Source: an uncultured bacterium (GTDB lineage: Bacteria > Patescibacteriota > Saccharimonadia > Saccharimonadales > Saccharimonadaceae). Taken from it: a DNA stretch of 64,000 nucleotides. A model generated the notes under the pieces. The model searched no databases. It had not been told where the DNA came from and worked only from the letters and a program-made list of their open reading frames with translations. Location of the stretch: contig CAILCF010000001.1 in NCBI GenBank assembly GCA_903832635.1, forward strand, positions 62,001 to 126,000. The letters run 5' to 3'. Shown here piece by piece: positions 1 through 64,000 of this stretch. The position numbers were made by a program, and so were the translations under genes. The number at the start of each line of letters is the position of its first letter. Positions within the stretch are counted from its first letter, which is position 1.

Positions 1-456
1 AAATGGAATGCGTTTTGGCTGACCGTGAATTTCACTTATCTTGCGGTCTGGTAAAAAATATTCCATGCTATGCCTGCCTAATGTCACGACAATTTTTGGT
101 TGAATGACATCCAGCTGACGCACCAGATAGGGCCAAAAGGCGGCTTTTTCTTCGGGTAGCGGGTCACGATTATTCGGTGGCCTGTATTTAACAATATTTG
201 TTATATATACGTCGCTTCTTTTAATTCCGGCACCTTCTAGCATCGTATCAAGGAATTTGCCGGATGCACCAACAAATGGTAAACCCTGTTCATCCTCGTT
301 TTTACCCGGTGCCTCGCCAATTAAAACGATGTCTGCATCAATGTTTCCATCGCCCATAACCAGGTTCGTGGCTTCTCGAGCCAAATCCGGGCAGATATTT
401 TTATTTAGAATATCTGCCTTAATCTGTTCAAGAAGTACTTGTTTTTTATTTATCAT
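1..456 (-). CDS. Uracil-DNA glycosylase, family 4-like, 3' end cut by window edge
   Basis: Removes uracil from DNA in base excision repair. The visible 152 residues carry the family-4 motif GEAPGKNEDEQGLPFVG (about residues 46-62) and the TNIVKYRPPNNRDP segment (about 90-103). The C-terminal HPA-type motif lies outside the window. Family-4 enzymes normally bind a 4Fe-4S cluster through four cysteines; here only the N-terminal ICPD cysteine remains, the usual VKCRPP cysteine is Tyr, and the following KxC position is Ala. The cluster is therefore probably absent. The start is the ATG at 454-456; no clear ribosome binding site precedes it. A related metal-free UDG family is an alternative label. 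Confidence 0.85.
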   Translation of the reverse strand, partial: MINKKQVLLEQIKADILNKNICPDLAREATNLVMGDGNIDADIVLIGEAPGKNEDEQGLPFVGASGKFLDTMLEGAGIKRSDVYITNIVKYRPPNNRDPLPEEKAAFWPYLVRQLDVIQPKIVVTLGRHSMEYFLPDRKISEIHGQPKRIPF

Positions 457-519
457 AATTAACTACAAGAAAACGATCAGTTAACACAATACTAGCACGA
501 TTATATTGATATTACAAGC

Positions 520-2631
520 TTAAGCGTTGCGGATTGTCAAGCTGATTCGGCCTCGTTCGTCGATGCCTAACACTTTAACTTTGACGATTTGACCTTCTTT
601 TAGTACATCGGTAACTTTGTCGACTCTTTCAGTGGATAGTTCGCTAATGTGGACCATGCCATCGATTCCGGGCATAATATTTACGAATGCGCCGAAATCT
701 TTGATGCTGACGACTTTTCCTTCGTAAACTACACCGACTTCCGGCTCTTCGGTCAGGCCTTTAATCCAATTCATAGCTTGTTCAATAGCCTTGGTATCGA
801 TTGCGGCAACGGTAATCAGGCCGTCTTCGGCAATGTCAATCTGAGCCCCAGTTTCAGCTGTAATTTTCTTTATCACGTCGCCACCTTTACCAATAACTGC
901 ACCGATTTTATCCGGATTAATCTGGATTTTTTCAATGTGTGGAGCATATGGGCTAAGTTTTTCGCGTGGTTCCGAAATTGTTTCAAGCATATGTTTCAAG
1001 ATGAAAGCTCGCCCCGGTTTTGATTTTTCAAGTGCCTCAGCCAACACCTTTACTGGCAATCCATGAACTTTCATATCCATCTGGATTGCAGTGATTCCGG
1101 CTGCTGTCCCGGTAACTTTAAAGTCCATATCTCCGGCAAAATCTTCGGCATCAGCAATATCACTCATGACAAATGCCTTGTCGCCATCCATCATTAGTCC
1201 CATAGCAATACCGGATACTGGTGATTTTAGCGGGACCCCGGCATCCATCAGGGCCAAACAACTGCTACACGTGGCAGCCATTGATGTCGAGCCGTTTTGG
1301 CTCATTATCTCTGTAACGCTACGAATAGCATATGGGAAATCTTCACGGGCCGGTAAAACCGGTATTAAAGCTCGTTCGGCTAGATAGCCATGTCCAATTT
1401 CGCGTCGTCCGGCACCACTAAGGCGTCGAACTTCACCGACAGTATAGCCTGGCGCATTGTAATGATGCATATAGCGCCTTTCGCCTTCGGTGACTTCCAT
1501 CGTATCAACAATTTGAGCAAAACTAAGTGGTGCAAGTGTAATGATATTCATGGCCTGTGTTAGCCCGCGGGTGAAAATACTGGAACCGTGAGTCCGTGGT
1601 AACATCCCAACTTCTGAAGAAAGTGGTCTAATTTCGTCCAATTTGCGTCCATCGGGACGAACATTGTTTTTAATAATTCCCCCGCGAACATCTTTGTGTA
1701 GTGCCATCGTAAAGGCTTCGTCATATTTATCATGAAGCGACTGATAATCATCTTCACCTAGTTTTTCAGCCATTTGTTTGTGAAATTCCCACCGAAGTGT
1801 CGATACTAATTCATTTCGTTCGGCATAAGGTTTGTGCAAAGCTTCGCCCAGTTTTCCGTCAACCCATTTATCAACAGCCGATTGAACCTCGGCGTCTGGT
1901 AAAACAAGTTCGTATTCTTGGGCAACCGGAGCAATTTTTGCTGCCAATTCTTTTTGCAGTTTAATCGCCGGTTGATAAGCGTCAAATGCCCATTTTAAAG
2001 CGTCGGCAACAACCTCTTCGCTAATTTCATTGGCACCAGCTTCGACCATTGTAATTCCAGTTTCAATACCGGCAACAACCAAATCCAAATCGCTAGCTTC
2101 ACGCTCTGCGGATGTCAAAAATGCTTTGAATTCACCCTTAACACGTCCAACGCGAAGTCCGGCAACAGGACCGTCAAAAGGTGTACCGGTCAACATCAAT
2201 GCAGCACTACTGGCAATCATTGCAATCGAGTCTGGTCGAAAACTTGGATCCATTGACAACACACTGGCAACAACTTGGACTTCTTGGCGATATCCTTTTG
2301 GAAATAACGGACGAATTGGACGATCAATTAAACGACCAATTAGTATGGCTTCGTCACTTGGGCGGCCTTCGCGTTTAATAAAACGGCTACCCGAAATCTT
2401 ACCGGCCGCATAAAACTTTTCTTCATAATCAATACTTAGTGGGAAATAATCAAGTACTATTGGACGACTGCCGACCATGGCAGTTCCAAGAATTATTGTA
2501 TCTCCGTAAGATACCAAAACACTTGCAGTTGTTCGAAAACCAACTCGATTTACTTCTAATTTAAGCGGCCGACCGCAAAAATCGGTTGTAACAGAAATAA
2601 TATCCTTACCGTTAGGGTTGATAGTAGACAT
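520..2631 (-). CDS. pnp: Polyribonucleotide nucleotidyltransferase (PNPase)
   Basis: Phosphorolytic 3'-5' exoribonuclease of mRNA decay. The 703 residues hold two RNase PH domains with a helical linker (about 1-560), a KH domain with the GKGG loop (about 565-632) and a C-terminal S1 domain beginning [18 protein letters not shown] (633-703). Length and order are normal. The start has a strong AGGAGG site six bases upstream of ATG. It follows rpsO in the direction of transcription, the classic rpsO-pnp order, and has its own structured leader with a TATAAT box near 2764. Confidence 0.97.
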
Positions 2632-2639
2632 AAATGTCC

Positions 2640-2775
2640 TCCTTTTTCGCCGTTTGGCGAATTATTCGCACGCTTAATTTTTTTCGGCGAATAAGTAACG
2701 GGTATAGAAATTCGTAACACAAACAACTATATCCACCACTTCTCCACCATGGCGTGCTGTTACTATATTATATCA
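2640..2775 (-). promoter_or_regulatory. pnp leader with alternative hairpins and promoter
   Basis: Read on the minus strand, a GATATAATATAG box lies just downstream of rpsO. The leader then holds TTATTCGC and GCGAATAA, which can pair, and a second hairpin TTCGCC-N4-GGCGAA (2646-2661) directly before the AGGAGG site. The two hairpins share bases and cannot both form fully. Autoregulation of pnp through leader structure is known in enterobacteria; its occurrence here is inference. Confidence 0.5.
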
Positions 2776-2778
2776 CAA

Positions 2779-3045
2779 TTATTTGCGGAGTTTTAGGGTT
2801 GCAACAGTCTTTTTATAACCATCGAAATCTTTGGATTCAAGGTATTTAAATAGTTTTTTACGACGGCCGACCATCTGAATAAGTCCACGTCTGGCCATGT
2901 GGTCGCCTTTGTTGGTTTTTAGGTGTTCAGTAATTTCCTTGATACGAGTCGTTAAAACTGACGCCTGAGCTTGTGGGCTTCCGACGTCTTTTTTGTGAGT
3001 CTGCGTCAAAGCAAAAGCTTTGGCTTTTTCGTCTGCTGTAATCAT
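2779..3045 (-). CDS. rpsO: 30S ribosomal protein S15
   Basis: Binds 16S rRNA helices 20-22 in the small subunit. The 88 residues match the family length, with the characteristic GSPQAQASVLTTRI segment and the HMARRGLIQMVGRRKKLFKYL core. It lies between truB upstream and pnp downstream on the minus strand, a conserved ribosomal and RNA-processing neighbourhood. Confidence 0.97.
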   Translation of the reverse strand: MITADEKAKAFALTQTHKKDVGSPQAQASVLTTRIKEITEHLKTNKGDHMARRGLIQMVGRRKKLFKYLESKDFDGYKKTVATLKLRK

Positions 3046-3100
3046 TCAAGGATGTATTGTACCAAAGTTCTGGTGAAGTTTCAACTCCTTATCAAAAGTG

Positions 3101-3751
3101 TTACGAATAATCAGATAATTTTTGCGCATCTTTTACATTCCATTTAGCGATTTCTGTGCGCCGTAATTGATTGCAATAAGCACCGGTTCCAAGTGATGTG
3201 CCAATGTCCTCAGCTAGACTTCGAATATATGTGCCACTGCTAACTCTGGCTTTAATTCTGATTTCGGGATATGAATAATCGATAAGCTCAATATTATATA
3301 CCGTAACTTGCCTCTTTGGCATTTCAATTTTTTCACCTTTTCTGGCTAACTTATAAGCCCTCTGACCACCAATTTTTATTGCACTGAAAATTGGTGGACT
3401 TTGAGTAATTTTCCCTGTAAATTTTTTTAAAGTCAACTCAATATCAGCACGATTCGGTTTAACATCAGAAATATCTGTAATTTCACCTTCCGGGTCGCCG
3501 GTTGTACTGGTTTGACCAAGGCGAATTGTCGCTTGGTAGGTTTTATCCAACTTGCTGTACTTTTCAGCATTTTTACATTCTTTGCCAACAACTAATATCA
3601 TTAGTCCGGTCGCAAATGGATCCAGCGTTCCAGTATGTCCAACCTTCGTTTTCTTGCCATTTTGTTCGGTCAAGACCCGGCGGATTCGAGCCACTACGCC
3701 AAAACTAGTCATTTCGGCCGTTTTATCAATCATCAATATCCCATCTGTCAT
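3101..3751 (-). CDS. truB: tRNA pseudouridine(55) synthase TruB
   Basis: Makes pseudouridine 55 in the T-loop of tRNAs. The motif GHTGTLDPFATG supplies the catalytic Asp (residue 44); the SPPIFSAIKIGGQRAYKLAR segment (about 114-133) and RVSSGTYIRSLAEDIG (about 170-185) are typical. At 216 residues it is shorter than E. coli TruB because the C-terminal PUA-like domain is missing, as in many small genomes. It stands between the DHH-like gene and rpsO in one minus-strand cluster. Confidence 0.96.
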   Translation of the reverse strand: MTDGILMIDKTAEMTSFGVVARIRRVLTEQNGKKTKVGHTGTLDPFATGLMILVVGKECKNAEKYSKLDKTYQATIRLGQTSTTGDPEGEITDISDVKPNRADIELTLKKFTGKITQSPPIFSAIKIGGQRAYKLARKGEKIEMPKRQVTVYNIELIDYSYPEIRIKARVSSGTYIRSLAEDIGTSLGTGAYCNQLRRTEIAKWNVKDAQKLSDYS

Positions 3752-3784
3752 ATCAGACAGTATAACTTGACGATAAATTATTAG

Positions 3785-5443
3785 CTATAAATTTCCTGGA
3801 ATCTGAAATTGGCTGGGGTCGTTTGGATTTGTTGGTGGTAAGGTGCTGGTAGTAGGTGGCGTTGTTGGATAAGGAGATTCCGTGGCACTAGGTCCGGTCG
3901 CTATATACTCAGTTGGCAGTGTTGAAAAATCAGGTAATGGCGGAGGCAAAGGTAGCCCAGACGTTGGTGTTGAGACTGGAGGTGGTGGTGGAGGTGGGAC
4001 ATCTAATGTTGGAGTGGTTGGTGAAACAGTTGAGGCTCCGGTTGGGGCTTCATCAAAAATATCTACAATTTTTGTATCCTCGACTTGAGTCGCACTATTA
4101 ATAGGCGCAGTACCGTCGCCATCTGAACCTTCCAGATATGAATGTGACAAAATTGTCTTGTTTTGCTGTCTTTCCAGTTCACGCCTGGCGTCCTCGGCTG
4201 CTTGGTCCGAAGTTGAATTCAAAATTCCGCCCAGCAGCGGTTCTTCGGCTGGTCCGGCTTTTTGACTGGAAACGTCTGTTATCGGTTCGACTTTATTTTC
4301 CTCTAATGGTGGAAGTGTAGAAGTCGGCGGTTCTACGGTTTCAGTTTCAGGAATTTCGGGTAGTAAAGGTGCCTCTTCAGTCGCTTCCTGCATCGGCTTG
4401 AAGCCTGCGATAGTAGGAGCGGATGTATCCGTTTGCTGGGGTTCGGGAACTGAACTAGCAGCTTCCGGCATTTGTGGAGTCATTATTACTTCGTTAATTT
4501 CAGAAGGAGTCGTTTCTTGTCCCAGAGGTGGTTTTGGTACGGGTAAATCATCGTGTGATATTTCCAAGACGTCTGAAGGTGGTTTTGGTGGCTCTGCAAT
4601 CGGCTCAATCGGCTTTTCATCCGTTGAATTTGCGGTGGCGATTTTTTCAACCGATACTCTCGGTAAAGTGTTGATTTCATGTGATTCTTGTAATTTTGCC
4701 GCAATTAATTGTTGGTCGGCACCTGCCGCCATTAACTGCGCAGCCAATGTCATAACATGTGAGGTTGTTTTGTTGTTACTGAATCTGTCGGTTGACGATA
4801 CGATTCCGGTCAGAAGTGCGGTTGCGATTTGTTTGTCGACTGGTACTTTCTCGGTCTTTAGTGCGTCAATAACGCCTGATACCATTTCGCTTTGACCACT
4901 TGCCTTTTGGTCGCGCAAATCCAAGCCGCCAAGTTGACTTGACTGTTCGCCGGCGCTAAAAGTTGCAATCGTTACATCGTGCAAAATATTTCCGTTTGCA
5001 GCCAAGGCCGCATCCAAATCCTCTTGTTTTTCGACGCCTAGCGCCAAAACCAGTTCGATATTGTATTCCCCTTGTGAAAATTCCAAATCTTTTTCAGAAA
5101 TCGTAGTTCGATACGGTGTAATAAAAATCTTGACAACATCGCCTTCAACTTTATATCGCAGATGATCAGCTTTTTCTTTATCTAGGGCAATGATAAAATC
5201 TCGCAGACTATCAGCTGAATTTTCAAAAACTTTATCCGGTTCCAAGAATGTAATTGCAGGAGGAATCGCTCCGCTGAAAATTGCTGTAGCGTGTTTATCA
5301 AATTTATTCAAAAACGCAGTTATACCAATCGCTGCCGACAACTCATCAACCGATGGGTCTTTACTGACCGTCACCAAAATATTCGTCGAAGCATTTATTT
5401 TTTCAACGATTTGCTGCATTGCCTTGGCATTTGGTTCGTTCAT
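3785..5443 (-). CDS. DHH-phosphoesterase-like protein with degenerate active site and proline-rich tail
   Basis: The first 255 or so residues follow the NrnA/DHH layout, and the position next to truB is where NrnA-type genes often lie. The catalytic motifs are gone: the PDxDAxGS loop reads DPSVDELSAA, the second Asp motif reads VLALGVEK, and the DHH motif is replaced by HDVTIATFSAG. Metal-dependent hydrolysis is unlikely. Residues 270-552 are a Pro/Glu/Thr-rich disordered tail with runs of prolines near 490. It may act as a binding or scaffold protein. The role is unknown; the family assignment is by fold pattern and context. Confidence 0.6.
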   Translation of the reverse strand: MNEPNAKAMQQIVEKINASTNILVTVSKDPSVDELSAAIGITAFLNKFDKHATAIFSGAIPPAITFLEPDKVFENSADSLRDFIIALDKEKADHLRYKVEGDVVKIFITPYRTTISEKDLEFSQGEYNIELVLALGVEKQEDLDAALAANGNILHDVTIATFSAGEQSSQLGGLDLRDQKASGQSEMVSGVIDALKTEKVPVDKQIATALLTGIVSSTDRFSNNKTTSHVMTLAAQLMAAGADQQLIAAKLQESHEINTLPRVSVEKIATANSTDEKPIEPIAEPPKPPSDVLEISHDDLPVPKPPLGQETTPSEINEVIMTPQMPEAASSVPEPQQTDTSAPTIAGFKPMQEATEEAPLLPEIPETETVEPPTSTLPPLEENKVEPITDVSSQKAGPAEEPLLGGILNSTSDQAAEDARRELERQQNKTILSHSYLEGSDGDGTAPINSATQVEDTKIVDIFDEAPTGASTVSPTTPTLDVPPPPPPPVSTPTSGLPLPPPLPDFSTLPTEYIATGPSATESPYPTTPPTTSTLPPTNPNDPSQFQIPGNL

Positions 5444-5605
5444 TTTGGTTTTTTCCTAGTTTTTTATTTTGCCTAGATTTAGTGTAACTATAACATAAGT
5501 ATTTTACTACAGTCAATACAGATTCAACACTTTACATAAGAGCAATTTTCCATTATAATCACTCCTTGACTTAGTAAATACCAATTAAAGAGGTAAAGAT
5601 AATAC

Positions 5606-6007
5606 ATGCCAATCATTAAATCTGCCATTAAACGGGCAAAACAAACCGTAAAACGACGTGAACGCAACGTTGGTATAAAGCAAGATATTAAATCTGCAAC
5701 CAAGGCTTTTATAGCAAAACCATCTGCCGCTACTTTGGCTACTGCTCAATCTGAACTAGACACCGCTGTTAAAAAAGGTTTGTTGAAAAAAAATACTGTC
5801 GCCAGGCGTAAATCTCAGTTGCATGCAATTGCTAAATCTGCCGGTGTAAAACTGGCTGCAAAAAGCACCAAGAAGTCTACTGCAAAACCTGCAGCAAAAC
5901 CGGTTGCCAAATCCTCTTCCGCTGTACAGCGGAAAAAAACCACAACTAAAAAACCGGTTGCCAAATCCACCGTACGGCGGACAGCCGCTAAAAAAGCAAC
6001 CAAATAG
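5606..6007 (+). CDS. rpsT: 30S ribosomal protein S20 with long basic tail
   Basis: Residues 1-82 are a complete S20 (PIIKSAIKRAKQTVKRRERN, then LLKKNTVARRKSQLHAIAKS). Residues 83-133 are an added Lys/Ala/Thr-rich tail. The tail DNA repeats an AAACCGGTTGCCAAATCC unit twice and contains two GTAC-centred palindromes, TTCCGCTGT-ACAGCGGAA at 5917-5934 and an imperfect copy at 5966-5981. These encode SSAVQR and STVRR. The tail therefore looks like an expansion involving a dispersed palindrome. It is followed by a strong terminator. Confidence 0.93.
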   Translation: MPIIKSAIKRAKQTVKRRERNVGIKQDIKSATKAFIAKPSAATLATAQSELDTAVKKGLLKKNTVARRKSQLHAIAKSAGVKLAAKSTKKSTAKPAAKPVAKSSSAVQRKKTTTKKPVAKSTVRRTAAKKATK

Positions 6008-6025
6008 TCAATCGAATGTGATGTG

Positions 6026-6052
6026 AAAACGACCTCGCTGAGGTCGTTTTTT
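6026..6052 (+). terminator. Intrinsic terminator after rpsT
   Basis: AAAACGACCTC pairs with GAGGTCGTTTT around a three-base loop, followed by a T run. A TATAAT box (6057-6062) for the next gene follows directly. Confidence 0.9.
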
Positions 6053-6096
6053 CTGCTATAATAAAGATATAACACATATAAGGAGGTGTATTTTTT

Positions 6097-8769
6097 ATGG
6101 CTAAATTAAAACGTATCTGGCTATTCCGCGAAGGCAACGTTAACATGCGCGACGAACTTGGAGGCAAGGGCGCCAACCTGGCAGAGATGACCAAAATCGG
6201 TCTACCGGTACCTGCAGGATTCACAATTACAACAATGACTTGCAACGAATATACGGATTTGGGCGGACAACTCCCAAGCGGATTTATGAGCGAAATTAAA
6301 ACCGCACTGGCCGATGTTGAAAAAGATATGGGCAAAAAACTTGGCGACCCGATTAATCCCCTGCTAGTTTCAGTTCGTTCCGGTGCAAAATTCTCGATGC
6401 CGGGCATGATGGATACTGTTTTAAATTTAGGATTAAATGACGTCACAGTCAAAGCATTGATCAAAGAAACCGGCAACGCCAGATTTGTTTATGACTCGTA
6501 CCGACGCTTCCTGATGATGCTTTGTGACGTGGCTTTTTCAAAACCCGATAACAAACTTGCTAAACATGATTTTGAAGTCATTTTCAGCGATCTAAAGAAA
6601 AAACTTGGTGTAAAAATTGATACCGACGTCGACGCTGATGGATTAAAAGAACTTGTTGATTTATATAAAGTACATATCAAGAAGGAGCTTGGGCGTGACT
6701 TCCCGCAAGATGTTTTCGAACAATTACAAATCTCTATCGAAGCCGTTTTCCGTTCATGGAACAACGACCGTGCCAAAATCTACCGACAGCGCGAAAAAAT
6801 CTCTGACAGCCTTGGTACCGCCGTTAATATCCAAGCAATGGTCTTTGGTAACATGGGCCAAGATTGCGGAACGGGTGTCGCCTTTACCCGCGACCCGGCT
6901 GCCGGGCATAACCAGGTTTTCGGCGAATATCTAATGGATGCTCAGGGCGAAGACGTAGTCGCCGGCGTTCGTACACCAATGCCAATCTCCAAACTTGAAA
7001 CTCAAAATCCAAAAATCTACAAAGAATTTACGGATATCTGCGAAAAATTGGAAAAACACTACCGTGAAGTCCAAGACATTGAATTTACTATCGAGCACGG
7101 TGTTCTTTATATCTTGCAATGTCGTACAGCTAAAAGAACCGGCCCAGCCGCTGTTAAGATTGCCGTCGACATGGTTCACGAAGGATTAATAAATATAAAC
7201 ACTGCAATATCACGCATCAGCCCAGACCAACTGGACCAATGTCTGCATGCAATTATTGCCCCAGGCACAAAATATACGGTTCTAGCCAAAGGCCTGCCAG
7301 CCGGCCCCGGCGCAGCTACCGGAATCGCTATATTTGACGCTCATCGTGCAGCTGAACTTGGTAAAGGCGGCAAGGGACAAAAAGTCCTTCTGGTCCGCGC
7401 TGATACCAGTCCGGATGATTTAAAAGGCATTTTGGCATCCGAAGGTGTATTGACCGAACGCGGAGGAATGACTTCTCATGCTGCCTTGGTCGCTCGTGGC
7501 TTTGGTATCCCTACTGTTGCCGGTTGTTCAGCTATACGCGTTGACGCCAAAAATCGCCAGTTCACAATTGGCAACAAAGTTATAAAAGAGGGTGAATTCA
7601 TCTCGATTAACGGCACGCTTGGTGAAGTTATCGAAGGTGAAGTTGCCGTCGTTGATCCCGAAATGACCGGCGAATTCGGTGAACTGATGAAGTGGACCGA
7701 TAAAGTCCGCCGTCTAAATATTCGAACAAATGCTGATACTCCCGAAGATGTCGCTTTGGCTGTTAAATTCGGTGCCGAAGGCATTGGACTTTGCCGCACC
7801 GAACATATGTTCTTTGCAACAGAGCGCCGACCAATTGTTCAGGCTATGATTATGTCTGAAACAGATGCCGAGCGCCAAGTTCAACTTGATAAACTGCTGG
7901 CATTCCAGCGCAAAGATTTTGTTCAGATTTTCAAAGCCCTGAATGGACTCCCGGCAACAATCCGCCTGATTGATCCCCCGCTACACGAATTCTTGCCAAA
8001 CCTGGAAGATTTAATCGAAGAGGTCGCAACCTTAAAAGCCAAAGGCAAATCAGATCCAGTCAAAGAGGAAATGCTGGCCAAAGTTCGTTCGATGCACGAA
8101 GTTAACCCAATGATGGGCCTACGTGGTTGCCGACTTTCAATTGTCTTCCCGCAGATTGTAGAAATGCAGACTCGCGCAATCATCGAAGGCGCAATAGAAT
8201 CCAAAAAGGCCGGTGTCGAAGCTTTGCCAGAGATAATGGTTCCACTGGTTGGACATGTTAACGAACTGAAGTGGATTCGCGAAAGGCTGGAAAAGACCGC
8301 CAAAGAAATCGTTAAAAAATCCGGCCAAACCATCGATTACAAGATTGGTACGATGATCGAGATTCCACGCGCTGCCCTAACTGCTGACCAAATTGCGCAA
8401 CACGCTGAATTCTTCAGCTTTGGCACCAACGATTTAACACAAATGACTTTCGGCTATTCCCGTGACGACTCGGACAGGTTCTTGAAACCATATATTGAAG
8501 AAAAGATTCTGCCTGGTGATCCGTTTGAATCAATCGACCAAGATGGTGTCGGCCAACTGATTGAAATCGCAGTTAAAAAGGGCCGCTCGGTCCGACCAAA
8601 ACTAAAAGTTGGCATCTGTGGCGAACATGGTGGCGAACCGGCATCAATCGCTTATTGTCACCGAATTGGCTTGGATTATGTCAGTTGTAGCCCTTACCGC
8701 GTCCCGATTGCACGTCTGGCTGCCGCTCAGGCTAATTTACCGGATACTTCGGCTTCCAAGGACAAATAG
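6097..8769 (+). CDS. ppdK: Pyruvate, phosphate dikinase
   Basis: Interconverts pyruvate, ATP and phosphate with PEP, AMP and PPi; in small fermenters it often works in glycolysis. The 890 residues give the full three-domain enzyme: N-terminal ATP-grasp (GGKGANLAEM near 22), central phosphohistidine domain (GGMTSHAALVARGFGIPTVAG with His461) and C-terminal TIM barrel (LCRTEHMFF, then GICGEHGG with catalytic Cys841). An AAGGAGGTG site sits before the ATG. It appears monocistronic, in its own unit between the rpsT terminator and the first small-protein cassette. Confidence 0.97.
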   Translation: MAKLKRIWLFREGNVNMRDELGGKGANLAEMTKIGLPVPAGFTITTMTCNEYTDLGGQLPSGFMSEIKTALADVEKDMGKKLGDPINPLLVSVRSGAKFSMPGMMDTVLNLGLNDVTVKALIKETGNARFVYDSYRRFLMMLCDVAFSKPDNKLAKHDFEVIFSDLKKKLGVKIDTDVDADGLKELVDLYKVHIKKELGRDFPQDVFEQLQISIEAVFRSWNNDRAKIYRQREKISDSLGTAVNIQAMVFGNMGQDCGTGVAFTRDPAAGHNQVFGEYLMDAQGEDVVAGVRTPMPISKLETQNPKIYKEFTDICEKLEKHYREVQDIEFTIEHGVLYILQCRTAKRTGPAAVKIAVDMVHEGLININTAISRISPDQLDQCLHAIIAPGTKYTVLAKGLPAGPGAATGIAIFDAHRAAELGKGGKGQKVLLVRADTSPDDLKGILASEGVLTERGGMTSHAALVARGFGIPTVAGCSAIRVDAKNRQFTIGNKVIKEGEFISINGTLGEVIEGEVAVVDPEMTGEFGELMKWTDKVRRLNIRTNADTPEDVALAVKFGAEGIGLCRTEHMFFATERRPIVQAMIMSETDAERQVQLDKLLAFQRKDFVQIFKALNGLPATIRLIDPPLHEFLPNLEDLIEEVATLKAKGKSDPVKEEMLAKVRSMHEVNPMMGLRGCRLSIVFPQIVEMQTRAIIEGAIESKKAGVEALPEIMVPLVGHVNELKWIRERLEKTAKEIVKKSGQTIDYKIGTMIEIPRAALTADQIAQHAEFFSFGTNDLTQMTFGYSRDDSDRFLKPYIEEKILPGDPFESIDQDGVGQLIEIAVKKGRSVRPKLKVGICGEHGGEPASIAYCHRIGLDYVSCSPYRVPIARLAAAQANLPDTSASKDK

Positions 8770-8805
8770 ATTAACTCCCTAAAGTGTTAGCAGGCTTAAA
8801 TACTA

Positions 8806-8834
8806 TTGACAAATATAAGCAAAAGTAGTATAAT
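8806..8834 (+). promoter_or_regulatory. Consensus promoter of cassette 1
   Basis: TTGACA (8806-8811), a 17-base spacer and TATAAT (8829-8834) match the sigma-70 consensus exactly. Transcription should begin near 8841, giving a leader of about 130 bases. Confidence 0.85.
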
Positions 8835-8840
8835 GGCCCC

Positions 8841-8972
8841 AACTTGGTGATATTGTCGCTGGGTGGTATGTTAACAACAAATCGAATCATTATAGTTCAC
8901 TTGCGGTCCGATTCATTGGACCCTTTTTGGACTATACCCTTTCAATTTTCCCCCGCGATAAAGGAGTCACAG
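8841..8972 (+). other. Long 5' leader of cassette 1, homologous to the leader of cassette 2
   Basis: This untranslated stretch aligns over its length with 9849-9991. Shared blocks include GGTGAT, CTGGGT-GTA, TTAACA, AATCGAAT-ATTAT and GTTCACTTG. A local hairpin GGTCC-N8-GGACC follows. Conserved non-coding sequence ahead of unrelated coding sequence suggests a functional RNA element or a recombination arm. No known riboswitch was recognised. Confidence 0.55.
8879..8902 (+). repeat. Inverted terminal motif, left end of cassette 1
   Basis: This 24-base motif, AAATCGAATCATTATAGTTC plus four more bases, matches the reverse complement of 9725-9748 at 19 of 24 positions. The same arrangement bounds cassette 2. 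Confidence 0.5.
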
Positions 8973-9290
8973 ATGAAAAGACGTTACTCAATAAGTACGT
9001 TGGTCAGCTGGTTGCTGGCGGTGGCACTTGGAGCGGTTGGTGTGGCGACGGTGTTCTTCATCGTCAATGCCCTAATCCTACTCCACTTCCACACCTACAG
9101 CTGGCACGACGACGTCCTGATCAAGGCTGCAACAGATGCGCTTTATGTTGCTGGTGCAGCCGTGGCTGGATTGGCGACAATAGTAGTCGCCAAGATCGTC
9201 AAGTTCATCGTGTTCTGCATCTGGGTGTTCTGCATCTGGGTGCTGATGACCCTTCAAGGCGAACCTCTTCCCCAAAGGAGACAAGTATGA
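8973..9290 (+). CDS. Small membrane protein, cassette 1 gene A
   Basis: Not recognised. The 105 residues start MKRRYSISTLVSWLLAV and hold about three hydrophobic segments (about 10-35, 55-70, 72-92), so an inner-membrane protein with a basic N-terminus is likely. The ATG at 8973 was chosen for its AAAGGAG site; an in-frame ATG at 8868 lies in the conserved leader without one. A perfect 15-base tandem duplication (9210-9239) repeats VFCIW. GC content is visibly higher than that of ppdK and purF. Its stop overlaps the next start (ATGA), so the two are translationally coupled. Confidence 0.7.
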   Translation: MKRRYSISTLVSWLLAVALGAVGVATVFFIVNALILLHFHTYSWHDDVLIKAATDALYVAGAAVAGLATIVVAKIVKFIVFCIWVFCIWVLMTLQGEPLPQRRQV

Positions 9291-9628
9291 GCCACAAGCT
9301 CAAGGTCAGCGACATGGCGCCACCTACAAACCCCGATGCGGGTGCGTGGTTTTGCGCCATGGTCGGTGGCATGGCTGGACTCGTTCTAGCCTACAAGGTC
9401 ACTGTCGCGATCGGGTTTAACCTGACCGTGCACTGGATGGGACTTCCCGTCAGCATCAGCGGTCTCGTCAACTTCGTGATTGTCGTTACCGGGATTATCC
9501 TGATCGGCGCTCAATGCTACTATCTGGGTAGCCTAATCGACAAACGGCTTGTGCCGCGGGTCGAACAGGCCATCCTAGATGCAGCCGACAAGGCCGCCAA
9601 GCATCCTCAACACGGAGGAAAATGGTGA
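9287..9628 (+). CDS. Small membrane protein, cassette 1 gene B
   Basis: Not recognised. The 113 residues hold two transmembrane segments (about 22-42 and 55-80) and a basic, alanine-rich tail ending KAAKHPQHGGKW. An AAAGGAG site precedes the ATG, which overlaps the stop of gene A by four bases. Composition is GC-rich like its partner. The shared unit with gene A suggests a two-component membrane complex, but nothing in the sequence names a function. Confidence 0.7.
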   Translation: MSHKLKVSDMAPPTNPDAGAWFCAMVGGMAGLVLAYKVTVAIGFNLTVHWMGLPVSISGLVNFVIVVTGIILIGAQCYYLGSLIDKRLVPRVEQAILDAADKAAKHPQHGGKW

Positions 9629-9660
9629 ACGAGAGCAATCTCGTACACTTGGAAGGGTTC

Positions 9661-9715
9661 CCGTAGGAGAGGCTCGGTCTGCGCAATATGCGTAGAACCG
9701 ACGCCTCTCCTACGG
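9661..9715 (+). terminator. Large stem-loop closing cassette 1
   Basis: CCGTAGGAGAGGC pairs perfectly with GCCTCTCCTACGG over 13 bp, with TCGGT/ACCGA and CGCA/TGCG pairs inside. No T run follows, so it is not a standard intrinsic terminator. The outer arm CGTAGGAG/CTCCTACG and its flanks recur at the end of cassette 2. Confidence 0.6.
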
Positions 9716-9724
9716 CGTACAAAA

Positions 9725-9748
9725 CAGCGAATTATAATGACTTGATTT
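9725..9748 (+). repeat. Inverted terminal motif, right end of cassette 1
   Basis: The core GCGAATTATAATGACTTG follows the stem-loop directly and is nearly identical to the right end of cassette 2 (10687-10710). Its reverse complement resembles the left-end motif. Confidence 0.5.
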
Positions 9749-9774
9749 AATAACATAAAGAAATAATAAATCAA

Positions 9775-9789
9775 AAAGGTCCGTCCTTT
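9775..9789 (+). repeat. AAAGGTCCGTCCTTT dispersed near-palindrome, copy 1
   Basis: This 15-base element is followed by CTGTGGATAA. Related copies lie at 10725-10739, 13780-13816 and 13855-13869. The 363-base gene-free stretch 9629-9991 otherwise holds the cassette 1 stem-loop and right end, and the cassette 2 promoter and leader. Confidence 0.7.
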
Positions 9790-9813
9790 CTGTGGATAAG
9801 TAGTCTGCTTATC

Positions 9814-9842
9814 TTGACAAATAAGATGTAAAATATTAAAAT
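9814..9842 (+). promoter_or_regulatory. Promoter of cassette 2
   Basis: TTGACA (9814-9819), a 17-base spacer and TAAAAT (9837-9842). Only the boxes match the cassette 1 promoter; homology between the units starts just downstream. Confidence 0.8.
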
Positions 9843-9848
9843 AGTGTC

Positions 9849-9991
9849 TTACTTTGGTGATTTTTACTGGGTCGTAGTACTTAACAAATCGAATTATTAT
9901 TGTTCACTTGAGATGTCTGATATTTCGGATACTCGTGAACGAAACCCTTCAAAAAAGTTCTCTCTTTCCCCTAGTGAAAGGATTATTTTTC
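9849..9991 (+). other. Long 5' leader of cassette 2
   Basis: It is homologous to 8841-8972. A hairpin here pairs GTTCAC (9903-9908) with GTGAAC about 25 bases later, with a TCTGA/TCGGA inner stem. The corresponding hairpin in cassette 1 uses different bases, which hints at structure being kept while sequence drifts. The left inverted motif lies at 9886-9909. Confidence 0.5.
9886..9909 (+). repeat. Inverted terminal motif, left end of cassette 2
   Basis: It begins AAATCGAATTATTATTGTTC and matches the reverse complement of 10687-10710 at 19 of 24 positions, as in cassette 1. Confidence 0.5.
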
Positions 9992-10150
9992 ATGGAAATG
10001 CATAAGTCGGTAAGAGGTTTGCTGTTGATGACAACCAGCTTACTAGTCGTCATTAGCGCACCGCTTATAAGGTGGGCTATCCGTCGACGCACGCAACACC
10101 TCGATGCGCAAAAGAGCGCCCAACTACACGTCCGGAAACATATCCAGTAG
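9992..10150 (+). CDS. Short single-span membrane peptide, cassette 2 gene A
   Basis: Not recognised. The 52 residues begin MEMHKSVRGLLLMTTSLL, with one hydrophobic segment (about 9-29) followed by an Arg/His-rich tail. A GAAAGGA site precedes the ATG at a longish spacing. Its size and position parallel the first gene of cassette 1, but the sequences do not look alike. Confidence 0.55.
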   Translation: MEMHKSVRGLLLMTTSLLVVISAPLIRWAIRRRTQHLDAQKSAQLHVRKHIQ

Positions 10151-10168
10151 GTCTTGAAAGGAGTCGAC

Positions 10169-10300
10169 GTGGAACCTCAAGGGATGGGTCCCGTCACCGC
10201 TATGTGGTACATCTGTTGCGCCCTATGGTTGATCATTACCCACGGCACAATCGAGTGGCTCAAATCCACCACCAAACGGTGGTTCGTGATTGGAGATTGA
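10169..10300 (+). CDS. Very short membrane peptide, cassette 2 gene B
   Basis: Not recognised. This 43-residue frame starts at GTG behind a clear AAAGGAG site and encodes one hydrophobic segment (MWYICCALWLIITHG), then STTKRWFVIGD. It lies 18 bases after gene A, and its stop overlaps the upstream region of gene C. The ribosome binding site and tight packing are the only support. Confidence 0.5.
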   Translation: MEPQGMGPVTAMWYICCALWLIITHGTIEWLKSTTKRWFVIGD

Positions 10301-10301
10301 G

Positions 10302-10586
10302 GTGGCCAAGGCTAAGACCGACGACATGAAGCTGTTGAAAATTGGTGCCGTGATTGGCGCCATTTTTGGCGGTGCTTTGGTGTGGGTAGCTACACCTATC
10401 CACTTCAGGTTTGTGCCCATTCAGTCCTTGGGGTCAGCAGTCATCCAGATGATTGCCGGCCTGTTTATGGGGGCTGTCTTTGGCGGCTTCATCGGCACCT
10501 TGATAAAAATCCAGCTGACGCCGAAGCATGCCGATCCGTTCGACGTCGAAGTAGAAACCTGTAAAAACGGTGACTGCGAACAATAG
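10302..10586 (+). CDS. Small glycine-rich membrane protein, cassette 2 gene C
   Basis: Not recognised. The start is taken as GTG at 10302 behind a GGAG site at 10292; an in-frame TTG at 10290 is possible. The 94 residues hold two glycine-zipper-like membrane segments (IGAVIGAIFGGALVWVA and IAGLFMGAVFGGFIGTLI) and an acidic tail with two cysteines (ETCKNGDCEQ). Composition is GC-rich, as in cassette 1. Glycine-rich spans of this kind are common in oligomerising small membrane proteins. Confidence 0.65.
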   Translation: MAKAKTDDMKLLKIGAVIGAIFGGALVWVATPIHFRFVPIQSLGSAVIQMIAGLFMGAVFGGFIGTLIKIQLTPKHADPFDVEVETCKNGDCEQ

Positions 10587-10619
10587 TTTGGAGCAATCCC
10601 ATGAAGAAGGAAGGGTTTC

Positions 10620-10679
10620 CGTAGGAGTGGGCCGCTTGGGCTCGTGCATAATTGCACGGGGCTGGCGGCCCCTCCTACG
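10620..10679 (+). terminator. Large stem-loop closing cassette 2
   Basis: CGTAGGAG pairs with CTCCTACG, GGGCCGC with GCGGCCC, and GTGCA with TTGCAC at the tip. The flanks GGAAGGGTT upstream and AGCGAATTATAATGA downstream are shared with cassette 1. No T run follows. Confidence 0.6.
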
Positions 10680-10686
10680 CAATTAA

Positions 10687-10710
10687 AAGCGAATTATAAT
10701 GATTTGATTT
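10687..10710 (+). repeat. Inverted terminal motif, right end of cassette 2
   Basis: The core GCGAATTATAATGATTTG is nearly identical to the right end of cassette 1 and is related in inverse to the left end at 9886-9909. Confidence 0.5.
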
Positions 10711-10715
10711 AAAAA

Positions 10716-12143
10716 CTAGTTCAAAAAGGACGGACCTTTTCGGTCATTACTATCGATTATCGGATATGTTACCTCTTTACGACGCTCACGAATATCTATC
10801 GGATACTTACCGTTAAAACATGATGTAGAAAAAATCGACTCCTTCAATCCAGTGGCGTTAATCATGCCTTTGAATGACAGGTAGTTCAGGCTGGTCGAGC
10901 CCAGATATTTATTAATTTCGGCGATAGACCGATTAGCAGCAATTAAATCAGCTTGTTTTGGCAAATCAATTCCATAAAAATCCGGAAATTTAACCGGTGG
11001 TGAACTAACCAAAAAATGAACTTCACGGGCTCCTGCTTCAAATAACATCTTTACAATCTGGCGCGAAGTTGTCCCACGCACAATTGAATCATCAACAACT
11101 ATCACCCGCTTGCCTTTGATAATACCTTTTAACGGTGCCAGTTTTAGTTTTACACCTTGTTCGCGAATATGTTGTTCGGGTTCAATGAATGTCCGGTGAA
11201 TATAGCGGCTTTTAACTATGCCGGTTTCATATGGAATTCCGGTCGCCGTCGCATAACCTATGGCAACCGGGATAGCACTTTCGGGAACCGGTACTACTAT
11301 GTCTGCATCAATTTTGTATTCACGGGCCAATTCCTTACCAAAATTTTTCCTAACTTCATAAACCGACTTACCTAGCAGTTGACTGTCCGGGCGTGAAAAA
11401 TAAACGAATTCAAAGATATCAAGTTTTTGAATGCTTTTAATGATTTGTTTGCGACGCAGGCCGTTTTCATCGACAACAACCATCTCACCGGGATGTACGT
11501 CGCTGATATGCTTGGCGCCAATCGGATGAAAAGCACAAGTTTCCGACGCAAAAACCCAACCACCGTTCAATTTAGCAATTGAAAGCGGACGGATACCATG
11601 TTGGTCGCGGATGGCGATTAGTTTGTCTTTGTTCATGATAAGAATCGAAAACGCCCCGGTCATCAATGGAAAAATCTGCTGAACTGCTTTTTCCAAATCC
11701 ATACCATCCCGTGTCAAACAATAAATTGCCTCTGTTATAAGTTTAGAATCCGATGTTTCGGATGTATCAATACCCTTTTTCTTCAAAAAATCAGTTAGTT
11801 GTGCGGTTGTCGGTAAATTGCCATTATGAACCAACACGATTGAGCCGTCGGCAACTTCGATTGGCTGAGCGTGTTTTATATCACCCCCGGACGAAGTCGA
11901 ATATCGATTGTGTCCGACGGCAGCATGACCCTTCAGACTTTTTATTTCTTCTTCGCCGAAAACACTGGATACTAGGCCGTTATTTTTATAACAAAATATC
12001 TTTTTGCCGTCAGTCGATGCTATACCGGAACTTTCCTGCCCCCTGTGTTGAAGTGCATACAAACCAAAAAAAGTCAGGCGACTGACATCCAAGCCTTTAC
12101 CGTAAATACCGAATACGGCGCACTTCTCCCCAATGCTCCTCAT
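10716..12143 (-). CDS. purF: Amidophosphoribosyltransferase
   Basis: First step of de novo purine synthesis: glutamine plus PRPP to phosphoribosylamine. An N-terminal class-II glutaminase domain follows a seven-residue propeptide (Cys8 in EKCAVFGIYG; HRGQESSG; VGHNRYSTS), then the phosphoribosyltransferase domain with VIVVDDSIVRGTTSRQIV. The cysteines that bind Fe-S in Bacillus-type enzymes are mostly missing (KFPDFYGID). No other pur gene is in the window. The ATG follows a TATAAT box (12151-12156) by seven bases, so the mRNA is probably leaderless. The last residues RKGPSFLN are encoded by a dispersed repeat copy. Confidence 0.95.
   Translation of the reverse strand: MRSIGEKCAVFGIYGKGLDVSRLTFFGLYALQHRGQESSGIASTDGKKIFCYKNNGLVSSVFGEEEIKSLKGHAAVGHNRYSTSSGGDIKHAQPIEVADGSIVLVHNGNLPTTAQLTDFLKKKGIDTSETSDSKLITEAIYCLTRDGMDLEKAVQQIFPLMTGAFSILIMNKDKLIAIRDQHGIRPLSIAKLNGGWVFASETCAFHPIGAKHISDVHPGEMVVVDENGLRRKQIIKSIQKLDIFEFVYFSRPDSQLLGKSVYEVRKNFGKELAREYKIDADIVVPVPESAIPVAIGYATATGIPYETGIVKSRYIHRTFIEPEQHIREQGVKLKLAPLKGIIKGKRVIVVDDSIVRGTTSRQIVKMLFEAGAREVHFLVSSPPVKFPDFYGIDLPKQADLIAANRSIAEINKYLGSTSLNYLSFKGMINATGLKESIFSTSCFNGKYPIDIRERRKEVTYPIIDSNDRKGPSFLN
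10725..10739 (+). repeat. AAAGGACGGACCTTT dispersed near-palindrome, copy 2, inside purF 3' end
   Basis: It is in reverse orientation to copy 1 and within the last codons of purF, encoding KGPSF on the minus strand. Confidence 0.7.
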
Positions 12144-12167
12144 TACACCTATTATACTCTTTTTGGA

Positions 12168-13136
12168 CTATTCCCAACTGAATTCGCTATGGCCAAAATG
12201 ACCCCAGCGGGCTGTTCTTTCATAAATCGGCCGTTTCAAGTCCAAGTATTTAATTATCCCGTTAGGCGATAAGTCATAGCCCTCAACCTGATGCTTTTTA
12301 CCATCAACGACCGCGGTTGCTTCCAGTGGTTTGTCATATCCAATGGCGTACGCCAAATACACATACACCTCACGAGCGTCGTATTTTTTCAGATAATCAG
12401 TTGCGATTTTTCGAGCCATATAGGCCGCTGATCTATCGACTTTACTGGGGTCTTTGCCGCTAAATGCGCCACCGCCGATTGGTGTGCGTGGACCGTAATT
12501 ATCGACAACTAATTTACGGCCAGTCAGCCCAGCATCGGCCTCAAATCCGCCAACATTCCAATCACCTGCCGGGTTAATATGAAAATCAATATCATCGTAA
12601 ACTGCCAATTTTTCGTTTGGCAACCAAGCTTTTACCAAACGTTGCAGTTCTGCCGTAGGTGTTTTTTGAAAACTTGCGACAATACTTACGATTTTTCCGT
12701 CCTCTGTTGTGATTTGAGTTTTGCCATCGTATGGATATTTTTCATAAATATATTGGCAAAGTCGGCGTGCCAATACATATTCCAACGGCATCATTTCAGG
12801 AGTTTCGTCCGTTGCATAACCAACCATTATCCCCTGGTCGCCGGCTCCACCGATATCGACACCTTGGGCGATCTCAAAGCTTTGTTCGGCGATGTTTTCA
12901 ATAATCCGAACGTCACCTGCCAGTCTTTTAACAATTTGCGTAACATCAATTTTTTCGGTTTTTGATGTTACTTCACCCGTTACAAATACGGTTCCATGTC
13001 CACCGGCAACATCGACACCAACTCTTACGTCCGGGTCATTTACCAGATAGGCGTCCAATATAGCGTCCGAAATTTGATCGCAGATTTTATCCGGATGTTT
13101 TGGCGACACACTTTCTGCGGTTCTAAAATTTGACAT
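12168..13136 (-). CDS. metK: S-adenosylmethionine synthetase
   Basis: Makes SAM from methionine and ATP. The motifs SVSPKHPDKICDQISDA, GAGDQGIMVGYA (about 98-109) and GGGAFSGKDPSKVDRSAAY (about 222-240) are intact. At 322 residues it is shorter than the usual 380-400, apparently through trimmed loops rather than truncation, since both termini are conserved. A SAM-type riboswitch and a hairpin covering the ribosome binding site lie directly upstream, so SAM feedback is likely. It ends 24 bases before the purF start. Confidence 0.97.
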   Translation of the reverse strand: MSNFRTAESVSPKHPDKICDQISDAILDAYLVNDPDVRVGVDVAGGHGTVFVTGEVTSKTEKIDVTQIVKRLAGDVRIIENIAEQSFEIAQGVDIGGAGDQGIMVGYATDETPEMMPLEYVLARRLCQYIYEKYPYDGKTQITTEDGKIVSIVASFQKTPTAELQRLVKAWLPNEKLAVYDDIDFHINPAGDWNVGGFEADAGLTGRKLVVDNYGPRTPIGGGAFSGKDPSKVDRSAAYMARKIATDYLKKYDAREVYVYLAYAIGYDKPLEATAVVDGKKHQVEGYDLSPNGIIKYLDLKRPIYERTARWGHFGHSEFSWE

Positions 13137-13163
13137 AAAAAAATCCTTTCTTGCAGGAAAGGA
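13137..13163 (-). terminator. Expression-platform hairpin overlapping the metK ribosome binding site
   Basis: On the minus strand TCCTTTC pairs with GAAAGGA, followed by seven T and then the metK ATG. The right arm is itself the AAAGGA Shine-Dalgarno. The hairpin could act both as intrinsic terminator and as a block to ribosome binding. Confidence 0.7.
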
Positions 13164-13169
13164 GAAAAC

Positions 13170-13275
13170 GTCAATTTCACATCCTTCCCTTGCGGGCTAG
13201 GGTTAGCACCTTGCGTTACACGTAGGTTGCTGGCAGGTCAAAAAGCTAGGACTCTCGCTGCACTCTTGATATTAA
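13170..13275 (-). ncRNA. SAM riboswitch, SAM-I/SAM-IV clan
   Basis: On the minus strand the conserved core GAGTGCAGCGA, then TGCCAGCAACC, then AAGGTGCTAA followed by CCCTAGCC is present in order. This agrees with the GCAACC and GGTGCTAA signatures of the SAM-I clan, and the GAGTGCAGCGA opening favours the SAM-IV or SAM-I/IV subtype. A TATAAT box lies at 13291-13296. The subtype was not tested with a covariance model. Confidence 0.8.
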
Positions 13276-13377
13276 ATTGTTAATATAACCATTATACACT
13301 ATAAATTAGTCTGGATTATTCGAAAATTAAGTATATAATATCTATATTAAGTGAGTAATTTAAGGGAGAAAACTATT

Positions 13378-13755
13378 ATGGCAAAACAGCCAGAACCAAC
13401 CGACACAAAACTAGTATTCATTAAAATTTCGCGAGGACTATCATATTTCGTGTATGGCTATTCGCTAGTGGCCAGCGCTTTTTTGGGAATAACCTTCTTT
13501 TTGCTGCTTTTCAGCGCCAATGCGACGACTCCGTTCGTAAAATTCATGTATCAAACAAGTGCGGCTTTCTTAGGACCATTCAGGGAAATCTTCCCTGTTA
13601 AATCAATCAACGAGACCGGTTATTTCAGCCCATCAATCATTTTTGCCATCATCATGTATATGATTTTGGCAGTATGTATGAACGCGTTGATTAACTACGT
13701 CACGCTGAAAATGGTCAAACACCAAAAAGAGCTAGAAGAACTAGCCAAAGAATAA
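13378..13755 (+). CDS. YggT-family-like membrane protein
   Basis: The 125 residues hold an N-terminal membrane span (about 20-45), a TPFVKFMYQTSAAFLGPFREIFP segment typical of YggT proteins (about 50-72) and a second span (about 83-108), then a charged tail KHQKELEELAKE. The exact role of YggT is unclear; it is linked to cell-envelope and osmotic functions. ATG 13378 was chosen because AAGGGAG precedes it; an in-frame GTG lies at 13351. A TATAAT box is at 13334-13339, divergent from the metK promoter. Confidence 0.65.
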   Translation: MAKQPEPTDTKLVFIKISRGLSYFVYGYSLVASAFLGITFFLLLFSANATTPFVKFMYQTSAAFLGPFREIFPVKSINETGYFSPSIIFAIIMYMILAVCMNALINYVTLKMVKHQKELEELAKE

Positions 13756-13779
13756 ATATTTCAAATAAAATAATCAAGT

Positions 13780-13816
13780 AAAGGTCCGTTCTATTTATAA
13801 AAAAGGACGGACCTTT
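13780..13816 (+). terminator. Hairpin built from two halves of the AAAGGTCCGT repeat
   Basis: AAAGGTCCGT (13780-13789) pairs with ACGGACCTTT (13807-13816) over 10 bp. It sits 25 bases after the YggT-like stop and probably terminates it. A further half copy is at 13855-13869. Confidence 0.7.
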
Positions 13817-13854
13817 CTGTTTGTTGTATGCATTACATCACCCTAAGGAGTGAA

Positions 13855-13869
13855 AAAGGACGGACCTTT
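13855..13869 (+). repeat. AAAGGACGGACCTTT dispersed near-palindrome, copy 4
   Basis: It is followed by CTGGGGATAA, nearly the same flank as copy 1 at 9775. A low-complexity GGTTGGTGGGTAGTAATTAG stretch follows at about 13905-13935. Confidence 0.65.
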
Positions 13870-13930
13870 CTGGGGATAACTATTGGTTATATTGATTCGT
13901 GATTCGTGGTTGGTGGGTAGTAATTAGTGG

Positions 13931-14434
13931 TTAGCTTTTGATGATTTGGACTTCGGCGTAGGTTTTGTTATCGGTATTGACGGTTTTGACTTGGTATCTG
14001 TAAACCGGTACGTTTGGCGTCATGCTGGTTTCGACGTATGTTTGACCGTCGACCGTAAAATTGTAATCTACTACTGGGGTATGAGGGCCAAAACACGTCT
14101 TTACTTTACAAGCGTCATCAATAAATCTATTTATTTTTAACGTAACATTTGAATATTTCAATTTGGCGGTCTGCCCTAACTCGATTCTGGCTGTTGTACC
14201 GTCGTTTACGAACGTATATGACCCAATTGGAACGACGGGTAGCGCTACATATAGCGCACCAATAATTACAAAAATTCCTAATACAACCGCAACAATAATT
14301 TTGTGCTGTTTTATTTGTCCCCAAACCCACGGAAAAAAACTTTTTATCTTTTTCGGCTTCTTTTTTGGGGCATGTTCGATAGGTTGTTGTTGAAACGGCT
14401 CAAACTTGTGAACCAATGGTATATCCTCTTCCAT
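13931..14434 (-). CDS. Hypothetical membrane-anchored protein
   Basis: Not recognised. The 167 residues begin with a cytoplasmic Pro/Lys-rich stretch (KKKPKKIKSFFPW), a single membrane span (about 46-66), and an outer domain rich in beta-prone sequence with two cysteines (CKVKTC, about 109-114) that could form a disulfide. It lies next to two further membrane or exported genes of similar build in the same orientation. Confidence 0.6.
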   Translation of the reverse strand: MEEDIPLVHKFEPFQQQPIEHAPKKKPKKIKSFFPWVWGQIKQHKIIVAVVLGIFVIIGALYVALPVVPIGSYTFVNDGTTARIELGQTAKLKYSNVTLKINRFIDDACKVKTCFGPHTPVVDYNFTVDGQTYVETSMTPNVPVYRYQVKTVNTDNKTYAEVQIIKS

Positions 14435-14456
14435 ACTGTGTATATTTTATCACGAA

Positions 14457-15008
14457 CTACAAATTTAGTAATTGTTTCTTTTTATCTTCAAACTCTTGTT
14501 CGGTTATAGTGCCGTCATCGCGCAGTTTATCCAATTTGGCAATTTCATCGGCCGGATCAATAGCGGGCCCGGAACCGGCCTTGCCGGCTTTGTCAGCCTC
14601 GGCAACACGGTCCTCTATCATCTTGCAGAGTTCATGCGGCTTTTCCATCCCCTTGAACCAAATACCTTCGACATCATTGCCGGAAAAGACTTTGACCGTG
14701 CCATAGCCCAATAACCCGCCCCAAAGACTGACAAACGCATCTACGGTATTAATCTTGTCATATGATATCTGAGTCAAGGTTGTATTCAGCCAACCTGTCT
14801 TGTAATCAACTCCATTGTCGGCAACAGTTACCGATGTAAAGATAAAGCGCACCAACAGCATAACTAAAATTATCGACGCAATAACAACTGCCGCGACAAA
14901 GATGCCAAGATTACCAAAAAAACCAGTTGCTCCCGCCGCTACAATCACGACAATAACGTAAAAAACAAAAAGCGTACTGCTCATTCTGAAAGTTTTTTCA
15001 TCGTTCAT
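14457..15008 (-). CDS. Membrane protein with bacterial PH-like and SHOCT domains
   Basis: After two N-terminal membrane spans (about 12-50) comes a bPH2-like domain (TSVTVADNGVDYKTGWLNTT to VKVFSGNDVEG) and a C-terminal SHOCT motif (IAKLDKLRDDGTITEQEFEDKKKQLL). SHOCT often marks oligomerising membrane proteins. The start is the ATG at 15008, six bases after a TATAAT box (15015-15020), so the mRNA is probably leaderless. A 5' fragment of a sister copy, with the same promoter, lies at 16708-16794. Confidence 0.75.
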   Translation of the reverse strand: MNDEKTFRMSSTLFVFYVIVVIVAAGATGFFGNLGIFVAAVVIASIILVMLLVRFIFTSVTVADNGVDYKTGWLNTTLTQISYDKINTVDAFVSLWGGLLGYGTVKVFSGNDVEGIWFKGMEKPHELCKMIEDRVAEADKAGKAGSGPAIDPADEIAKLDKLRDDGTITEQEFEDKKKQLLNL

Positions 15009-15087
15009 GATTGTATTATACACTTACAAACGCAAACGGCCCTCAAGGGATAGCTAGCTTATATCTTAACCGGACGTCGTATCTATT

Positions 15088-16017
15088 TTAATAATAAGGA
15101 TGGTAAAGAGTTAGACTTATAATCCAGGTGATTATGTTTAGGATGATTGGTAAACAAATCAAAAATATGACTATTTTCAACCATGTTGGCAGTTTGCCTT
15201 TTTGTAATTTTTTATTAATGTCAAATTCCGGGTGCTGATTTAGGAACAGATGATTAAATATAAACACTAGTACGGACAATGTAACCAACAAAATTATGGT
15301 CGCCCACATTATGCGCCAATAAACTTCAGGAACAGTATTCGGATAATTAACAAATATCGACGGCATCAATATTATATAGGTAGCAACAGTTACGCCAATC
15401 GTAGCTTTCGATAAGTTCCGCGTCACCTTGTCGATTTGGTTGGCGTTCATTAACATACGGATAATTCCCGCCGCAATTATGGCGTAAAAACACGCTTGAT
15501 ATACATCCAAAACAGTTTCCCATTTCACAATATCCCAAATCCCCAAGATTGAATTCAGCAGACTAACAACAATAACGCCTAAAACAGTATACAAAATGAC
15601 AGCATCGGATTTTTTGTCGTGTTTTATAGACATAAAAGCGACAGTTAACAGCGAGTGGATGACAATAACTAGAACGGTGAATAGCGATCTATAAAATACT
15701 ACGTTAAATTCACCTACTAATACGGCAACAATTGCAATCAGCGCTGCTATCACAAAGCCGATAATCGTTATATACATAAAATATTTTTTTACTTTACTAA
15801 ATGTATTGTCGTCAACAACCATGGTTTTTGGTGGTTCGGTCGGTACGTCTTCGGGTTTGATTTCGTCTAGCCTTTTTGTCATTAAATCATTCGCAGGGAC
15901 TACATTTTCTTGATGTTCGACATTCACTTCCACGGGCTTGTCTTGATGGTCATCACCTATTTCATCCTGTTTGATTTCCGGTTCAGGATACTTGTTTTCG
16001 TTTTCTTCGCTATTCAT
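15088..16017 (-). CDS. Multi-span membrane protein of unknown function
   Basis: Not recognised. About 80 acidic and polar residues precede seven or so membrane spans (from about 80 to 305), including a pair near 110-135 and a final one ending LTLYHPYY. An AGGGGATAA site precedes the ATG. No transport or catalytic motif is visible. Confidence 0.6.
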   Translation of the reverse strand: MNSEENENKYPEPEIKQDEIGDDHQDKPVEVNVEHQENVVPANDLMTKRLDEIKPEDVPTEPPKTMVVDDNTFSKVKKYFMYITIIGFVIAALIAIVAVLVGEFNVVFYRSLFTVLVIVIHSLLTVAFMSIKHDKKSDAVILYTVLGVIVVSLLNSILGIWDIVKWETVLDVYQACFYAIIAAGIIRMLMNANQIDKVTRNLSKATIGVTVATYIILMPSIFVNYPNTVPEVYWRIMWATIILLVTLSVLVFIFNHLFLNQHPEFDINKKLQKGKLPTWLKIVIFLICLPIILNIITWIISLTLYHPYY

Positions 16018-16049
16018 TTTATCCCCTTAATATTTATATAAAACATATT

Positions 16050-16670
16050 CTATTGTATCCGTAGCGTGCTTATAATTTGTGCACCCACTGTATCAGACGG
16101 TACCAAAAATTTTACGATACTCAGATACTTATTATCACCAATTGTAACCACGTATACATAGCTGGGGACCCCGTCAGAGCCAATATTATATAAGGAGGTT
16201 GCCGAATAATCACCTATCATAGTAGCTTGACCTTTGCCGAAGTGGGCTATAACTCCGCTGTCATCGTTGTTGCCAAGCTTGCTAATCTCAATGTCGTAGG
16301 CCCCTGTCTCGGACGCCACAGTATTGTCGGTCTTTTTTAGATAAATGTTATCAGACGTGGCAGAAACGATCACTGTCCAGCCGGCTGGATATTTAAAAGT
16401 AACCATACTACTACCAAAAGCCTTACCGGAAAAAGTTTTCCAAGTAGAAGAAGTTGATTCGTCGGTTACAATTTTATTACCTGTACTGTCGGTCGACCTA
16501 GAAGTTTTTGTTGTACTGTAAGTGACTTTGGTGGTTTTTGCATAATATGGTTTAGGCGCTGGTATTTTCTTTATGTTACAAAAAACATATATATCGACGC
16601 CAATTGCAAACATTACCGCAACAGCAATTACAATAATCAAAGGATTAAATAAAGTCTTTTTTGTTTCCAT
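16050..16670 (-). CDS. Signal-anchored extracytoplasmic protein
   Basis: Not recognised. The 206 residues have an N-terminal membrane anchor (about 10-31), a Ser/Thr-rich linker (about 45-85) and a globular domain with FKYPAGWTV, a pattern found in PsbP-like and other lipoprotein-like domains. An AGGGGGC site precedes the ATG. It is probably cotranscribed with the downstream multi-span gene. Confidence 0.55.
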   Translation of the reverse strand: METKKTLFNPLIIVIAVAVMFAIGVDIYVFCNIKKIPAPKPYYAKTTKVTYSTTKTSRSTDSTGNKIVTDESTSSTWKTFSGKAFGSSMVTFKYPAGWTVIVSATSDNIYLKKTDNTVASETGAYDIEISKLGNNDDSGVIAHFGKGQATMIGDYSATSLYNIGSDGVPSYVYVVTIGDNKYLSIVKFLVPSDTVGAQIISTLRIQ

Positions 16671-16707
16671 TTTGCCCCCTTATTTTAATAACATTGTAGC
16701 ATAACCA

Positions 16708-16794
16708 TTACATAAAAAGTGTACTGCTCATTCTGAAAGTATTTTCCTGAGTTTTTTCGACCAGTACTTCGGTTTTTGGAGGTTCTTCGTTCAT
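16708..16794 (-). pseudogene. 5' fragment of the PH/SHOCT gene with its promoter
   Basis: The reading MNEEPPKTEVLVEKTQ then ENTFRMSSTLFM ends after 28 residues. The stretches TATAATACAATCATGAACGA and AGAATGAGCAGTACRCTTTTT are shared with the gene at 14457-15008. The copy breaks off inside the first membrane span. It is a partial duplication or the remains of a second copy. Confidence 0.75.
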
Positions 16795-16862
16795 GATTGT
16801 ATTATACACACCCATATCTAGAATTGATGTTATTTTCAATAATATAGTTAGCGCTTGCTTGT

Positions 16863-17039
16863 TTACTTGTTGCGCACCATTGCTTGGTATTGCACAAGAC
16901 CGCCAGCAAAAGGAGTTATTGCAACGCCGCCAAGAGGCTCCCAACCTTCTGTTATGGCTTTGTTAACAGACTCTTCAAGTGATTTGGTAGGGTGAAAAAC
17001 CTTAAAGGCCGCTGTTACTACCTTGTATTCTAATGCCAT
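16863..17039 (-). CDS. DUF1737-like small protein
   Basis: A 58-residue protein, MALEYKVVTAAFKVF, then SLEESVNKAITEGWEPLGGV and YQAMVR. The pattern EYKVV, an EGW-x-P-x-GGV turn and YYQAMV matches DUF1737, a small single-domain family of unknown role. A GGAGG site precedes the ATG. The stop lies just upstream of the PH/SHOCT fragment. Confidence 0.75.
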   Translation of the reverse strand: MALEYKVVTAAFKVFHPTKSLEESVNKAITEGWEPLGGVAITPFAGGLVQYQAMVRNK

Positions 17040-17135
17040 TTAATCCTCCGTTCATTTGTTTTAGTTTATACATAACCAGTTAACCATTTTGGGATAATAT
17101 TTAAAATAACACTTTGGACCAATGTGGGGATGTCT

Positions 17136-17612
17136 TTAGGTTTGGTTTACTTTTTCAAAATCTTTCAAGATTTGAAGGTATTTTTCTTGAAGCTCATTCG
17201 GAACAGCGTCAAAAGGCTTAATATATCCGTTCCCATTGATAATATTTTCAATCTCATCAAAGTAGAATCCGCCAAGCGTGGCAATAAATAAATATGACGG
17301 ATTCCAAGATGCGTGCATCTTTTTTGCACAGTCAAGAACTTCACTAGGGTCCAACCTATATCTGTATTTTACTTCGATAAGTCTAACTTCTTTTGTATTT
17401 TGATTAATAACTGCAAAATCCGGTGCAACTCGCAAACTCTCTATGACAGGGTTGTCGTGATTATAAGCTTGTCTCATAATCTCTGGCACAATTTTTTCAT
17501 AACCGAATTCCAAAACTGTGTATTCACCAGTATCCCTTAGCATCTGTGAAAATATGGTTTCTGCTATTCTTCCCTTGACTAGGCTCTTTGTAAAATCAAT
17601 ATTACTACTCAT
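17136..17612 (-). CDS. PD-(D/E)XK nuclease-like protein
   Basis: The 158 residues contain RVAPDFAVINQNTKEVRLIEVKYRYR, the Asp and Glu-x-Lys pattern of restriction-like nucleases (about residues 61-86), preceded by a helical KGRIAETIFSQML segment. It is the last gene of the defence island, 30 bases after the HNH gene. Whether it is a nuclease of the type I system or a separate defence or repair gene cannot be told from sequence. Confidence 0.6.
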   Translation of the reverse strand: MSSNIDFTKSLVKGRIAETIFSQMLRDTGEYTVLEFGYEKIVPEIMRQAYNHDNPVIESLRVAPDFAVINQNTKEVRLIEVKYRYRLDPSEVLDCAKKMHASWNPSYLFIATLGGFYFDEIENIINGNGYIKPFDAVPNELQEKYLQILKDFEKVNQT

Positions 17613-17642
17613 GGTTTAGATTGTAGCATGATAAATATGCGA

Positions 17643-17885
17643 TTACTCTTTTAAACTTTTCTTATATTCTCGATGTAATCTAAGATGACAGCTCATGCAC
17701 ATAGGGATTAGTCCATTGATTGAATCGTCATAATTTTCGCTGTGATAGTCGATCCTGCCTTCGGTTTTACCGCATACAGAGCATTTCGTAGCCGGCGGAA
17801 TAACCCCATCCGCAATAGCTTTTTTCGTGATTCGATAGCTTACCTCACGCTGTTTCCCGGTCCATTTTTTGTAGTTTCCAAGCAT
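17643..17885 (-). CDS. HNH-like zinc-binding protein
   Basis: An 80-residue protein with CSVCGK, then DYHSENYDDS and MCMSCHLRLH: two CxxC pairs flanking a His-containing core, as in small HNH endonucleases. It starts one base after the hsdR stop and is surely cotranscribed. It may be a nuclease accessory to the restriction system. The basic N-terminus (KKWTGKQREVSYRITKK) could bind DNA. Confidence 0.65.
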   Translation of the reverse strand: MLGNYKKWTGKQREVSYRITKKAIADGVIPPATKCSVCGKTEGRIDYHSENYDDSINGLIPMCMSCHLRLHREYKKSLKE

Positions 17886-17886
17886 G

Positions 17887-20208
17887 TTAATTTGTCATTT
17901 TTGCATACAATTTTTTCTGAAAGGCAAAGAATATTGAACGAATTCGATCCACATCACCTAGTGATTGTTCGGCATTTGCAATTGCATGATATTTCAAATT
18001 CAAAAGAACTGGCAATTTATCTAAATCAAGTTCCTCAACACCCTTATCTTCGTATTTTGATAATATGAAATCTAAAAATTCTTGTTGCTTTTCATCTAAA
18101 CCTTCAAGTATTTTGGACTTAGCGTGCTCTACCCGTTCCACTCTTGAGATTGGTTGAATTAAGAATGAAATGTATGTCAAGACATCAAATAAATCGCTTT
18201 GCTCGGCGTCAATCATTTTTTGCAATATTTCTAATTCGTCTTTGCCATAGCCAATTTCTGCAATTTTATCCAAAAATGCTTTTCGTGTCGTTGGATTTGA
18301 CCAAATTTCCCTTAGTTCATCTTCACTTTTAAAGAATTCTGTCATTGCCCCAAACATATTATCCAAAAATTCTTGAACAGTGATTGGCTTGCCATCGGCG
18401 CCCCAGAATGAAGTAGAGATCATATGCTGAATTTCACGTTCTTTACCATCCCGCAATTTTATTTTCAGCTTTACCTTTGGCTCGTCACCTTCACCGTCCG
18501 GCGGTTTTGAACCATAATCGGGCAATGGTTCATTGACTTCGGTTGGCGGTTTTAGCACATCGGCTGTAGTCTGATCAATTGGCTCGCCATCCCATTCTGG
18601 GTCAGAAAAATGATGGTATGCATCGACGAAATCGTAAATCGTAAAATATTCTTTGCCATCAAAAAGTCTAGTCCCTCGTCCAATAATCTGTTTGAACTCG
18701 ATTATGGAGTTTATTGGACGCATCAAGACAATATTTCTAATGTTGCGGGCATTGACACCAGTTGAAAGTTTTTGCGAAGTGGTCAGGATAGTCGGGATAG
18801 TTTTCTCGTTATCTTGGAATTCCCGCAAGAATTGTTCGCCCCGTGAACCATCATTGGCTGTTACGCGCACGCAATAATTTGGGTCTTTACTTTTATTCAT
18901 TTGATTTACTAAATCACGGATTGCTGCGGCATGGTCTTGGGTTGCACAAAATATTATTGTTTTTTCGTTTTGGTTTATTTCGTCCAATAACACTCGAACC
19001 CTTTTAGCTTCGCGCTCTTTGATGACAATAATTCGGTTAAAATCTGGTTCTTCGTAAATTCTGCCTTCTTCGACTTCGCCTTCGACAATTTGGTCATCCG
19101 AAGTATAGACATAGTCATCAAGAGTGGTTTTAATTCGTTTGACTTTAAAAGGTGTTAAGAAGCCGTCATTTACACCCTCCTTGAGTGAATAGGTATAGAC
19201 TGGCTCACCAAAATATTTATAAGTGTCAATATTATCTTTTCGCTTTGGTGTAGCTGTTAGCCCTATTTGAACCGCAGGTGAAAAATGTTCCAAAATACCG
19301 CGCCAATTACCCTCGTCATTAGCGCCACCTCGATGACATTCGTCAATGATGATCATGTCAAAAAAGTCAGCTGGGTAATCTCCGAAATATGGCGTTCCGT
19401 CCGGCCCACTCATAAATGTTTGAAAAATCGTAAAGTAAACACTACCGCTCGTTGGAACACAGCCTTTTTTACGAATTTCAAGCGGTTCGATACGAACTTT
19501 TGCATCTTTATCAAACGCAGCAAAATCATTCATTGCTTGACCGGCTAAAATATTTCTATCAGCCAAAAATAGGATTCTTGGGCGTCGCTCCCCTTTGTTT
19601 TTCAAATTCCAGCGAGTTTGAAAAAGTTTCCATGCAATTTGAAATGCGATAAATGTTTTACCCGTTCCTGTTGCTAGTGTTAGCAAAATACGCTTCTTAT
19701 CTTCTGCTATGGCGTTCAGTGTATTATTTACGGCTATTTCTTGATAATACCTGGGTTTTTTGCCGGTTCCACCATCCTCGAAAGGCACTTCATCGAATTT
19801 TTCTTTCCATTCGTTTTGATTAGAAAAAGTTTCACTCCATAGTTCATCGGGAGTTGGGAATCGTTCTAAATACCACTCCTTACCTGTTCGCATCCCCATT
19901 TCATATATTTCTTTTCCGTTAGTTGTATAGGCGTAGTCAACCTGTAGTTTACTCGCATAAGACTTAGCTTGCGCTACCCCTTCGGACGCTAGCAACCCCT
20001 CTGCCTTGGCCTCAATTACTCCGATTTTTCGATTTTTATAGACTAAAATATAATCAGCTATCTCAGGCCTACTGCGGAGCCCACCTGTTTGGATTTTCCC
20101 GTCAGTGATACGAAACTCGCGGAGGACTCTAGACTCTTCAATCTCACCCCAGCCACTAGATTTTAGTTTAGGATCAATATATTCGGCGCGGGTTTCCGAT
20201 TCGTTCAT
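17887..20208 (-). CDS. hsdR: Type I restriction enzyme R subunit
   Basis: ATP-driven DNA translocase and nuclease of a type I R-M complex. The N-terminal nuclease domain carries IEAK (Glu66, Lys68). Helicase motifs follow: LATGTGKT (178-185), IIIDECHRG (about 286-294), GLTATPKRKD and QIIGRGTRLF. A C-terminal EcoEI-like domain (about 590-773) follows. The length, 773 residues, fits EcoEI-type subunits. The ATG lies 34 bases after the preceding unknown gene. Confidence 0.95.
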   Translation of the reverse strand: MNESETRAEYIDPKLKSSGWGEIEESRVLREFRITDGKIQTGGLRSRPEIADYILVYKNRKIGVIEAKAEGLLASEGVAQAKSYASKLQVDYAYTTNGKEIYEMGMRTGKEWYLERFPTPDELWSETFSNQNEWKEKFDEVPFEDGGTGKKPRYYQEIAVNNTLNAIAEDKKRILLTLATGTGKTFIAFQIAWKLFQTRWNLKNKGERRPRILFLADRNILAGQAMNDFAAFDKDAKVRIEPLEIRKKGCVPTSGSVYFTIFQTFMSGPDGTPYFGDYPADFFDMIIIDECHRGGANDEGNWRGILEHFSPAVQIGLTATPKRKDNIDTYKYFGEPVYTYSLKEGVNDGFLTPFKVKRIKTTLDDYVYTSDDQIVEGEVEEGRIYEEPDFNRIIVIKEREAKRVRVLLDEINQNEKTIIFCATQDHAAAIRDLVNQMNKSKDPNYCVRVTANDGSRGEQFLREFQDNEKTIPTILTTSQKLSTGVNARNIRNIVLMRPINSIIEFKQIIGRGTRLFDGKEYFTIYDFVDAYHHFSDPEWDGEPIDQTTADVLKPPTEVNEPLPDYGSKPPDGEGDEPKVKLKIKLRDGKEREIQHMISTSFWGADGKPITVQEFLDNMFGAMTEFFKSEDELREIWSNPTTRKAFLDKIAEIGYGKDELEILQKMIDAEQSDLFDVLTYISFLIQPISRVERVEHAKSKILEGLDEKQQEFLDFILSKYEDKGVEELDLDKLPVLLNLKYHAIANAEQSLGDVDRIRSIFFAFQKKLYAKMTN

Positions 20209-20242
20209 ATATTTATCATACAGTATTAATTATACTTTCGAT

Positions 20243-20803
20243 TTAATCAATCGGATCATATCGATAAAAATTTTGACCGTGATCGTTATAATCTCTTGCA
20301 CCTTCTGACAATGGCAATATTTTTGACGCTAAATCTTTTGTAATATATATCATAAATACAGCATCTTGATAGTTAAAATAACTTTTGTCTATAGAATGAT
20401 GAAATTCGTGTTTTGCGTTTGTATATATCTTATTACATTCTTCCAATTCATCGAATAATTTAGGGTCAAGATGCTTTTGCAGTTTCCTGATTTTTTTTCC
20501 AAGAGGCCCTCTGAACCATTTTATTCTATTTTTTTTATCTTCTAGCATGAATTTTAGCAACTGATCTATATAATCACCACAAAAGCGCATGATATTCCTG
20601 GTGCCATATTTAGGTAGCTGGCTAATTTCATGTTGAATATAATATAGGGGTCTTTTAGGTTTTGAGCCGAGAACTTTTGATAGCTCCAGTAATACTTTTT
20701 CTCTTTGATTACTTTTTATCAAATTAATTTGTTTATATATCGATTCGATTTTTTCATCGTCAAATAACTTCTCTGACAATATTTCAATGTTTTCATTAAG
20801 CAT
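20243..20803 (-). CDS. Unknown helical protein inside the type I R-M operon
   Basis: Not recognised. The 186 residues look entirely helical and charged, with a conserved-looking NAKHEFHHS stretch (about 130) and an aromatic tail (GARDYNDHGQNFYRYDP). It starts two bases after hsdS and precedes hsdR. HEPN-like or AbiV-like accessory proteins have a similar size and helical build, but no clear RxxxxH motif is visible, so no function is claimed. Confidence 0.6.
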   Translation of the reverse strand: MLNENIEILSEKLFDDEKIESIYKQINLIKSNQREKVLLELSKVLGSKPKRPLYYIQHEISQLPKYGTRNIMRFCGDYIDQLLKFMLEDKKNRIKWFRGPLGKKIRKLQKHLDPKLFDELEECNKIYTNAKHEFHHSIDKSYFNYQDAVFMIYITKDLASKILPLSEGARDYNDHGQNFYRYDPID

Positions 20804-20805
20804 TA

Positions 20806-21864
20806 TTACAATTCACCCGTGAAAGCTTTTTGCAGAATTGATTCTTTTAGTTCTTCCAAGTCGGCTATTTTTTGTTTATAAATTGATTCGAGTTTTTTTG
20901 TTTTAACAGAAAGCTCGTCGAGCTTGGCGACTATGGATTTTTGTTCGTCTAGAGTTTTTGGAATATTAACCTGGATAGAGTAGACGTCGTTTCGATTAAT
21001 CCCAGGTTTAACCCCTTTTGCTAATTTTGTAAGCTTGAGTGTTGATAATAGATAGTGAATAAAATTTAAATCGTGCTGTTTATTATCAAATGTCACAAAA
21101 TAAGTTACATCAAGTGGCCAAAATTTATCTTCAGTGATATTTAGTTCACCTGCTGAGCCTTTTCTACCAATAATAATACTAGGTCTATCGACATGGAATT
21201 TATCACTTCTGCTTTTCTCACCATTTGCGCCATATACTGGGTATAGTGCATTATTATCCCTATATTTTTTATCTAGTGGTTTACCATACTCCAACTTAAT
21301 AAATTCACCCAAACTTTTTTCATCCCAAACTTTTCCTGGATTCGTAAAAACACTCTGCAAATACGATTCAAAAAGTTCTTTGGAGTTTTCTAGATTTTTT
21401 TCAGTGTTTTCCTTCGCTTTTACTATATTATCAAAAACCCCATCTAGGATTTTTACGATGCGCTGCTGTTCTGAAAGCGGTGGAATTAAAATTTTAAGAT
21501 CCCTAAAGTCATTTTTTTGCAAATGTTTTATCGTTGCACCTTTAAATAACTTTTTACCAATATACTTCCGGTTCAAAACAAGATAATGGTATAGATACCG
21601 AATATCCACATCGTCAGTTGTTTTTATTGACCACGTATCTGTAGAATAGGCAGATTTTCCATCAAAATAATGCACAAAAAAATTTCCACCAGTTGGGAGA
21701 AAGATATTTTCCCCATCCGTTAAGTAGTTGTCAATTCTTTTTACATTAAATCCGCTGACAAAGAATGGGTATATTCCGTCATTATTACCCTTTGATCTCA
21801 AAATAGACTTTTTATTTTCTATAATAATCTCGCCAAGTTTTTTTGTTTGACGATCATTTTTCAT
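20806..21864 (-). CDS. hsdS: Type I restriction enzyme specificity subunit
   Basis: Determines DNA target recognition. Two target-recognition domains are seen, each ending in the typical helix: IPPLSEQQRIVKILDGVFD (about 102-120) and IPKTLDEQKSIVAKLDELS (about 299-317). The second is followed by IADLEELKESILQKAFTGEL. The length, 352 residues, is on the short side but has two complete halves. The ATG overlaps the stop of the Shedu-like gene by four bases. Confidence 0.93.
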   Translation of the reverse strand: MKNDRQTKKLGEIIIENKKSILRSKGNNDGIYPFFVSGFNVKRIDNYLTDGENIFLPTGGNFFVHYFDGKSAYSTDTWSIKTTDDVDIRYLYHYLVLNRKYIGKKLFKGATIKHLQKNDFRDLKILIPPLSEQQRIVKILDGVFDNIVKAKENTEKNLENSKELFESYLQSVFTNPGKVWDEKSLGEFIKLEYGKPLDKKYRDNNALYPVYGANGEKSRSDKFHVDRPSIIIGRKGSAGELNITEDKFWPLDVTYFVTFDNKQHDLNFIHYLLSTLKLTKLAKGVKPGINRNDVYSIQVNIPKTLDEQKSIVAKLDELSVKTKKLESIYKQKIADLEELKESILQKAFTGEL

Positions 21865-23015
21865 CTTAAGTTCTCTTCTAAATTACCTATAGTATTCTTC
21901 ATCTTGTCTATTAGGTCAGTGTAAGTTAATAATTCGATGTTTAAATTTGATTTTAACATCTGAAAATTTTCTTTCCAAAGTGGATCAATATTGCGAGTCC
22001 CAATTATTATAATACATTTGTGGATTGCCTTTTTATCTATACCGAGAACCTGTATTTCTTCAATTCGAGCATTCTCATACCATTTCTTATATTGCAATAT
22101 CTGTGGAATTGCTCTAGATAATTCAGGAGATAAATGATATTCAGTCGTTATCCCATCATTCGTTGTAGGGCTTTGTATGATACGGAAGATTTCAGCACTT
22201 GGCGACTTAAGTTCAATCAATACATGATTGTCTAAATTCTGTTCTGCCAAAATATCAAATCGCTTTCGCATAAATTCACCTTCTCTTTTTGGGTCAACAT
22301 ACTCAATCCCAAATATGAGACACCGCTGCTTACGAAAAATTCCCTTCTTCTCATCAAGCCAATTTTGAATGAACGTCTCATTTTTGTCTAAATTATTTTC
22401 TAAAAAACTCAAATGAGATTTTAGAATTTCAATTTGAATTCGAGGTATATTTTCAACAAATGCATATTGCATAGATTCGTTGGTAAGATATTTTGAGAAC
22501 GAGTCGATAAGTTCGTTGCATGAAACTACGCAACCTTCCTCACCTGCACCTTCCTTCACATTCTCAATAGAATTAATAATATTCTTTTGAGTTTCTTCTC
22601 CTAAATTTTTTAGAGCATCTAAAATATTTTTTTCAGATGCATTGTTCATTATAAAATCATTTTTTTGATCCTCTGTATATTCAACGTTCTTGAGACTAAT
22701 ATTTTGACCGAAAAAGGCCTTTGCTCTACCAACTGTTTTGTCCTGAATATTTTTACAAAACAACCTGTAAGCATTCATGTTAACGAGAAATCCTTGTTCG
22801 ACTTTTTCAAAACTTTCTACTGAAGAATCTAGAGTAAAAAATATCTTAATATCTGGATATTCTTTCTGAAAATTTAAAATATTTTTTGAATACAAAAACA
22901 TTCGGTTTTTTCGTTTGTGACCAAAAAGGGTCTTGAAATCGCTGTTTTTATAAAAAAATAGTCTCTGATCACCACCGTATACTACTTCTTGAAAATCAGA
23001 TTCTGAAAATTTCAT
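21861..23015 (-). CDS. Shedu-like (DUF4263) nuclease in the type I R-M operon
   Basis: The C-terminal domain holds KRFDILAEQ (Asp254), HVLIELKSPS (Glu268, Lys270), then SRAIPQILQYKKW (Gln305) and IIIIGTRN followed by IELLTYTDLIDKM. This order matches the Shedu SduA nuclease family, a PD-(D/E)XK anti-phage effector. The N-terminal 250 residues are helical and unassigned. It overlaps both hsdM (four bases) and hsdS (four bases), so it is translated with the methylase and specificity subunits. The Shedu label is from motif reading and needs a profile search. Confidence 0.7.
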   Translation of the reverse strand: MKFSESDFQEVVYGGDQRLFFYKNSDFKTLFGHKRKNRMFLYSKNILNFQKEYPDIKIFFTLDSSVESFEKVEQGFLVNMNAYRLFCKNIQDKTVGRAKAFFGQNISLKNVEYTEDQKNDFIMNNASEKNILDALKNLGEETQKNIINSIENVKEGAGEEGCVVSCNELIDSFSKYLTNESMQYAFVENIPRIQIEILKSHLSFLENNLDKNETFIQNWLDEKKGIFRKQRCLIFGIEYVDPKREGEFMRKRFDILAEQNLDNHVLIELKSPSAEIFRIIQSPTTNDGITTEYHLSPELSRAIPQILQYKKWYENARIEEIQVLGIDKKAIHKCIIIIGTRNIDPLWKENFQMLKSNLNIELLTYTDLIDKMKNTIGNLEENLR

Positions 23016-24463
23016 AGTATTTCATCAATATCCTTCAAAATTAGTTCAGCGTCTCTGTCTAGGCCATTGATTGAAATTAGTATCTCTTTTGGCTCACGTA
23101 GGGTTGCTTCATAGCCTTTATTTGGATTCTTGACTGATAAATCAAAGGTTGTTTGATCGATAGTATTTACACCTATACCCCACGAATTATCGCTATCTGC
23201 TTTGACTTTTTGAAGTTCAACAAATTGCGCCAAATCAGCTTCATTCAATGGATTACCTTTGCCTAGGTTTCGGGCAAGATTCAGTTGGTAATACCAAACT
23301 TTTTGCGTTGGTGAGCCTTTTTCGAAAAATAGAACTACGGTTTTAACACCAGCGCCTTGGAATGCACCTCCCGGTAAATCTAGTACTGTGTGTAGATTAC
23401 AATTTTCTAGGAGAAGTTTGCGTAAAGAGACTGAAGCATTGTCGGTGTTAGAAAGAAATGTATTCTTGATTACGATACCTGCACGACCACCAGCTTTCAG
23501 AATTTTGATGAAGTGTTGCAGAAAAAGGGAGGCTGTCTCACCGGTTTTGATCGGAAAGTTTTGCTGAATTTCGCGGCCAATACCCGCACCAAAAGGAGGA
23601 TTAGCTAAGATTATATCGTAACGATCTTTTTCTTGAATGTCATTAATATTATCTGCCAATGTATTCATATGCCTTATATTTGGCGTTTCAATACCATGTA
23701 GAATCATGTTCATAATGCCGATGACATAGGCTAATGACTTAATCTCATTGCCGTAAAAAGTTTTGTTCTGTAAGATTTCCATTTGGTTAGATGAAAGTTT
23801 AGATTGATTCTCTGTTAGATAGTTATAGGCTTCAACTAAGAAGCCGGCGCTACCACAGGCACCGTCGTAAATAGTTTCGCCAATCTTTGGGTCAACCACT
23901 TTGACGATTGTTTTAATGAGTGGGCGTGGCGTGTAGTATTCACCGCCGTTTCGACCAGCGTTTCCCATATTCTTAATCTTTGCCTCGTACAAATGCGATA
24001 GTTCGTGTTTTTCTTCATACAGACGAAAGTGCATCTCATCAACTGTGTTTAGTATTTCTCGGAGCTTGTATCCACTAGAGATTTTATTTTTAAGTTCATG
24101 AAAAATCTCCCCAATTTTGTATTCAATTGTATTTGGGTCTTCGGCACGGAATTTTTTAAGATATGGAAAAAGTTTGTCATTTACGAAATCTTTCAAATCA
24201 TCGCCGTCTAATGCTTTGTTGTGATCTAATTTACCATCACCGTTTTTGGGGCATGCCCAGTTATTCCATTGGTACTCAGATTGTAAAATGTAGTCAAATA
24301 GACGACCCGATAATTCCGCTTCGGTCTTTTTTGTCTCTTCTAAATCATCAAGGTATTTTAAAAACAGAATCCACGAAGTTTGCTCGACATAGTCCAATTC
24401 TGTCCCACATCCAGAGTCAGTATGAAGTATATTATCAATATTTTTGAAAGATTGTTCAAACAC
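23012..24463 (-). CDS. hsdM: Type I restriction enzyme methylase subunit
   Basis: N6-adenine methyltransferase that protects host sites. HsdM_N helical domain (about 1-150), SAM-binding motif I YDGACGSAGFLVEAY (about 199-213) and catalytic motif IV LANPPFGAG (about 285-293). The 483 residues are a normal length. It begins at GTG behind an AGAGG site, 50 bases after the HigA-like gene, and opens the R-M operon. Confidence 0.95.
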   Translation of the reverse strand: MFEQSFKNIDNILHTDSGCGTELDYVEQTSWILFLKYLDDLEETKKTEAELSGRLFDYILQSEYQWNNWACPKNGDGKLDHNKALDGDDLKDFVNDKLFPYLKKFRAEDPNTIEYKIGEIFHELKNKISSGYKLREILNTVDEMHFRLYEEKHELSHLYEAKIKNMGNAGRNGGEYYTPRPLIKTIVKVVDPKIGETIYDGACGSAGFLVEAYNYLTENQSKLSSNQMEILQNKTFYGNEIKSLAYVIGIMNMILHGIETPNIRHMNTLADNINDIQEKDRYDIILANPPFGAGIGREIQQNFPIKTGETASLFLQHFIKILKAGGRAGIVIKNTFLSNTDNASVSLRKLLLENCNLHTVLDLPGGAFQGAGVKTVVLFFEKGSPTQKVWYYQLNLARNLGKGNPLNEADLAQFVELQKVKADSDNSWGIGVNTIDQTTFDLSVKNPNKGYEATLREPKEILISINGLDRDAELILKDIDEIL

Positions 24464-24513
24464 TTTTTACCTCTCTATCTGGGACTAAGTTTACTCTAGG
24501 ACATAGGTCGTGT

Positions 24514-25584
24514 CTATTTTGATTCATTATTCATTACCAACTTTCTGTGCAGATGCTGATATGCACCAAACGGTAGCCATCTGTTATTCTTTAGCCTACC
24601 CACAACTATGCCCACATCAACCCCCTCTTGATTTGCAAAATCTTTAATGCTTTTTTCACTAAAATCTAGGTTCGTTACAAAACTTCTGTATGAATCGTCA
24701 GGTATTAGTATATTAGCCGCAAATTCATCAGCCCGTAACTCATTTGACGTCTTTTCGCCACCACTCGTAAAACTGATAAACTGGTCTTTTTTACCGTGTA
24801 ACAACACATGGCCTATTTCGTGAAATAGTGTAAACCAGAACTTATCTGCATCACGACCATATATACTTACTTGTATTAACGGGTTATCCCCTACCCAACG
24901 TGTTGCACCACTGGCTTTGGTTCCCTTTAGATGTTGGACGGCGACAAGTCCAACCCCCGCATCTGCAAAATCTTTTTGTATTTTTTCAAAGAAACCTTTT
25001 TCTAATGAACTTGTCATCTCTCGAATTTTAGGCAATAGTTCTTTCAACATATTTTGGTTATATTCATTTAAAACTAGCTGCCCTGAATCTATTTCACCGC
25101 ATCGTAGCCACGCTGCCAATGATCCGGCGTTCACATTCTTGTTATACCCACGCCTATAAGCAACAGCCTCTGTGGTACGAACTGAACCCAATGAGTTTAC
25201 GCCGAAGAATTTCCAAAGATTTATGATTTTTTCGACTTTTTTTGTTGTTCGCTCAACCCTACCCAGCTTTACGAGCTCTGCATATGGGAAATTATCGAGC
25301 TCTTCTAAATCCTCTTGAGCTCTCGATTCTTGTTCAAGACGAGCTTTTGTTGTTCGAAAATTTTTATCAAGATTAATCCAAAATGTAGCACTGCCACCAA
25401 GTGCATTTTCAAACAATAGCGCCGTATCCGCTGTGATAGATGCCTCGCCATTAATAATCAAGCTGATATGTTTTTCTGATAACCCTGTTCGTTCTGCAAG
25501 GAGCTTCTGGGACATTCCTAAGATATCCAGCGTTTTCTGGACAGTCTTGCCTGGATGAATTGCTTTGTTGGGTTGGTAAACCAT
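24514..25584 (-). CDS. HigA-type antitoxin fused to ImmA/IrrE metallopeptidase
   Basis: Residues 1-95 are an XRE-like helix-turn-helix of the HigA/VapI type (IHPGKTVQKTLDILGMSQ, then GLSEKHISLIINGEA). The C-terminal part carries an HEIGHVLLH zinc-protease motif (about 254-262) and DEFAANILIP, as in ImmA/IrrE proteins. It follows the HigB-like toxin by about 18 bases and precedes hsdM. It probably autorepresses the operon and may be cleaved or regulated by its own peptidase domain. Confidence 0.88.
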   Translation of the reverse strand: MVYQPNKAIHPGKTVQKTLDILGMSQKLLAERTGLSEKHISLIINGEASITADTALLFENALGGSATFWINLDKNFRTTKARLEQESRAQEDLEELDNFPYAELVKLGRVERTTKKVEKIINLWKFFGVNSLGSVRTTEAVAYRRGYNKNVNAGSLAAWLRCGEIDSGQLVLNEYNQNMLKELLPKIREMTSSLEKGFFEKIQKDFADAGVGLVAVQHLKGTKASGATRWVGDNPLIQVSIYGRDADKFWFTLFHEIGHVLLHGKKDQFISFTSGGEKTSNELRADEFAANILIPDDSYRSFVTNLDFSEKSIKDFANQEGVDVGIVVGRLKNNRWLPFGAYQHLHRKLVMNNESK

Positions 25585-25602
25585 AGAGTCTCCTTTTAGC
25601 GT

Positions 25603-25941
25603 TTAGTGATAATCTATACAAAGTTTTACGATTACTATACGCTTTATTGTTTTATGGTTGTCTATTCGAAAGTCCGGATCGTCGTCATGATCTGGACGGA
25701 AAATAAGTCTGTGTGTTTTGCTGATATCTACGGCGAAATGGTCTTTCCATTCGGCCTGAAGGGGATGTGGTCGAAGAGTGGGTGGTATATCAGCGCCACT
25801 ATCTGCAGCCTCTAGGATATTCAGTACTTGTATTATGTCATCAGCGTTACAATGTGCATTCTGCTTACGGATTAGTTTTTCGAGTAAAGCAACATCATTT
25901 GCTGTTCTCTCTAATTTATCCGTAGCAAAGCTTACTTTCAT
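25603..25941 (-). CDS. HigB/RelE-like toxin
   Basis: Ribosome-dependent mRNA interferase type of a type II toxin-antitoxin pair. The 112 residues include LRPHPLQAEWKDHFAVDISK and THRLIFRPDHD, typical of the HigB group. Toxin-first gene order is characteristic of higBA. The ATG overlaps a TATAAT-like string and so uses the AAAGGG just upstream as its site; the promoter must lie further up, by the palindrome at 25979-25993. Confidence 0.88.
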   Translation of the reverse strand: MKVSFATDKLERTANDVALLEKLIRKQNAHCNADDIIQVLNILEAADSGADIPPTLRPHPLQAEWKDHFAVDISKTHRLIFRPDHDDDPDFRIDNHKTIKRIVIVKLCIDYH

Positions 25942-25971
25942 TATACCCTTTACTTCATTTTTTTGTCAATA

Positions 25972-25993
25972 ATTATATTTACCATAATGGTAA
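25972..25993 (-). promoter_or_regulatory. Candidate operator and -10 box of the toxin-antitoxin operon
   Basis: The 15-base palindrome TTACCATAATGGTAA (25979-25993) touches a TATAAT box (25972-25977, minus strand). This is the usual place for HigA-type autorepression. The -35 box is weak. Confidence 0.6.
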
Positions 25994-26060
25994 CTATTAT
26001 AATTCATAAGGTGTTTATTTGCAACAATATTTATTGATGTTTTAATAATGCTTATGTTTG

Positions 26061-26711
26061 TTAACATGTTACAACCTCGTAATCTGATTTTGTTACAATA
26101 ATATGATCGATTAAATTAACGCCAAGAAGGTTACCTGCCCTACTTAACCTCTCTGTTATTTTTATATCTGCCATACTAGGCTTAGTATTGCCACTCGGGT
26201 GATTATGGGCAACAATAATACTAGCAGCACGGTCAGTTATGGCGTCGGCGAAAACCTCACGCGGATGAACCAAGCTGCTATTTAAAGTTCCGATTGTGAT
26301 TGTGCGTTTGGCGATTAGTCGATTAGCCCCATCTAGTGACAAAACGACGAAATGTTCTTGTTTTTTATCACGGATATCTGACAATTGTTCGACGGCCTTT
26401 TCGGGCGAATCGATGATTGGTTGATCACTATCAATCAAATAACGCCGTGATAATTCCAATGCTGCCAAAATTTCCGTAATCCGCGCTGGGCCCATCCCGG
26501 TCACCTGTTTTAGCTGTTCGTAGGTGATATCAGCACCGTTTTTTTGTAGTAGTTTCAGAGTATCCTTGGCGATTTTACTGACATCAGCCTGTTTGTTACC
26601 ACTGCCTATTAGTGCTTGCAACAGTTCAAAATCAGAAAGTGAAGCTGGGCCTTTTGACTGTAGTTTCTCACGCGGTCTGTCCTGTATTTTCATTTGAGAC
26701 ATTCGAACCAT
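26061..26711 (-). CDS. radC: RadC family (JAB domain) protein
   Basis: An N-terminal helix-hairpin-helix segment (GMGPARITEILAALELSRR, about 71-89) and a C-terminal JAB metalloprotease-like domain with the HNHPSGNTKPSMAD motif (about 172-185). The role of RadC is unsettled; a repair role is doubted, and it is often near defence or mobile genes, as here. The ATG at 26711 lies six bases after a TATTAT box, consistent with a leaderless mRNA. An internal Met at 26693 matches the usual N-terminus. Confidence 0.92.
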   Translation of the reverse strand: MVRMSQMKIQDRPREKLQSKGPASLSDFELLQALIGSGNKQADVSKIAKDTLKLLQKNGADITYEQLKQVTGMGPARITEILAALELSRRYLIDSDQPIIDSPEKAVEQLSDIRDKKQEHFVVLSLDGANRLIAKRTITIGTLNSSLVHPREVFADAITDRAASIIVAHNHPSGNTKPSMADIKITERLSRAGNLLGVNLIDHIIVTKSDYEVVTC

Positions 26712-26752
26712 AAGACAATAATATCATAAATTGCCTAAGCTTATTTTAAGTA

Positions 26753-26821
26753 TCAAATATTCGCTACCTTTATCAAAGCGCGTTTAACTAGCAACCACGG
26801 CTCGGCGCGGAAGAGTTTCAT
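26753..26821 (-). pseudogene. Remnant copy of the holA 3' end
   Basis: On the minus strand it reads MKLFRAEPWLLVKRALIKVA then NI and stop, against MKLSRAEPWMLVERALIKVA then NI and stop at the true holA end (27509-27577). Most differences are at third codon positions. The gene 26835-27479 lies between the two copies. Confidence 0.85.
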
Positions 26822-26834
26822 AAAAAGGAAGTAC

Positions 26835-27479
26835 TTAAATCTTTGGCTCGTCAGGATTATCAGTGATAGTTTTTACGGCTTCAACTACACTACCTACCAT
26901 CTGTTGTGCAGTTTCTTGACCAGACTCTGTGAAAGGGACGCCGATAAACGCGGCAATTTTTTTGCCGAGATCAACGTTAGGGATTTTGTTGGAGATACTG
27001 AATGAATTAATCAATGCCTTTTGTTTGTCTGATAAATCAATTGTCGTACCGTCCTTGAAATACATAATTAAATGCGCCACTTGCTTTGTTCCGGATGAAT
27101 TAGCGTTACCAATTGAAAAGCCCGTTCCCGTGTTACTGTTTTGTTGTGTCTGTACAATTGCAGTAACGACCTGCACTCGGCTAACATCAGAAAAAGTAAC
27201 AGATTTGTTGGTACCGCCAATCAATCTTTTAATGTTGATATCGACAGTATTTTTCGTTTTATCGAGTGTCAAATTGACCGTCTTGCGAAATAACAGCGTA
27301 GCTATCCCCACCAATATGAAAATACCACCAACTACATAGACTAAAGTTGGCTGATTTATCTGATCTTTAAAGATAAATATCAAAACGGCAATGATAATAA
27401 ACATTGGGGCATAAATCAGATTGGCATAATTATTTTCTACTGCGACCAAACGATCAGCTGTTTCGGTTGTTATTTTCAT
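26835..27479 (-). CDS. Membrane protein with a PH-like cytosolic domain, unknown function
   Basis: Not recognised. Two membrane spans (about 20-40 and 45-65) are followed by a beta-rich domain (TVNLTLDKTKNTVDINIKR to AHLIMYFKDGTTIDLS). An AAGGAG site precedes the ATG, 30 bases after holA. The gene is bracketed by the holA end and a diverged copy of that end, so it probably arrived by recombination. Confidence 0.6.
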   Translation of the reverse strand: MKITTETADRLVAVENNYANLIYAPMFIIIAVLIFIFKDQINQPTLVYVVGGIFILVGIATLLFRKTVNLTLDKTKNTVDINIKRLIGGTNKSVTFSDVSRVQVVTAIVQTQQNSNTGTGFSIGNANSSGTKQVAHLIMYFKDGTTIDLSDKQKALINSFSISNKIPNVDLGKKIAAFIGVPFTESGQETAQQMVGSVVEAVKTITDNPDEPKI

Positions 27480-27508
27480 TTATTTCTCCTTTTTATTAAT
27501 AATCTTGT

Positions 27509-28426
27509 TTATATATTAGCAACTTTTATCAATGCTCGTTCAACTAACATCCAGGGTTCGGCACGGGATAGTTTCATATCGTCGTCCAGTTCGGTAAATA
27601 TCGAAATTATTTTTGATGCGCCGGACTTGCCTATGCGTTTTGCGATTGGCGAAAGTTTTGAGACGACGTATGGATGGATTGCAAAATCCTTAGCAACATT
27701 ATCGTTCCGCCGTACGGCGGATGACGCTGATGCTACCACTAAAAGCTGGAAAGCCTGGGACGATAGTAATGCCGTTAAACGATAAACATCCTCGGTTTGT
27801 TCCAAGATTTTCAGTATTTCCATCAGGTTTTTTGTATCGCCACGAAGAGCGGTTTCAAACAAATTAAAAACATTCTCGACCGGGTTTGGTTCGACGATGT
27901 TTTTAATACTTTCTTCTGTAATATCATCTGTTAGTGACAATTTTTCCAGCGCATAAAATAACTGCCATTGGTCAATTCCAACCCAATTTACTAGAGTTTG
28001 AATAAGTTTTTTATTCAGATTTAAACCCCTTTTTTCGGCCTCTGACGCAACCCATTTTTCAGCCACGCCAACATCACGGTCGGACCACTGCACAAACTCA
28101 TGAACGTCTGCGATTTTTAGCAATAACTTGTATGTTGAAGTCCGTTTATCGGGCTTTGGTTCGACCAGCACAATGTGAATATCGTCGGAAATTTTGTCCG
28201 TCCAATCCCCCAGCACCGGCCAAACCGATTTGTTTTCGGACAGGTTACGAATTACAACCAAACGCTTTTCCGCGAACAAGCTGACACCCATAAATATGTC
28301 AGGCAACTGCGAAACTTGCAATTCACTACCCTCGATTTTCTCTACATTCCCATCAAAGTCAGAAATAATATCATCCAGAGCCCGCTGAATTTCAAACGAA
28401 TTCTCACCTACCAATAAAGTAATCAT
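27509..28426 (-). CDS. holA: DNA polymerase III delta subunit
   Basis: Clamp-loader subunit that opens the sliding clamp. The 305 residues show the HolA AAA-like fold: LLVGENSFEIQRALDDII at the N-terminus, FMGVSLFAEKRLVVIRNL (about 46-63), NPVENVFNLFETALRGD (about 192-208) and a helical collar. A perfect 16-base palindrome (27706-27721) is carried in frame, encoding SAVRR. A TATACT box lies eight bases before the ATG, so the mRNA is probably leaderless. Confidence 0.9.
   Translation of the reverse strand: MITLLVGENSFEIQRALDDIISDFDGNVEKIEGSELQVSQLPDIFMGVSLFAEKRLVVIRNLSENKSVWPVLGDWTDKISDDIHIVLVEPKPDKRTSTYKLLLKIADVHEFVQWSDRDVGVAEKWVASEAEKRGLNLNKKLIQTLVNWVGIDQWQLFYALEKLSLTDDITEESIKNIVEPNPVENVFNLFETALRGDTKNLMEILKILEQTEDVYRLTALLSSQAFQLLVVASASSAVRRNDNVAKDFAIHPYVVSKLSPIAKRIGKSGASKIISIFTELDDDMKLSRAEPWMLVERALIKVANI
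27706..27721. repeat. GTAC-centred palindrome inside holA
   Basis: TCCGCCGTACGGCGGA is a perfect 16-base palindrome. Relatives lie at 5917-5934 and 5966-5981 (inside rpsT), 34031-34046 (intergenic), and in looser form at 2646-2661 (pnp leader). Confidence 0.8.
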
Positions 28427-28439
28427 CTTTGTCTAGTAT

Positions 28440-28620
28440 AGACCAGATGATTGGCTATTGGAATGTGGCTATTGGAAGATGGGGATGGCTATTGGCTAAT
28501 GGAAGGTAGTAAATAGTAGGTAGTAGTTTGTAAATAGTAGTTGGTAAAGAATTCACTTTGGAATTAGTTTTGTTTTTTTTGATATTTATTCTACTAAATA
28601 CTATCTACCAAATACCAACT
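28440..28620. repeat. Low-complexity GTAGTA/TATTGG repeat region
   Basis: GGCTATTGG units are followed by GTAGTAAATAGTAGGTAGTA and, after a T-rich loop, a near-inverse copy (CTACTAAATACTATCTACC, then CAACTACTACTTG). The arms can fold into a long weak hairpin. Related strings occur at 13905-13935, 29249-29325 and 33993-34060. Confidence 0.7.
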
Positions 28621-28621
28621 A

Positions 28622-29575
28622 CTACTTGCCAAGCTGTTGGCAAGCCGGGCAAATGTGCGTGCCACGACCGGCTACGCGTATCTTGATAATTTCGGTTCCG
28701 CAACGTGGACAATCCAGACCTTCACGGCGAAAAACCCGCGCAAACTCCATATAACTTCCCTTTTTACCTTCGGCGTTGACGTAATTGCGATTGGTACTGC
28801 CGCCTTTTTCAATCGACAGATTCAGGACAGAGCGTAGCTCGGAATATAGCAAATGGAATTTGGAATTTGGCAAATCTCCTACCTTAGTTGCCGGGTGAAT
28901 TTTGGCCCCCCACAAAGCTTCATCAGCGTATATATTACCAACACCGGCAACAACCGATTGATCCAACAGTGCCGCTTTGATACTGGTTTTGGCACGTCGC
29001 TTAAAGCGAGTGGCAAATTCGGTCGCCGTAAAGTCGGCTTCCAACGGTTCGGGGCCGACACGTTTCATAAAATCTATATTTGGGACTTCGGCCGTCGGCA
29101 TTAAACGAACCCAACCGAATTTGCGTTGATCGTTAAAGAACAGATGAGAATCGTCAGAAAACTGGAAAATAACCCGCGTTGATTTATCAGGCAAACTCCC
29201 TATTAAACTGTCTGTCGGGTGACCCCCGCCATAGCGAACTTCGTTCGCGGTAGGTGGTATTTGGTAATTAGTAGTTGGGCGCTCTCCGTCTACCATATAC
29301 GATTTACTATCTACCAAGTTTTTGTTTACAAAAACCAACTGGCCGGTCATTTTAAGATGAATTACAAGCGTGTAATTTGTTGATAAATCAATAAGTAGGA
29401 CTTTAGCACGACGACGAACTTCGGTGACGTGGGAACCGATTAGGAAATTACGGACGTCATGTTCGGCATTTGGAAAGCTTTTTGGATTATCGGCGCGAAC
29501 GGATGCAATAACTTTGCCAATGATAAGTTTATTTAGTCCCCTTTTAACTGTTTCTACCTCGGGAAGTTCAGGCAT
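28622..29575 (-). CDS. mutM: Formamidopyrimidine-DNA glycosylase with in-frame insertion
   Basis: Excises 8-oxoguanine and related lesions. The start is ATG 29575, because the family needs Pro2-Glu3 (MPELPEVETVKRGL) as the catalytic N-terminus; it overlaps the HAD stop by eight bases. DQRKFGW, the H2TH segment (SVVAGVGNIYADEALW) and the C-terminal zinc finger (CPRCG, then CPAC) are present. About 30 residues between IHLKMTGQLVFVNKN and GGGHPTDSL are encoded by a dispersed repeat (29234-29325) and are absent from usual Fpg proteins. Confidence 0.93.
   Translation of the reverse strand: MPELPEVETVKRGLNKLIIGKVIASVRADNPKSFPNAEHDVRNFLIGSHVTEVRRRAKVLLIDLSTNYTLVIHLKMTGQLVFVNKNLVDSKSYMVDGERPTTNYQIPPTANEVRYGGGHPTDSLIGSLPDKSTRVIFQFSDDSHLFFNDQRKFGWVRLMPTAEVPNIDFMKRVGPEPLEADFTATEFATRFKRRAKTSIKAALLDQSVVAGVGNIYADEALWGAKIHPATKVGDLPNSKFHLLYSELRSVLNLSIEKGGSTNRNYVNAEGKKGSYMEFARVFRREGLDCPRCGTEIIKIRVAGRGTHICPACQQLGK
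29234..29325 (-). repeat. Dispersed repeat inserted in frame in mutM
   Basis: The stretch carries GTAGATAGTAAAT, TACCAAATACCACCTACC and the palindrome GCGAAC-TTC-GTTCGC (29234-29248). It is in the same family as the intergenic repeats at 28440-28620 and 33993-34060, and it keeps the frame open. Confidence 0.7.
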
Positions 29576-30149
29576 TTTCGGCCTGCAAAATCGTGTTTGT
29601 ATCATCTATCGCCTGTTGGGTCGAAATAAACCAAACCCCATGCATGCCAGCTGCATTGGCGGCGTCAATATTCGGATAATTATCGTCAATCATGACGCAC
29701 TGTGACAGTTTAACCCCTAATTTATCGGCAATCATCTGAAAGGCTGCTATTTCCGGTTTAGCAACCCCGACATCACTGGATAAAACTACGGCGTCAAACA
29801 GTTCCGATTGTTCTGCTTTTGTAAAATAACTGGTAAAAAAGCCGCGACCGACGTTGCTGAGCATGCCGATTTTGTATTGGCCGGAGTCTTTTAGCATTTT
29901 CATCCAACTGAATACACTGGCAACACGAACACTGGAACCCCAGTATTTGGCCTCGATTTCATCCGGTGGCATACCGATAAGGGCTGCCAGACCGGCGTTG
30001 AATTGTTGGCGAGTTATTAGACCGTAATCGGCCTGATGGTCTAGGTTGTCAATTTGTTTAATGACATGTGGATAGTCATTTTTTAGCGCAACCCTGGCCG
30101 ATGTGACCAACACCCCAAAACAGTCAAAAATGATGGCTTTTATTGCCAT
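29568..30149 (-). CDS. HAD-family phosphatase
   Basis: Haloacid-dehalogenase superfamily hydrolase, subfamily IA type. The N-terminal motif is FDCFGVLVTSA (Asp nucleophile Asp9; the second Asp of DxD is replaced by Phe-Gly, as in some variants). Motif II is MLSNVGRGF, motif III Lys lies in GVAKPEI, and motif IV is MIDDNYPNIDAA. The substrate is not evident. It overlaps the upstream membrane-anchored gene and the mutM start. Confidence 0.85.
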   Translation of the reverse strand: MAIKAIIFDCFGVLVTSARVALKNDYPHVIKQIDNLDHQADYGLITRQQFNAGLAALIGMPPDEIEAKYWGSSVRVASVFSWMKMLKDSGQYKIGMLSNVGRGFFTSYFTKAEQSELFDAVVLSSDVGVAKPEIAAFQMIADKLGVKLSQCVMIDDNYPNIDAANAAGMHGVWFISTQQAIDDTNTILQAENA

Positions 30150-30742
30150 ATTGTATTGATTTTAGTTTGTGCATGCGGGATTTGAACTGTAAATAAATTC
30201 ATGGTCTCGCTGACTTTGCCGCCAAATGAACCACGTGGCACTCCACACGATGTCGTCCAAAGTTGCTTTACCGATTTGTCAGATTTTAGGATTGAAAAAG
30301 TATACAAAAAACCGGTGGCGCAAACGCCCGCAGAATTGTTAGCCGACCCTGTAAACACGTTGGCGTTCATAAAACTTGCCCTATCCAGCGCATTAACGAA
30401 TTGCTCGTAGGCCGGAACGTTGTTGCCCAGCGATTCGTTACTGGCAACCGCGTTTAAATAACCATTATATGTCGTTAAATTTCGACTGTTTGGTGCGATT
30501 TTTATCTGATATGAATGAAAGTTCTCTTCGGCAACTATTGGACCGCGTACATTCATCATCACCGAGCGATCAGCCGACGTTGAAAGTAAATCGGATTCAT
30601 GAGTGGCTATCTGCGATGAAGCTCCTTTGCCACCAGAGAAAAACAACAGATTTCCGACATAGATCAAGCCAAAAATTGCAGCGCCAATGACAATAACAAC
30701 CACCGCAATCGATATAATACGCCTCGTCCTGTAATTGTCCAT
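30140..30742 (-). CDS. Membrane-anchored extracytoplasmic protein
   Basis: Not recognised. One N-terminal membrane span (about 9-32) is followed by a 165-residue outer domain with two cysteines (GVCATGFLY and TTSCGVPRG) that may pair. A TATAAT box sits about ten bases ahead of the ATG. Its 3' end overlaps the HAD gene by ten bases, so the two are cotranscribed. Confidence 0.6.
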   Translation of the reverse strand: MDNYRTRRIISIAVVVIVIGAAIFGLIYVGNLLFFSGGKGASSQIATHESDLLSTSADRSVMMNVRGPIVAEENFHSYQIKIAPNSRNLTTYNGYLNAVASNESLGNNVPAYEQFVNALDRASFMNANVFTGSANNSAGVCATGFLYTFSILKSDKSVKQLWTTSCGVPRGSFGGKVSETMNLFTVQIPHAQTKINTIWQ

Positions 30743-30795
30743 TTCATCTGTTATTATAATATCTTTTATCTGTTATGGCAACCGGATATGCAAAC

Positions 30796-30842
30796 GCCCC
30801 ATTTCGGGGAGACAATAGTTCGTCTGCATCCCGTAATGGGGC
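30796..30842 (-). terminator. Nested stem-loop after the GC-rich gene
   Basis: GCCCCATT pairs with AATGGGGC; CGGG/CCCG and AGAC/GTCT pair inside. As with the cassette stem-loops near 9661 and 10620, there is no real T run. It follows the stop of the gene at 30856 by about a dozen bases. Confidence 0.6.
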
Positions 30843-30855
30843 TTGGTGAGGTTGG

Positions 30856-31359
30856 TCAGTCGCGAAGGTCGACAGTCAGCTTGGGCTCGATGACCCTGAC
30901 CAGAATGGGCCTAAAGCCATCATCCTGCAGTTGCTTGAGCCTGTCTTCAACTTCACTGGCGACACCAGTGTTGCCGTTGTCCCCGTGAGCTGTGTAAACC
31001 CGATAGACGGGCATGTCCACGTTGGGGGCAATAGGATTTGGCACAAGGATTGCCAGAGTGCTACCTTCCATCTTTGGCATGACCTTGTAGATGTACTTGG
31101 TCGTGTCAGTGACTTCGGTCGCGCACTCGTCGGTCTCGGTGACGTTGACCTTGATGTGGTAAGTTCTTCCACAGCTGAGGCACTCCAGATCCACGTTACC
31201 CTCGAGGGTATCCTCATCGATCTTGATGGTGTGCTGCTTGACGGTAAGTATGTCGTGACTTCCCGCGACGGCCAGCGCTTCTTCCCCGCACGTGCAGACG
31301 ACACCTACACAGTAGTCGAAGTCGTGCTCGGGATCCGGTGAAGTACTAACGGTTTTCAT
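30856..31359 (-). CDS. GC-rich orphan gene with cysteine pairs
   Basis: Not recognised. The 167 residues contain CVGVVCTCGEEALAV and LECLSCGRTYHI, four or more cysteines that could bind one zinc ion, then a beta-rich region and a C-terminal LKQLQDDGFRPILVRV. ATG 31359 follows an AAAGGGGTGA site. The promoter is TTGAAA, 17 bases, TATAAT (31406-31434, minus strand). GC content and codon use differ from polA beside it and resemble the cassettes at 8973-10586. Confidence 0.65.
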   Translation of the reverse strand: MKTVSTSPDPEHDFDYCVGVVCTCGEEALAVAGSHDILTVKQHTIKIDEDTLEGNVDLECLSCGRTYHIKVNVTETDECATEVTDTTKYIYKVMPKMEGSTLAILVPNPIAPNVDMPVYRVYTAHGDNGNTGVASEVEDRLKQLQDDGFRPILVRVIEPKLTVDLRD

Positions 31360-31443
31360 AAAGCTCACCCCTTTGGGTAGGTTTTCACAAAGACCAATCA
31401 CGAATATTATACAATTTTATTCAAATATTTTCAATAGATTCTA

Positions 31444-33981
31444 CTAGAGTTCGCTCCAGTTTTGACCGGTGCTGACATCAACTTTCAGGTGAACGCCCAG
31501 TTGTGGGGCGATGTTTTCCAGAGTTTCTTGCAATATTTCGCTGACTTTTTCGGCATTCTCGACCGGACATTCAACCAGAATGCTGTCGTGTATCTGTAAC
31601 AACTGTTCGCCCAAGCCTTCGAGTTTACCATCGACTTGAATCATTGCTAGTTTCATTAAATCGGCTTCGGTCCCCTGTATCGGCATATTGGCGGCGGCAC
31701 GTTCGGCGGCGGCACGAACCATGAAATTACTAGAAAGGACATCCGGTGTTGGACGACGTCGGCCAAAATAGGTTTCGACATAGCCATCGACACGGGCTGA
31801 ATCAAGCGTTGAATTGATAAATTTACGTATCGGTTCACGTAGTTCAAAATATTCATCGATGAATTTTTTGGCTTCGACAAAACTCATTCCTGTGGCGGCA
31901 CTTAAGCCATGCGGGCTCATACCATATAGGATTCCGAAGTTGATAACTTTGGCATTACGTCGCTGGGTTTTGGTAACATCATCCATCGGAACACCGTAAA
32001 CCACACTGGCGGTTTTGGTGTGAATGTCGACATTGCCGTTAAAATCATTAATCATTTCTTCATCGCCGGCCAAGACCGCAGCCAGACGCAGTTCGAACTG
32101 TGAATAGTCTGCGCTAACAAAAACCTTGTCGCCATCGGTAATGAAAGCTTCGCGGATTTGACGTCCCAACGCCGTGCGAATTGGAATATTTTGCAAATTC
32201 GGGTTGGTACTGGACAGTCGCCCGGTGCTGGCAACGTCTTGGTTAAATGTCGTATGAATCCGACCCTGATCATCAGCCAGCAGAGGCAAAGCGTCGACAT
32301 AGGTATTTTTTAGTTTGGCAAGTTCGCGAGTTTGTTCGATAAGTTCGATAATCGGATGCGTTCCGCGCAGTTTGTCCAGTTCTTTTTGGCCGGTACTATA
32401 CCCGGTTTTACCTTTTTTGATATCCTTGGTCGGCAGTTGCAATTTCGTAAATAACACTTCGGAAAGTTGGTTTGGACTGCCAATATTGAATTCATAGCCG
32501 ACCATTTTGAACATTTGTTGTTCAAGTTCGTGATAATCTTTGCCCAGTCGCGTTCCCATTTCTTTTAACAGTTCAACATCGATTTTGATACCGCGGCGCT
32601 CCATTTGGAAAAGTATGTGAGTTAGTGGAAAATCAAAATCATGGGCAATTTTAGCAATTTTCGGCTCGCGTTCGAACTGCGACAACTGAGTCTCGTACAG
32701 ATACCAAATCGCACTAATTGACGGTTTTGGCATATCCGGGACTTCAAAACCCATTAGGCCTGTCAGTGACCTATCGCGATGCAAGGAATCAATCAAAAAG
32801 GCCGCTTGGTGAACATCGTGTAGTTCGCCGAATTTAACGAAAACATCTTGGTCCGCCAGTTGGTGATACAAAAGTTTGCTGTCGTAACTAATGACGGTTG
32901 CCAGTTCGAAAATTCGCCAAACACTGCGATCAAGTTCGCTGATTTTTTTGTGGTATACGGTTTTATCATCCGTTGATAGCCAAACTACATCATCGTCGAC
33001 ATATAATACGACCGGACCGGCAATATTCAGGACTTCCGGCCAAGGTTTTACGTTTAGCGAGCCAATCTCGGATTGTGCTTTGGAAGCAGCTTTTTCGGTA
33101 TTGTGCAACTGCATATGTTTTGGCATACGTCTGATTAGTGAGTTAAATTCCAAACGTTTTAGGATTTCGGCAACTTTTTCCAGATTTGTATCATTGACAT
33201 CGGCTATATCCCAATCCAATTTAACAGGGGCGTCAGTCCAAATTCGGCCGACTTCCTTACTCATATATGCCAATTCTTTGCCGTCGATTAGTTTTTTAGC
33301 AACGGTCGGTTTAATCAGTTCAAGATTTTTATATATATTGTCCAATGTGTCGTAATCCTGCAACAGTTGGGTCGCGGTTTTTTCACCAATGCCGGGAACT
33401 CCCGGTAAATTATCCGACGAGTCGCCTTTTAGCGCCTTCAAATCCAAAAATTGGTCGACACGCAGGCCGTATTTTTTCGTAAATGAGTCAACATGAAATT
33501 CTTCGAGATTAGAAAGCCCGTTTTTTAGAGCATAAACTTTGACTAATGGACCAACCAGCTGCAAGGCGTCCAAATCACTTGTCAACAAACAGGTTTCGAT
33601 ACCTTTTGCCGTTGCCTGAACCGCAAAGGCACCTAAAATGTCGTCGGCCTCGTAATCATCCAGTTCATAAAGCGGCCAACCGAAAGCATCCAGCAGTTCA
33701 TATAAAATCGGAATTTGCGCATAAAAATCTTCCGGTGCCGGTTTGCGCCCGGCCTTGTACTCCGGATACATTTCGCGGCGTTTTCGAATATTTGTGCCCT
33801 TTTTATCCCAGGCAATTGCTACGTAATCCGGGTTCAGCTTTTTAATAAGTTCAATCGCAAGTGAAGTAAAGCCGTAAACACCACCGGTCGGCGTACCGTC
33901 AGCCATTGACAGCCCCGGCATAGCGTAATACCCACGGTAAAATACTGACTTACCATCGATAACAGCTAGTCTTTTCGTCAT
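31444..33981 (-). CDS. polA: DNA polymerase I
   Basis: Repair and lagging-strand polymerase. The 5'-nuclease domain spans about 1-290 (YEADDILGAFA, KGDSSDNLPGVPGIGEKTA). The 3'-5' exonuclease region (about 310-470) lacks the DxE and later Asp motifs (VVLYVDDDVVWLSTDD), so proofreading is probably absent. The polymerase domain carries DYSQFELRLAA (Asp625), RRNAKVINFGILYG and QIHDSILVE (His798). The ATG lies six bases after TATACT (33988-33993), so the mRNA is probably leaderless. Confidence 0.97.
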   Translation of the reverse strand: MTKRLAVIDGKSVFYRGYYAMPGLSMADGTPTGGVYGFTSLAIELIKKLNPDYVAIAWDKKGTNIRKRREMYPEYKAGRKPAPEDFYAQIPILYELLDAFGWPLYELDDYEADDILGAFAVQATAKGIETCLLTSDLDALQLVGPLVKVYALKNGLSNLEEFHVDSFTKKYGLRVDQFLDLKALKGDSSDNLPGVPGIGEKTATQLLQDYDTLDNIYKNLELIKPTVAKKLIDGKELAYMSKEVGRIWTDAPVKLDWDIADVNDTNLEKVAEILKRLEFNSLIRRMPKHMQLHNTEKAASKAQSEIGSLNVKPWPEVLNIAGPVVLYVDDDVVWLSTDDKTVYHKKISELDRSVWRIFELATVISYDSKLLYHQLADQDVFVKFGELHDVHQAAFLIDSLHRDRSLTGLMGFEVPDMPKPSISAIWYLYETQLSQFEREPKIAKIAHDFDFPLTHILFQMERRGIKIDVELLKEMGTRLGKDYHELEQQMFKMVGYEFNIGSPNQLSEVLFTKLQLPTKDIKKGKTGYSTGQKELDKLRGTHPIIELIEQTRELAKLKNTYVDALPLLADDQGRIHTTFNQDVASTGRLSSTNPNLQNIPIRTALGRQIREAFITDGDKVFVSADYSQFELRLAAVLAGDEEMINDFNGNVDIHTKTASVVYGVPMDDVTKTQRRNAKVINFGILYGMSPHGLSAATGMSFVEAKKFIDEYFELREPIRKFINSTLDSARVDGYVETYFGRRRPTPDVLSSNFMVRAAAERAAANMPIQGTEADLMKLAMIQVDGKLEGLGEQLLQIHDSILVECPVENAEKVSEILQETLENIAPQLGVHLKVDVSTGQNWSEL

Positions 33982-34030
33982 ATTACCAGTATACCAGTTG
34001 GTAGGTAGTAGATGGTAAATAGTAGATAGT

Positions 34031-34046
34031 TTCGCCGTACGGCGAA
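34031..34046. repeat. GTAC-centred palindrome within a GTAG-type repeat
   Basis: TTCGCCGTACGGCGAA is embedded in GGTAGTAGATGGTAAATAGT-type low-complexity sequence (33993-34060) between polA and the divergent kinase gene. Confidence 0.75.
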
Positions 34047-34082
34047 TGGTAGATGGTGCAAGCGGTCTGTTACAATAATCAC

Positions 34083-34661
34083 ATGATATATAACAAAGAT
34101 GTTAAAATCGTGGCATTCGTCGGTATGGCCGGTGCGGGCAAAAGCACAGCTGTTGATTATGTCACCGGCAAAGGTTATCCAAAAGTTTATGGCGGCGGCA
34201 TTTTATTCGAAGCTATGAAAAAAGCCGGCATTGAAATAACGCCGGAAAACGAGAATGAATTTCGGACCAAAGTCCATGCGGATGAAGGTCAGGATTTAAT
34301 AATTTCTGAGTTTATAGGACAAATTAATAAACTGATTAGCGCCGGCCAACATCGCATTGTAACAGATAGTAATTACTCCTGGGCGCAGTATAAAACCATG
34401 AAACACGAGTTCCCCGGCGAGTTAACCGTCATTGCAGTTGTTGCACCGAAACACATTCGCCATCACAGGTTACTGTCGCGAGCCGAACGCCCGTTGACCG
34501 AAACTGAAGCCAGCGACCGTGATTGGCGCGAAATTGAAGATTTGCAGTCCGGTGGCACGATTGCTATCGCCGAACACTATATTATGAATGACGGCGATTT
34601 GGAAAAATTCCACCAGCAAATAGACCAAGTATTAAACGATATTGAGTTTTATAGGGTTTAA
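34083..34661 (+). CDS. P-loop nucleotide kinase, dephospho-CoA kinase-like
   Basis: A 192-residue P-loop protein with Walker A FVGMAGAGKSTAVDYV (about residues 9-24) and a lid-like RAERPLTETEASDRDWREIE segment (about 130-150). The fold matches small kinases of the dephospho-CoA/adenylate kinase group, but the substrate is not evident. The start at 34083 lies six bases after a TACAAT box, consistent with a leaderless mRNA. It converges on rpoD. Confidence 0.7.
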   Translation: MIYNKDVKIVAFVGMAGAGKSTAVDYVTGKGYPKVYGGGILFEAMKKAGIEITPENENEFRTKVHADEGQDLIISEFIGQINKLISAGQHRIVTDSNYSWAQYKTMKHEFPGELTVIAVVAPKHIRHHRLLSRAERPLTETEASDRDWREIEDLQSGGTIAIAEHYIMNDGDLEKFHQQIDQVLNDIEFYRV

Positions 34662-34662
34662 A

Positions 34663-34781
34663 AATAATAACAATCGTCTGCGGGTGACGTCCGGTGGGGC
34701 AACCCCAATATTATTTTATTGTAACCAATAAAAAATATTAGGGGTAAACCGGGCGGCAGGACCCGAAGGATTGTTATTATT
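34663..34781. repeat. Large imperfect palindrome between convergent genes
   Basis: AATAATAACAATC (34663-34675) pairs perfectly with GATTGTTATTATT (34769-34781). Inside, CGGGT pairs with ACCCG, CCGGT with ACCGG, and a 20-base arm (34702-34721) with 34726-34745 at 18 of 20. It may terminate both the kinase gene and rpoD, or be a small mobile palindrome. Confidence 0.7.
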
Positions 34782-34787
34782 AATAAA

Positions 34788-35795
34788 TTAACTTAAATAT
34801 TCGTGTAGTTTTTTGGCGTCTTTGTGCTTGCGGAGTTTTGCCAGGGCTTTGGCTTCGATTTGGCGGATACGTTCACGGGTAACGGCGAATTCACGGCCGA
34901 CTTCTTCCAGGGTGTGAGATTTGCCGTTTTCCAGACCAAAGCGCATTTTAACAATTTTCTGTTCCCTATCGGAAAGTGTTGAAAGAACTGATTGAACTTG
35001 TTCTTTTAATAGCTGCGATGTGGCAGATTCCTCGGGCGTTGTGCTGTCACCATCTTCGATAAAATCACCAAGGACTGAATCTTCGTCTTCGCCATCACGA
35101 CCGACACCGGCATCTAGAGACGTAATGTCTTGCTTGATTTTGATAACGTATTCAACTTTGGCCGGTTCCATCTCGAGTTCTTCGGCCAATTCTTCGATAG
35201 TTGGTTCACGGTTTAATTCCTGAGTCATTCGGCGCTGTGTGCGCAAAAGTTTATTAATCGTTTCAACCATGTGCACCGGAATACGAATTGTGCGAGCCTG
35301 GTCGGCAATAGCACGAGTAATCGCTTGGCGAATCCACCAAGTCGCATAGGTCGAAAATTTAAAGCCTTTATCGGGATCGAATTTTTCAACCGCACGCAAA
35401 AGTCCGGTATTTCCCTCTTGAATTAGGTCTAGAAAATCAAGTCCACGGCCACTATAACGTTTGGCAATTGAAACAACTAAGCGCATATTGGCTTCGGCCA
35501 TTTTGTCTTTGGCACGTTTGTCGCCGGCTACAACACGTTGGGCCAGGGCTAGTTCTTCCTCGGAACTAAGCAATGGAATTTTACCTATTTCGCGCAAATA
35601 CAACCTGACGCTGTCGTCGCTGGCATCATCGAAATACTGACCTTTGTTCAGAGTAGCTTCGTCGTCTTCCTCTTCGTCAACCAATTCATCCGGAGCCGGC
35701 TCGTCAATATCACTGAGGGCAAATCCGTTGGCATCAACCAAACCGGAAGGCAGTACAACTACTTCTTCATCATCGTGTTTTTTACCTTTGACCAC
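34788..35795 (-). CDS. rpoD: RNA polymerase primary sigma factor
   Basis: Housekeeping sigma-70. Region 1.2 begins [21 protein letters not shown], region 2 holds [18 protein letters not shown] and [17 protein letters not shown], region 3 [14 protein letters not shown], and region 4.2 [20 protein letters not shown]. The 335 residues lack the long region 1.1 and non-conserved insert of proteobacterial forms. It starts at GTG behind AAGGAG, overlapping the dnaG stop by 14 bases, the classic dnaG-rpoD pair. Confidence 0.97.
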
Positions 35796-37533
35796 TTTTT
35801 ATCTCCTTAATTAATTTATTAAGCTGGGCACGAATTTTGTTTGCCTTTGTTTCATCACCTAAAGTTTCTGCATCGCGCAGCTTTTCTGTTAATAAATCTT
35901 TTTGCTTTTTCTTGTGCTCTATGGCAACTTGGCGGAGCAATCGTGCCGTTTCAAAGTAACGATCTTGGTCGTTCCAATCGGCATATCGAGCGTCGGCCTT
36001 TAATAATAATATTTTAACATAGGTATCATGTTTTTTCAATTCCTCTGGAGTATCTTTTATGGCTTTGCCACCTTTTTCTGACAAGTATTGGACAACGTCG
36101 CGTCGTTGTTCGCCCGTAAATGTTTCTAGGTCTACCGAGCGGAATAAATCATGTGTCGCACCGTCAATCAAGGCGACGGAAAGCAGATTGTCTTGATAAA
36201 ATGACGGGTCTTGGACGATATCGGTTTGTTTAATATCAGCGTTCTTATATACCTTTTTAGGTTTTTCTGCACTTCTGGCAATTTTTTCTTTTAAGGCATC
36301 AACCGATGAATCACTTAGTTTTGCAATTTTAGCGATGTAATATTCCCTTTCGACAGAATCCTGTAAAACACTGACGACATCCAGTGCCGTTGTTGTAAAT
36401 CGACGTTTACCAGCCGCAGTTTTTAAATCTTCGCGATTAGCATATTGCTTTATCACCCACTCGACTGCCGGTTCAGCATTATCAATTGCCTTTTGCCACA
36501 ACTTAACATCTTTTTTAATCAATTCGTCCGGATCTTTGATACCTTCGGGCATCGAAATAATAGATAAATCTACACCGACACTTTGGGAAATTGGTATAGC
36601 CCTTTCGGTTGCTGCCAGACCTGCCTTGTCACCGTCAAAGGCCAGTCTTATATGATTACTTAGTCGAACCAGGGCACGCAGATGGTTTTCAGTCATGGCG
36701 GTTCCGGCCGTAGCTACAACTTGTGAAATATCGACTTGATGACTGCTGATAACATCCAGGTTCCCTTCGACAATAACGGCATAGTCGTTGGCCCGAATCG
36801 CCTCTTTGGCCAGCGACAAACCAAAAACATGCCGGCCCTTGTCGTATATTAAAGTTTGCGGTGTATTCAAATATTTTGGAGCAGAAGGTTCGTCAATAAT
36901 GATTCGACCGGTAAAGCCAATTACCTGCCCGGTACCGTCCATCAATGGAATTATCATTCGACCACGGAATAAGTCGGTATCATACCTATTAACCAATCCT
37001 GCCTGAGTAAGTTCGGTTTTAGTAAAACCTTTTTTGGCCAAAAATTGGGTTAGAGCGTCGCCAATCGTCGGTGCGTAACCTATCTTGAAATCCATAACAA
37101 TTTGCTTGCTAAGGCCACGGTCGCCAAAAACATATTGAACCGCCCGTGGGTTTTTAATCAAACTTTGTTGATAATAATTAGCAGCCAGTTCGTTAGCCAA
37201 TAGCAAACGTTTTTTTCGCAAAGCAATTTCTTGGCTACCTTTTGTATCATACATAGAAAGGTCAACACCGGCTTTACGCGCCAAGTGTTCCAGGCTGGCT
37301 CGAAAGTCCATACCTTCAACTTCCATGATAAAAGTAAAAACATCGCCACCCTTATTGGACGAAAAGTCGTGCCATATTTGTTTGTCCGGACTGACATAAA
37401 AACTGGGGGTTTTTTCGCTGGTAAACGGACTAAGACCCTTGAAGTTTCGCCCGGCACGCTTAAGTTGAACGTACTGCCCGATAACGTCCTCGATGTTCAG
37501 CCGTGATCGCACTTCCTCTTTGGCGTCTTGCAT
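35782..37533 (-). CDS. dnaG: DNA primase without zinc ligands
   Basis: Makes RNA primers at the replication fork. The N-terminal domain keeps the DnaG frame ([19 protein letters not shown], then [16 protein letters not shown]), but the zinc ligands of the family, CPFH and CxxC, read SPFT and DFSS: all four are lost. The TOPRIM domain is intact ([14 protein letters not shown], then LAFDGDKAG). A C-terminal DnaB-binding helical domain (about 440-583) follows. It is cotranscribed with rpoD. Confidence 0.95.
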
Positions 37534-37638
37534 ATCGCCTATAATTATACCTCTGTAAAGTCATAACTCAAAACAGATGCGTTATACCGATAAGATGATT
37601 TTGATATTCGAGTTGTTTATGCTTAAATTAACTGTAGT

Positions 37639-38259
37639 ATGAACCCTGAAAACAACCAGCCATCACCGGCAATTAACACTGACTATTTAAATCAGATTGC
37701 ACCAAAGCCTCCAAAAAAAACTTTGATTCCGAAAAGTAAACCGGTTTTAGTCGGGATTATTGGTGTGGTATTTTTAATTTTGATAACCGTCACAGGCTTA
37801 TTGTTTGGGATGGCTGGTGGCAATGTCAGTGATACCGAAAGGCTGGCGGCCCGTTTGCAAGCGACTCAAAGCATCGTTGATTCTGCTAAACCGAATATAA
37901 AAGATACTCAACTGCGAGAGTTGAATAGCGCCCTTGATACTTATCTGACAAATACCAATCGCGACTTAACGCCAATTCTGGCAAAACATAATATCAAGGT
38001 GAATAGTTTAAGTAAGTCGGCTTTAAAGGCTGAGTCGAACGCAAACGTACTGGCAACCTTAGAGGAGGCTAGGTTAAATGCGATTTACGATAGGATATAT
38101 GCCAGCGAAATGGCCCATCAATTGGATGATACATTGGTCCTGATGTTAAAAATAGAGAAAAGTACAAGTGACTCAAGCATGAGGACTGTTCTTAAAACTG
38201 CCATACAATCTTTCCAAACGACTCAAAAACAGTTTGCCGATTTTAACACAAGCGACTAA
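37639..38259 (+). CDS. Membrane-anchored helical protein, unknown function
   Basis: Not recognised. The 206 residues have a Pro-rich cytoplasmic start, one membrane span (about 34-56) and an extracytoplasmic, largely helical domain (SDTERLAARLQATQSIVD to the end). Its 3' end overlaps the convergent YjbR-like gene by four bases. It is divergent from dnaG. Confidence 0.6.
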   Translation: MNPENNQPSPAINTDYLNQIAPKPPKKTLIPKSKPVLVGIIGVVFLILITVTGLLFGMAGGNVSDTERLAARLQATQSIVDSAKPNIKDTQLRELNSALDTYLTNTNRDLTPILAKHNIKVNSLSKSALKAESNANVLATLEEARLNAIYDRIYASEMAHQLDDTLVLMLKIEKSTSDSSMRTVLKTAIQSFQTTQKQFADFNTSD

Positions 38260-38597
38260 TTACTGCTGACTAAATCGTAACTAAGGCGCATAAAACTTTT
38301 TAGCTCATCGTCCGGAATTTGTCCGGTAACAATAATCGTATTCCAATGTTTTTTATTCAAATGATATCCCGGCAGAACAGTTTCATAAGTTTCACGAAGT
38401 TTTTCAGCTAGCAGTGGGTCACACTTTAGACTGATTCGGACCGGCTTGGTGTTTTCAGCTATCAGCGCAAACATTTTGCCTTCCCCATTTTCGTTATGGC
38501 CAACTTTATATACCGAGACTTCCTGCCCAAACGGAAAATCCAGCCAGGTGTTTGGAAAACTTAGTAAACATTCATGAATTTCTTTCAGCGTCATCAT
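38256..38597 (-). CDS. MmcQ/YjbR family protein
   Basis: The 113 residues match the CyaY-like fold of this family: FPNTWLDFPFGQEVSVYKVG near the N-terminus, ISLKCDPLLAEKLRE in the middle and GYHLNKKHWNTI near the end. Members are thought to bind DNA, but the biological role is unclear. It lies just downstream of capA. Confidence 0.85.
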   Translation of the reverse strand: MMTLKEIHECLLSFPNTWLDFPFGQEVSVYKVGHNENGEGKMFALIAENTKPVRISLKCDPLLAEKLRETYETVLPGYHLNKKHWNTIIVTGQIPDDELKSFMRLSYDLVSSN

Positions 38598-38603
38598 CCT
38601 ATT

Positions 38604-39821
38604 CTACAGGCTGCTATATGGTGGTTGCAATTGTTTTACGGTTGATTGCCACTGCAAGCGATTTAATATGTCGGTTTGTTGAGTCGGGGTCGCCGGTTTT
38701 ACGATTTTGTCACCGTCGTTTGTGCCAACTACACCAAATTGGTATTTTATATCAAGTTTTTTAAGATTTTGTTTCTGCGCCAGGGCCAAGCAATTGTCTT
38801 TATAAGTCCCACATTTTACTCCCAGTGCCAACCACTTACCAATTAAGTCTGATTTATCGTCACTGGTTTTCAGAACTACCCGAATGCCCGCCGAACGAAC
38901 AACTTCCGGTGTATCTTGCTGATCGAACATGAAATTACCCATCGAATATACAATTAGATGCCCTTTATAACTTTCCGATGGTTGAATCCAATGCGGATGA
39001 TCCCCCAATACCACATCGGCACCGCCATCGATAAGGCTTCTATAAAAATTTATTTTTAATTCGTCCGGAGCGGATTTATACTCTGCACCCATATGTGGCA
39101 TTGCGATAACCGGCATATATTTACTGTATTTTGCCATAAAGGCAACAGAAGATGCCGGAGGAATTTGAAAAACACCATGGAAACCGCATATAGCTATCGG
39201 TATTTGACCTTCTATTTGGGATTTATTGTCATTTGTCACCGTAACAGGCAAACTAATAACTTCACATATATCGTCTGTAATCGTCGGATCATAATTACCA
39301 AAATATTGGATACCGAATTTATCTAAGTTTTGCTGAGTTTCCTTGAAACCTGCAACACCTTGATTATCTGTGTGATTATTTGCCAGTGTAAAAGCCGTAA
39401 ACCATTTGGCAGCTTCGGGGAGATAACTTGGTGAGCAATTAAATGTTAGTGTATTGTCCATTTCGGCTGAACTAATATGTAATCCAGATACCAATGGACA
39501 TTCCAAACCCGAAATCCAGGCGTTATATTGATTGCGGTCGAGTTCATTTAGACGCGAAAAAGGATATGCATACTTTAACTTGCTGGCCATTGACCAGTCA
39601 TCAATGTAACGACCCCAAAAAGTATTACCAAAAAACAGAATATTTGATGATACACTGGTGGGATTTACTTTATTATTTACAGAAGAGTTTATTGGTGTTT
39701 CCGGCGCACCTGTTGTATTTGCCCAGGCTATGGCTACGATAAATGCACCCAGGACAACAAGTATTAAACCCAAAATTACTAACCAGATTCGTCGATTAAA
39801 TCGACGCTTGTCTTCCAGCAT
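38604..39821 (-). CDS. CapA-family metallophosphatase-like protein, membrane-anchored
   Basis: An N-terminal anchor (about 12-34) is followed by the CapA domain: ILFFGNTFWGRYID (first metal motif, with Asp replaced by Asn in GN), NHTDNQGVAGFKET (about 157), MPHMGAEY and GDHPHWIQPSE. CapA proteins act in poly-gamma-glutamate or related envelope polymer metabolism. No capBC partner is nearby, so the substrate is open. Confidence 0.85.
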   Translation of the reverse strand: MLEDKRRFNRRIWLVILGLILVVLGAFIVAIAWANTTGAPETPINSSVNNKVNPTSVSSNILFFGNTFWGRYIDDWSMASKLKYAYPFSRLNELDRNQYNAWISGLECPLVSGLHISSAEMDNTLTFNCSPSYLPEAAKWFTAFTLANNHTDNQGVAGFKETQQNLDKFGIQYFGNYDPTITDDICEVISLPVTVTNDNKSQIEGQIPIAICGFHGVFQIPPASSVAFMAKYSKYMPVIAMPHMGAEYKSAPDELKINFYRSLIDGGADVVLGDHPHWIQPSESYKGHLIVYSMGNFMFDQQDTPEVVRSAGIRVVLKTSDDKSDLIGKWLALGVKCGTYKDNCLALAQKQNLKKLDIKYQFGVVGTNDGDKIVKPATPTQQTDILNRLQWQSTVKQLQPPYSSL

Positions 39822-39839
39822 TGTGATTTTATTGTAGCA

Positions 39840-40397
39840 CTACTTGAGCATTACCAGATAGTATTGTAATTCGGCAATACTCCCGCGAATATCATCTAAC
39901 GCTCGATGATTATCGGATTTTGCAAAATTTTTTTTAAACTTACCTTCAAAAACCACTTTCCAGGCACTGACATCTAACATACGATAGTGCAATTTAGCAT
40001 CCAATTTAGGCCAATTTGTAATAATGAATCTTCGGTCCATATGAATTGAATTACCGGCAAGTAATACGGGTACGCCGGCTTTAAAATTTTTATCAATAAA
40101 TGATAGTAGTTCTTTTTCGACTGACTTTATAGATTTGCCAGACCGGTTTTGTTTTAACAAACCAACTTTTGAATCAGGCTGAGCATCCCAGAATGTTGAG
40201 TTAAGCGCCATTTGCTTTTTGAGAATGGATGCTTTATTTTTTACTATCCCGTGGTAAGTATCTAATTCTTTAAAGTCCCAGTCGGTTGCAATCGCGGCAA
40301 CTTCCAAGATTAAATCGTTGGTCGGCGATAAACCGGTCATCTCTAAATCAATCCACAAAATTTTATCAATATGCAGGTTTCGAAGCTTTTTATCCAT
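39840..40397 (-). CDS. orn: Oligoribonuclease
   Basis: Degrades 2-5 nt RNA fragments. DEDDh motifs are present: WIDLEMTGL (Asp17, Glu19), ILEVAAIATDWDF, NSIHMDRRFI and HRALDDIRGSIAELQYYL. The 185 residues are normal. Since the NrnA-like protein at 3785 looks inactive, this may be the cell's main nanoRNase. It starts two bases after the mscL stop. Confidence 0.95.
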   Translation of the reverse strand: MDKKLRNLHIDKILWIDLEMTGLSPTNDLILEVAAIATDWDFKELDTYHGIVKNKASILKKQMALNSTFWDAQPDSKVGLLKQNRSGKSIKSVEKELLSFIDKNFKAGVPVLLAGNSIHMDRRFIITNWPKLDAKLHYRMLDVSAWKVVFEGKFKKNFAKSDNHRALDDIRGSIAELQYYLVMLK

Positions 40398-40399
40398 TT

Positions 40400-40822
40400 T
40401 TATATTTTTGGCTTGTCGACTTTATCAAGTTTAAGAAAATGAATTATAAAGTAAATTACTAGTGCAATTACAAAAAAGTTAATCAAGTCGTTTAAAAATA
40501 TACCATATTGTACTATTGCCTGTTTACCACCTGGGGTGCTAATTACCCACTCTAGACCTTTAATACCTTCTGATGAACCAAGTAATAATCCGATCGGGGG
40601 CATAATAACATTATCAATTAACGATCTGACCAATATGCTAGTTGCGCCACCCAATACCAGCCCTACTGCCAGCCCAACTACACCTTGGGTCCTGATGAAA
40701 TAAAGGAATTCTTTCATTTGCGATCCGCCGACTTTAACAATTGTTTTTGGGGCAACCTTGGCTTTTTTCGCAACATGTACAACTTTTTCTTTTTTAGTAC
40801 CGGGTTTTTTGGATTCTGGCAT
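40400..40822 (-). CDS. mscL: Large-conductance mechanosensitive channel
   Basis: Osmotic safety valve. After a Lys-rich N-terminal extension of about 35 residues comes MKEFLYFIRTQGVVGLAVGL, then LIDNVIMPPIGLLLGS, and the second span DLINFFVIALVIYFIIHFL. A GGAG site and a TATAAT box about 35 bases upstream precede the ATG. The extension (KKEKVVHVAKKAKVAPK) is unusual for MscL. Confidence 0.92.
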   Translation of the reverse strand: MPESKKPGTKKEKVVHVAKKAKVAPKTIVKVGGSQMKEFLYFIRTQGVVGLAVGLVLGGATSILVRSLIDNVIMPPIGLLLGSSEGIKGLEWVISTPGGKQAIVQYGIFLNDLINFFVIALVIYFIIHFLKLDKVDKPKI

Positions 40823-40862
40823 ATTTACTCCTTATATTCCCTCGTATTATATCATCATCTGT

Positions 40863-42557
40863 TTACATTCGGTCCGGTGCAGGAATTCCAAGAACATTCA
40901 GCCCACTATACAGTACTGATGCATAGGCTGTCACCAAATAAATTCGTACTTGTTCGCGTTCATCCCCGATAACTTTATTATTTTCGTAAAACCGATTAAA
41001 GACCTGGGCCAATTCGTATAAATAAGTACACAGTTGATGAGGTGTAAATTCGACGGTGGCACGCGCTACAACGTATGGATATTCGGTAATTTTAAATAAT
41101 AAATCTCGTTCATATTGCAAATATCCATCTGTCGGAGCAATAAACTCTGAACTTTCATTCGAGTGTTTTCGGATTATTGACCTAGCCCTGGCAAGTGCAT
41201 ATTGCAAATACGGACCACTGTTGCCATGTAGATTTACCGATTCCGTCGGCTCGTATATACTGTCCGCGCCAATTTTAAATTTCAAAAAACCATACTTGAT
41301 TGCGCCCAGTACCGGTTCGTCATTTCGATTTCCCTGCACTTTTTCGTTGGCATCGGCGGTAAAATCTAAAACGTCCGTTGCCCGTAGGAAATTACCTTTT
41401 CGACTGCTCATTTTCTCGTTACCGGCAAGTTTAATATTGCCATGCGTGATATGTATGGTATGTTCGGCTAGTTCCGGTTTGAATTGTTCGATGCTTTTTA
41501 AAACAACTTTCATATATTCTGTAATATCATTGCCGGTTATAATTATCGATTCATCAAAGTGGTAGTCGTTCCACTTTTTTATACTTAGACCGACGTCTTT
41601 GGCCTCATAGGTTGGCAATCCATCGGTATTTACAAATACACGGGTATGAAGTCCATACGGTTCACCGACGAATACGATTGCACCATCACTGTCCTTATAA
41701 ACTCCCTTGTCGCGTTGCTGTAAAACCGTATCCAGACCAATTTGAGAAGTTTCGCTTTCAGGATAGTATTTCTCGAATTTTGTACCGATTCTGGCATAAA
41801 ATGCATTAAAATAGTCGTAACTCCACCTGCGGCAAGCCCAATATATTTGTGCAAGATTTGAATCATGATCATTATCCGTATGGAATTGGTATACTTTTTT
41901 ATTCAATTCGATAATCTGTGATTTGGCGGTTTCATCATCTTCATAAGCACGTGTTCCTTCGACATAACAGGTTGCCATCCACTCAGAACGGTCATTTTCT
42001 GCAACTTCGGATAGTTTTTCGGGGTTTTCGCCATCAAGTTTTCGCAATATAGCCCAAAGTGTTTTCCCAACATGCAGACCGACATCGCCGCCAAAATTAA
42101 CACGGTGAACCGTTCCGCCGGCATATTCAATCAAGTTTGACAGTGCATCCCCAATTACTGAAGTATAGAAATGTCCGACGTGCAAGACCTTGAATGGGTT
42201 CGGGTCGGAATATTCGGTTACGACAATTTTATTTTCATAAAGTTTTGATTTTCCATAATCAGATGGATTTTTGATGATTTGTTTAAGTTCTTCGGATAAA
42301 CTGTTGTCTTTTATCCGTAGGTTAATAAATCCGGGTCCGGCAATAGACACTTCTGAAAAACCACTGTTTTCGCGCAGTTTATCGGCAAGTTGTTCGGCAA
42401 TTTCGCGTGGATTTTTACCAAGGCTTTTTGCCAGTTGCATTGCGACATTAGTCGCAAAGTCACCGAATTGCGGATCGGGGCGACTGAGTTGAATGTCTTG
42501 GTCAATATCAAAAAATTGTTTGACTGTGGCGCGAATAATCAAGGCAGTTTTATCCAT
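40863..42557 (-). CDS. argS: Arginyl-tRNA synthetase
   Basis: Class I synthetase charging tRNA-Arg. The HIGH signature appears as HVGHFYTS (about 126), the KMSKS loop as EKMSSRKGNF (about 381), with the N-terminal tRNA-binding domain and C-terminal DALR domain (QYALARARSIIRKH to the end). The 564 residues are normal. A TATAAT box eight bases before the ATG suggests a very short or absent leader. Confidence 0.97.
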   Translation of the reverse strand: MDKTALIIRATVKQFFDIDQDIQLSRPDPQFGDFATNVAMQLAKSLGKNPREIAEQLADKLRENSGFSEVSIAGPGFINLRIKDNSLSEELKQIIKNPSDYGKSKLYENKIVVTEYSDPNPFKVLHVGHFYTSVIGDALSNLIEYAGGTVHRVNFGGDVGLHVGKTLWAILRKLDGENPEKLSEVAENDRSEWMATCYVEGTRAYEDDETAKSQIIELNKKVYQFHTDNDHDSNLAQIYWACRRWSYDYFNAFYARIGTKFEKYYPESETSQIGLDTVLQQRDKGVYKDSDGAIVFVGEPYGLHTRVFVNTDGLPTYEAKDVGLSIKKWNDYHFDESIIITGNDITEYMKVVLKSIEQFKPELAEHTIHITHGNIKLAGNEKMSSRKGNFLRATDVLDFTADANEKVQGNRNDEPVLGAIKYGFLKFKIGADSIYEPTESVNLHGNSGPYLQYALARARSIIRKHSNESSEFIAPTDGYLQYERDLLFKITEYPYVVARATVEFTPHQLCTYLYELAQVFNRFYENNKVIGDEREQVRIYLVTAYASVLYSGLNVLGIPAPDRM

Positions 42558-42583
42558 TAACCACCATTATAGCAAAGTGAACG

Positions 42584-43813
42584 TCAAAGATTTTGTTCAA
42601 TGCGCTCGATTGCCAAAATGAACGCACCCATTCGCAAATCTGTATTCGAATTTTTTGCAGTCTCGAATACTTTATTAGCAGATTCTGCCATCATCGGCTG
42701 AAGTTTTTCAAAGACTTCGTCATGAGTCCAGTGTTCGTTTTTCAGATTCTGATCCCATTCAAAATACGACACGGCAACGCCACCGGAATTGGCCAAAACA
42801 TCCGGAATCACTACAATGTTTTTGTTGAACAATATTAAATCGGCTGCAGAAGTGATTGGACCGTTTGCAAGCTCCAGAATTACCCTCGCTTTGATTTTAT
42901 CAGCATTTTCCTCTGTTATAACGTTTTCAAATGCTGCCGGTATTAATAGGTCACAGTCGGTTTCAAGTAGTTCTTCGTTTGAGATACTTTTTACGGCGAC
43001 ACCGTTTTGGATAAAACCTGAAACCGCGCCGGAATCTTTTTTGAATTGCATCAGCTTTTCAACATCCAAACCATCCGGATTATAAACTCCACTTTTTGAG
43101 TCTGAAACAGCGACAATATTGTGTCCGGCGGATTGCCATATTTCGGCCGCATTGGCACCGGCGTTCCCGAACCCCTGAATTGCAACGTTGCATTTTTTAT
43201 TCAAACCCAATTGTTCTTTCAGGGCTTCAAAGGCAAAAAAGCCACCTTGGGCTGTAGCCGTATCACGACCCAACGAGCCTCCATTTTCAATTGGTTTTCC
43301 GGTGATAACCGCACCGGTTTTATCACCGGTAATTTTTTCATATTCGTCAGCCATCCAGGCCATTATTTCACCCGTGGTATTTACATCAGGTGCCGGTACA
43401 TCTTTTCTTGGTCCTATAATATCTGAAAGTTTCTGGACCCAACCGCGTGATAATTTTTCCAGTTCGGTTTTAGACAACACTTTTGGGTTAACTGTAATCC
43501 CACCTTTACCACCTCCCATTGGAATCCCAATAACTGCACATTTTAAAGACATCCAAAACGCCAAGGCTTTAACCTCGGAAATATTGGTACTAGCATGGTA
43601 CCGAATACCACCTTTATATGGCCCAAGTACGTTATTGTATTCAACTCGATAACCTTCATAAATTTTTAGCGTACCGTCATCCATTACTACCGGAATTGAA
43701 ACTTTGATGTCACGATTAGGCTGACGCAATCTGGCAATAATATCGTTATCGAAATTTTTTATTTTTGCTACTTTGTCCAGTTGTGCCATTGCATTTGAAA
43801 ATGGATCTTGCAT
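42584..43813 (-). CDS. gdhA: Glutamate dehydrogenase (Glu/Leu/Phe/Val family)
   Basis: Interconverts glutamate and 2-oxoglutarate with ammonia. The substrate site carries GPYKGGIRYH and MGGGKGGI, the catalytic Asp lies in DVPAPDVNTTGEIMAWM, and the nucleotide fold starts NVAIQGFGNAGANAAE. The 409 residues are normal. A TATATT box lies five bases before the ATG, so the mRNA may be leaderless. Confidence 0.95.
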   Translation of the reverse strand: MQDPFSNAMAQLDKVAKIKNFDNDIIARLRQPNRDIKVSIPVVMDDGTLKIYEGYRVEYNNVLGPYKGGIRYHASTNISEVKALAFWMSLKCAVIGIPMGGGKGGITVNPKVLSKTELEKLSRGWVQKLSDIIGPRKDVPAPDVNTTGEIMAWMADEYEKITGDKTGAVITGKPIENGGSLGRDTATAQGGFFAFEALKEQLGLNKKCNVAIQGFGNAGANAAEIWQSAGHNIVAVSDSKSGVYNPDGLDVEKLMQFKKDSGAVSGFIQNGVAVKSISNEELLETDCDLLIPAAFENVITEENADKIKARVILELANGPITSAADLILFNKNIVVIPDVLANSGGVAVSYFEWDQNLKNEHWTHDEVFEKLQPMMAESANKVFETAKNSNTDLRMGAFILAIERIEQNL

Positions 43814-43842
43814 GTTTTAATATACCCCTGACCTTCCGGTGA

Positions 43843-45429
43843 TTATTTTTTTGCTTTACTAGCTTTTATTATACCAACAAATAACGGATGTGGTCTGAAT
43901 GGGCGCGAACGAAATTCCGGATGTGCCTGGGTTGCGATGAAGTAATCGTTGCCGGGTGCCTCTATAAATTCAACCAATTTTCCATCCGGCGATAAGCCGC
44001 TTACTTTCAACCCACCTTTTTCAATTTGTTCCAAAAATTTTTGGTTTACCTCGTATCGGTGACGATGACGTTCGACAATATTCAATTTCCCATATGTTTT
44101 AGCCGCTAGTGTACCTTTGACTAGTTTTGCCGGATAATCACCAAGACGTAAAGTTCCACCTGTCGATTCTTTACCGGCTTGTCCTTCCATAATATATACG
44201 ACATTGTTTTTGCATTTTGCTTCAAATTCAGTGCTATTTGTACTACCAACACCAGCTTTTCGAACTGCTGCAATGACCGCAACTTGTAATCCCAGACAGA
44301 GTCCCAAATACGGTACATTATTATCAAGTGCATATCGTGCTGCATCAATTTTTCCTTCGACGCCACGAACACCAAAACCTCCGGGAACTACGATACCATC
44401 AACTTTTTCGAAGTCCTTTTTCGTGGCAGTTTCAGCACCAATCCAACGGATATTTAATCCGACTTTTTCATGCCAAGCTGCCGCTTTTAATGCCTCGATT
44501 ACTGACATATATGTGTCTTCGTTATCAATATATTTGGCAACCAACCCGATTGTCACCGATTTTTTCGGTTTTGAGATTTGAAGGCTGACAATTTTGTCCC
44601 ATTTTGATAAGTCAGGTTTTTTTCTAAGACCTGAAAATTCTGTTAACAATTTAATAAAACTGCTTTTGGCCAGTAGTGTTGGCACCCGGTACACGGTGTC
44701 AGCGTTTGGCATTAATAGAACGTTTTCTTCGGGTACACCACTAAACAGACTGATTTTTTGGACAATACTGTGCGGAGCCGGATTGTCAGAACGAACCACC
44801 ACCGCATCCGGTACTATACCGAATCCTCGCAGGTCATTTAAGGCATTCTGAGCCGGTTTACTCTTGAATTCCTTGCTGGTTTCAATAAACGGAACATATA
44901 CAACATGTATGAACAAACAATTTGCTCGGCCAACGCATTGAGAAAATTCACGAATAGCTTCAATAAAACTAAGGCCTTCATAATCACCTACGGTTCCGCC
45001 TATTTCAACGATATGGATATCACTACCTTCGGCTGCTGCTGTGATTGCACGCTGGATAGATTGAGTTAAATGCGGTACTAACTGAACGGTTTTGCCTTCA
45101 AATTTCCCGGCACGTTCGTCTGCAATCAAATCAAAAAAGAGCCTACCGGATAATGTAGCGCTCTTTTGGGTTAGTTCAATATCCAAAAATCGTTCATAAT
45201 GTCCCAAATCCAAGTCGGTTTCTGCACCGTCACGTGTTACAAAGCATTCGCCGTGTTCGCGCGGATTTAAAAGTCCCGCATCGACATTAAGATACGGATC
45301 GCACTTTTGAATAGATATAGAGGCACCTTTGGCTTGTAAGACAGCACCAATACTGGCTGCTGTGACACCCTTCCCTACTCCCGATAACACACCTCCCGTT
45401 ACAAATATATATTTTTGTTTTTTGCCCAT
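43843..45429 (-). CDS. pyrG: CTP synthase
   Basis: Makes CTP from UTP with glutamine. The synthase domain starts KYIFVTGGVLSGVGKGVTAA; the class-I glutaminase domain has GGFGVRG and YLGLCLGLQVA with the nucleophilic Cys, and a late HPEF motif. ATG 45429 was chosen for its GGAGGTG site; an in-frame ATG at 45447 lies eight bases after the TATAAT box (45456-45461) and would be a leaderless start adding six residues. Confidence 0.97.
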   Translation of the reverse strand: MGKKQKYIFVTGGVLSGVGKGVTAASIGAVLQAKGASISIQKCDPYLNVDAGLLNPREHGECFVTRDGAETDLDLGHYERFLDIELTQKSATLSGRLFFDLIADERAGKFEGKTVQLVPHLTQSIQRAITAAAEGSDIHIVEIGGTVGDYEGLSFIEAIREFSQCVGRANCLFIHVVYVPFIETSKEFKSKPAQNALNDLRGFGIVPDAVVVRSDNPAPHSIVQKISLFSGVPEENVLLMPNADTVYRVPTLLAKSSFIKLLTEFSGLRKKPDLSKWDKIVSLQISKPKKSVTIGLVAKYIDNEDTYMSVIEALKAAAWHEKVGLNIRWIGAETATKKDFEKVDGIVVPGGFGVRGVEGKIDAARYALDNNVPYLGLCLGLQVAVIAAVRKAGVGSTNSTEFEAKCKNNVVYIMEGQAGKESTGGTLRLGDYPAKLVKGTLAAKTYGKLNIVERHRHRYEVNQKFLEQIEKGGLKVSGLSPDGKLVEFIEAPGNDYFIATQAHPEFRSRPFRPHPLFVGIIKASKAKK

Positions 45430-45515
45430 GTTTGTTTGCACCTCCATGGGATTTCATTATAGCACGCCGAAAAGCTTATACGCTAGATATAGTGTATACT
45501 GTTGTTTATTCTACG

Positions 45516-45713
45516 CTATTTTATCAGTACTTTTAAGGCTTCGTAAACTAAGTATGCCGGCCAAACTAGCGCCTGGAAAAAGCCTAGTACACCTGCCCAA
45601 AATGTCGTGGCTTGTCCAATAAAGAAGATTAAAGCTCCAATAAATCCCAATCCGTAAACAGCACCGCACCCACCGCCATAATTACGCCTACCATGGTGAT
45701 GGTGTTTGTGTCG
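45516..45713 (-). pseudogene. 5'-truncated small membrane protein gene
   Basis: A frame without a start codon reads [20 protein letters not shown] then [13 protein letters not shown] and a second hydrophobic stretch ending YLVYEALKVLIK. This looks like the body of a small His-rich two-span membrane protein. Its upstream part is missing, and the truncated msrA joins it out of frame. Confidence 0.6.
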
Positions 45714-45862
45714 CCAGCGTGGCCATCATGATTTTCGTAAGTCGGGTTTTTGACTTTTCCACCGGCATATCCGGATTTTGTTTTAACAACTCCGGGTTGC
45801 TTTCGAATCAGATCTTGCAAACCCCAAAAACAACCCCCGCCAAGTACAACTTTTTTAGTCAT
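45629..45862 (-). pseudogene. msrA: Truncated peptide-methionine (S)-S-oxide reductase
   Basis: The first 47 or so residues are good Msr[18 protein letters not shown] with the catalytic Cys11, [18 protein letters not shown]. The sequence then leaves the family and ends after 77 residues; roughly 100 C-terminal residues are missing. The break falls at about 45714, where another gene's tail begins in a different frame. Repair of S-sulfoxides by this copy is unlikely. The start overlaps the msrB stop. Confidence 0.8.
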
Positions 45863-46220
45863 TATTGTCCTTTGGAATAAATTTCATTGAGATGGAATTA
45901 ACACAATATCGTGCGTTTTTCGGAGTCAAGCGTTCACCTAAAAACAAGTGGCCTAAATGCCCGCCACAATTTGCGCAAGTTATTTCGGTTCGAACACCGT
46001 CGGTATCCATGGATTTAACGGTAGCACCCGATACTTCATCGTCGAAACTTGGCCAGCCACAGTCGGAGTCAAATTTGTTTTCGGATTCGTAAAGTACTGC
46101 GCCACACTGTCGGCAAACGTAGGTTCCAGGTAATTTATTATCAACATATTCCCCTGAAAAAGCAGGTTCGGTACCCTTCTCGATAATTACTGCTTTTTCT
46201 TGTGGCGTCAACTTATTCAT
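45855..46220 (-). CDS. msrB: Peptide-methionine (R)-S-oxide reductase
   Basis: Reduces methionine-R-sulfoxide. The zinc-binding CxxC pairs (CRQCG, CANCG), [16 protein letters not shown] and the catalytic Cys in RYCVNSISM are present. The 121 residues are a full single-domain MsrB. It overlaps the broken msrA by eight bases, so the pair was once an intact msrBA operon. A TATAAT box lies nine bases before the ATG. Confidence 0.95.
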
Positions 46221-46276
46221 TCTATATATATTATATGCGTTTAATGCTTGGATTTATCTGATAAAAAATATTGTGA

Positions 46277-48712
46277 TTATTTTTTATTCGTCACTTTACT
46301 GCCATAAAATCGTTTTTTGATTATCTGGGCAAACAGCAGATACATGGCAACGATTCCAATCAAGGTCACAATTTGAATTAACGACAACATGCCGAAGTGG
46401 AAAATCAGTCGCAGTGGAGATATCACAACCACAAACGCTGCCAGGGCAACCAGAACAGTACTTACAATCAGAGCCAGTGCCGGTTTGCTTTCTTTGAACG
46501 GAATCAGTTTTGTCCTGATAATATATATAACAAAAATCTGGGTCAAAATTGATTCTAGGAACCAACCGGCTTGAAAAACGCCCTGGTCGGCATGAAAAAC
46601 TAACATTAATGCGCCGAAGGTAATAAAGTCGAAAACAGAGCTAAGCAGTCCATAGGACCACATGAAACGCTTGATTTCTTTGATACTAAGCGTATGAGGT
46701 TCAAGGACTTCGGACTCATCAACATTATCCAGCGGAATCGCGAATTGTGAAGTGTCGTATAATAAATTATTTAACAGTATTTGCGTCGCTAACATTGGCA
46801 AAAACGGCAAAAACAGCGAAGCCCCGGCCATTGAAAACATATTCCCAAAGTTCGAACTCAGACTCATTCGCAAATATTTCATGGTATTTGCAAAAGTTTT
46901 TCTGCCTTCAATTACACCATTAACTAGTTCGTGCAGATTTTTACGAAGCAAAATAAAGTCAGCTGCATCCTTGGCAACATCAACGGCATTATTGACCGAC
47001 ACACTGACATCAGCTGCTCGCAAGCTTGGGGCATCGTTGATACCGTCTCCCATATAACCGACAATATGACCATTAGATTGCAAAGCCTGAATGATTTTCA
47101 TTTTTTGTTCCGGATTAACCCTGGCGAAAATATTGTTTTTTTCGACAGCATTACCAAATTCCTCTTTAGTCATTTTATCCAGTTCATCACCGTCCAAGAT
47201 TCCTTCAATTTTCAAACCAATGTCATTGGCAATTTTTTCAGTTACATAAGCGTTATCGCCGGTAATAATTTTTGTTTGTATCCCCATAACACGCATTCGC
47301 TCTAGGGTTTCTGAAACAGAAAGTTTAGCAGGATCCAAAAAAGCCAAAAAACCGTAAAATGTTAAGTTTTTTTCATCATCCGGTTCATATCGTTTTTCGG
47401 TTCCAATCTCTTTTGAAGCAACCGCTAGGACCCTGAATCCCTTGCGACTTAGGTCATCATATGTTTCCTTAATAGTTGCGCGAAGTTCACTACCAAGATG
47501 TGTTTTCTTTGACCCATATGTGTTCGATATTTTTATTATTTCTTCCGGGGCGCCTTCGACAATCAAAAAGCGCTGTTTATTATTGGTGTGATGAACAATG
47601 ACGGCTTCGCGTTTGCGTTCAAAATCGAATGGAATCTCATCAATTTTTTGATACATAGATATATCAACTCCGCGATGGGCTTTGACAGCGGTATCAAGCG
47701 GATTACTAAAACTGGTCGAAAACGCACTAGCAAGATAGCCCAATTCCAAAACATTGTCTGAATTATTATTTTCGCCATCAACATATTTGACTAATTTAAT
47801 TTCATTTTCTGTCAAGGTTCCGGTTTTATCAGTACAAAGAACATCCATACTGCCAAAGTTCTGGACTGCCGACAACTGCTTTACAATAACGCCCTCTCTG
47901 GCCATTTTTAGTGACCCTTTTGTTAAGTTTAGGGAAATAATAAGTGGCAATAGCTCTGGTGTCAGTCCAACGGCCAATGCAAGGCTGAACAATACCGACT
48001 GCAGTAAATCTCGGTGGAATAAAATATTAACCAGCAAAACGAATAAAACCAAAAAGAAAGTAAGTTTTATTATCAGTACACTAAAATCTTTTATTTCTTT
48101 TTCGAATTCTGTAACTCTATGAACGGATTGTAATGCTTCTGCAATATGTGCGAATTTGGTTGTTTGCCCGGTTTTGGTGACCCGCATCACACCCGAACCA
48201 CTGACAACACCACTACCCATATATACTTCCGCGTCAATTGGTTTGCCTTGCGGGAAAGATTCACCCGTCAATGCCGCTTCATTCGTCGACAAGTCTTTGC
48301 CGTCAACAATGACACCATCTGCCGGTATTACCTTGCCGGCCGAAAGCATAACAATGTCACCGGGAACAAGTTCGCTAATCGGCACCAAGTGTAATTCGCC
48401 TTCACGAACTACCTGAACTTTGACTCGGACTTTATCTTTTAAAGCTTCTGCGGCTTGTTGCGAACGGTAGGTGTTCAAAAAATCCAGACCAACACTTAGT
48501 GCCACGATAGTGATAATTATGAAAAAACTGGCTTTATCACCAAAGAAAAATGATAGTAATGCGGCAAACAGCAATATCAGAACCAGTGGATTTTTGAATC
48601 TTGATAAAAAGGCTAATAAGGCCGCGTCTTTTTTAATTTCATCGCGTAAAGTATTCGGACCAAATTGTTTTTGCAATTTTTTTACGTTTTTAAAGGATAA
48701 ACCATTATTCAT
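46277..48712 (-). CDS. mgtA: MgtA-type P-type ATPase (magnesium importer)
   Basis: P3B ATPase of the inner membrane. The phosphorylation motif DKTGTLTENE, TGES loop (LTGESFPQG), MGDGINDAPSLRAAD hinge and C-terminal NNLLYDTSQFAIPLDNVDE are typical of MgtA/MgtB. With the ATG at 48712 the protein has 811 residues. This ATG follows a TATAAT box (48719-48724) by six bases, a leaderless layout; an upstream in-frame start would lie before the promoter. Confidence 0.9.
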   Translation of the reverse strand: MNNGLSFKNVKKLQKQFGPNTLRDEIKKDAALLAFLSRFKNPLVLILLFAALLSFFFGDKASFFIIITIVALSVGLDFLNTYRSQQAAEALKDKVRVKVQVVREGELHLVPISELVPGDIVMLSAGKVIPADGVIVDGKDLSTNEAALTGESFPQGKPIDAEVYMGSGVVSGSGVMRVTKTGQTTKFAHIAEALQSVHRVTEFEKEIKDFSVLIIKLTFFLVLFVLLVNILFHRDLLQSVLFSLALAVGLTPELLPLIISLNLTKGSLKMAREGVIVKQLSAVQNFGSMDVLCTDKTGTLTENEIKLVKYVDGENNNSDNVLELGYLASAFSTSFSNPLDTAVKAHRGVDISMYQKIDEIPFDFERKREAVIVHHTNNKQRFLIVEGAPEEIIKISNTYGSKKTHLGSELRATIKETYDDLSRKGFRVLAVASKEIGTEKRYEPDDEKNLTFYGFLAFLDPAKLSVSETLERMRVMGIQTKIITGDNAYVTEKIANDIGLKIEGILDGDELDKMTKEEFGNAVEKNNIFARVNPEQKMKIIQALQSNGHIVGYMGDGINDAPSLRAADVSVSVNNAVDVAKDAADFILLRKNLHELVNGVIEGRKTFANTMKYLRMSLSSNFGNMFSMAGASLFLPFLPMLATQILLNNLLYDTSQFAIPLDNVDESEVLEPHTLSIKEIKRFMWSYGLLSSVFDFITFGALMLVFHADQGVFQAGWFLESILTQIFVIYIIRTKLIPFKESKPALALIVSTVLVALAAFVVVISPLRLIFHFGMLSLIQIVTLIGIVAMYLLFAQIIKKRFYGSKVTNKK

Positions 48713-48773
48713 AACCATATTATAGCCTAACAACACTCTCGATTTGTGTTTTGTTTTATTTACCTTTTATTAA

Positions 48774-49241
48774 TTATATATGCCCAAGGATTAACCCGCC
48801 AAGTAATTTTGAACCAATAATTACTAAGATAGCTACAACTACATGCCAGATAATCTCGGCACTTACGGTAGTTTTCTTTGCCTTTGCAATCGAATAACTT
48901 AAAAGGATGAGTAAAGTTAATCCCCAAACAGAAGAAATAATTAATGCTTGCATCGAGGGAAATATTATTACTATCAAAATAAAACTAATTACTAAAACAA
49001 GTCGTAGAAAAAAATTCCCAAATGTAGCTGACAATATTTCTTTGTTTTTGGCACCCTCTGATTCCTTGTATATATGAATACCAAGTGAATCTGCAACATT
49101 ATCAGCGATAGCAATAATTAACAAGCCGGCAATTGTAGTTTGCCTCATTGCGTCACTTTGCGTAAGTCCGGCAATCAATCCCATACTGGTAATAATAGCG
49201 GCCGTTGCGCCCATAGAATATTTTGAAAGCACCTTGAACAT
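48774..49241 (-). CDS. VIT1/CCC1-like membrane protein
   Basis: The 155 residues show GATAAIITSMGLIAGL near the N-terminus and IIAIADNVADSLGIHIYKES, close to the VIT1/CCC1 pattern of iron and manganese transporters, followed by three membrane spans. Half the usual acidic helix between spans 2 and 3 is missing, so transport is not assured. A TATAAT box lies seven bases before the ATG. Confidence 0.65.
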   Translation of the reverse strand: MFKVLSKYSMGATAAIITSMGLIAGLTQSDAMRQTTIAGLLIIAIADNVADSLGIHIYKESEGAKNKEILSATFGNFFLRLVLVISFILIVIIFPSMQALIISSVWGLTLLILLSYSIAKAKKTTVSAEIIWHVVVAILVIIGSKLLGGLILGHI

Positions 49242-49263
49242 TGTTTGTATTATAACACTTACG

Positions 49264-50406
49264 TTATTGGTTTCTGGAGCGTTTTAAACTGAAAATTGCC
49301 AAAAGCGTAAAGGCTACTGCAAAGCCGGCCAACACCAATGCGTGCGGCCACAAATGTTCCAGTCCCCAACCGCGTAACATTACATCACGTAAAGCTTCTA
49401 TACCCCAAGTAGGTGGTAAAAAGTTCGAAAAAGGTTGCAACCAAAGTGGTAAACTTTTTACCGCCACGAAAATACCGGAAAGCAGAAATATTGGAAAGAT
49501 AATAAACGGCAAGAATTGAACGGCCTGACTTTCACGTTGAGCAGCTGATGAAATCAAAATTCCGATTGCCTGCGCATCAATTGCCACCAATATTACAAAT
49601 AGCATCGCCAGGGCAATCGAACCTACCACCATAATGTTATATACCAACAGTGCAACCGTTAATATTAATGCGCCCTGAATAGCAGCGATTACACCAAAAG
49701 CTATCTCATAACCGATAACAATTTCGCCTTCGGTTGCGGGGGTTACACGAAGTCTATCAAAAGTCCCGGTTACACGCTCGCCAACAAACGCTAATAAAGT
49801 CAGTATCGTCGTAAATAGTGTGATTGCAAAAGCCATAATCCCGGGTACAAAGAAGTCTATGTAACGGGCATCTTTGGTTTTTTCGAATGCATAACTGACA
49901 TCAATCGATATACCGGTTTTAACACCTTTTGATTTTGCAAAATCCTGGCCTGCTTGGGCAATTGCTTGCGAAACAACAGATGAAAGTTGCTGGTTAGTTG
50001 TGTCCAAGAAAACTTCAATATGTGCACCTTTTGCAGGTGTAATTACTGGTCCTTTCGGTGCCATGCCTGTTTTTGTGGGTGATGAATCCGCAGAAAAAGT
50101 ACTTGGGAAAATTATCGTAGCGATTTTATCCCCCGAAGTTACCTTATCTTTTGATGATGCAACGTCAGTTGAATCAGAAATAGACAAGACATCATGGTCG
50201 ATTTTATTAATATATTGACCTGCCAAACTACCCTTGTCTTTATTAACAATGATGACCTGTAGATGTTTCGGTGAAGTTCCAAATGCAAAACCGAAAATCA
50301 ACATAGCCATCACCGGCGATAGTAGCATCAAAACTAGGGTTCTTTTATCGTGTTTTATCGTCAGGAACTGTTTTTTAGTCACCGCCAAGATTCGAGAAAT
50401 TTTCAT
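49264..50406 (-). CDS. ABC-2 type transporter permease
   Basis: Membrane subunit of an exporter. The N-terminal span (about 20-42) is followed by a large extracytoplasmic loop (about 45-180) and five further spans ending in LAGFAVAFTLLAIFSLKRSR, the layout of ABC2_membrane_3 proteins. It is coupled to the ATPase gene upstream, whose last base is its first. The substrate is unknown; drug or lipid export is common for the family. Confidence 0.9.
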   Translation of the reverse strand: MKISRILAVTKKQFLTIKHDKRTLVLMLLSPVMAMLIFGFAFGTSPKHLQVIIVNKDKGSLAGQYINKIDHDVLSISDSTDVASSKDKVTSGDKIATIIFPSTFSADSSPTKTGMAPKGPVITPAKGAHIEVFLDTTNQQLSSVVSQAIAQAGQDFAKSKGVKTGISIDVSYAFEKTKDARYIDFFVPGIMAFAITLFTTILTLLAFVGERVTGTFDRLRVTPATEGEIVIGYEIAFGVIAAIQGALILTVALLVYNIMVVGSIALAMLFVILVAIDAQAIGILISSAAQRESQAVQFLPFIIFPIFLLSGIFVAVKSLPLWLQPFSNFLPPTWGIEALRDVMLRGWGLEHLWPHALVLAGFAVAFTLLAIFSLKRSRNQ

Positions 50407-51140
50407 TATTTTCCTACAATCTTTCGTCTAGTCAATGACAAAAAGGCATCTTCAAGATTTCTGGTTTTTGTAAGCTCTAACAGTCCGTCCGGTGTTCCTT
50501 CTGCGATAAGTCGCCCGTGATTTATCAGCCCGATTTTTTCGCAGCGCCTGGCTTCGTCCATATAATGTGTTGTCAGCAGAATAGTTGTCCCATCGGCTCG
50601 CATATCTTCAAATCGTTGCCAAAAAGATGCTCGCAGTTCCGGATCAACTCCAACTGTCGGTTCATCCAAAACCAGCAGTCGTGGTTTTGAAAGTAGTGCA
50701 ACTGCCAGAGAAGTCCTGTGTTTCATACCACCGGATAAATTCGCAACTACGGTTTTCCCCCATTTTGACAGTTCAACAAAGTCTAGCAAATCTGCAATCC
50801 GTTTTTTTAAATCAGATTTTGAAATCGAATAAAGTTTTCCAAAAAATTCCAAGTTTTCACGAACTGTCAAATCCTGATAAAGCGCCATTTCTTGAGGCAT
50901 ATAACCAACCATCGGCCTAACTTCGGCTTCTTGGGGTTTATAGCCTAATACGTCAACTGTTCCTTCTGTTGCTTTGATTAAGCCGGTCATTATCCGAATA
51001 GCTGTCGATTTGCCGGCACCGTTAGGCCCGATAAGTCCGTAAAGTCCGCCTTCATCAATTGAAAAACTCAGGTTGTTTAGAGCCTTAAAGCCATCAAATT
51101 CTTTCACCACTTTACTAAAAGTGACCACCTTTTTATCCAT
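50406..51140 (-). CDS. ABC transporter ATP-binding protein
   Basis: A 244-residue ATPase of the DrrA/CcmA type: Walker A GPNGAGKSTAIRIM, Q-loop GYMPQEMALYQDL, signature LSGGMKHRTSLA, Walker B LLVLDEPTVGVDP and switch His in TTHYMDEA. It pairs with the ABC-2 permease. A TAATAT box lies six bases before the ATG, another leaderless-type layout. Confidence 0.95.
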   Translation of the reverse strand: MDKKVVTFSKVVKEFDGFKALNNLSFSIDEGGLYGLIGPNGAGKSTAIRIMTGLIKATEGTVDVLGYKPQEAEVRPMVGYMPQEMALYQDLTVRENLEFFGKLYSISKSDLKKRIADLLDFVELSKWGKTVVANLSGGMKHRTSLAVALLSKPRLLVLDEPTVGVDPELRASFWQRFEDMRADGTTILLTTHYMDEARRCEKIGLINHGRLIAEGTPDGLLELTKTRNLEDAFLSLTRRKIVGK

Positions 51141-51215
51141 GCATTAATATTAACACTTAATGGATATTGACTCTATATTGTCGTAATGAATATATATAGA
51201 AGTTATAATTAGTTT

Positions 51216-64000: not shown

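Follow-up and report, generated by a model that had tools for sequence, protein, structure and literature searches.

Bacterial mRNAs are usually pictured as short-lived, linear molecules. Processing stems are found around 16S and 23S rRNA, and a helix longer than 20 bp is a good substrate for RNase III. At the DNA level, integron cassettes carry short orphan genes, arrayed in a single orientation and accompanied by imperfect palindromes; one part of the attC palindrome comes from the end of a cassette and the other from the beginning of the cassette that follows. Pairing between the 5′- and 3′-UTR is already known in single messages. The 3′-UTR of the Staphylococcus aureus icaR mRNA pairs with its own 5′-UTR, blocking translation and feeding RNase III (PMC3868564), while the full-length hok and AapA3 mRNAs are inert, being closed by a long-distance 5′-3′ interaction and activated by 3′ truncation (PMC6733600). 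Large ornate bacterial RNAs such as OLE, ROOL and GOLLD are globally folded and non-coding (PMC12286853). Here, we describe a pair of units in a Saccharibacteria genome and their relatives which, as far as we searched, are a real, widespread and undescribed class of mRNAs predicted from their sequences to be folded and closed end to end.

Twin units with matching ends and unlike genes

The window, that is, the whole 64,000-nt stretch of DNA analysed (G000:C1:62001-126000), is part of a 793 kb genome. Between its PPDK and amidophosphoribosyltransferase genes lie two units of the same layout. In each, a near-consensus promoter precedes a leader 130-145 nt long, which is followed by two or three genes for small membrane proteins and, downstream of these, by a 3′ hairpin and then the conserved tail. 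Their features, with orthologues in the related genome G003, are the following.

6097-8769, PPDK gene, one flank of the unit pair
8806-8834, + strand, unit 1 promoter TTGACA-17-TATAAT, sigma-70-like, 12/12 consensus positions
8841-8972, + strand, unit 1 leader (5′-UTR), with a conserved block that recurs in other genomes
8879-8900, + strand, unit 1 P1 5′ strand AAATCGAATCATTATAGTTCAC, complementary to 9727-9750 and paired in the full-length MFE
8905-8922, + strand, unit 1 leader hairpin P2
8936-8943, + strand, unit 1 P3 5′ strand ACCCTTTC, paired with 9651-9658 in the full-length MFE
8973-9290, + strand, unit 1 gene a, membrane protein of 105 aa, weak orthologue in G003
9287-9628, + strand, unit 1 gene b, membrane protein of 113 aa, no alignable counterpart in G003
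9651-9658, + strand, unit 1 P3 3′ strand GGAAGGGT
9661-9715, + strand, unit 1 3′ hairpin P4 CCGTAGGAGAGGC/GCCTCTCCTACGG
9727-9750, + strand, unit 1 P1 3′ strand GCGAATTATAATGACTTGATTTAA
9814-9842, + strand, unit 2 promoter TTGACA-17-TAAAAT, sigma-70-like, 11/12 consensus positions
9849-9991, + strand, unit 2 leader (5′-UTR)
9886-9907, + strand, unit 2 P1 5′ strand
9941-9950, + strand, unit 2 P3 5′ strand GAAACCCTTC, paired with 10610-10619
9992-10150, + strand, unit 2 gene a, 52 aa, one membrane segment
10169-10300, + strand, unit 2 gene b, 43 aa, one membrane segment
10326-10586, + strand, unit 2 gene c, 86 aa, glycine-rich membrane hairpin, weak orthologue in G003; the start possibly lies farther upstream
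10610-10619, + strand, unit 2 P3 3′ strand GAAGGGTTTC
10620-10679, + strand, unit 2 3′ hairpin P4
10689-10712, + strand, unit 2 P1 3′ strand GCGAATTATAATGATTTGATTTAA
10716-12143, − strand, amidophosphoribosyltransferase gene, the other flank

An earlier note on this DNA had described adjacent twin units sharing a leader and a 3′ end, and the alignments bear this out. Identity is 61% between the two leaders (8841-8972 and 9849-9991; 137 aligned bases) and 70% between the 3′ ends (133 bases), the best blocks reaching 93% in the leader (8876-8903/9883-9910) and 91% in the 3′ end (9723-9754/10685-10716). Other parts of that description held as well: the same outer arm of the 3′ hairpin, CCGTAGGAG/CTCCTACGG, is found in both units, each of the five products (105, 113, 52, 43 and 86 aa) has at least one predicted membrane segment, and the coding parts of the two units show no evident similarity to each other. 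They are also GC-rich, as stated (0.55 and 0.52 against 0.41 for the window), and GC at their third codon positions lies at 0.58-0.68, compared with 0.39-0.44 in the two flanking genes. By eye, gene b of unit 2 looks similar to the fourth gene of unit 2 in G003, in the C-terminal part of the latter.

The two ends of each unit are predicted to form a covarying terminal helix

In each unit, the conserved block of the leader and the conserved tail are reverse complements: about 20 positions pair when G·U is included, so that the transcript can close through a terminal helix, P1, that reaches 28 bp at most. P1 comprises some 13-20 bp plus an extension of about 9 bp (P1b), and that of the common type has a bulge of 2-5 nt on the 3′ strand only. 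In units of the window type a second helix, P3 (AAACCCTTC/GAAGGGTTT), is nested inside P1. Both the complementarity between leader and tail and this nested helix had been overlooked in the earlier note.

Across 58 distinct units, 92.2% of P1 cells were standard-paired, 19 of 28 pairs had changed on both sides, and the covariation score was 0.286 with none of 500 shuffles reaching any measure, figures that, like the counts below, overstate independence because of common descent among the units and because the best bulge length was chosen in fitting P1b. As a control, sliding the partner by 1-3 columns reduced pairing to 28-39%, and within the 13-bp core a unit's own arms formed 819 Watson-Crick pairs, compared with 743 ± 6 for shuffled partners. 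One result is independent of the caveat on descent and bulge fitting: at the same locus in another genus the whole helix has a different sequence, CCAAATCATCTCA/TGAGATGATTTGG, and the pairing is kept. Pairing of the 5′ and 3′ ends within one mRNA is found computationally, by covariation as well as by folding, and the P1 structure is well supported.

The arms contain 48 G·U pairs against 24 A·C mismatches, a single position being G·U in 23 units, and of 65 units, 41 have an upstream promoter-like site that matches the consensus at 10/12 positions or better, a level reached by 5.8% of shuffles. The excess of G·U, the one-sided bulge, the fixed gene orientation and the upstream promoters argue that P1 belongs to a sense RNA rather than to a DNA repeat. 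A small hairpin adjoins the 3′ strand of P1 in 27 of 69 units, the control rate being 19%; it is clear (GAGTC/GACTC, GAACC/GGTTC, GAGCC/GGCTC, GATTC/GAATC) mainly in the canonical subset, and we therefore take it as supportive only.

Distribution of long and short units in the Saccharibacteria

We collected at least 66 usable units, in each of which a leader is paired with a complementary tail, from about 40 Saccharibacteria genomes, a count in which some public contigs are the same genome as one of our G handles (e.g. L147 and G003); copy numbers per genome rest on pattern searches. The leader-core pattern was matched in 17 of 60 relatives (zero for the reversed control) and in 39 of 295 genomes across the order; phylum-wide, 4 of 192 genomes matched, among them the genome of the window and one from the same family. 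The common type escaped covariance models based on four window-type sequences, which were too narrow. The shared sequence is thus present in other genomes and does not amount to one tandem duplication in a single genome, the outcome that the earlier note had named as speaking against its proposal. Also, the note knew of no described element with such a layout, and our searches agree: no unit matched an Rfam 15 family at the gathering score, the window units and L087 gave no credible Rfam match at relaxed E, and literature searches, with subscription papers outside their reach, returned no description of such an RNA class.

Long units (1.4-3.4 kb) lie directly upstream of the F0 gene in several families of the order. 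F0 is a surface protein of the PKD/DUF11 kind whose end is LPxTG-like, and its gene usually begins shortly past the tail of the unit. The genome of the window has its own long unit at C2:90595 (L172). A further large genus of the window's family has long units as well, and it is there that P1 has the sequence CCAAATCATCTCA/TGAGATGATTTGG; related units also occur in the complete Saccharibacteria genome TM7i, so that cultivated strains could be used for testing. A LOOT RNA (RF03000) follows a long unit in one case, at a distance of about 4 kb, and none was found in the window's genome. Short units (0.4-1.0 kb) occur mainly in the genus of the window, singly or in tandem arrays of up to seven, all in one orientation; they are flanked by pairs of housekeeping genes, among them rpoC/rpsL, rpoB/clpP and trmH/hisS. 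Some of those standing alone have a terminator-like hairpin after the tail; an intrinsic terminator after P1 was not established.

This distribution raises the question of whether the ends are DNA signals, either terminal inverted repeats or attC-like, at which units move and swap cargo by recombination. Tandem arrays and mostly orphan cargo would fit such a reading, and so would intergenic sites that are empty in a relative: G013 carries two whole units, promoter included, between rpsL and rpoC, G012 has none there, and homology between the two genomes ends near the promoter of the unit. The DUF5652 protein carried by one unit has a relative in G009 that is encoded by an ordinary gene, not within a unit, and large serine recombinase genes lie near three units. 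However, the inserted segment takes in a promoter that is outside the repeat, the arms hold conserved G·U pairs and a one-sided bulge, and the long unit is fixed at one locus across the order. Moreover, the tail pairs with its own leader, whereas attC pairs with the next: within tandem arrays the match to the own leader was better in 16 of 20 neighbours and worse in one, and an attC-like pairing of tail and following leader was rejected. No target-site duplication was seen by eye at the insertion sites inspected, no integron integrase was noticed among the flanking families inspected, and neither phage and plasmid records, searched with whole units, nor IMG/VR, searched with one motif, gave a match. 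We consider recombination at DNA signals quite unlikely as the explanation of the ends. The earlier note had offered a cassette system, a shared RNA control element, or both. The second is strongly supported by the covarying terminal helix, the promoter, the orientation and the full-length folds. As for the first, the tandem arrays, the insertions between housekeeping genes and the DUF5652 cargo favour it, but no recombinase could be tied to the units and neither a target-site duplication nor a shared mobile cassette was found; judged from these sequence comparisons, mobility of the units is possible.

Whole RNAs and coding regions are folded in excess

P1 lies within the MFE of 37 out of 40 full-length units and outside it in three, and P1 and P3 are both part of the full-length MFE in all four units first examined (two from the window and two from G003). 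Compared with dinucleotide shuffles, whole-unit folding of the two window units reached z values of -9.5 and -6.0. Synonymous-codon shuffles, in which protein and codon usage are kept, showed that the coding regions contribute to this excess in their own right, with mean z values of -3.3 in the window type (n = 8), -5.3 in long units (n = 16) and -1.9 in short units (n = 22), against -0.5 in flanking genes (n = 40). A second set, drawn mostly from other families and genera, gave -3.95 for coding parts (27 segments) and -0.64 for flanking ones (52; p = 4e-9). AT-rich members were over-folded too (e.g. z near -7 at 0.40-0.43 GC). Selection on folding may lie behind the GC-rich third codon positions. 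The F0 surface-protein gene itself gave intermediate values (z about -2.4 to -2.9) with no closing helix detected, so the effect reaches the neighbour and coding-region folding is not unique to the units.

These folds bear on the proposal that P1 is an RNA-processing stem like those of the rRNAs, through which RNase III would free the message of the unit from its neighbours, such as that of the surface-protein gene. A helix of this length is a good substrate, an RNase III gene was found in 26 of the 30 genomes searched, and the surface-protein gene usually starts just after the tail. Yet the stem is kept in stand-alone short units, although these have promoters of their own and some of them carry a terminator-like hairpin, and the folding of the coding regions is left unexplained. 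We judge it unlikely that P1 is such a processing stem.

Cargo proteins and their translation signals

Conserved ends around variable cargo, the pattern that the earlier note had read from the window pair, hold widely: among 40 short-unit cargo proteins, two have a BLAST relative in the entire cargo. Sensitive searches add few neighbours, in the form of remote paralogues between adjoining units in three arrays, and duplication followed by very fast divergence thus explains part of the pattern. The window's genome and that of G003 represent two species with 92% identity in PPDK and 75-80% in the unit 1 leaders, yet gene a retains 24% identity over 59 aa and gene b is unalignable. Searches of 87 cargo proteins against Pfam, PHROGs and NCBIfam yielded almost nothing credible except the DUF5652 match. 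Both fast divergence and capture of new genes seem to occur.

Long units encode proteins of 300-660 aa. Their ORF2 is one secreted or lipoprotein family (23 sequences) with a Pro-rich tail and a conserved cysteine, and its structure model has a confident core (residues 60-215) that found no fold match in PDB or among viral models. Many cargo ORFs, in general, are preceded by Shine-Dalgarno-like sites, and their codon-position GC is that of coding DNA. It is thus highly improbable that the units are large ornate non-coding RNAs with incidental open reading frames, a reading suggested by the global folding and by the very weak protein conservation of short units, but opposed by the coding-type composition, the Shine-Dalgarno-like sites and the conserved, confidently modelled ORF2 family.

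The first start codon follows the beginning of P1 at a median distance of about 165 nt, and a direct effect on translation is therefore not evident. Masking of the Shine-Dalgarno sequence was not found: P1, and in the window P3 too, lies upstream of the Shine-Dalgarno sites and has the 3′ tail as its partner. This position counts against a lock of the hok, AapA or icaR type, in which 5′-3′ pairing would hold the message untranslated until it is processed and the products would be small membrane toxins or effectors acting on the host. The inert full-length hok and AapA3 mRNAs (PMC6733600) and the translational block and RNase III cleavage of icaR (PMC3868564) are precedents for it, and about half of the short-unit cargos carry a membrane segment; the size of the long-unit proteins, on the other hand, does not suit small toxins. 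A lock of this kind seems improbable to us.

A model for the end-closed units

Complementarity, covariation, fixed orientation, upstream promoters and excess folding of coding regions are established by computation. We propose, with a probability of about 0.6, that the whole is best explained by end-closed, folded mRNAs in which closure gives protection and a shared dsRNA handle, and whose scaffold has been copied. Each unit would give an mRNA from its own promoter, and the 5′- and 3′-UTRs of this mRNA would anneal. P1, which we infer to form in the cell, would turn the message into a closed loop while the coding sequence itself would be selected to fold. The ribosome-binding sites would stay in the loop, unlike in the Shine-Dalgarno-masking locks of icaR, hok and AapA3. 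Being closed and compact, the RNA would be shielded from exonucleases at both ends and might thus be long-lived, and the conserved dsRNA with its bulge could offer a common handle to RNase III, to a dedicated RNA-binding protein or to both, by which a set of envelope and secreted proteins would be co-regulated. End protection combined with a common dsRNA handle is the function that we favour. The long unit that precedes the PKD/DUF11 surface-protein gene throughout the order is probably ancestral; within the genus of the window its scaffold would have been copied in tandem and to other sites, together with fast-diverging or newly captured genes, and the window pair would represent a divergent branch of these copies. 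For the more specific proposal of a dedicated Saccharibacteria class, in which a transferable RNA scaffold closes the message non-covalently around synonymously folded coding sequence and serves to express and diversify envelope and secreted proteins, we see even odds.

If true, a whole class of bacterial mRNAs can be a designed RNA object, and the units would constitute an mRNA-level cassette system not known from any other organism. They would also offer an entry point to gene regulation in Patescibacteria, where little is known, bear on how these parasites produce and diversify surface and secreted proteins, and explain why small “orphan” proteins are found clustered between housekeeping genes.

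Comparison with known systems

Integron cassettes differ from the units in that the arms of the unit palindrome flank one gene and match within the unit, and in that units have their own promoters. LOOT RNA is likewise a structured RNA of Saccharibacteria, but is 121 nt long with a different sequence. The ornate RNAs OLE, ROOL and GOLLD are non-coding, whereas the interior of a unit is coding and hypervariable. With hok and AapA3 the units share long-distance pairing of the ends, a compact mRNA and small membrane proteins; the closed form of hok and AapA3, however, hides the Shine-Dalgarno sequence and has an antisense RNA partner, and many unit cargos are larger or comprise several genes. The icaR mRNA resembles the units in that its 5′- and 3′-UTR pair within one bacterial message and generate dsRNA. 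In icaR this involves a short motif over the Shine-Dalgarno sequence of one gene, while in the units the helix reaches 28 bp, lies away from the Shine-Dalgarno sites and recurs in dozens of unrelated messages. Compared with these systems, what is new in the units, as far as we searched, is a transferable closing scaffold, its variable cargo and coding regions that are synonymously folded.

Genes beside the long units

The gene for a PKD/DUF11 surface protein that lies beside the long unit was found order-wide, and its coding region also folded more strongly than synonymous shuffles. In several genomes the long unit also had a tRNA gene upstream of it, on the opposite strand and a few hundred bases away. 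Examples are listed by locus (L172, long unit of the window's own genome).

L087 2546-3853, L042 1188-3041 and others: surface protein, PKD/DUF11, LPxTG-like end, adjoining the long unit
L087 6957-7028, L097 5867-5938, L172 6840-6911: tRNA gene, strand opposite to the long unit

Three genomes (L087, L095, L037) had large serine recombinase genes no more than a few kb from units. Three typical units also occurred in L143, a record titled Herbinix sp. (a Firmicute), which is probably a mis-binned Saccharibacteria contig.

Sequences within and after the units

Gene a of unit 1 contains a perfect tandem duplication of 15 bases (window 9210-9239, two copies of GTGTTCTGCATCTGG) that doubles a five-residue stretch of a membrane segment; the change is in frame and probably recent. 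Beyond each of the two window tails lies a short palindrome, in opposite orientations (9772-9792, AAAGGTCCGTCCTTT; 10722-10742, AAAGGACGGACCTTT), which might act as a weak terminator. Downstream of long-unit tails (e.g. L087, L218) a TTAACAA..GGC motif was conserved; TTAACAA was also found before P1, the terminal leader-tail helix.

Comparison with LOOT RNA

LOOT RNA (RF03000), which is common among Saccharibacteria, was detected in 12 of 60 relatives and is an element separate from the end-closed units.

L181 11701-11816: LOOT RNA (RF03000)

Follow-up and report, generated by a model that had tools for sequence, protein, structure and literature searches.

Diverged copies of the holA 3' end point to a probable insertion hotspot in a group of Saccharibacteria

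The 3' end of holA is best read as an insertion hotspot in the group of Saccharibacteria studied here. We analysed a window of 64 kb (positions 62001-126000 of contig 1) from a 0.79 Mb draft genome in five contigs, G000, in which the intact holA gene is followed by a gene for a putative membrane protein and then by a second, diverged copy of its own last codons. The divergence between the two tails is mainly synonymous, the tail of holA is incongruent with the body of the gene, and relatives carry different cargo. We suggest, with a probability of roughly 0.6, that recombination within the tail of holA has brought in DNA here recurrently; in each event a new tail would have taken the place of the old one, which would have been displaced downstream.

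Results

A repeat search identified a pair of 66-nt direct repeats at 26757-26822 and 27513-27578, which are 80% identical (53/66) and separated by 756 nt from start to start (Table 1). In an ungapped 66-mer scan of the whole window on both strands, the runner-up to this pair reached 34/66, and local alignment of the two tails scored 76, eight shuffles giving 32 at most. The 13 mismatches are scattered along the repeat. Translated from an ATG at 26821 to the stop at 26753, the remnant reads MKLFRAEPWLLVKRALIKVANI and corresponds to the last 22 residues of HolA, the intact gene ending in ...MKLSRAEPWMLVERALIKVANI before its own stop. A DNA search of the G000 genome found no third copy of the tail, and a peptide search gave two matches only. 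Of 29 holA tails listed, most encode a conserved motif, DDDMKLSRAEPWLLIERAL, at the end of the gene.

Table 1. Features of the 64-kb window, in window coordinates
Feature	Position	Strand	Remarks
rpsT	5606..6007	(+)	next to holA and convergent with it in most relatives; 21.5 kb from holA in G000
Type I restriction-modification gene set	17887..24463	(-)	Pfam, PADLOC
hsdR	17887-20208	(-)	also at this locus in G007
186-aa ORF	20243-20803	(-)	within the type I restriction-modification gene set
hsdS	20806-21864	(-)	also at this locus in G007
Shedu SduA-like gene	21861-23015	(-)	Pfam SduA_C above cut-off; PADLOC SduA
hsdM	23012-24463	(-)	type I restriction-modification; also at this locus in G007
HTH and IrrE-like metallopeptidase gene	24514-25584	(-)	Pfam, PADLOC
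HigB/YafQ-like toxin	25603-25941	(-)	Pfam match below cut-off
radC (JAB domain)	26061..26711	(-)	first island gene behind the remnant; Pfam
Flank P	26709..26752	(-)	promoter-like stretch of 43-44 nt, from remnant to radC; same stretch in G007 and G024
Remnant B, second holA 3' end	26753..26821	(-)	22 codons and stop; 66-nt match at 26757-26822
Cargo gene, putative membrane protein	26835..27479	(-)	between the two tails; intact ORF, 214 aa
holA (DNA polymerase III delta subunit)	27509..28426	(-)	intact ORF, 305 aa; Pfam DNA_pol3_delta and DNA_pol3_delta_C above cut-off

The holA gene of G000 also has a 12-nt in-frame insertion that is not present in six aligned relatives. A palindrome, CCGCCGTACGGCGG, lies at this insertion (27707-27720) and has a copy with one mismatch close to the end of rpsT (5967-5980). 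A dispersed short repeat, TAGTAGTTGGTA, occurs at four sites of the window when one mismatch is allowed (28521, 28535, 28613 and 34006; 0.55 expected), and is also found immediately before radC in G007 and G017 (L034 5616; L059 4723, 8003).

Over the 63 coding bases compared, the remnant and the holA tail differ at 14, with 11 synonymous differences and 3 changed codons. The first-pass annotation of this DNA had placed the remnant at exactly these coordinates (26753-26821) and had described it as encoding the same C-terminus as holA with mainly synonymous changes, and on these points it was right. A codon simulation in which all differences were free predicted 8.8 changed codons, and three or fewer arose in 0.005% (P = 0.00005), so that a local tandem duplication followed by fully free decay is rejected. 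With only half of the differences free, the pattern of the G000 remnant was not unusual (P = 0.12), and the same model was rejected for stray tails of two other genomes, B of G003 (P = 0.0048) and B1 of G017 (P = 0.0024). So few changed codons argue that most of the divergence arose while both tails were functional; the two tails of G000 would have diverged for the most part as working holA ends in different lineages.

The holA tail also looks as though it has been exchanged between species. We regressed the identity of the tail (the last 21 codons) on that of the body of the gene for pairs in which 57 or more tail columns could be aligned. Of 325 holA pairs, taken from one gene with a short tail, G024-G007 (tail 0.89, body 0.65) and G000-G007 (0.87 and 0.64) had the greatest excess of tail identity, and the sister genomes G000 and G003 had a tail deficit (0.76 against 0.86 for the body, z -2.68) that is among the lowest of the 325; because the pairs are non-independent, these residuals are to be read as ranks and not as probabilities. 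In 33-nt windows, G000 and G003 are 96% identical until approximately 100 nt before the end of holA and 75-78% identical from there on, and the last ~95 nt of the G000 gene look recombinant relative to its sister. The drop is moderate, and another 66-nt window of holA, at the 12-nt insertion of G000, is lower (66%).

At only 66 nt, the tail is too short for its ancestry to be traced in a tree, and we used an identity matrix instead; the matrix row of the second stray tail of G017, B2, is disregarded, and B2 rests on the tail scan, the peptide search and a shuffled local alignment. The remnant is about equally similar to the functional tails of G000, G003, G024 and G007 (49-52/66). The annotation had derived it from the functional holA of a related strain rather than from a local duplicate that decayed. 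The rejection of fully free decay favours that origin. It had further predicted an ancestor with the remnant's allele as the true end of holA; this allele is not the end of the working gene in any relative examined, its best functional match, in G024, reaching 52/66. Moreover, the remnant matches the tail of the sister G003 at 49/66 and the present G000 tail does so at 51/66; being no closer, the remnant cannot be called the native end. The first-pass account is thus partly supported, in outline.

The holA gene was present in 56 of 60 relatives; 30 stretches were retrieved, and 29 genomes, G000 included, had a readable holA end. In 24 of these 29 loci rpsT faces holA, its match starting 110-1,525 nt past the holA stop, and none of the 24 contains a stray tail clearly above shuffles. 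The five exceptions are G000 and G003, where the two genes are 21.5 kb and 12 kb apart, G007, where rpsT is not reached within 14 kb of holA, and two genomes with a contig end shortly after holA, G024 (914 nt) and G002 (121 nt). In a further genome, G017, holA is split across contigs and rpsT lies ~8.2 kb behind the first stray tail. Gene content between holA and rpsT is enlarged, and differs, in G000, G003, G007 and G017. Starting with the gene at 14457-15023 and as far as rpsT, the genes common to the sisters G000 and G003 are in the same order, and the variable slot is therefore the part that adjoins holA. By comparison, the holA-rpsT site is empty in G008, the sister of G007 (support 97), which lacks a stray tail. 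We also note that both G000 and G003 have ppdK, purF and metK (window 6097-13136) in the interval from holA to rpsT, a position that is probably due to a relocation in the ancestor of these sisters.

Stray holA tails are present in G000 (one), in its sister G003 (one, 1.2 kb behind holA) and in the more distant G017 (two, B1 and B2). A possible vestige in G007, seen by eye, scored 32, the same as the shuffle maximum of 32, and is not counted. The left neighbours of the stray tails are the 214-aa membrane protein in G000, a 393-aa protein on the opposite strand in G003, and a 121-aa protein (B1) and a HAD-like gene (B2; sub-threshold Pfam match) in G017; on the right are flank P and radC in G000, a DUF2726 gene in G003, and an NYN gene (B1) and a GIY-YIG gene (B2) in G017. 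The remnants of G000 and G003 begin at the same point, ATGAAACT, with no holA homology upstream. B1 of G017 reaches ~43 nt further upstream into holA, and this extension is most similar to G008, a member of its group (none of 300 shuffles did as well), which would suit a native tail that was displaced. A CTC leucine codon occurs in the stray tails of G000 and G003, in B1 of G017 and in the unproven G007 vestige; it is found in none of the 16 functional tails with leucine at that position, which use CTA, TTA or CTG. A Ser-to-Phe change is common to the G000 remnant and B1. This sharing points to common ancestry across two subgroups, and suggests a common origin of the stray tails rather than independent displacement of native tails; either tail-bearing arrays would have been transferred, or the tail itself would be the exchanged joint. 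In a family-wide sample of 151 genomes, 74 genomes matched, G007, G017 and G024 not being among them, and a stand-alone short frame occurred in G000 and G003 only. The two tail patterns had no match in IMG/VR viral contigs, and the holA region had none in plasmids.

The protein encoded by the cargo gene of G000 is hydrophobic close to its start and has no Pfam match above cut-off, and a genus search found the gene in 1 of 28 genomes, G000 alone. Its counterpart in G024 (L033 41-874) encodes a protein without detectable similarity to that of 26835-27479 except at the very end. The two genes do share a leader at the start codon, and their last ~34 nt (...DEPKI and stop) are also common to both, as if the body had been exchanged and the 3' end retained.

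Flank P connects the remnant to the island behind it. In G007 the same stretch lies between the stop of the functional holA and the first island gene, 2 nt from that stop as against 1 nt from the stop of the G000 remnant; the remnant therefore occupies the position of a holA end. In G024, flank P is found 3' of the cargo gene without any remnant. These arrangements fit an earlier state of holA, flank and island, in front of which the present tail and cargo would then have been inserted. The G007 tail beside flank P is nearer to the present tail of G000 (58/66) than to the remnant (51/66), which argues that tails and flanks have probably recombined more than once.

At the holA locus, G000 and G007 have in common radC, the toxin gene, the HTH/IrrE gene, hsdM, hsdS and hsdR. 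Identity between the two genomes is higher for hsdR (87%) and radC (82%) than for fpg (78%) and holA (68%), and does not exceed that of fpg for higB (77%), higA (73%), hsdM (69%) and hsdS (54%). The Shedu SduA-like gene of G000 sits between hsdM and hsdS, inside the type I restriction operon. The first-pass annotation had predicted an ancestor with holA next to radC. No relative examined has holA directly adjoining radC; in G007 a toxin-antitoxin pair and an NYN gene intervene, and the distance from holA to the start of radC is 2.3 kb. Across the genus, radC occurs in 8 of 28 genomes, mostly away from holA; that of G008 is elsewhere in the genome, beside another restriction system. When the radC islands at other sites (G008, G012, G002, G011 and G004) were searched for repeats, none had the copy of a gene tail before radC, and the tail copy therefore seems to belong to the holA site and not to the radC island. 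Upstream of its radC-restriction island, G008 has an array of small ORFs, mostly on the minus strand (L116 5100-8700), with imperfect repeats of 44-84 nt that have palindromic parts.

Discussion

We suggest that incoming DNA from other strains would bring a holA tail together with further genes and would recombine within the conserved end of holA. The conserved motif encoded there would serve as the homology anchor, and a crossover at this point would swap the tail, so that holA would keep working with an exchanged tail and the cargo would land behind it. At its other end the imported DNA would join without homology, leaving the previous tail downstream as a remnant. In G000, the present tail and the membrane-protein gene would have been placed before an older tail, itself followed by the defence island that begins with radC. 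A non-homologous join would be consistent with the lack of holA homology upstream of the remnant in G000 and G003, the opposite join lying in holA. Saccharibacteria are naturally competent (PMC10633639), and each of the five genomes searched has the ComEC and DprA families. We infer natural transformation as the route, and likewise the one-sided illegitimate join, the order of events and the enzymatic route. The first-pass annotation had proposed that the cargo gene was brought in by recombination at holA; the apparent exchange of tails and the stray tails beside different genes agree with this, for the locus as a recurrent slot rather than for one event. Counting against import are the CTC codon shared by stray tails, the presence of flank P without a remnant in G024, the lack of holA-radC adjacency, the moderate size of the G000-G003 tail drop, and the G000 codon pattern if half of the differences were free (P = 0.12).

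Integrative elements are classically recognised by a partial copy of a gene 3' end bordering the foreign DNA, and genomic islands that tyrosine integrases insert at gene 3' ends leave such a partial copy beyond the insert. The holA locus resembles these islands in having part of the target gene beyond the insert. Site-specific integration, with the holA 3' end as attachment site, an element-borne copy restoring the gene end and the remnant as the far attachment site, would also accommodate the common starting point of the G000 and G003 remnants at ATGAAACT and the CTC codon common to stray tails. However, the slot has no match to the tyrosine integrase family PF00589, the sole G000 match being outside the window, and Pfam identified no integrase, transposase or serine recombinase among 20 proteins, most of them from slots; the element would have to have lost its integrase or moved in trans. 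In addition, the repeats are only 80% identical, their left ends vary (B1 of G017 extends ~43 nt further into holA), and viral contigs do not match either tail pattern. We consider this explanation unlikely, although it is the one that we take most seriously beside import anchored in the tail.

A codon absent from functional tails is common to stray tails of G000, G003 and G017, whose neighbours all differ, as it would be if the tail itself were the travelling joint. We can thus also imagine, as a speculative and rather improbable idea, that the stray tails themselves act as integrase-free attachment sites, each displaced tail being a new homology anchor; recombination at any copy would reshuffle the genes on both sides and make the slot increasingly prone to recombination.

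The same codon, seen in stray tails and in 0 of 16 functional ones, and the Ser-to-Phe change of the G000 remnant and B1 would follow equally from one old tail duplication in the ancestor of the group, with the genes on either flank of the second copy replaced later. Here, the empty site of G008, sister of G007 in the same group (support 97), is hard to accommodate, as are the flanks of the stray tails, both of which differ among species in every case, and a mostly synonymous divergence is unexpected for a long-dead copy. We think such a duplication improbable. A small functional gene, a 22-codon ORF from its ATG, or a regulatory element under selection is a very improbable reading of the remnant. 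The ATG and open frame of G000 and G003 and the synonymous bias would suit a gene, but in B1 of G017 the ATG is missing and the frame continues into decayed holA upstream, B2, with an ATG at its start, is out of frame, and there is no special folding (z -1.71 to 1.26). An integron cassette array was rejected, as neither strand of either tail copy forms an attC-like hairpin (z -1.71 to 1.26). Finally, G000 is a draft in five contigs, and an assembly artefact is scarcely credible given the like structure in G003 and G017 and the 13/66 differences between the two G000 copies.

Recombination anchored in the holA tail would have parallels in better-known systems. A 2017 study (PMC5635113) describes integrase-less hotspots in which variable genes lie between conserved core genes, with recombination of the flanking core gene, and which tend to adjoin recombination and repair genes. 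As in those hotspots, the holA slot has variable genes between two core genes and no integrase among the slot proteins examined, an apparent recombination signal is seen in the flanking gene, the genomes searched have competence genes, and the neighbours are holA and fpg. In contrast to the clean double recombination described in that study, diverged tail copies stay in the holA slot as traces of the events, and our comparison spans species where theirs was made within one. For Vibrio T6SS arrays, another paper (PMC5361080) reports sequential displacement with 3' ends retained, for which homology-facilitated illegitimate recombination was proposed, as well as orphan 3' regions of Rhs genes. 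The likeness lies in a conserved 5' anchor, a new 3' part with cargo and an old 3' end moved downstream; the difference is that Vibrio exchanges an effector domain or immunity gene, whereas at holA a replication gene would exchange its conserved tail, with no evident use for the piece displaced. Unlike the islands of tyrosine integrases, the holA slot has no tyrosine integrase gene, and its repeats are diverged with variable left ends.

We found no description of an integration hotspot in Patescibacteria in the literature searched, and the matches listed for holA in the Saccharibacteria literature appear to be matches to word starts, such as 'holarctica'. As far as these searches go, the locus is undescribed. 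It is a known kind of genome change with an unusually clear trace. A genome-reduced lineage with competence genes could gain defence and membrane genes in this way beside a core replication gene with no evident integrase, and insertion events at holA would leave a trace that can be read. Insertions of this kind might be sought in other draft genomes by way of stray copies of conserved gene tails.
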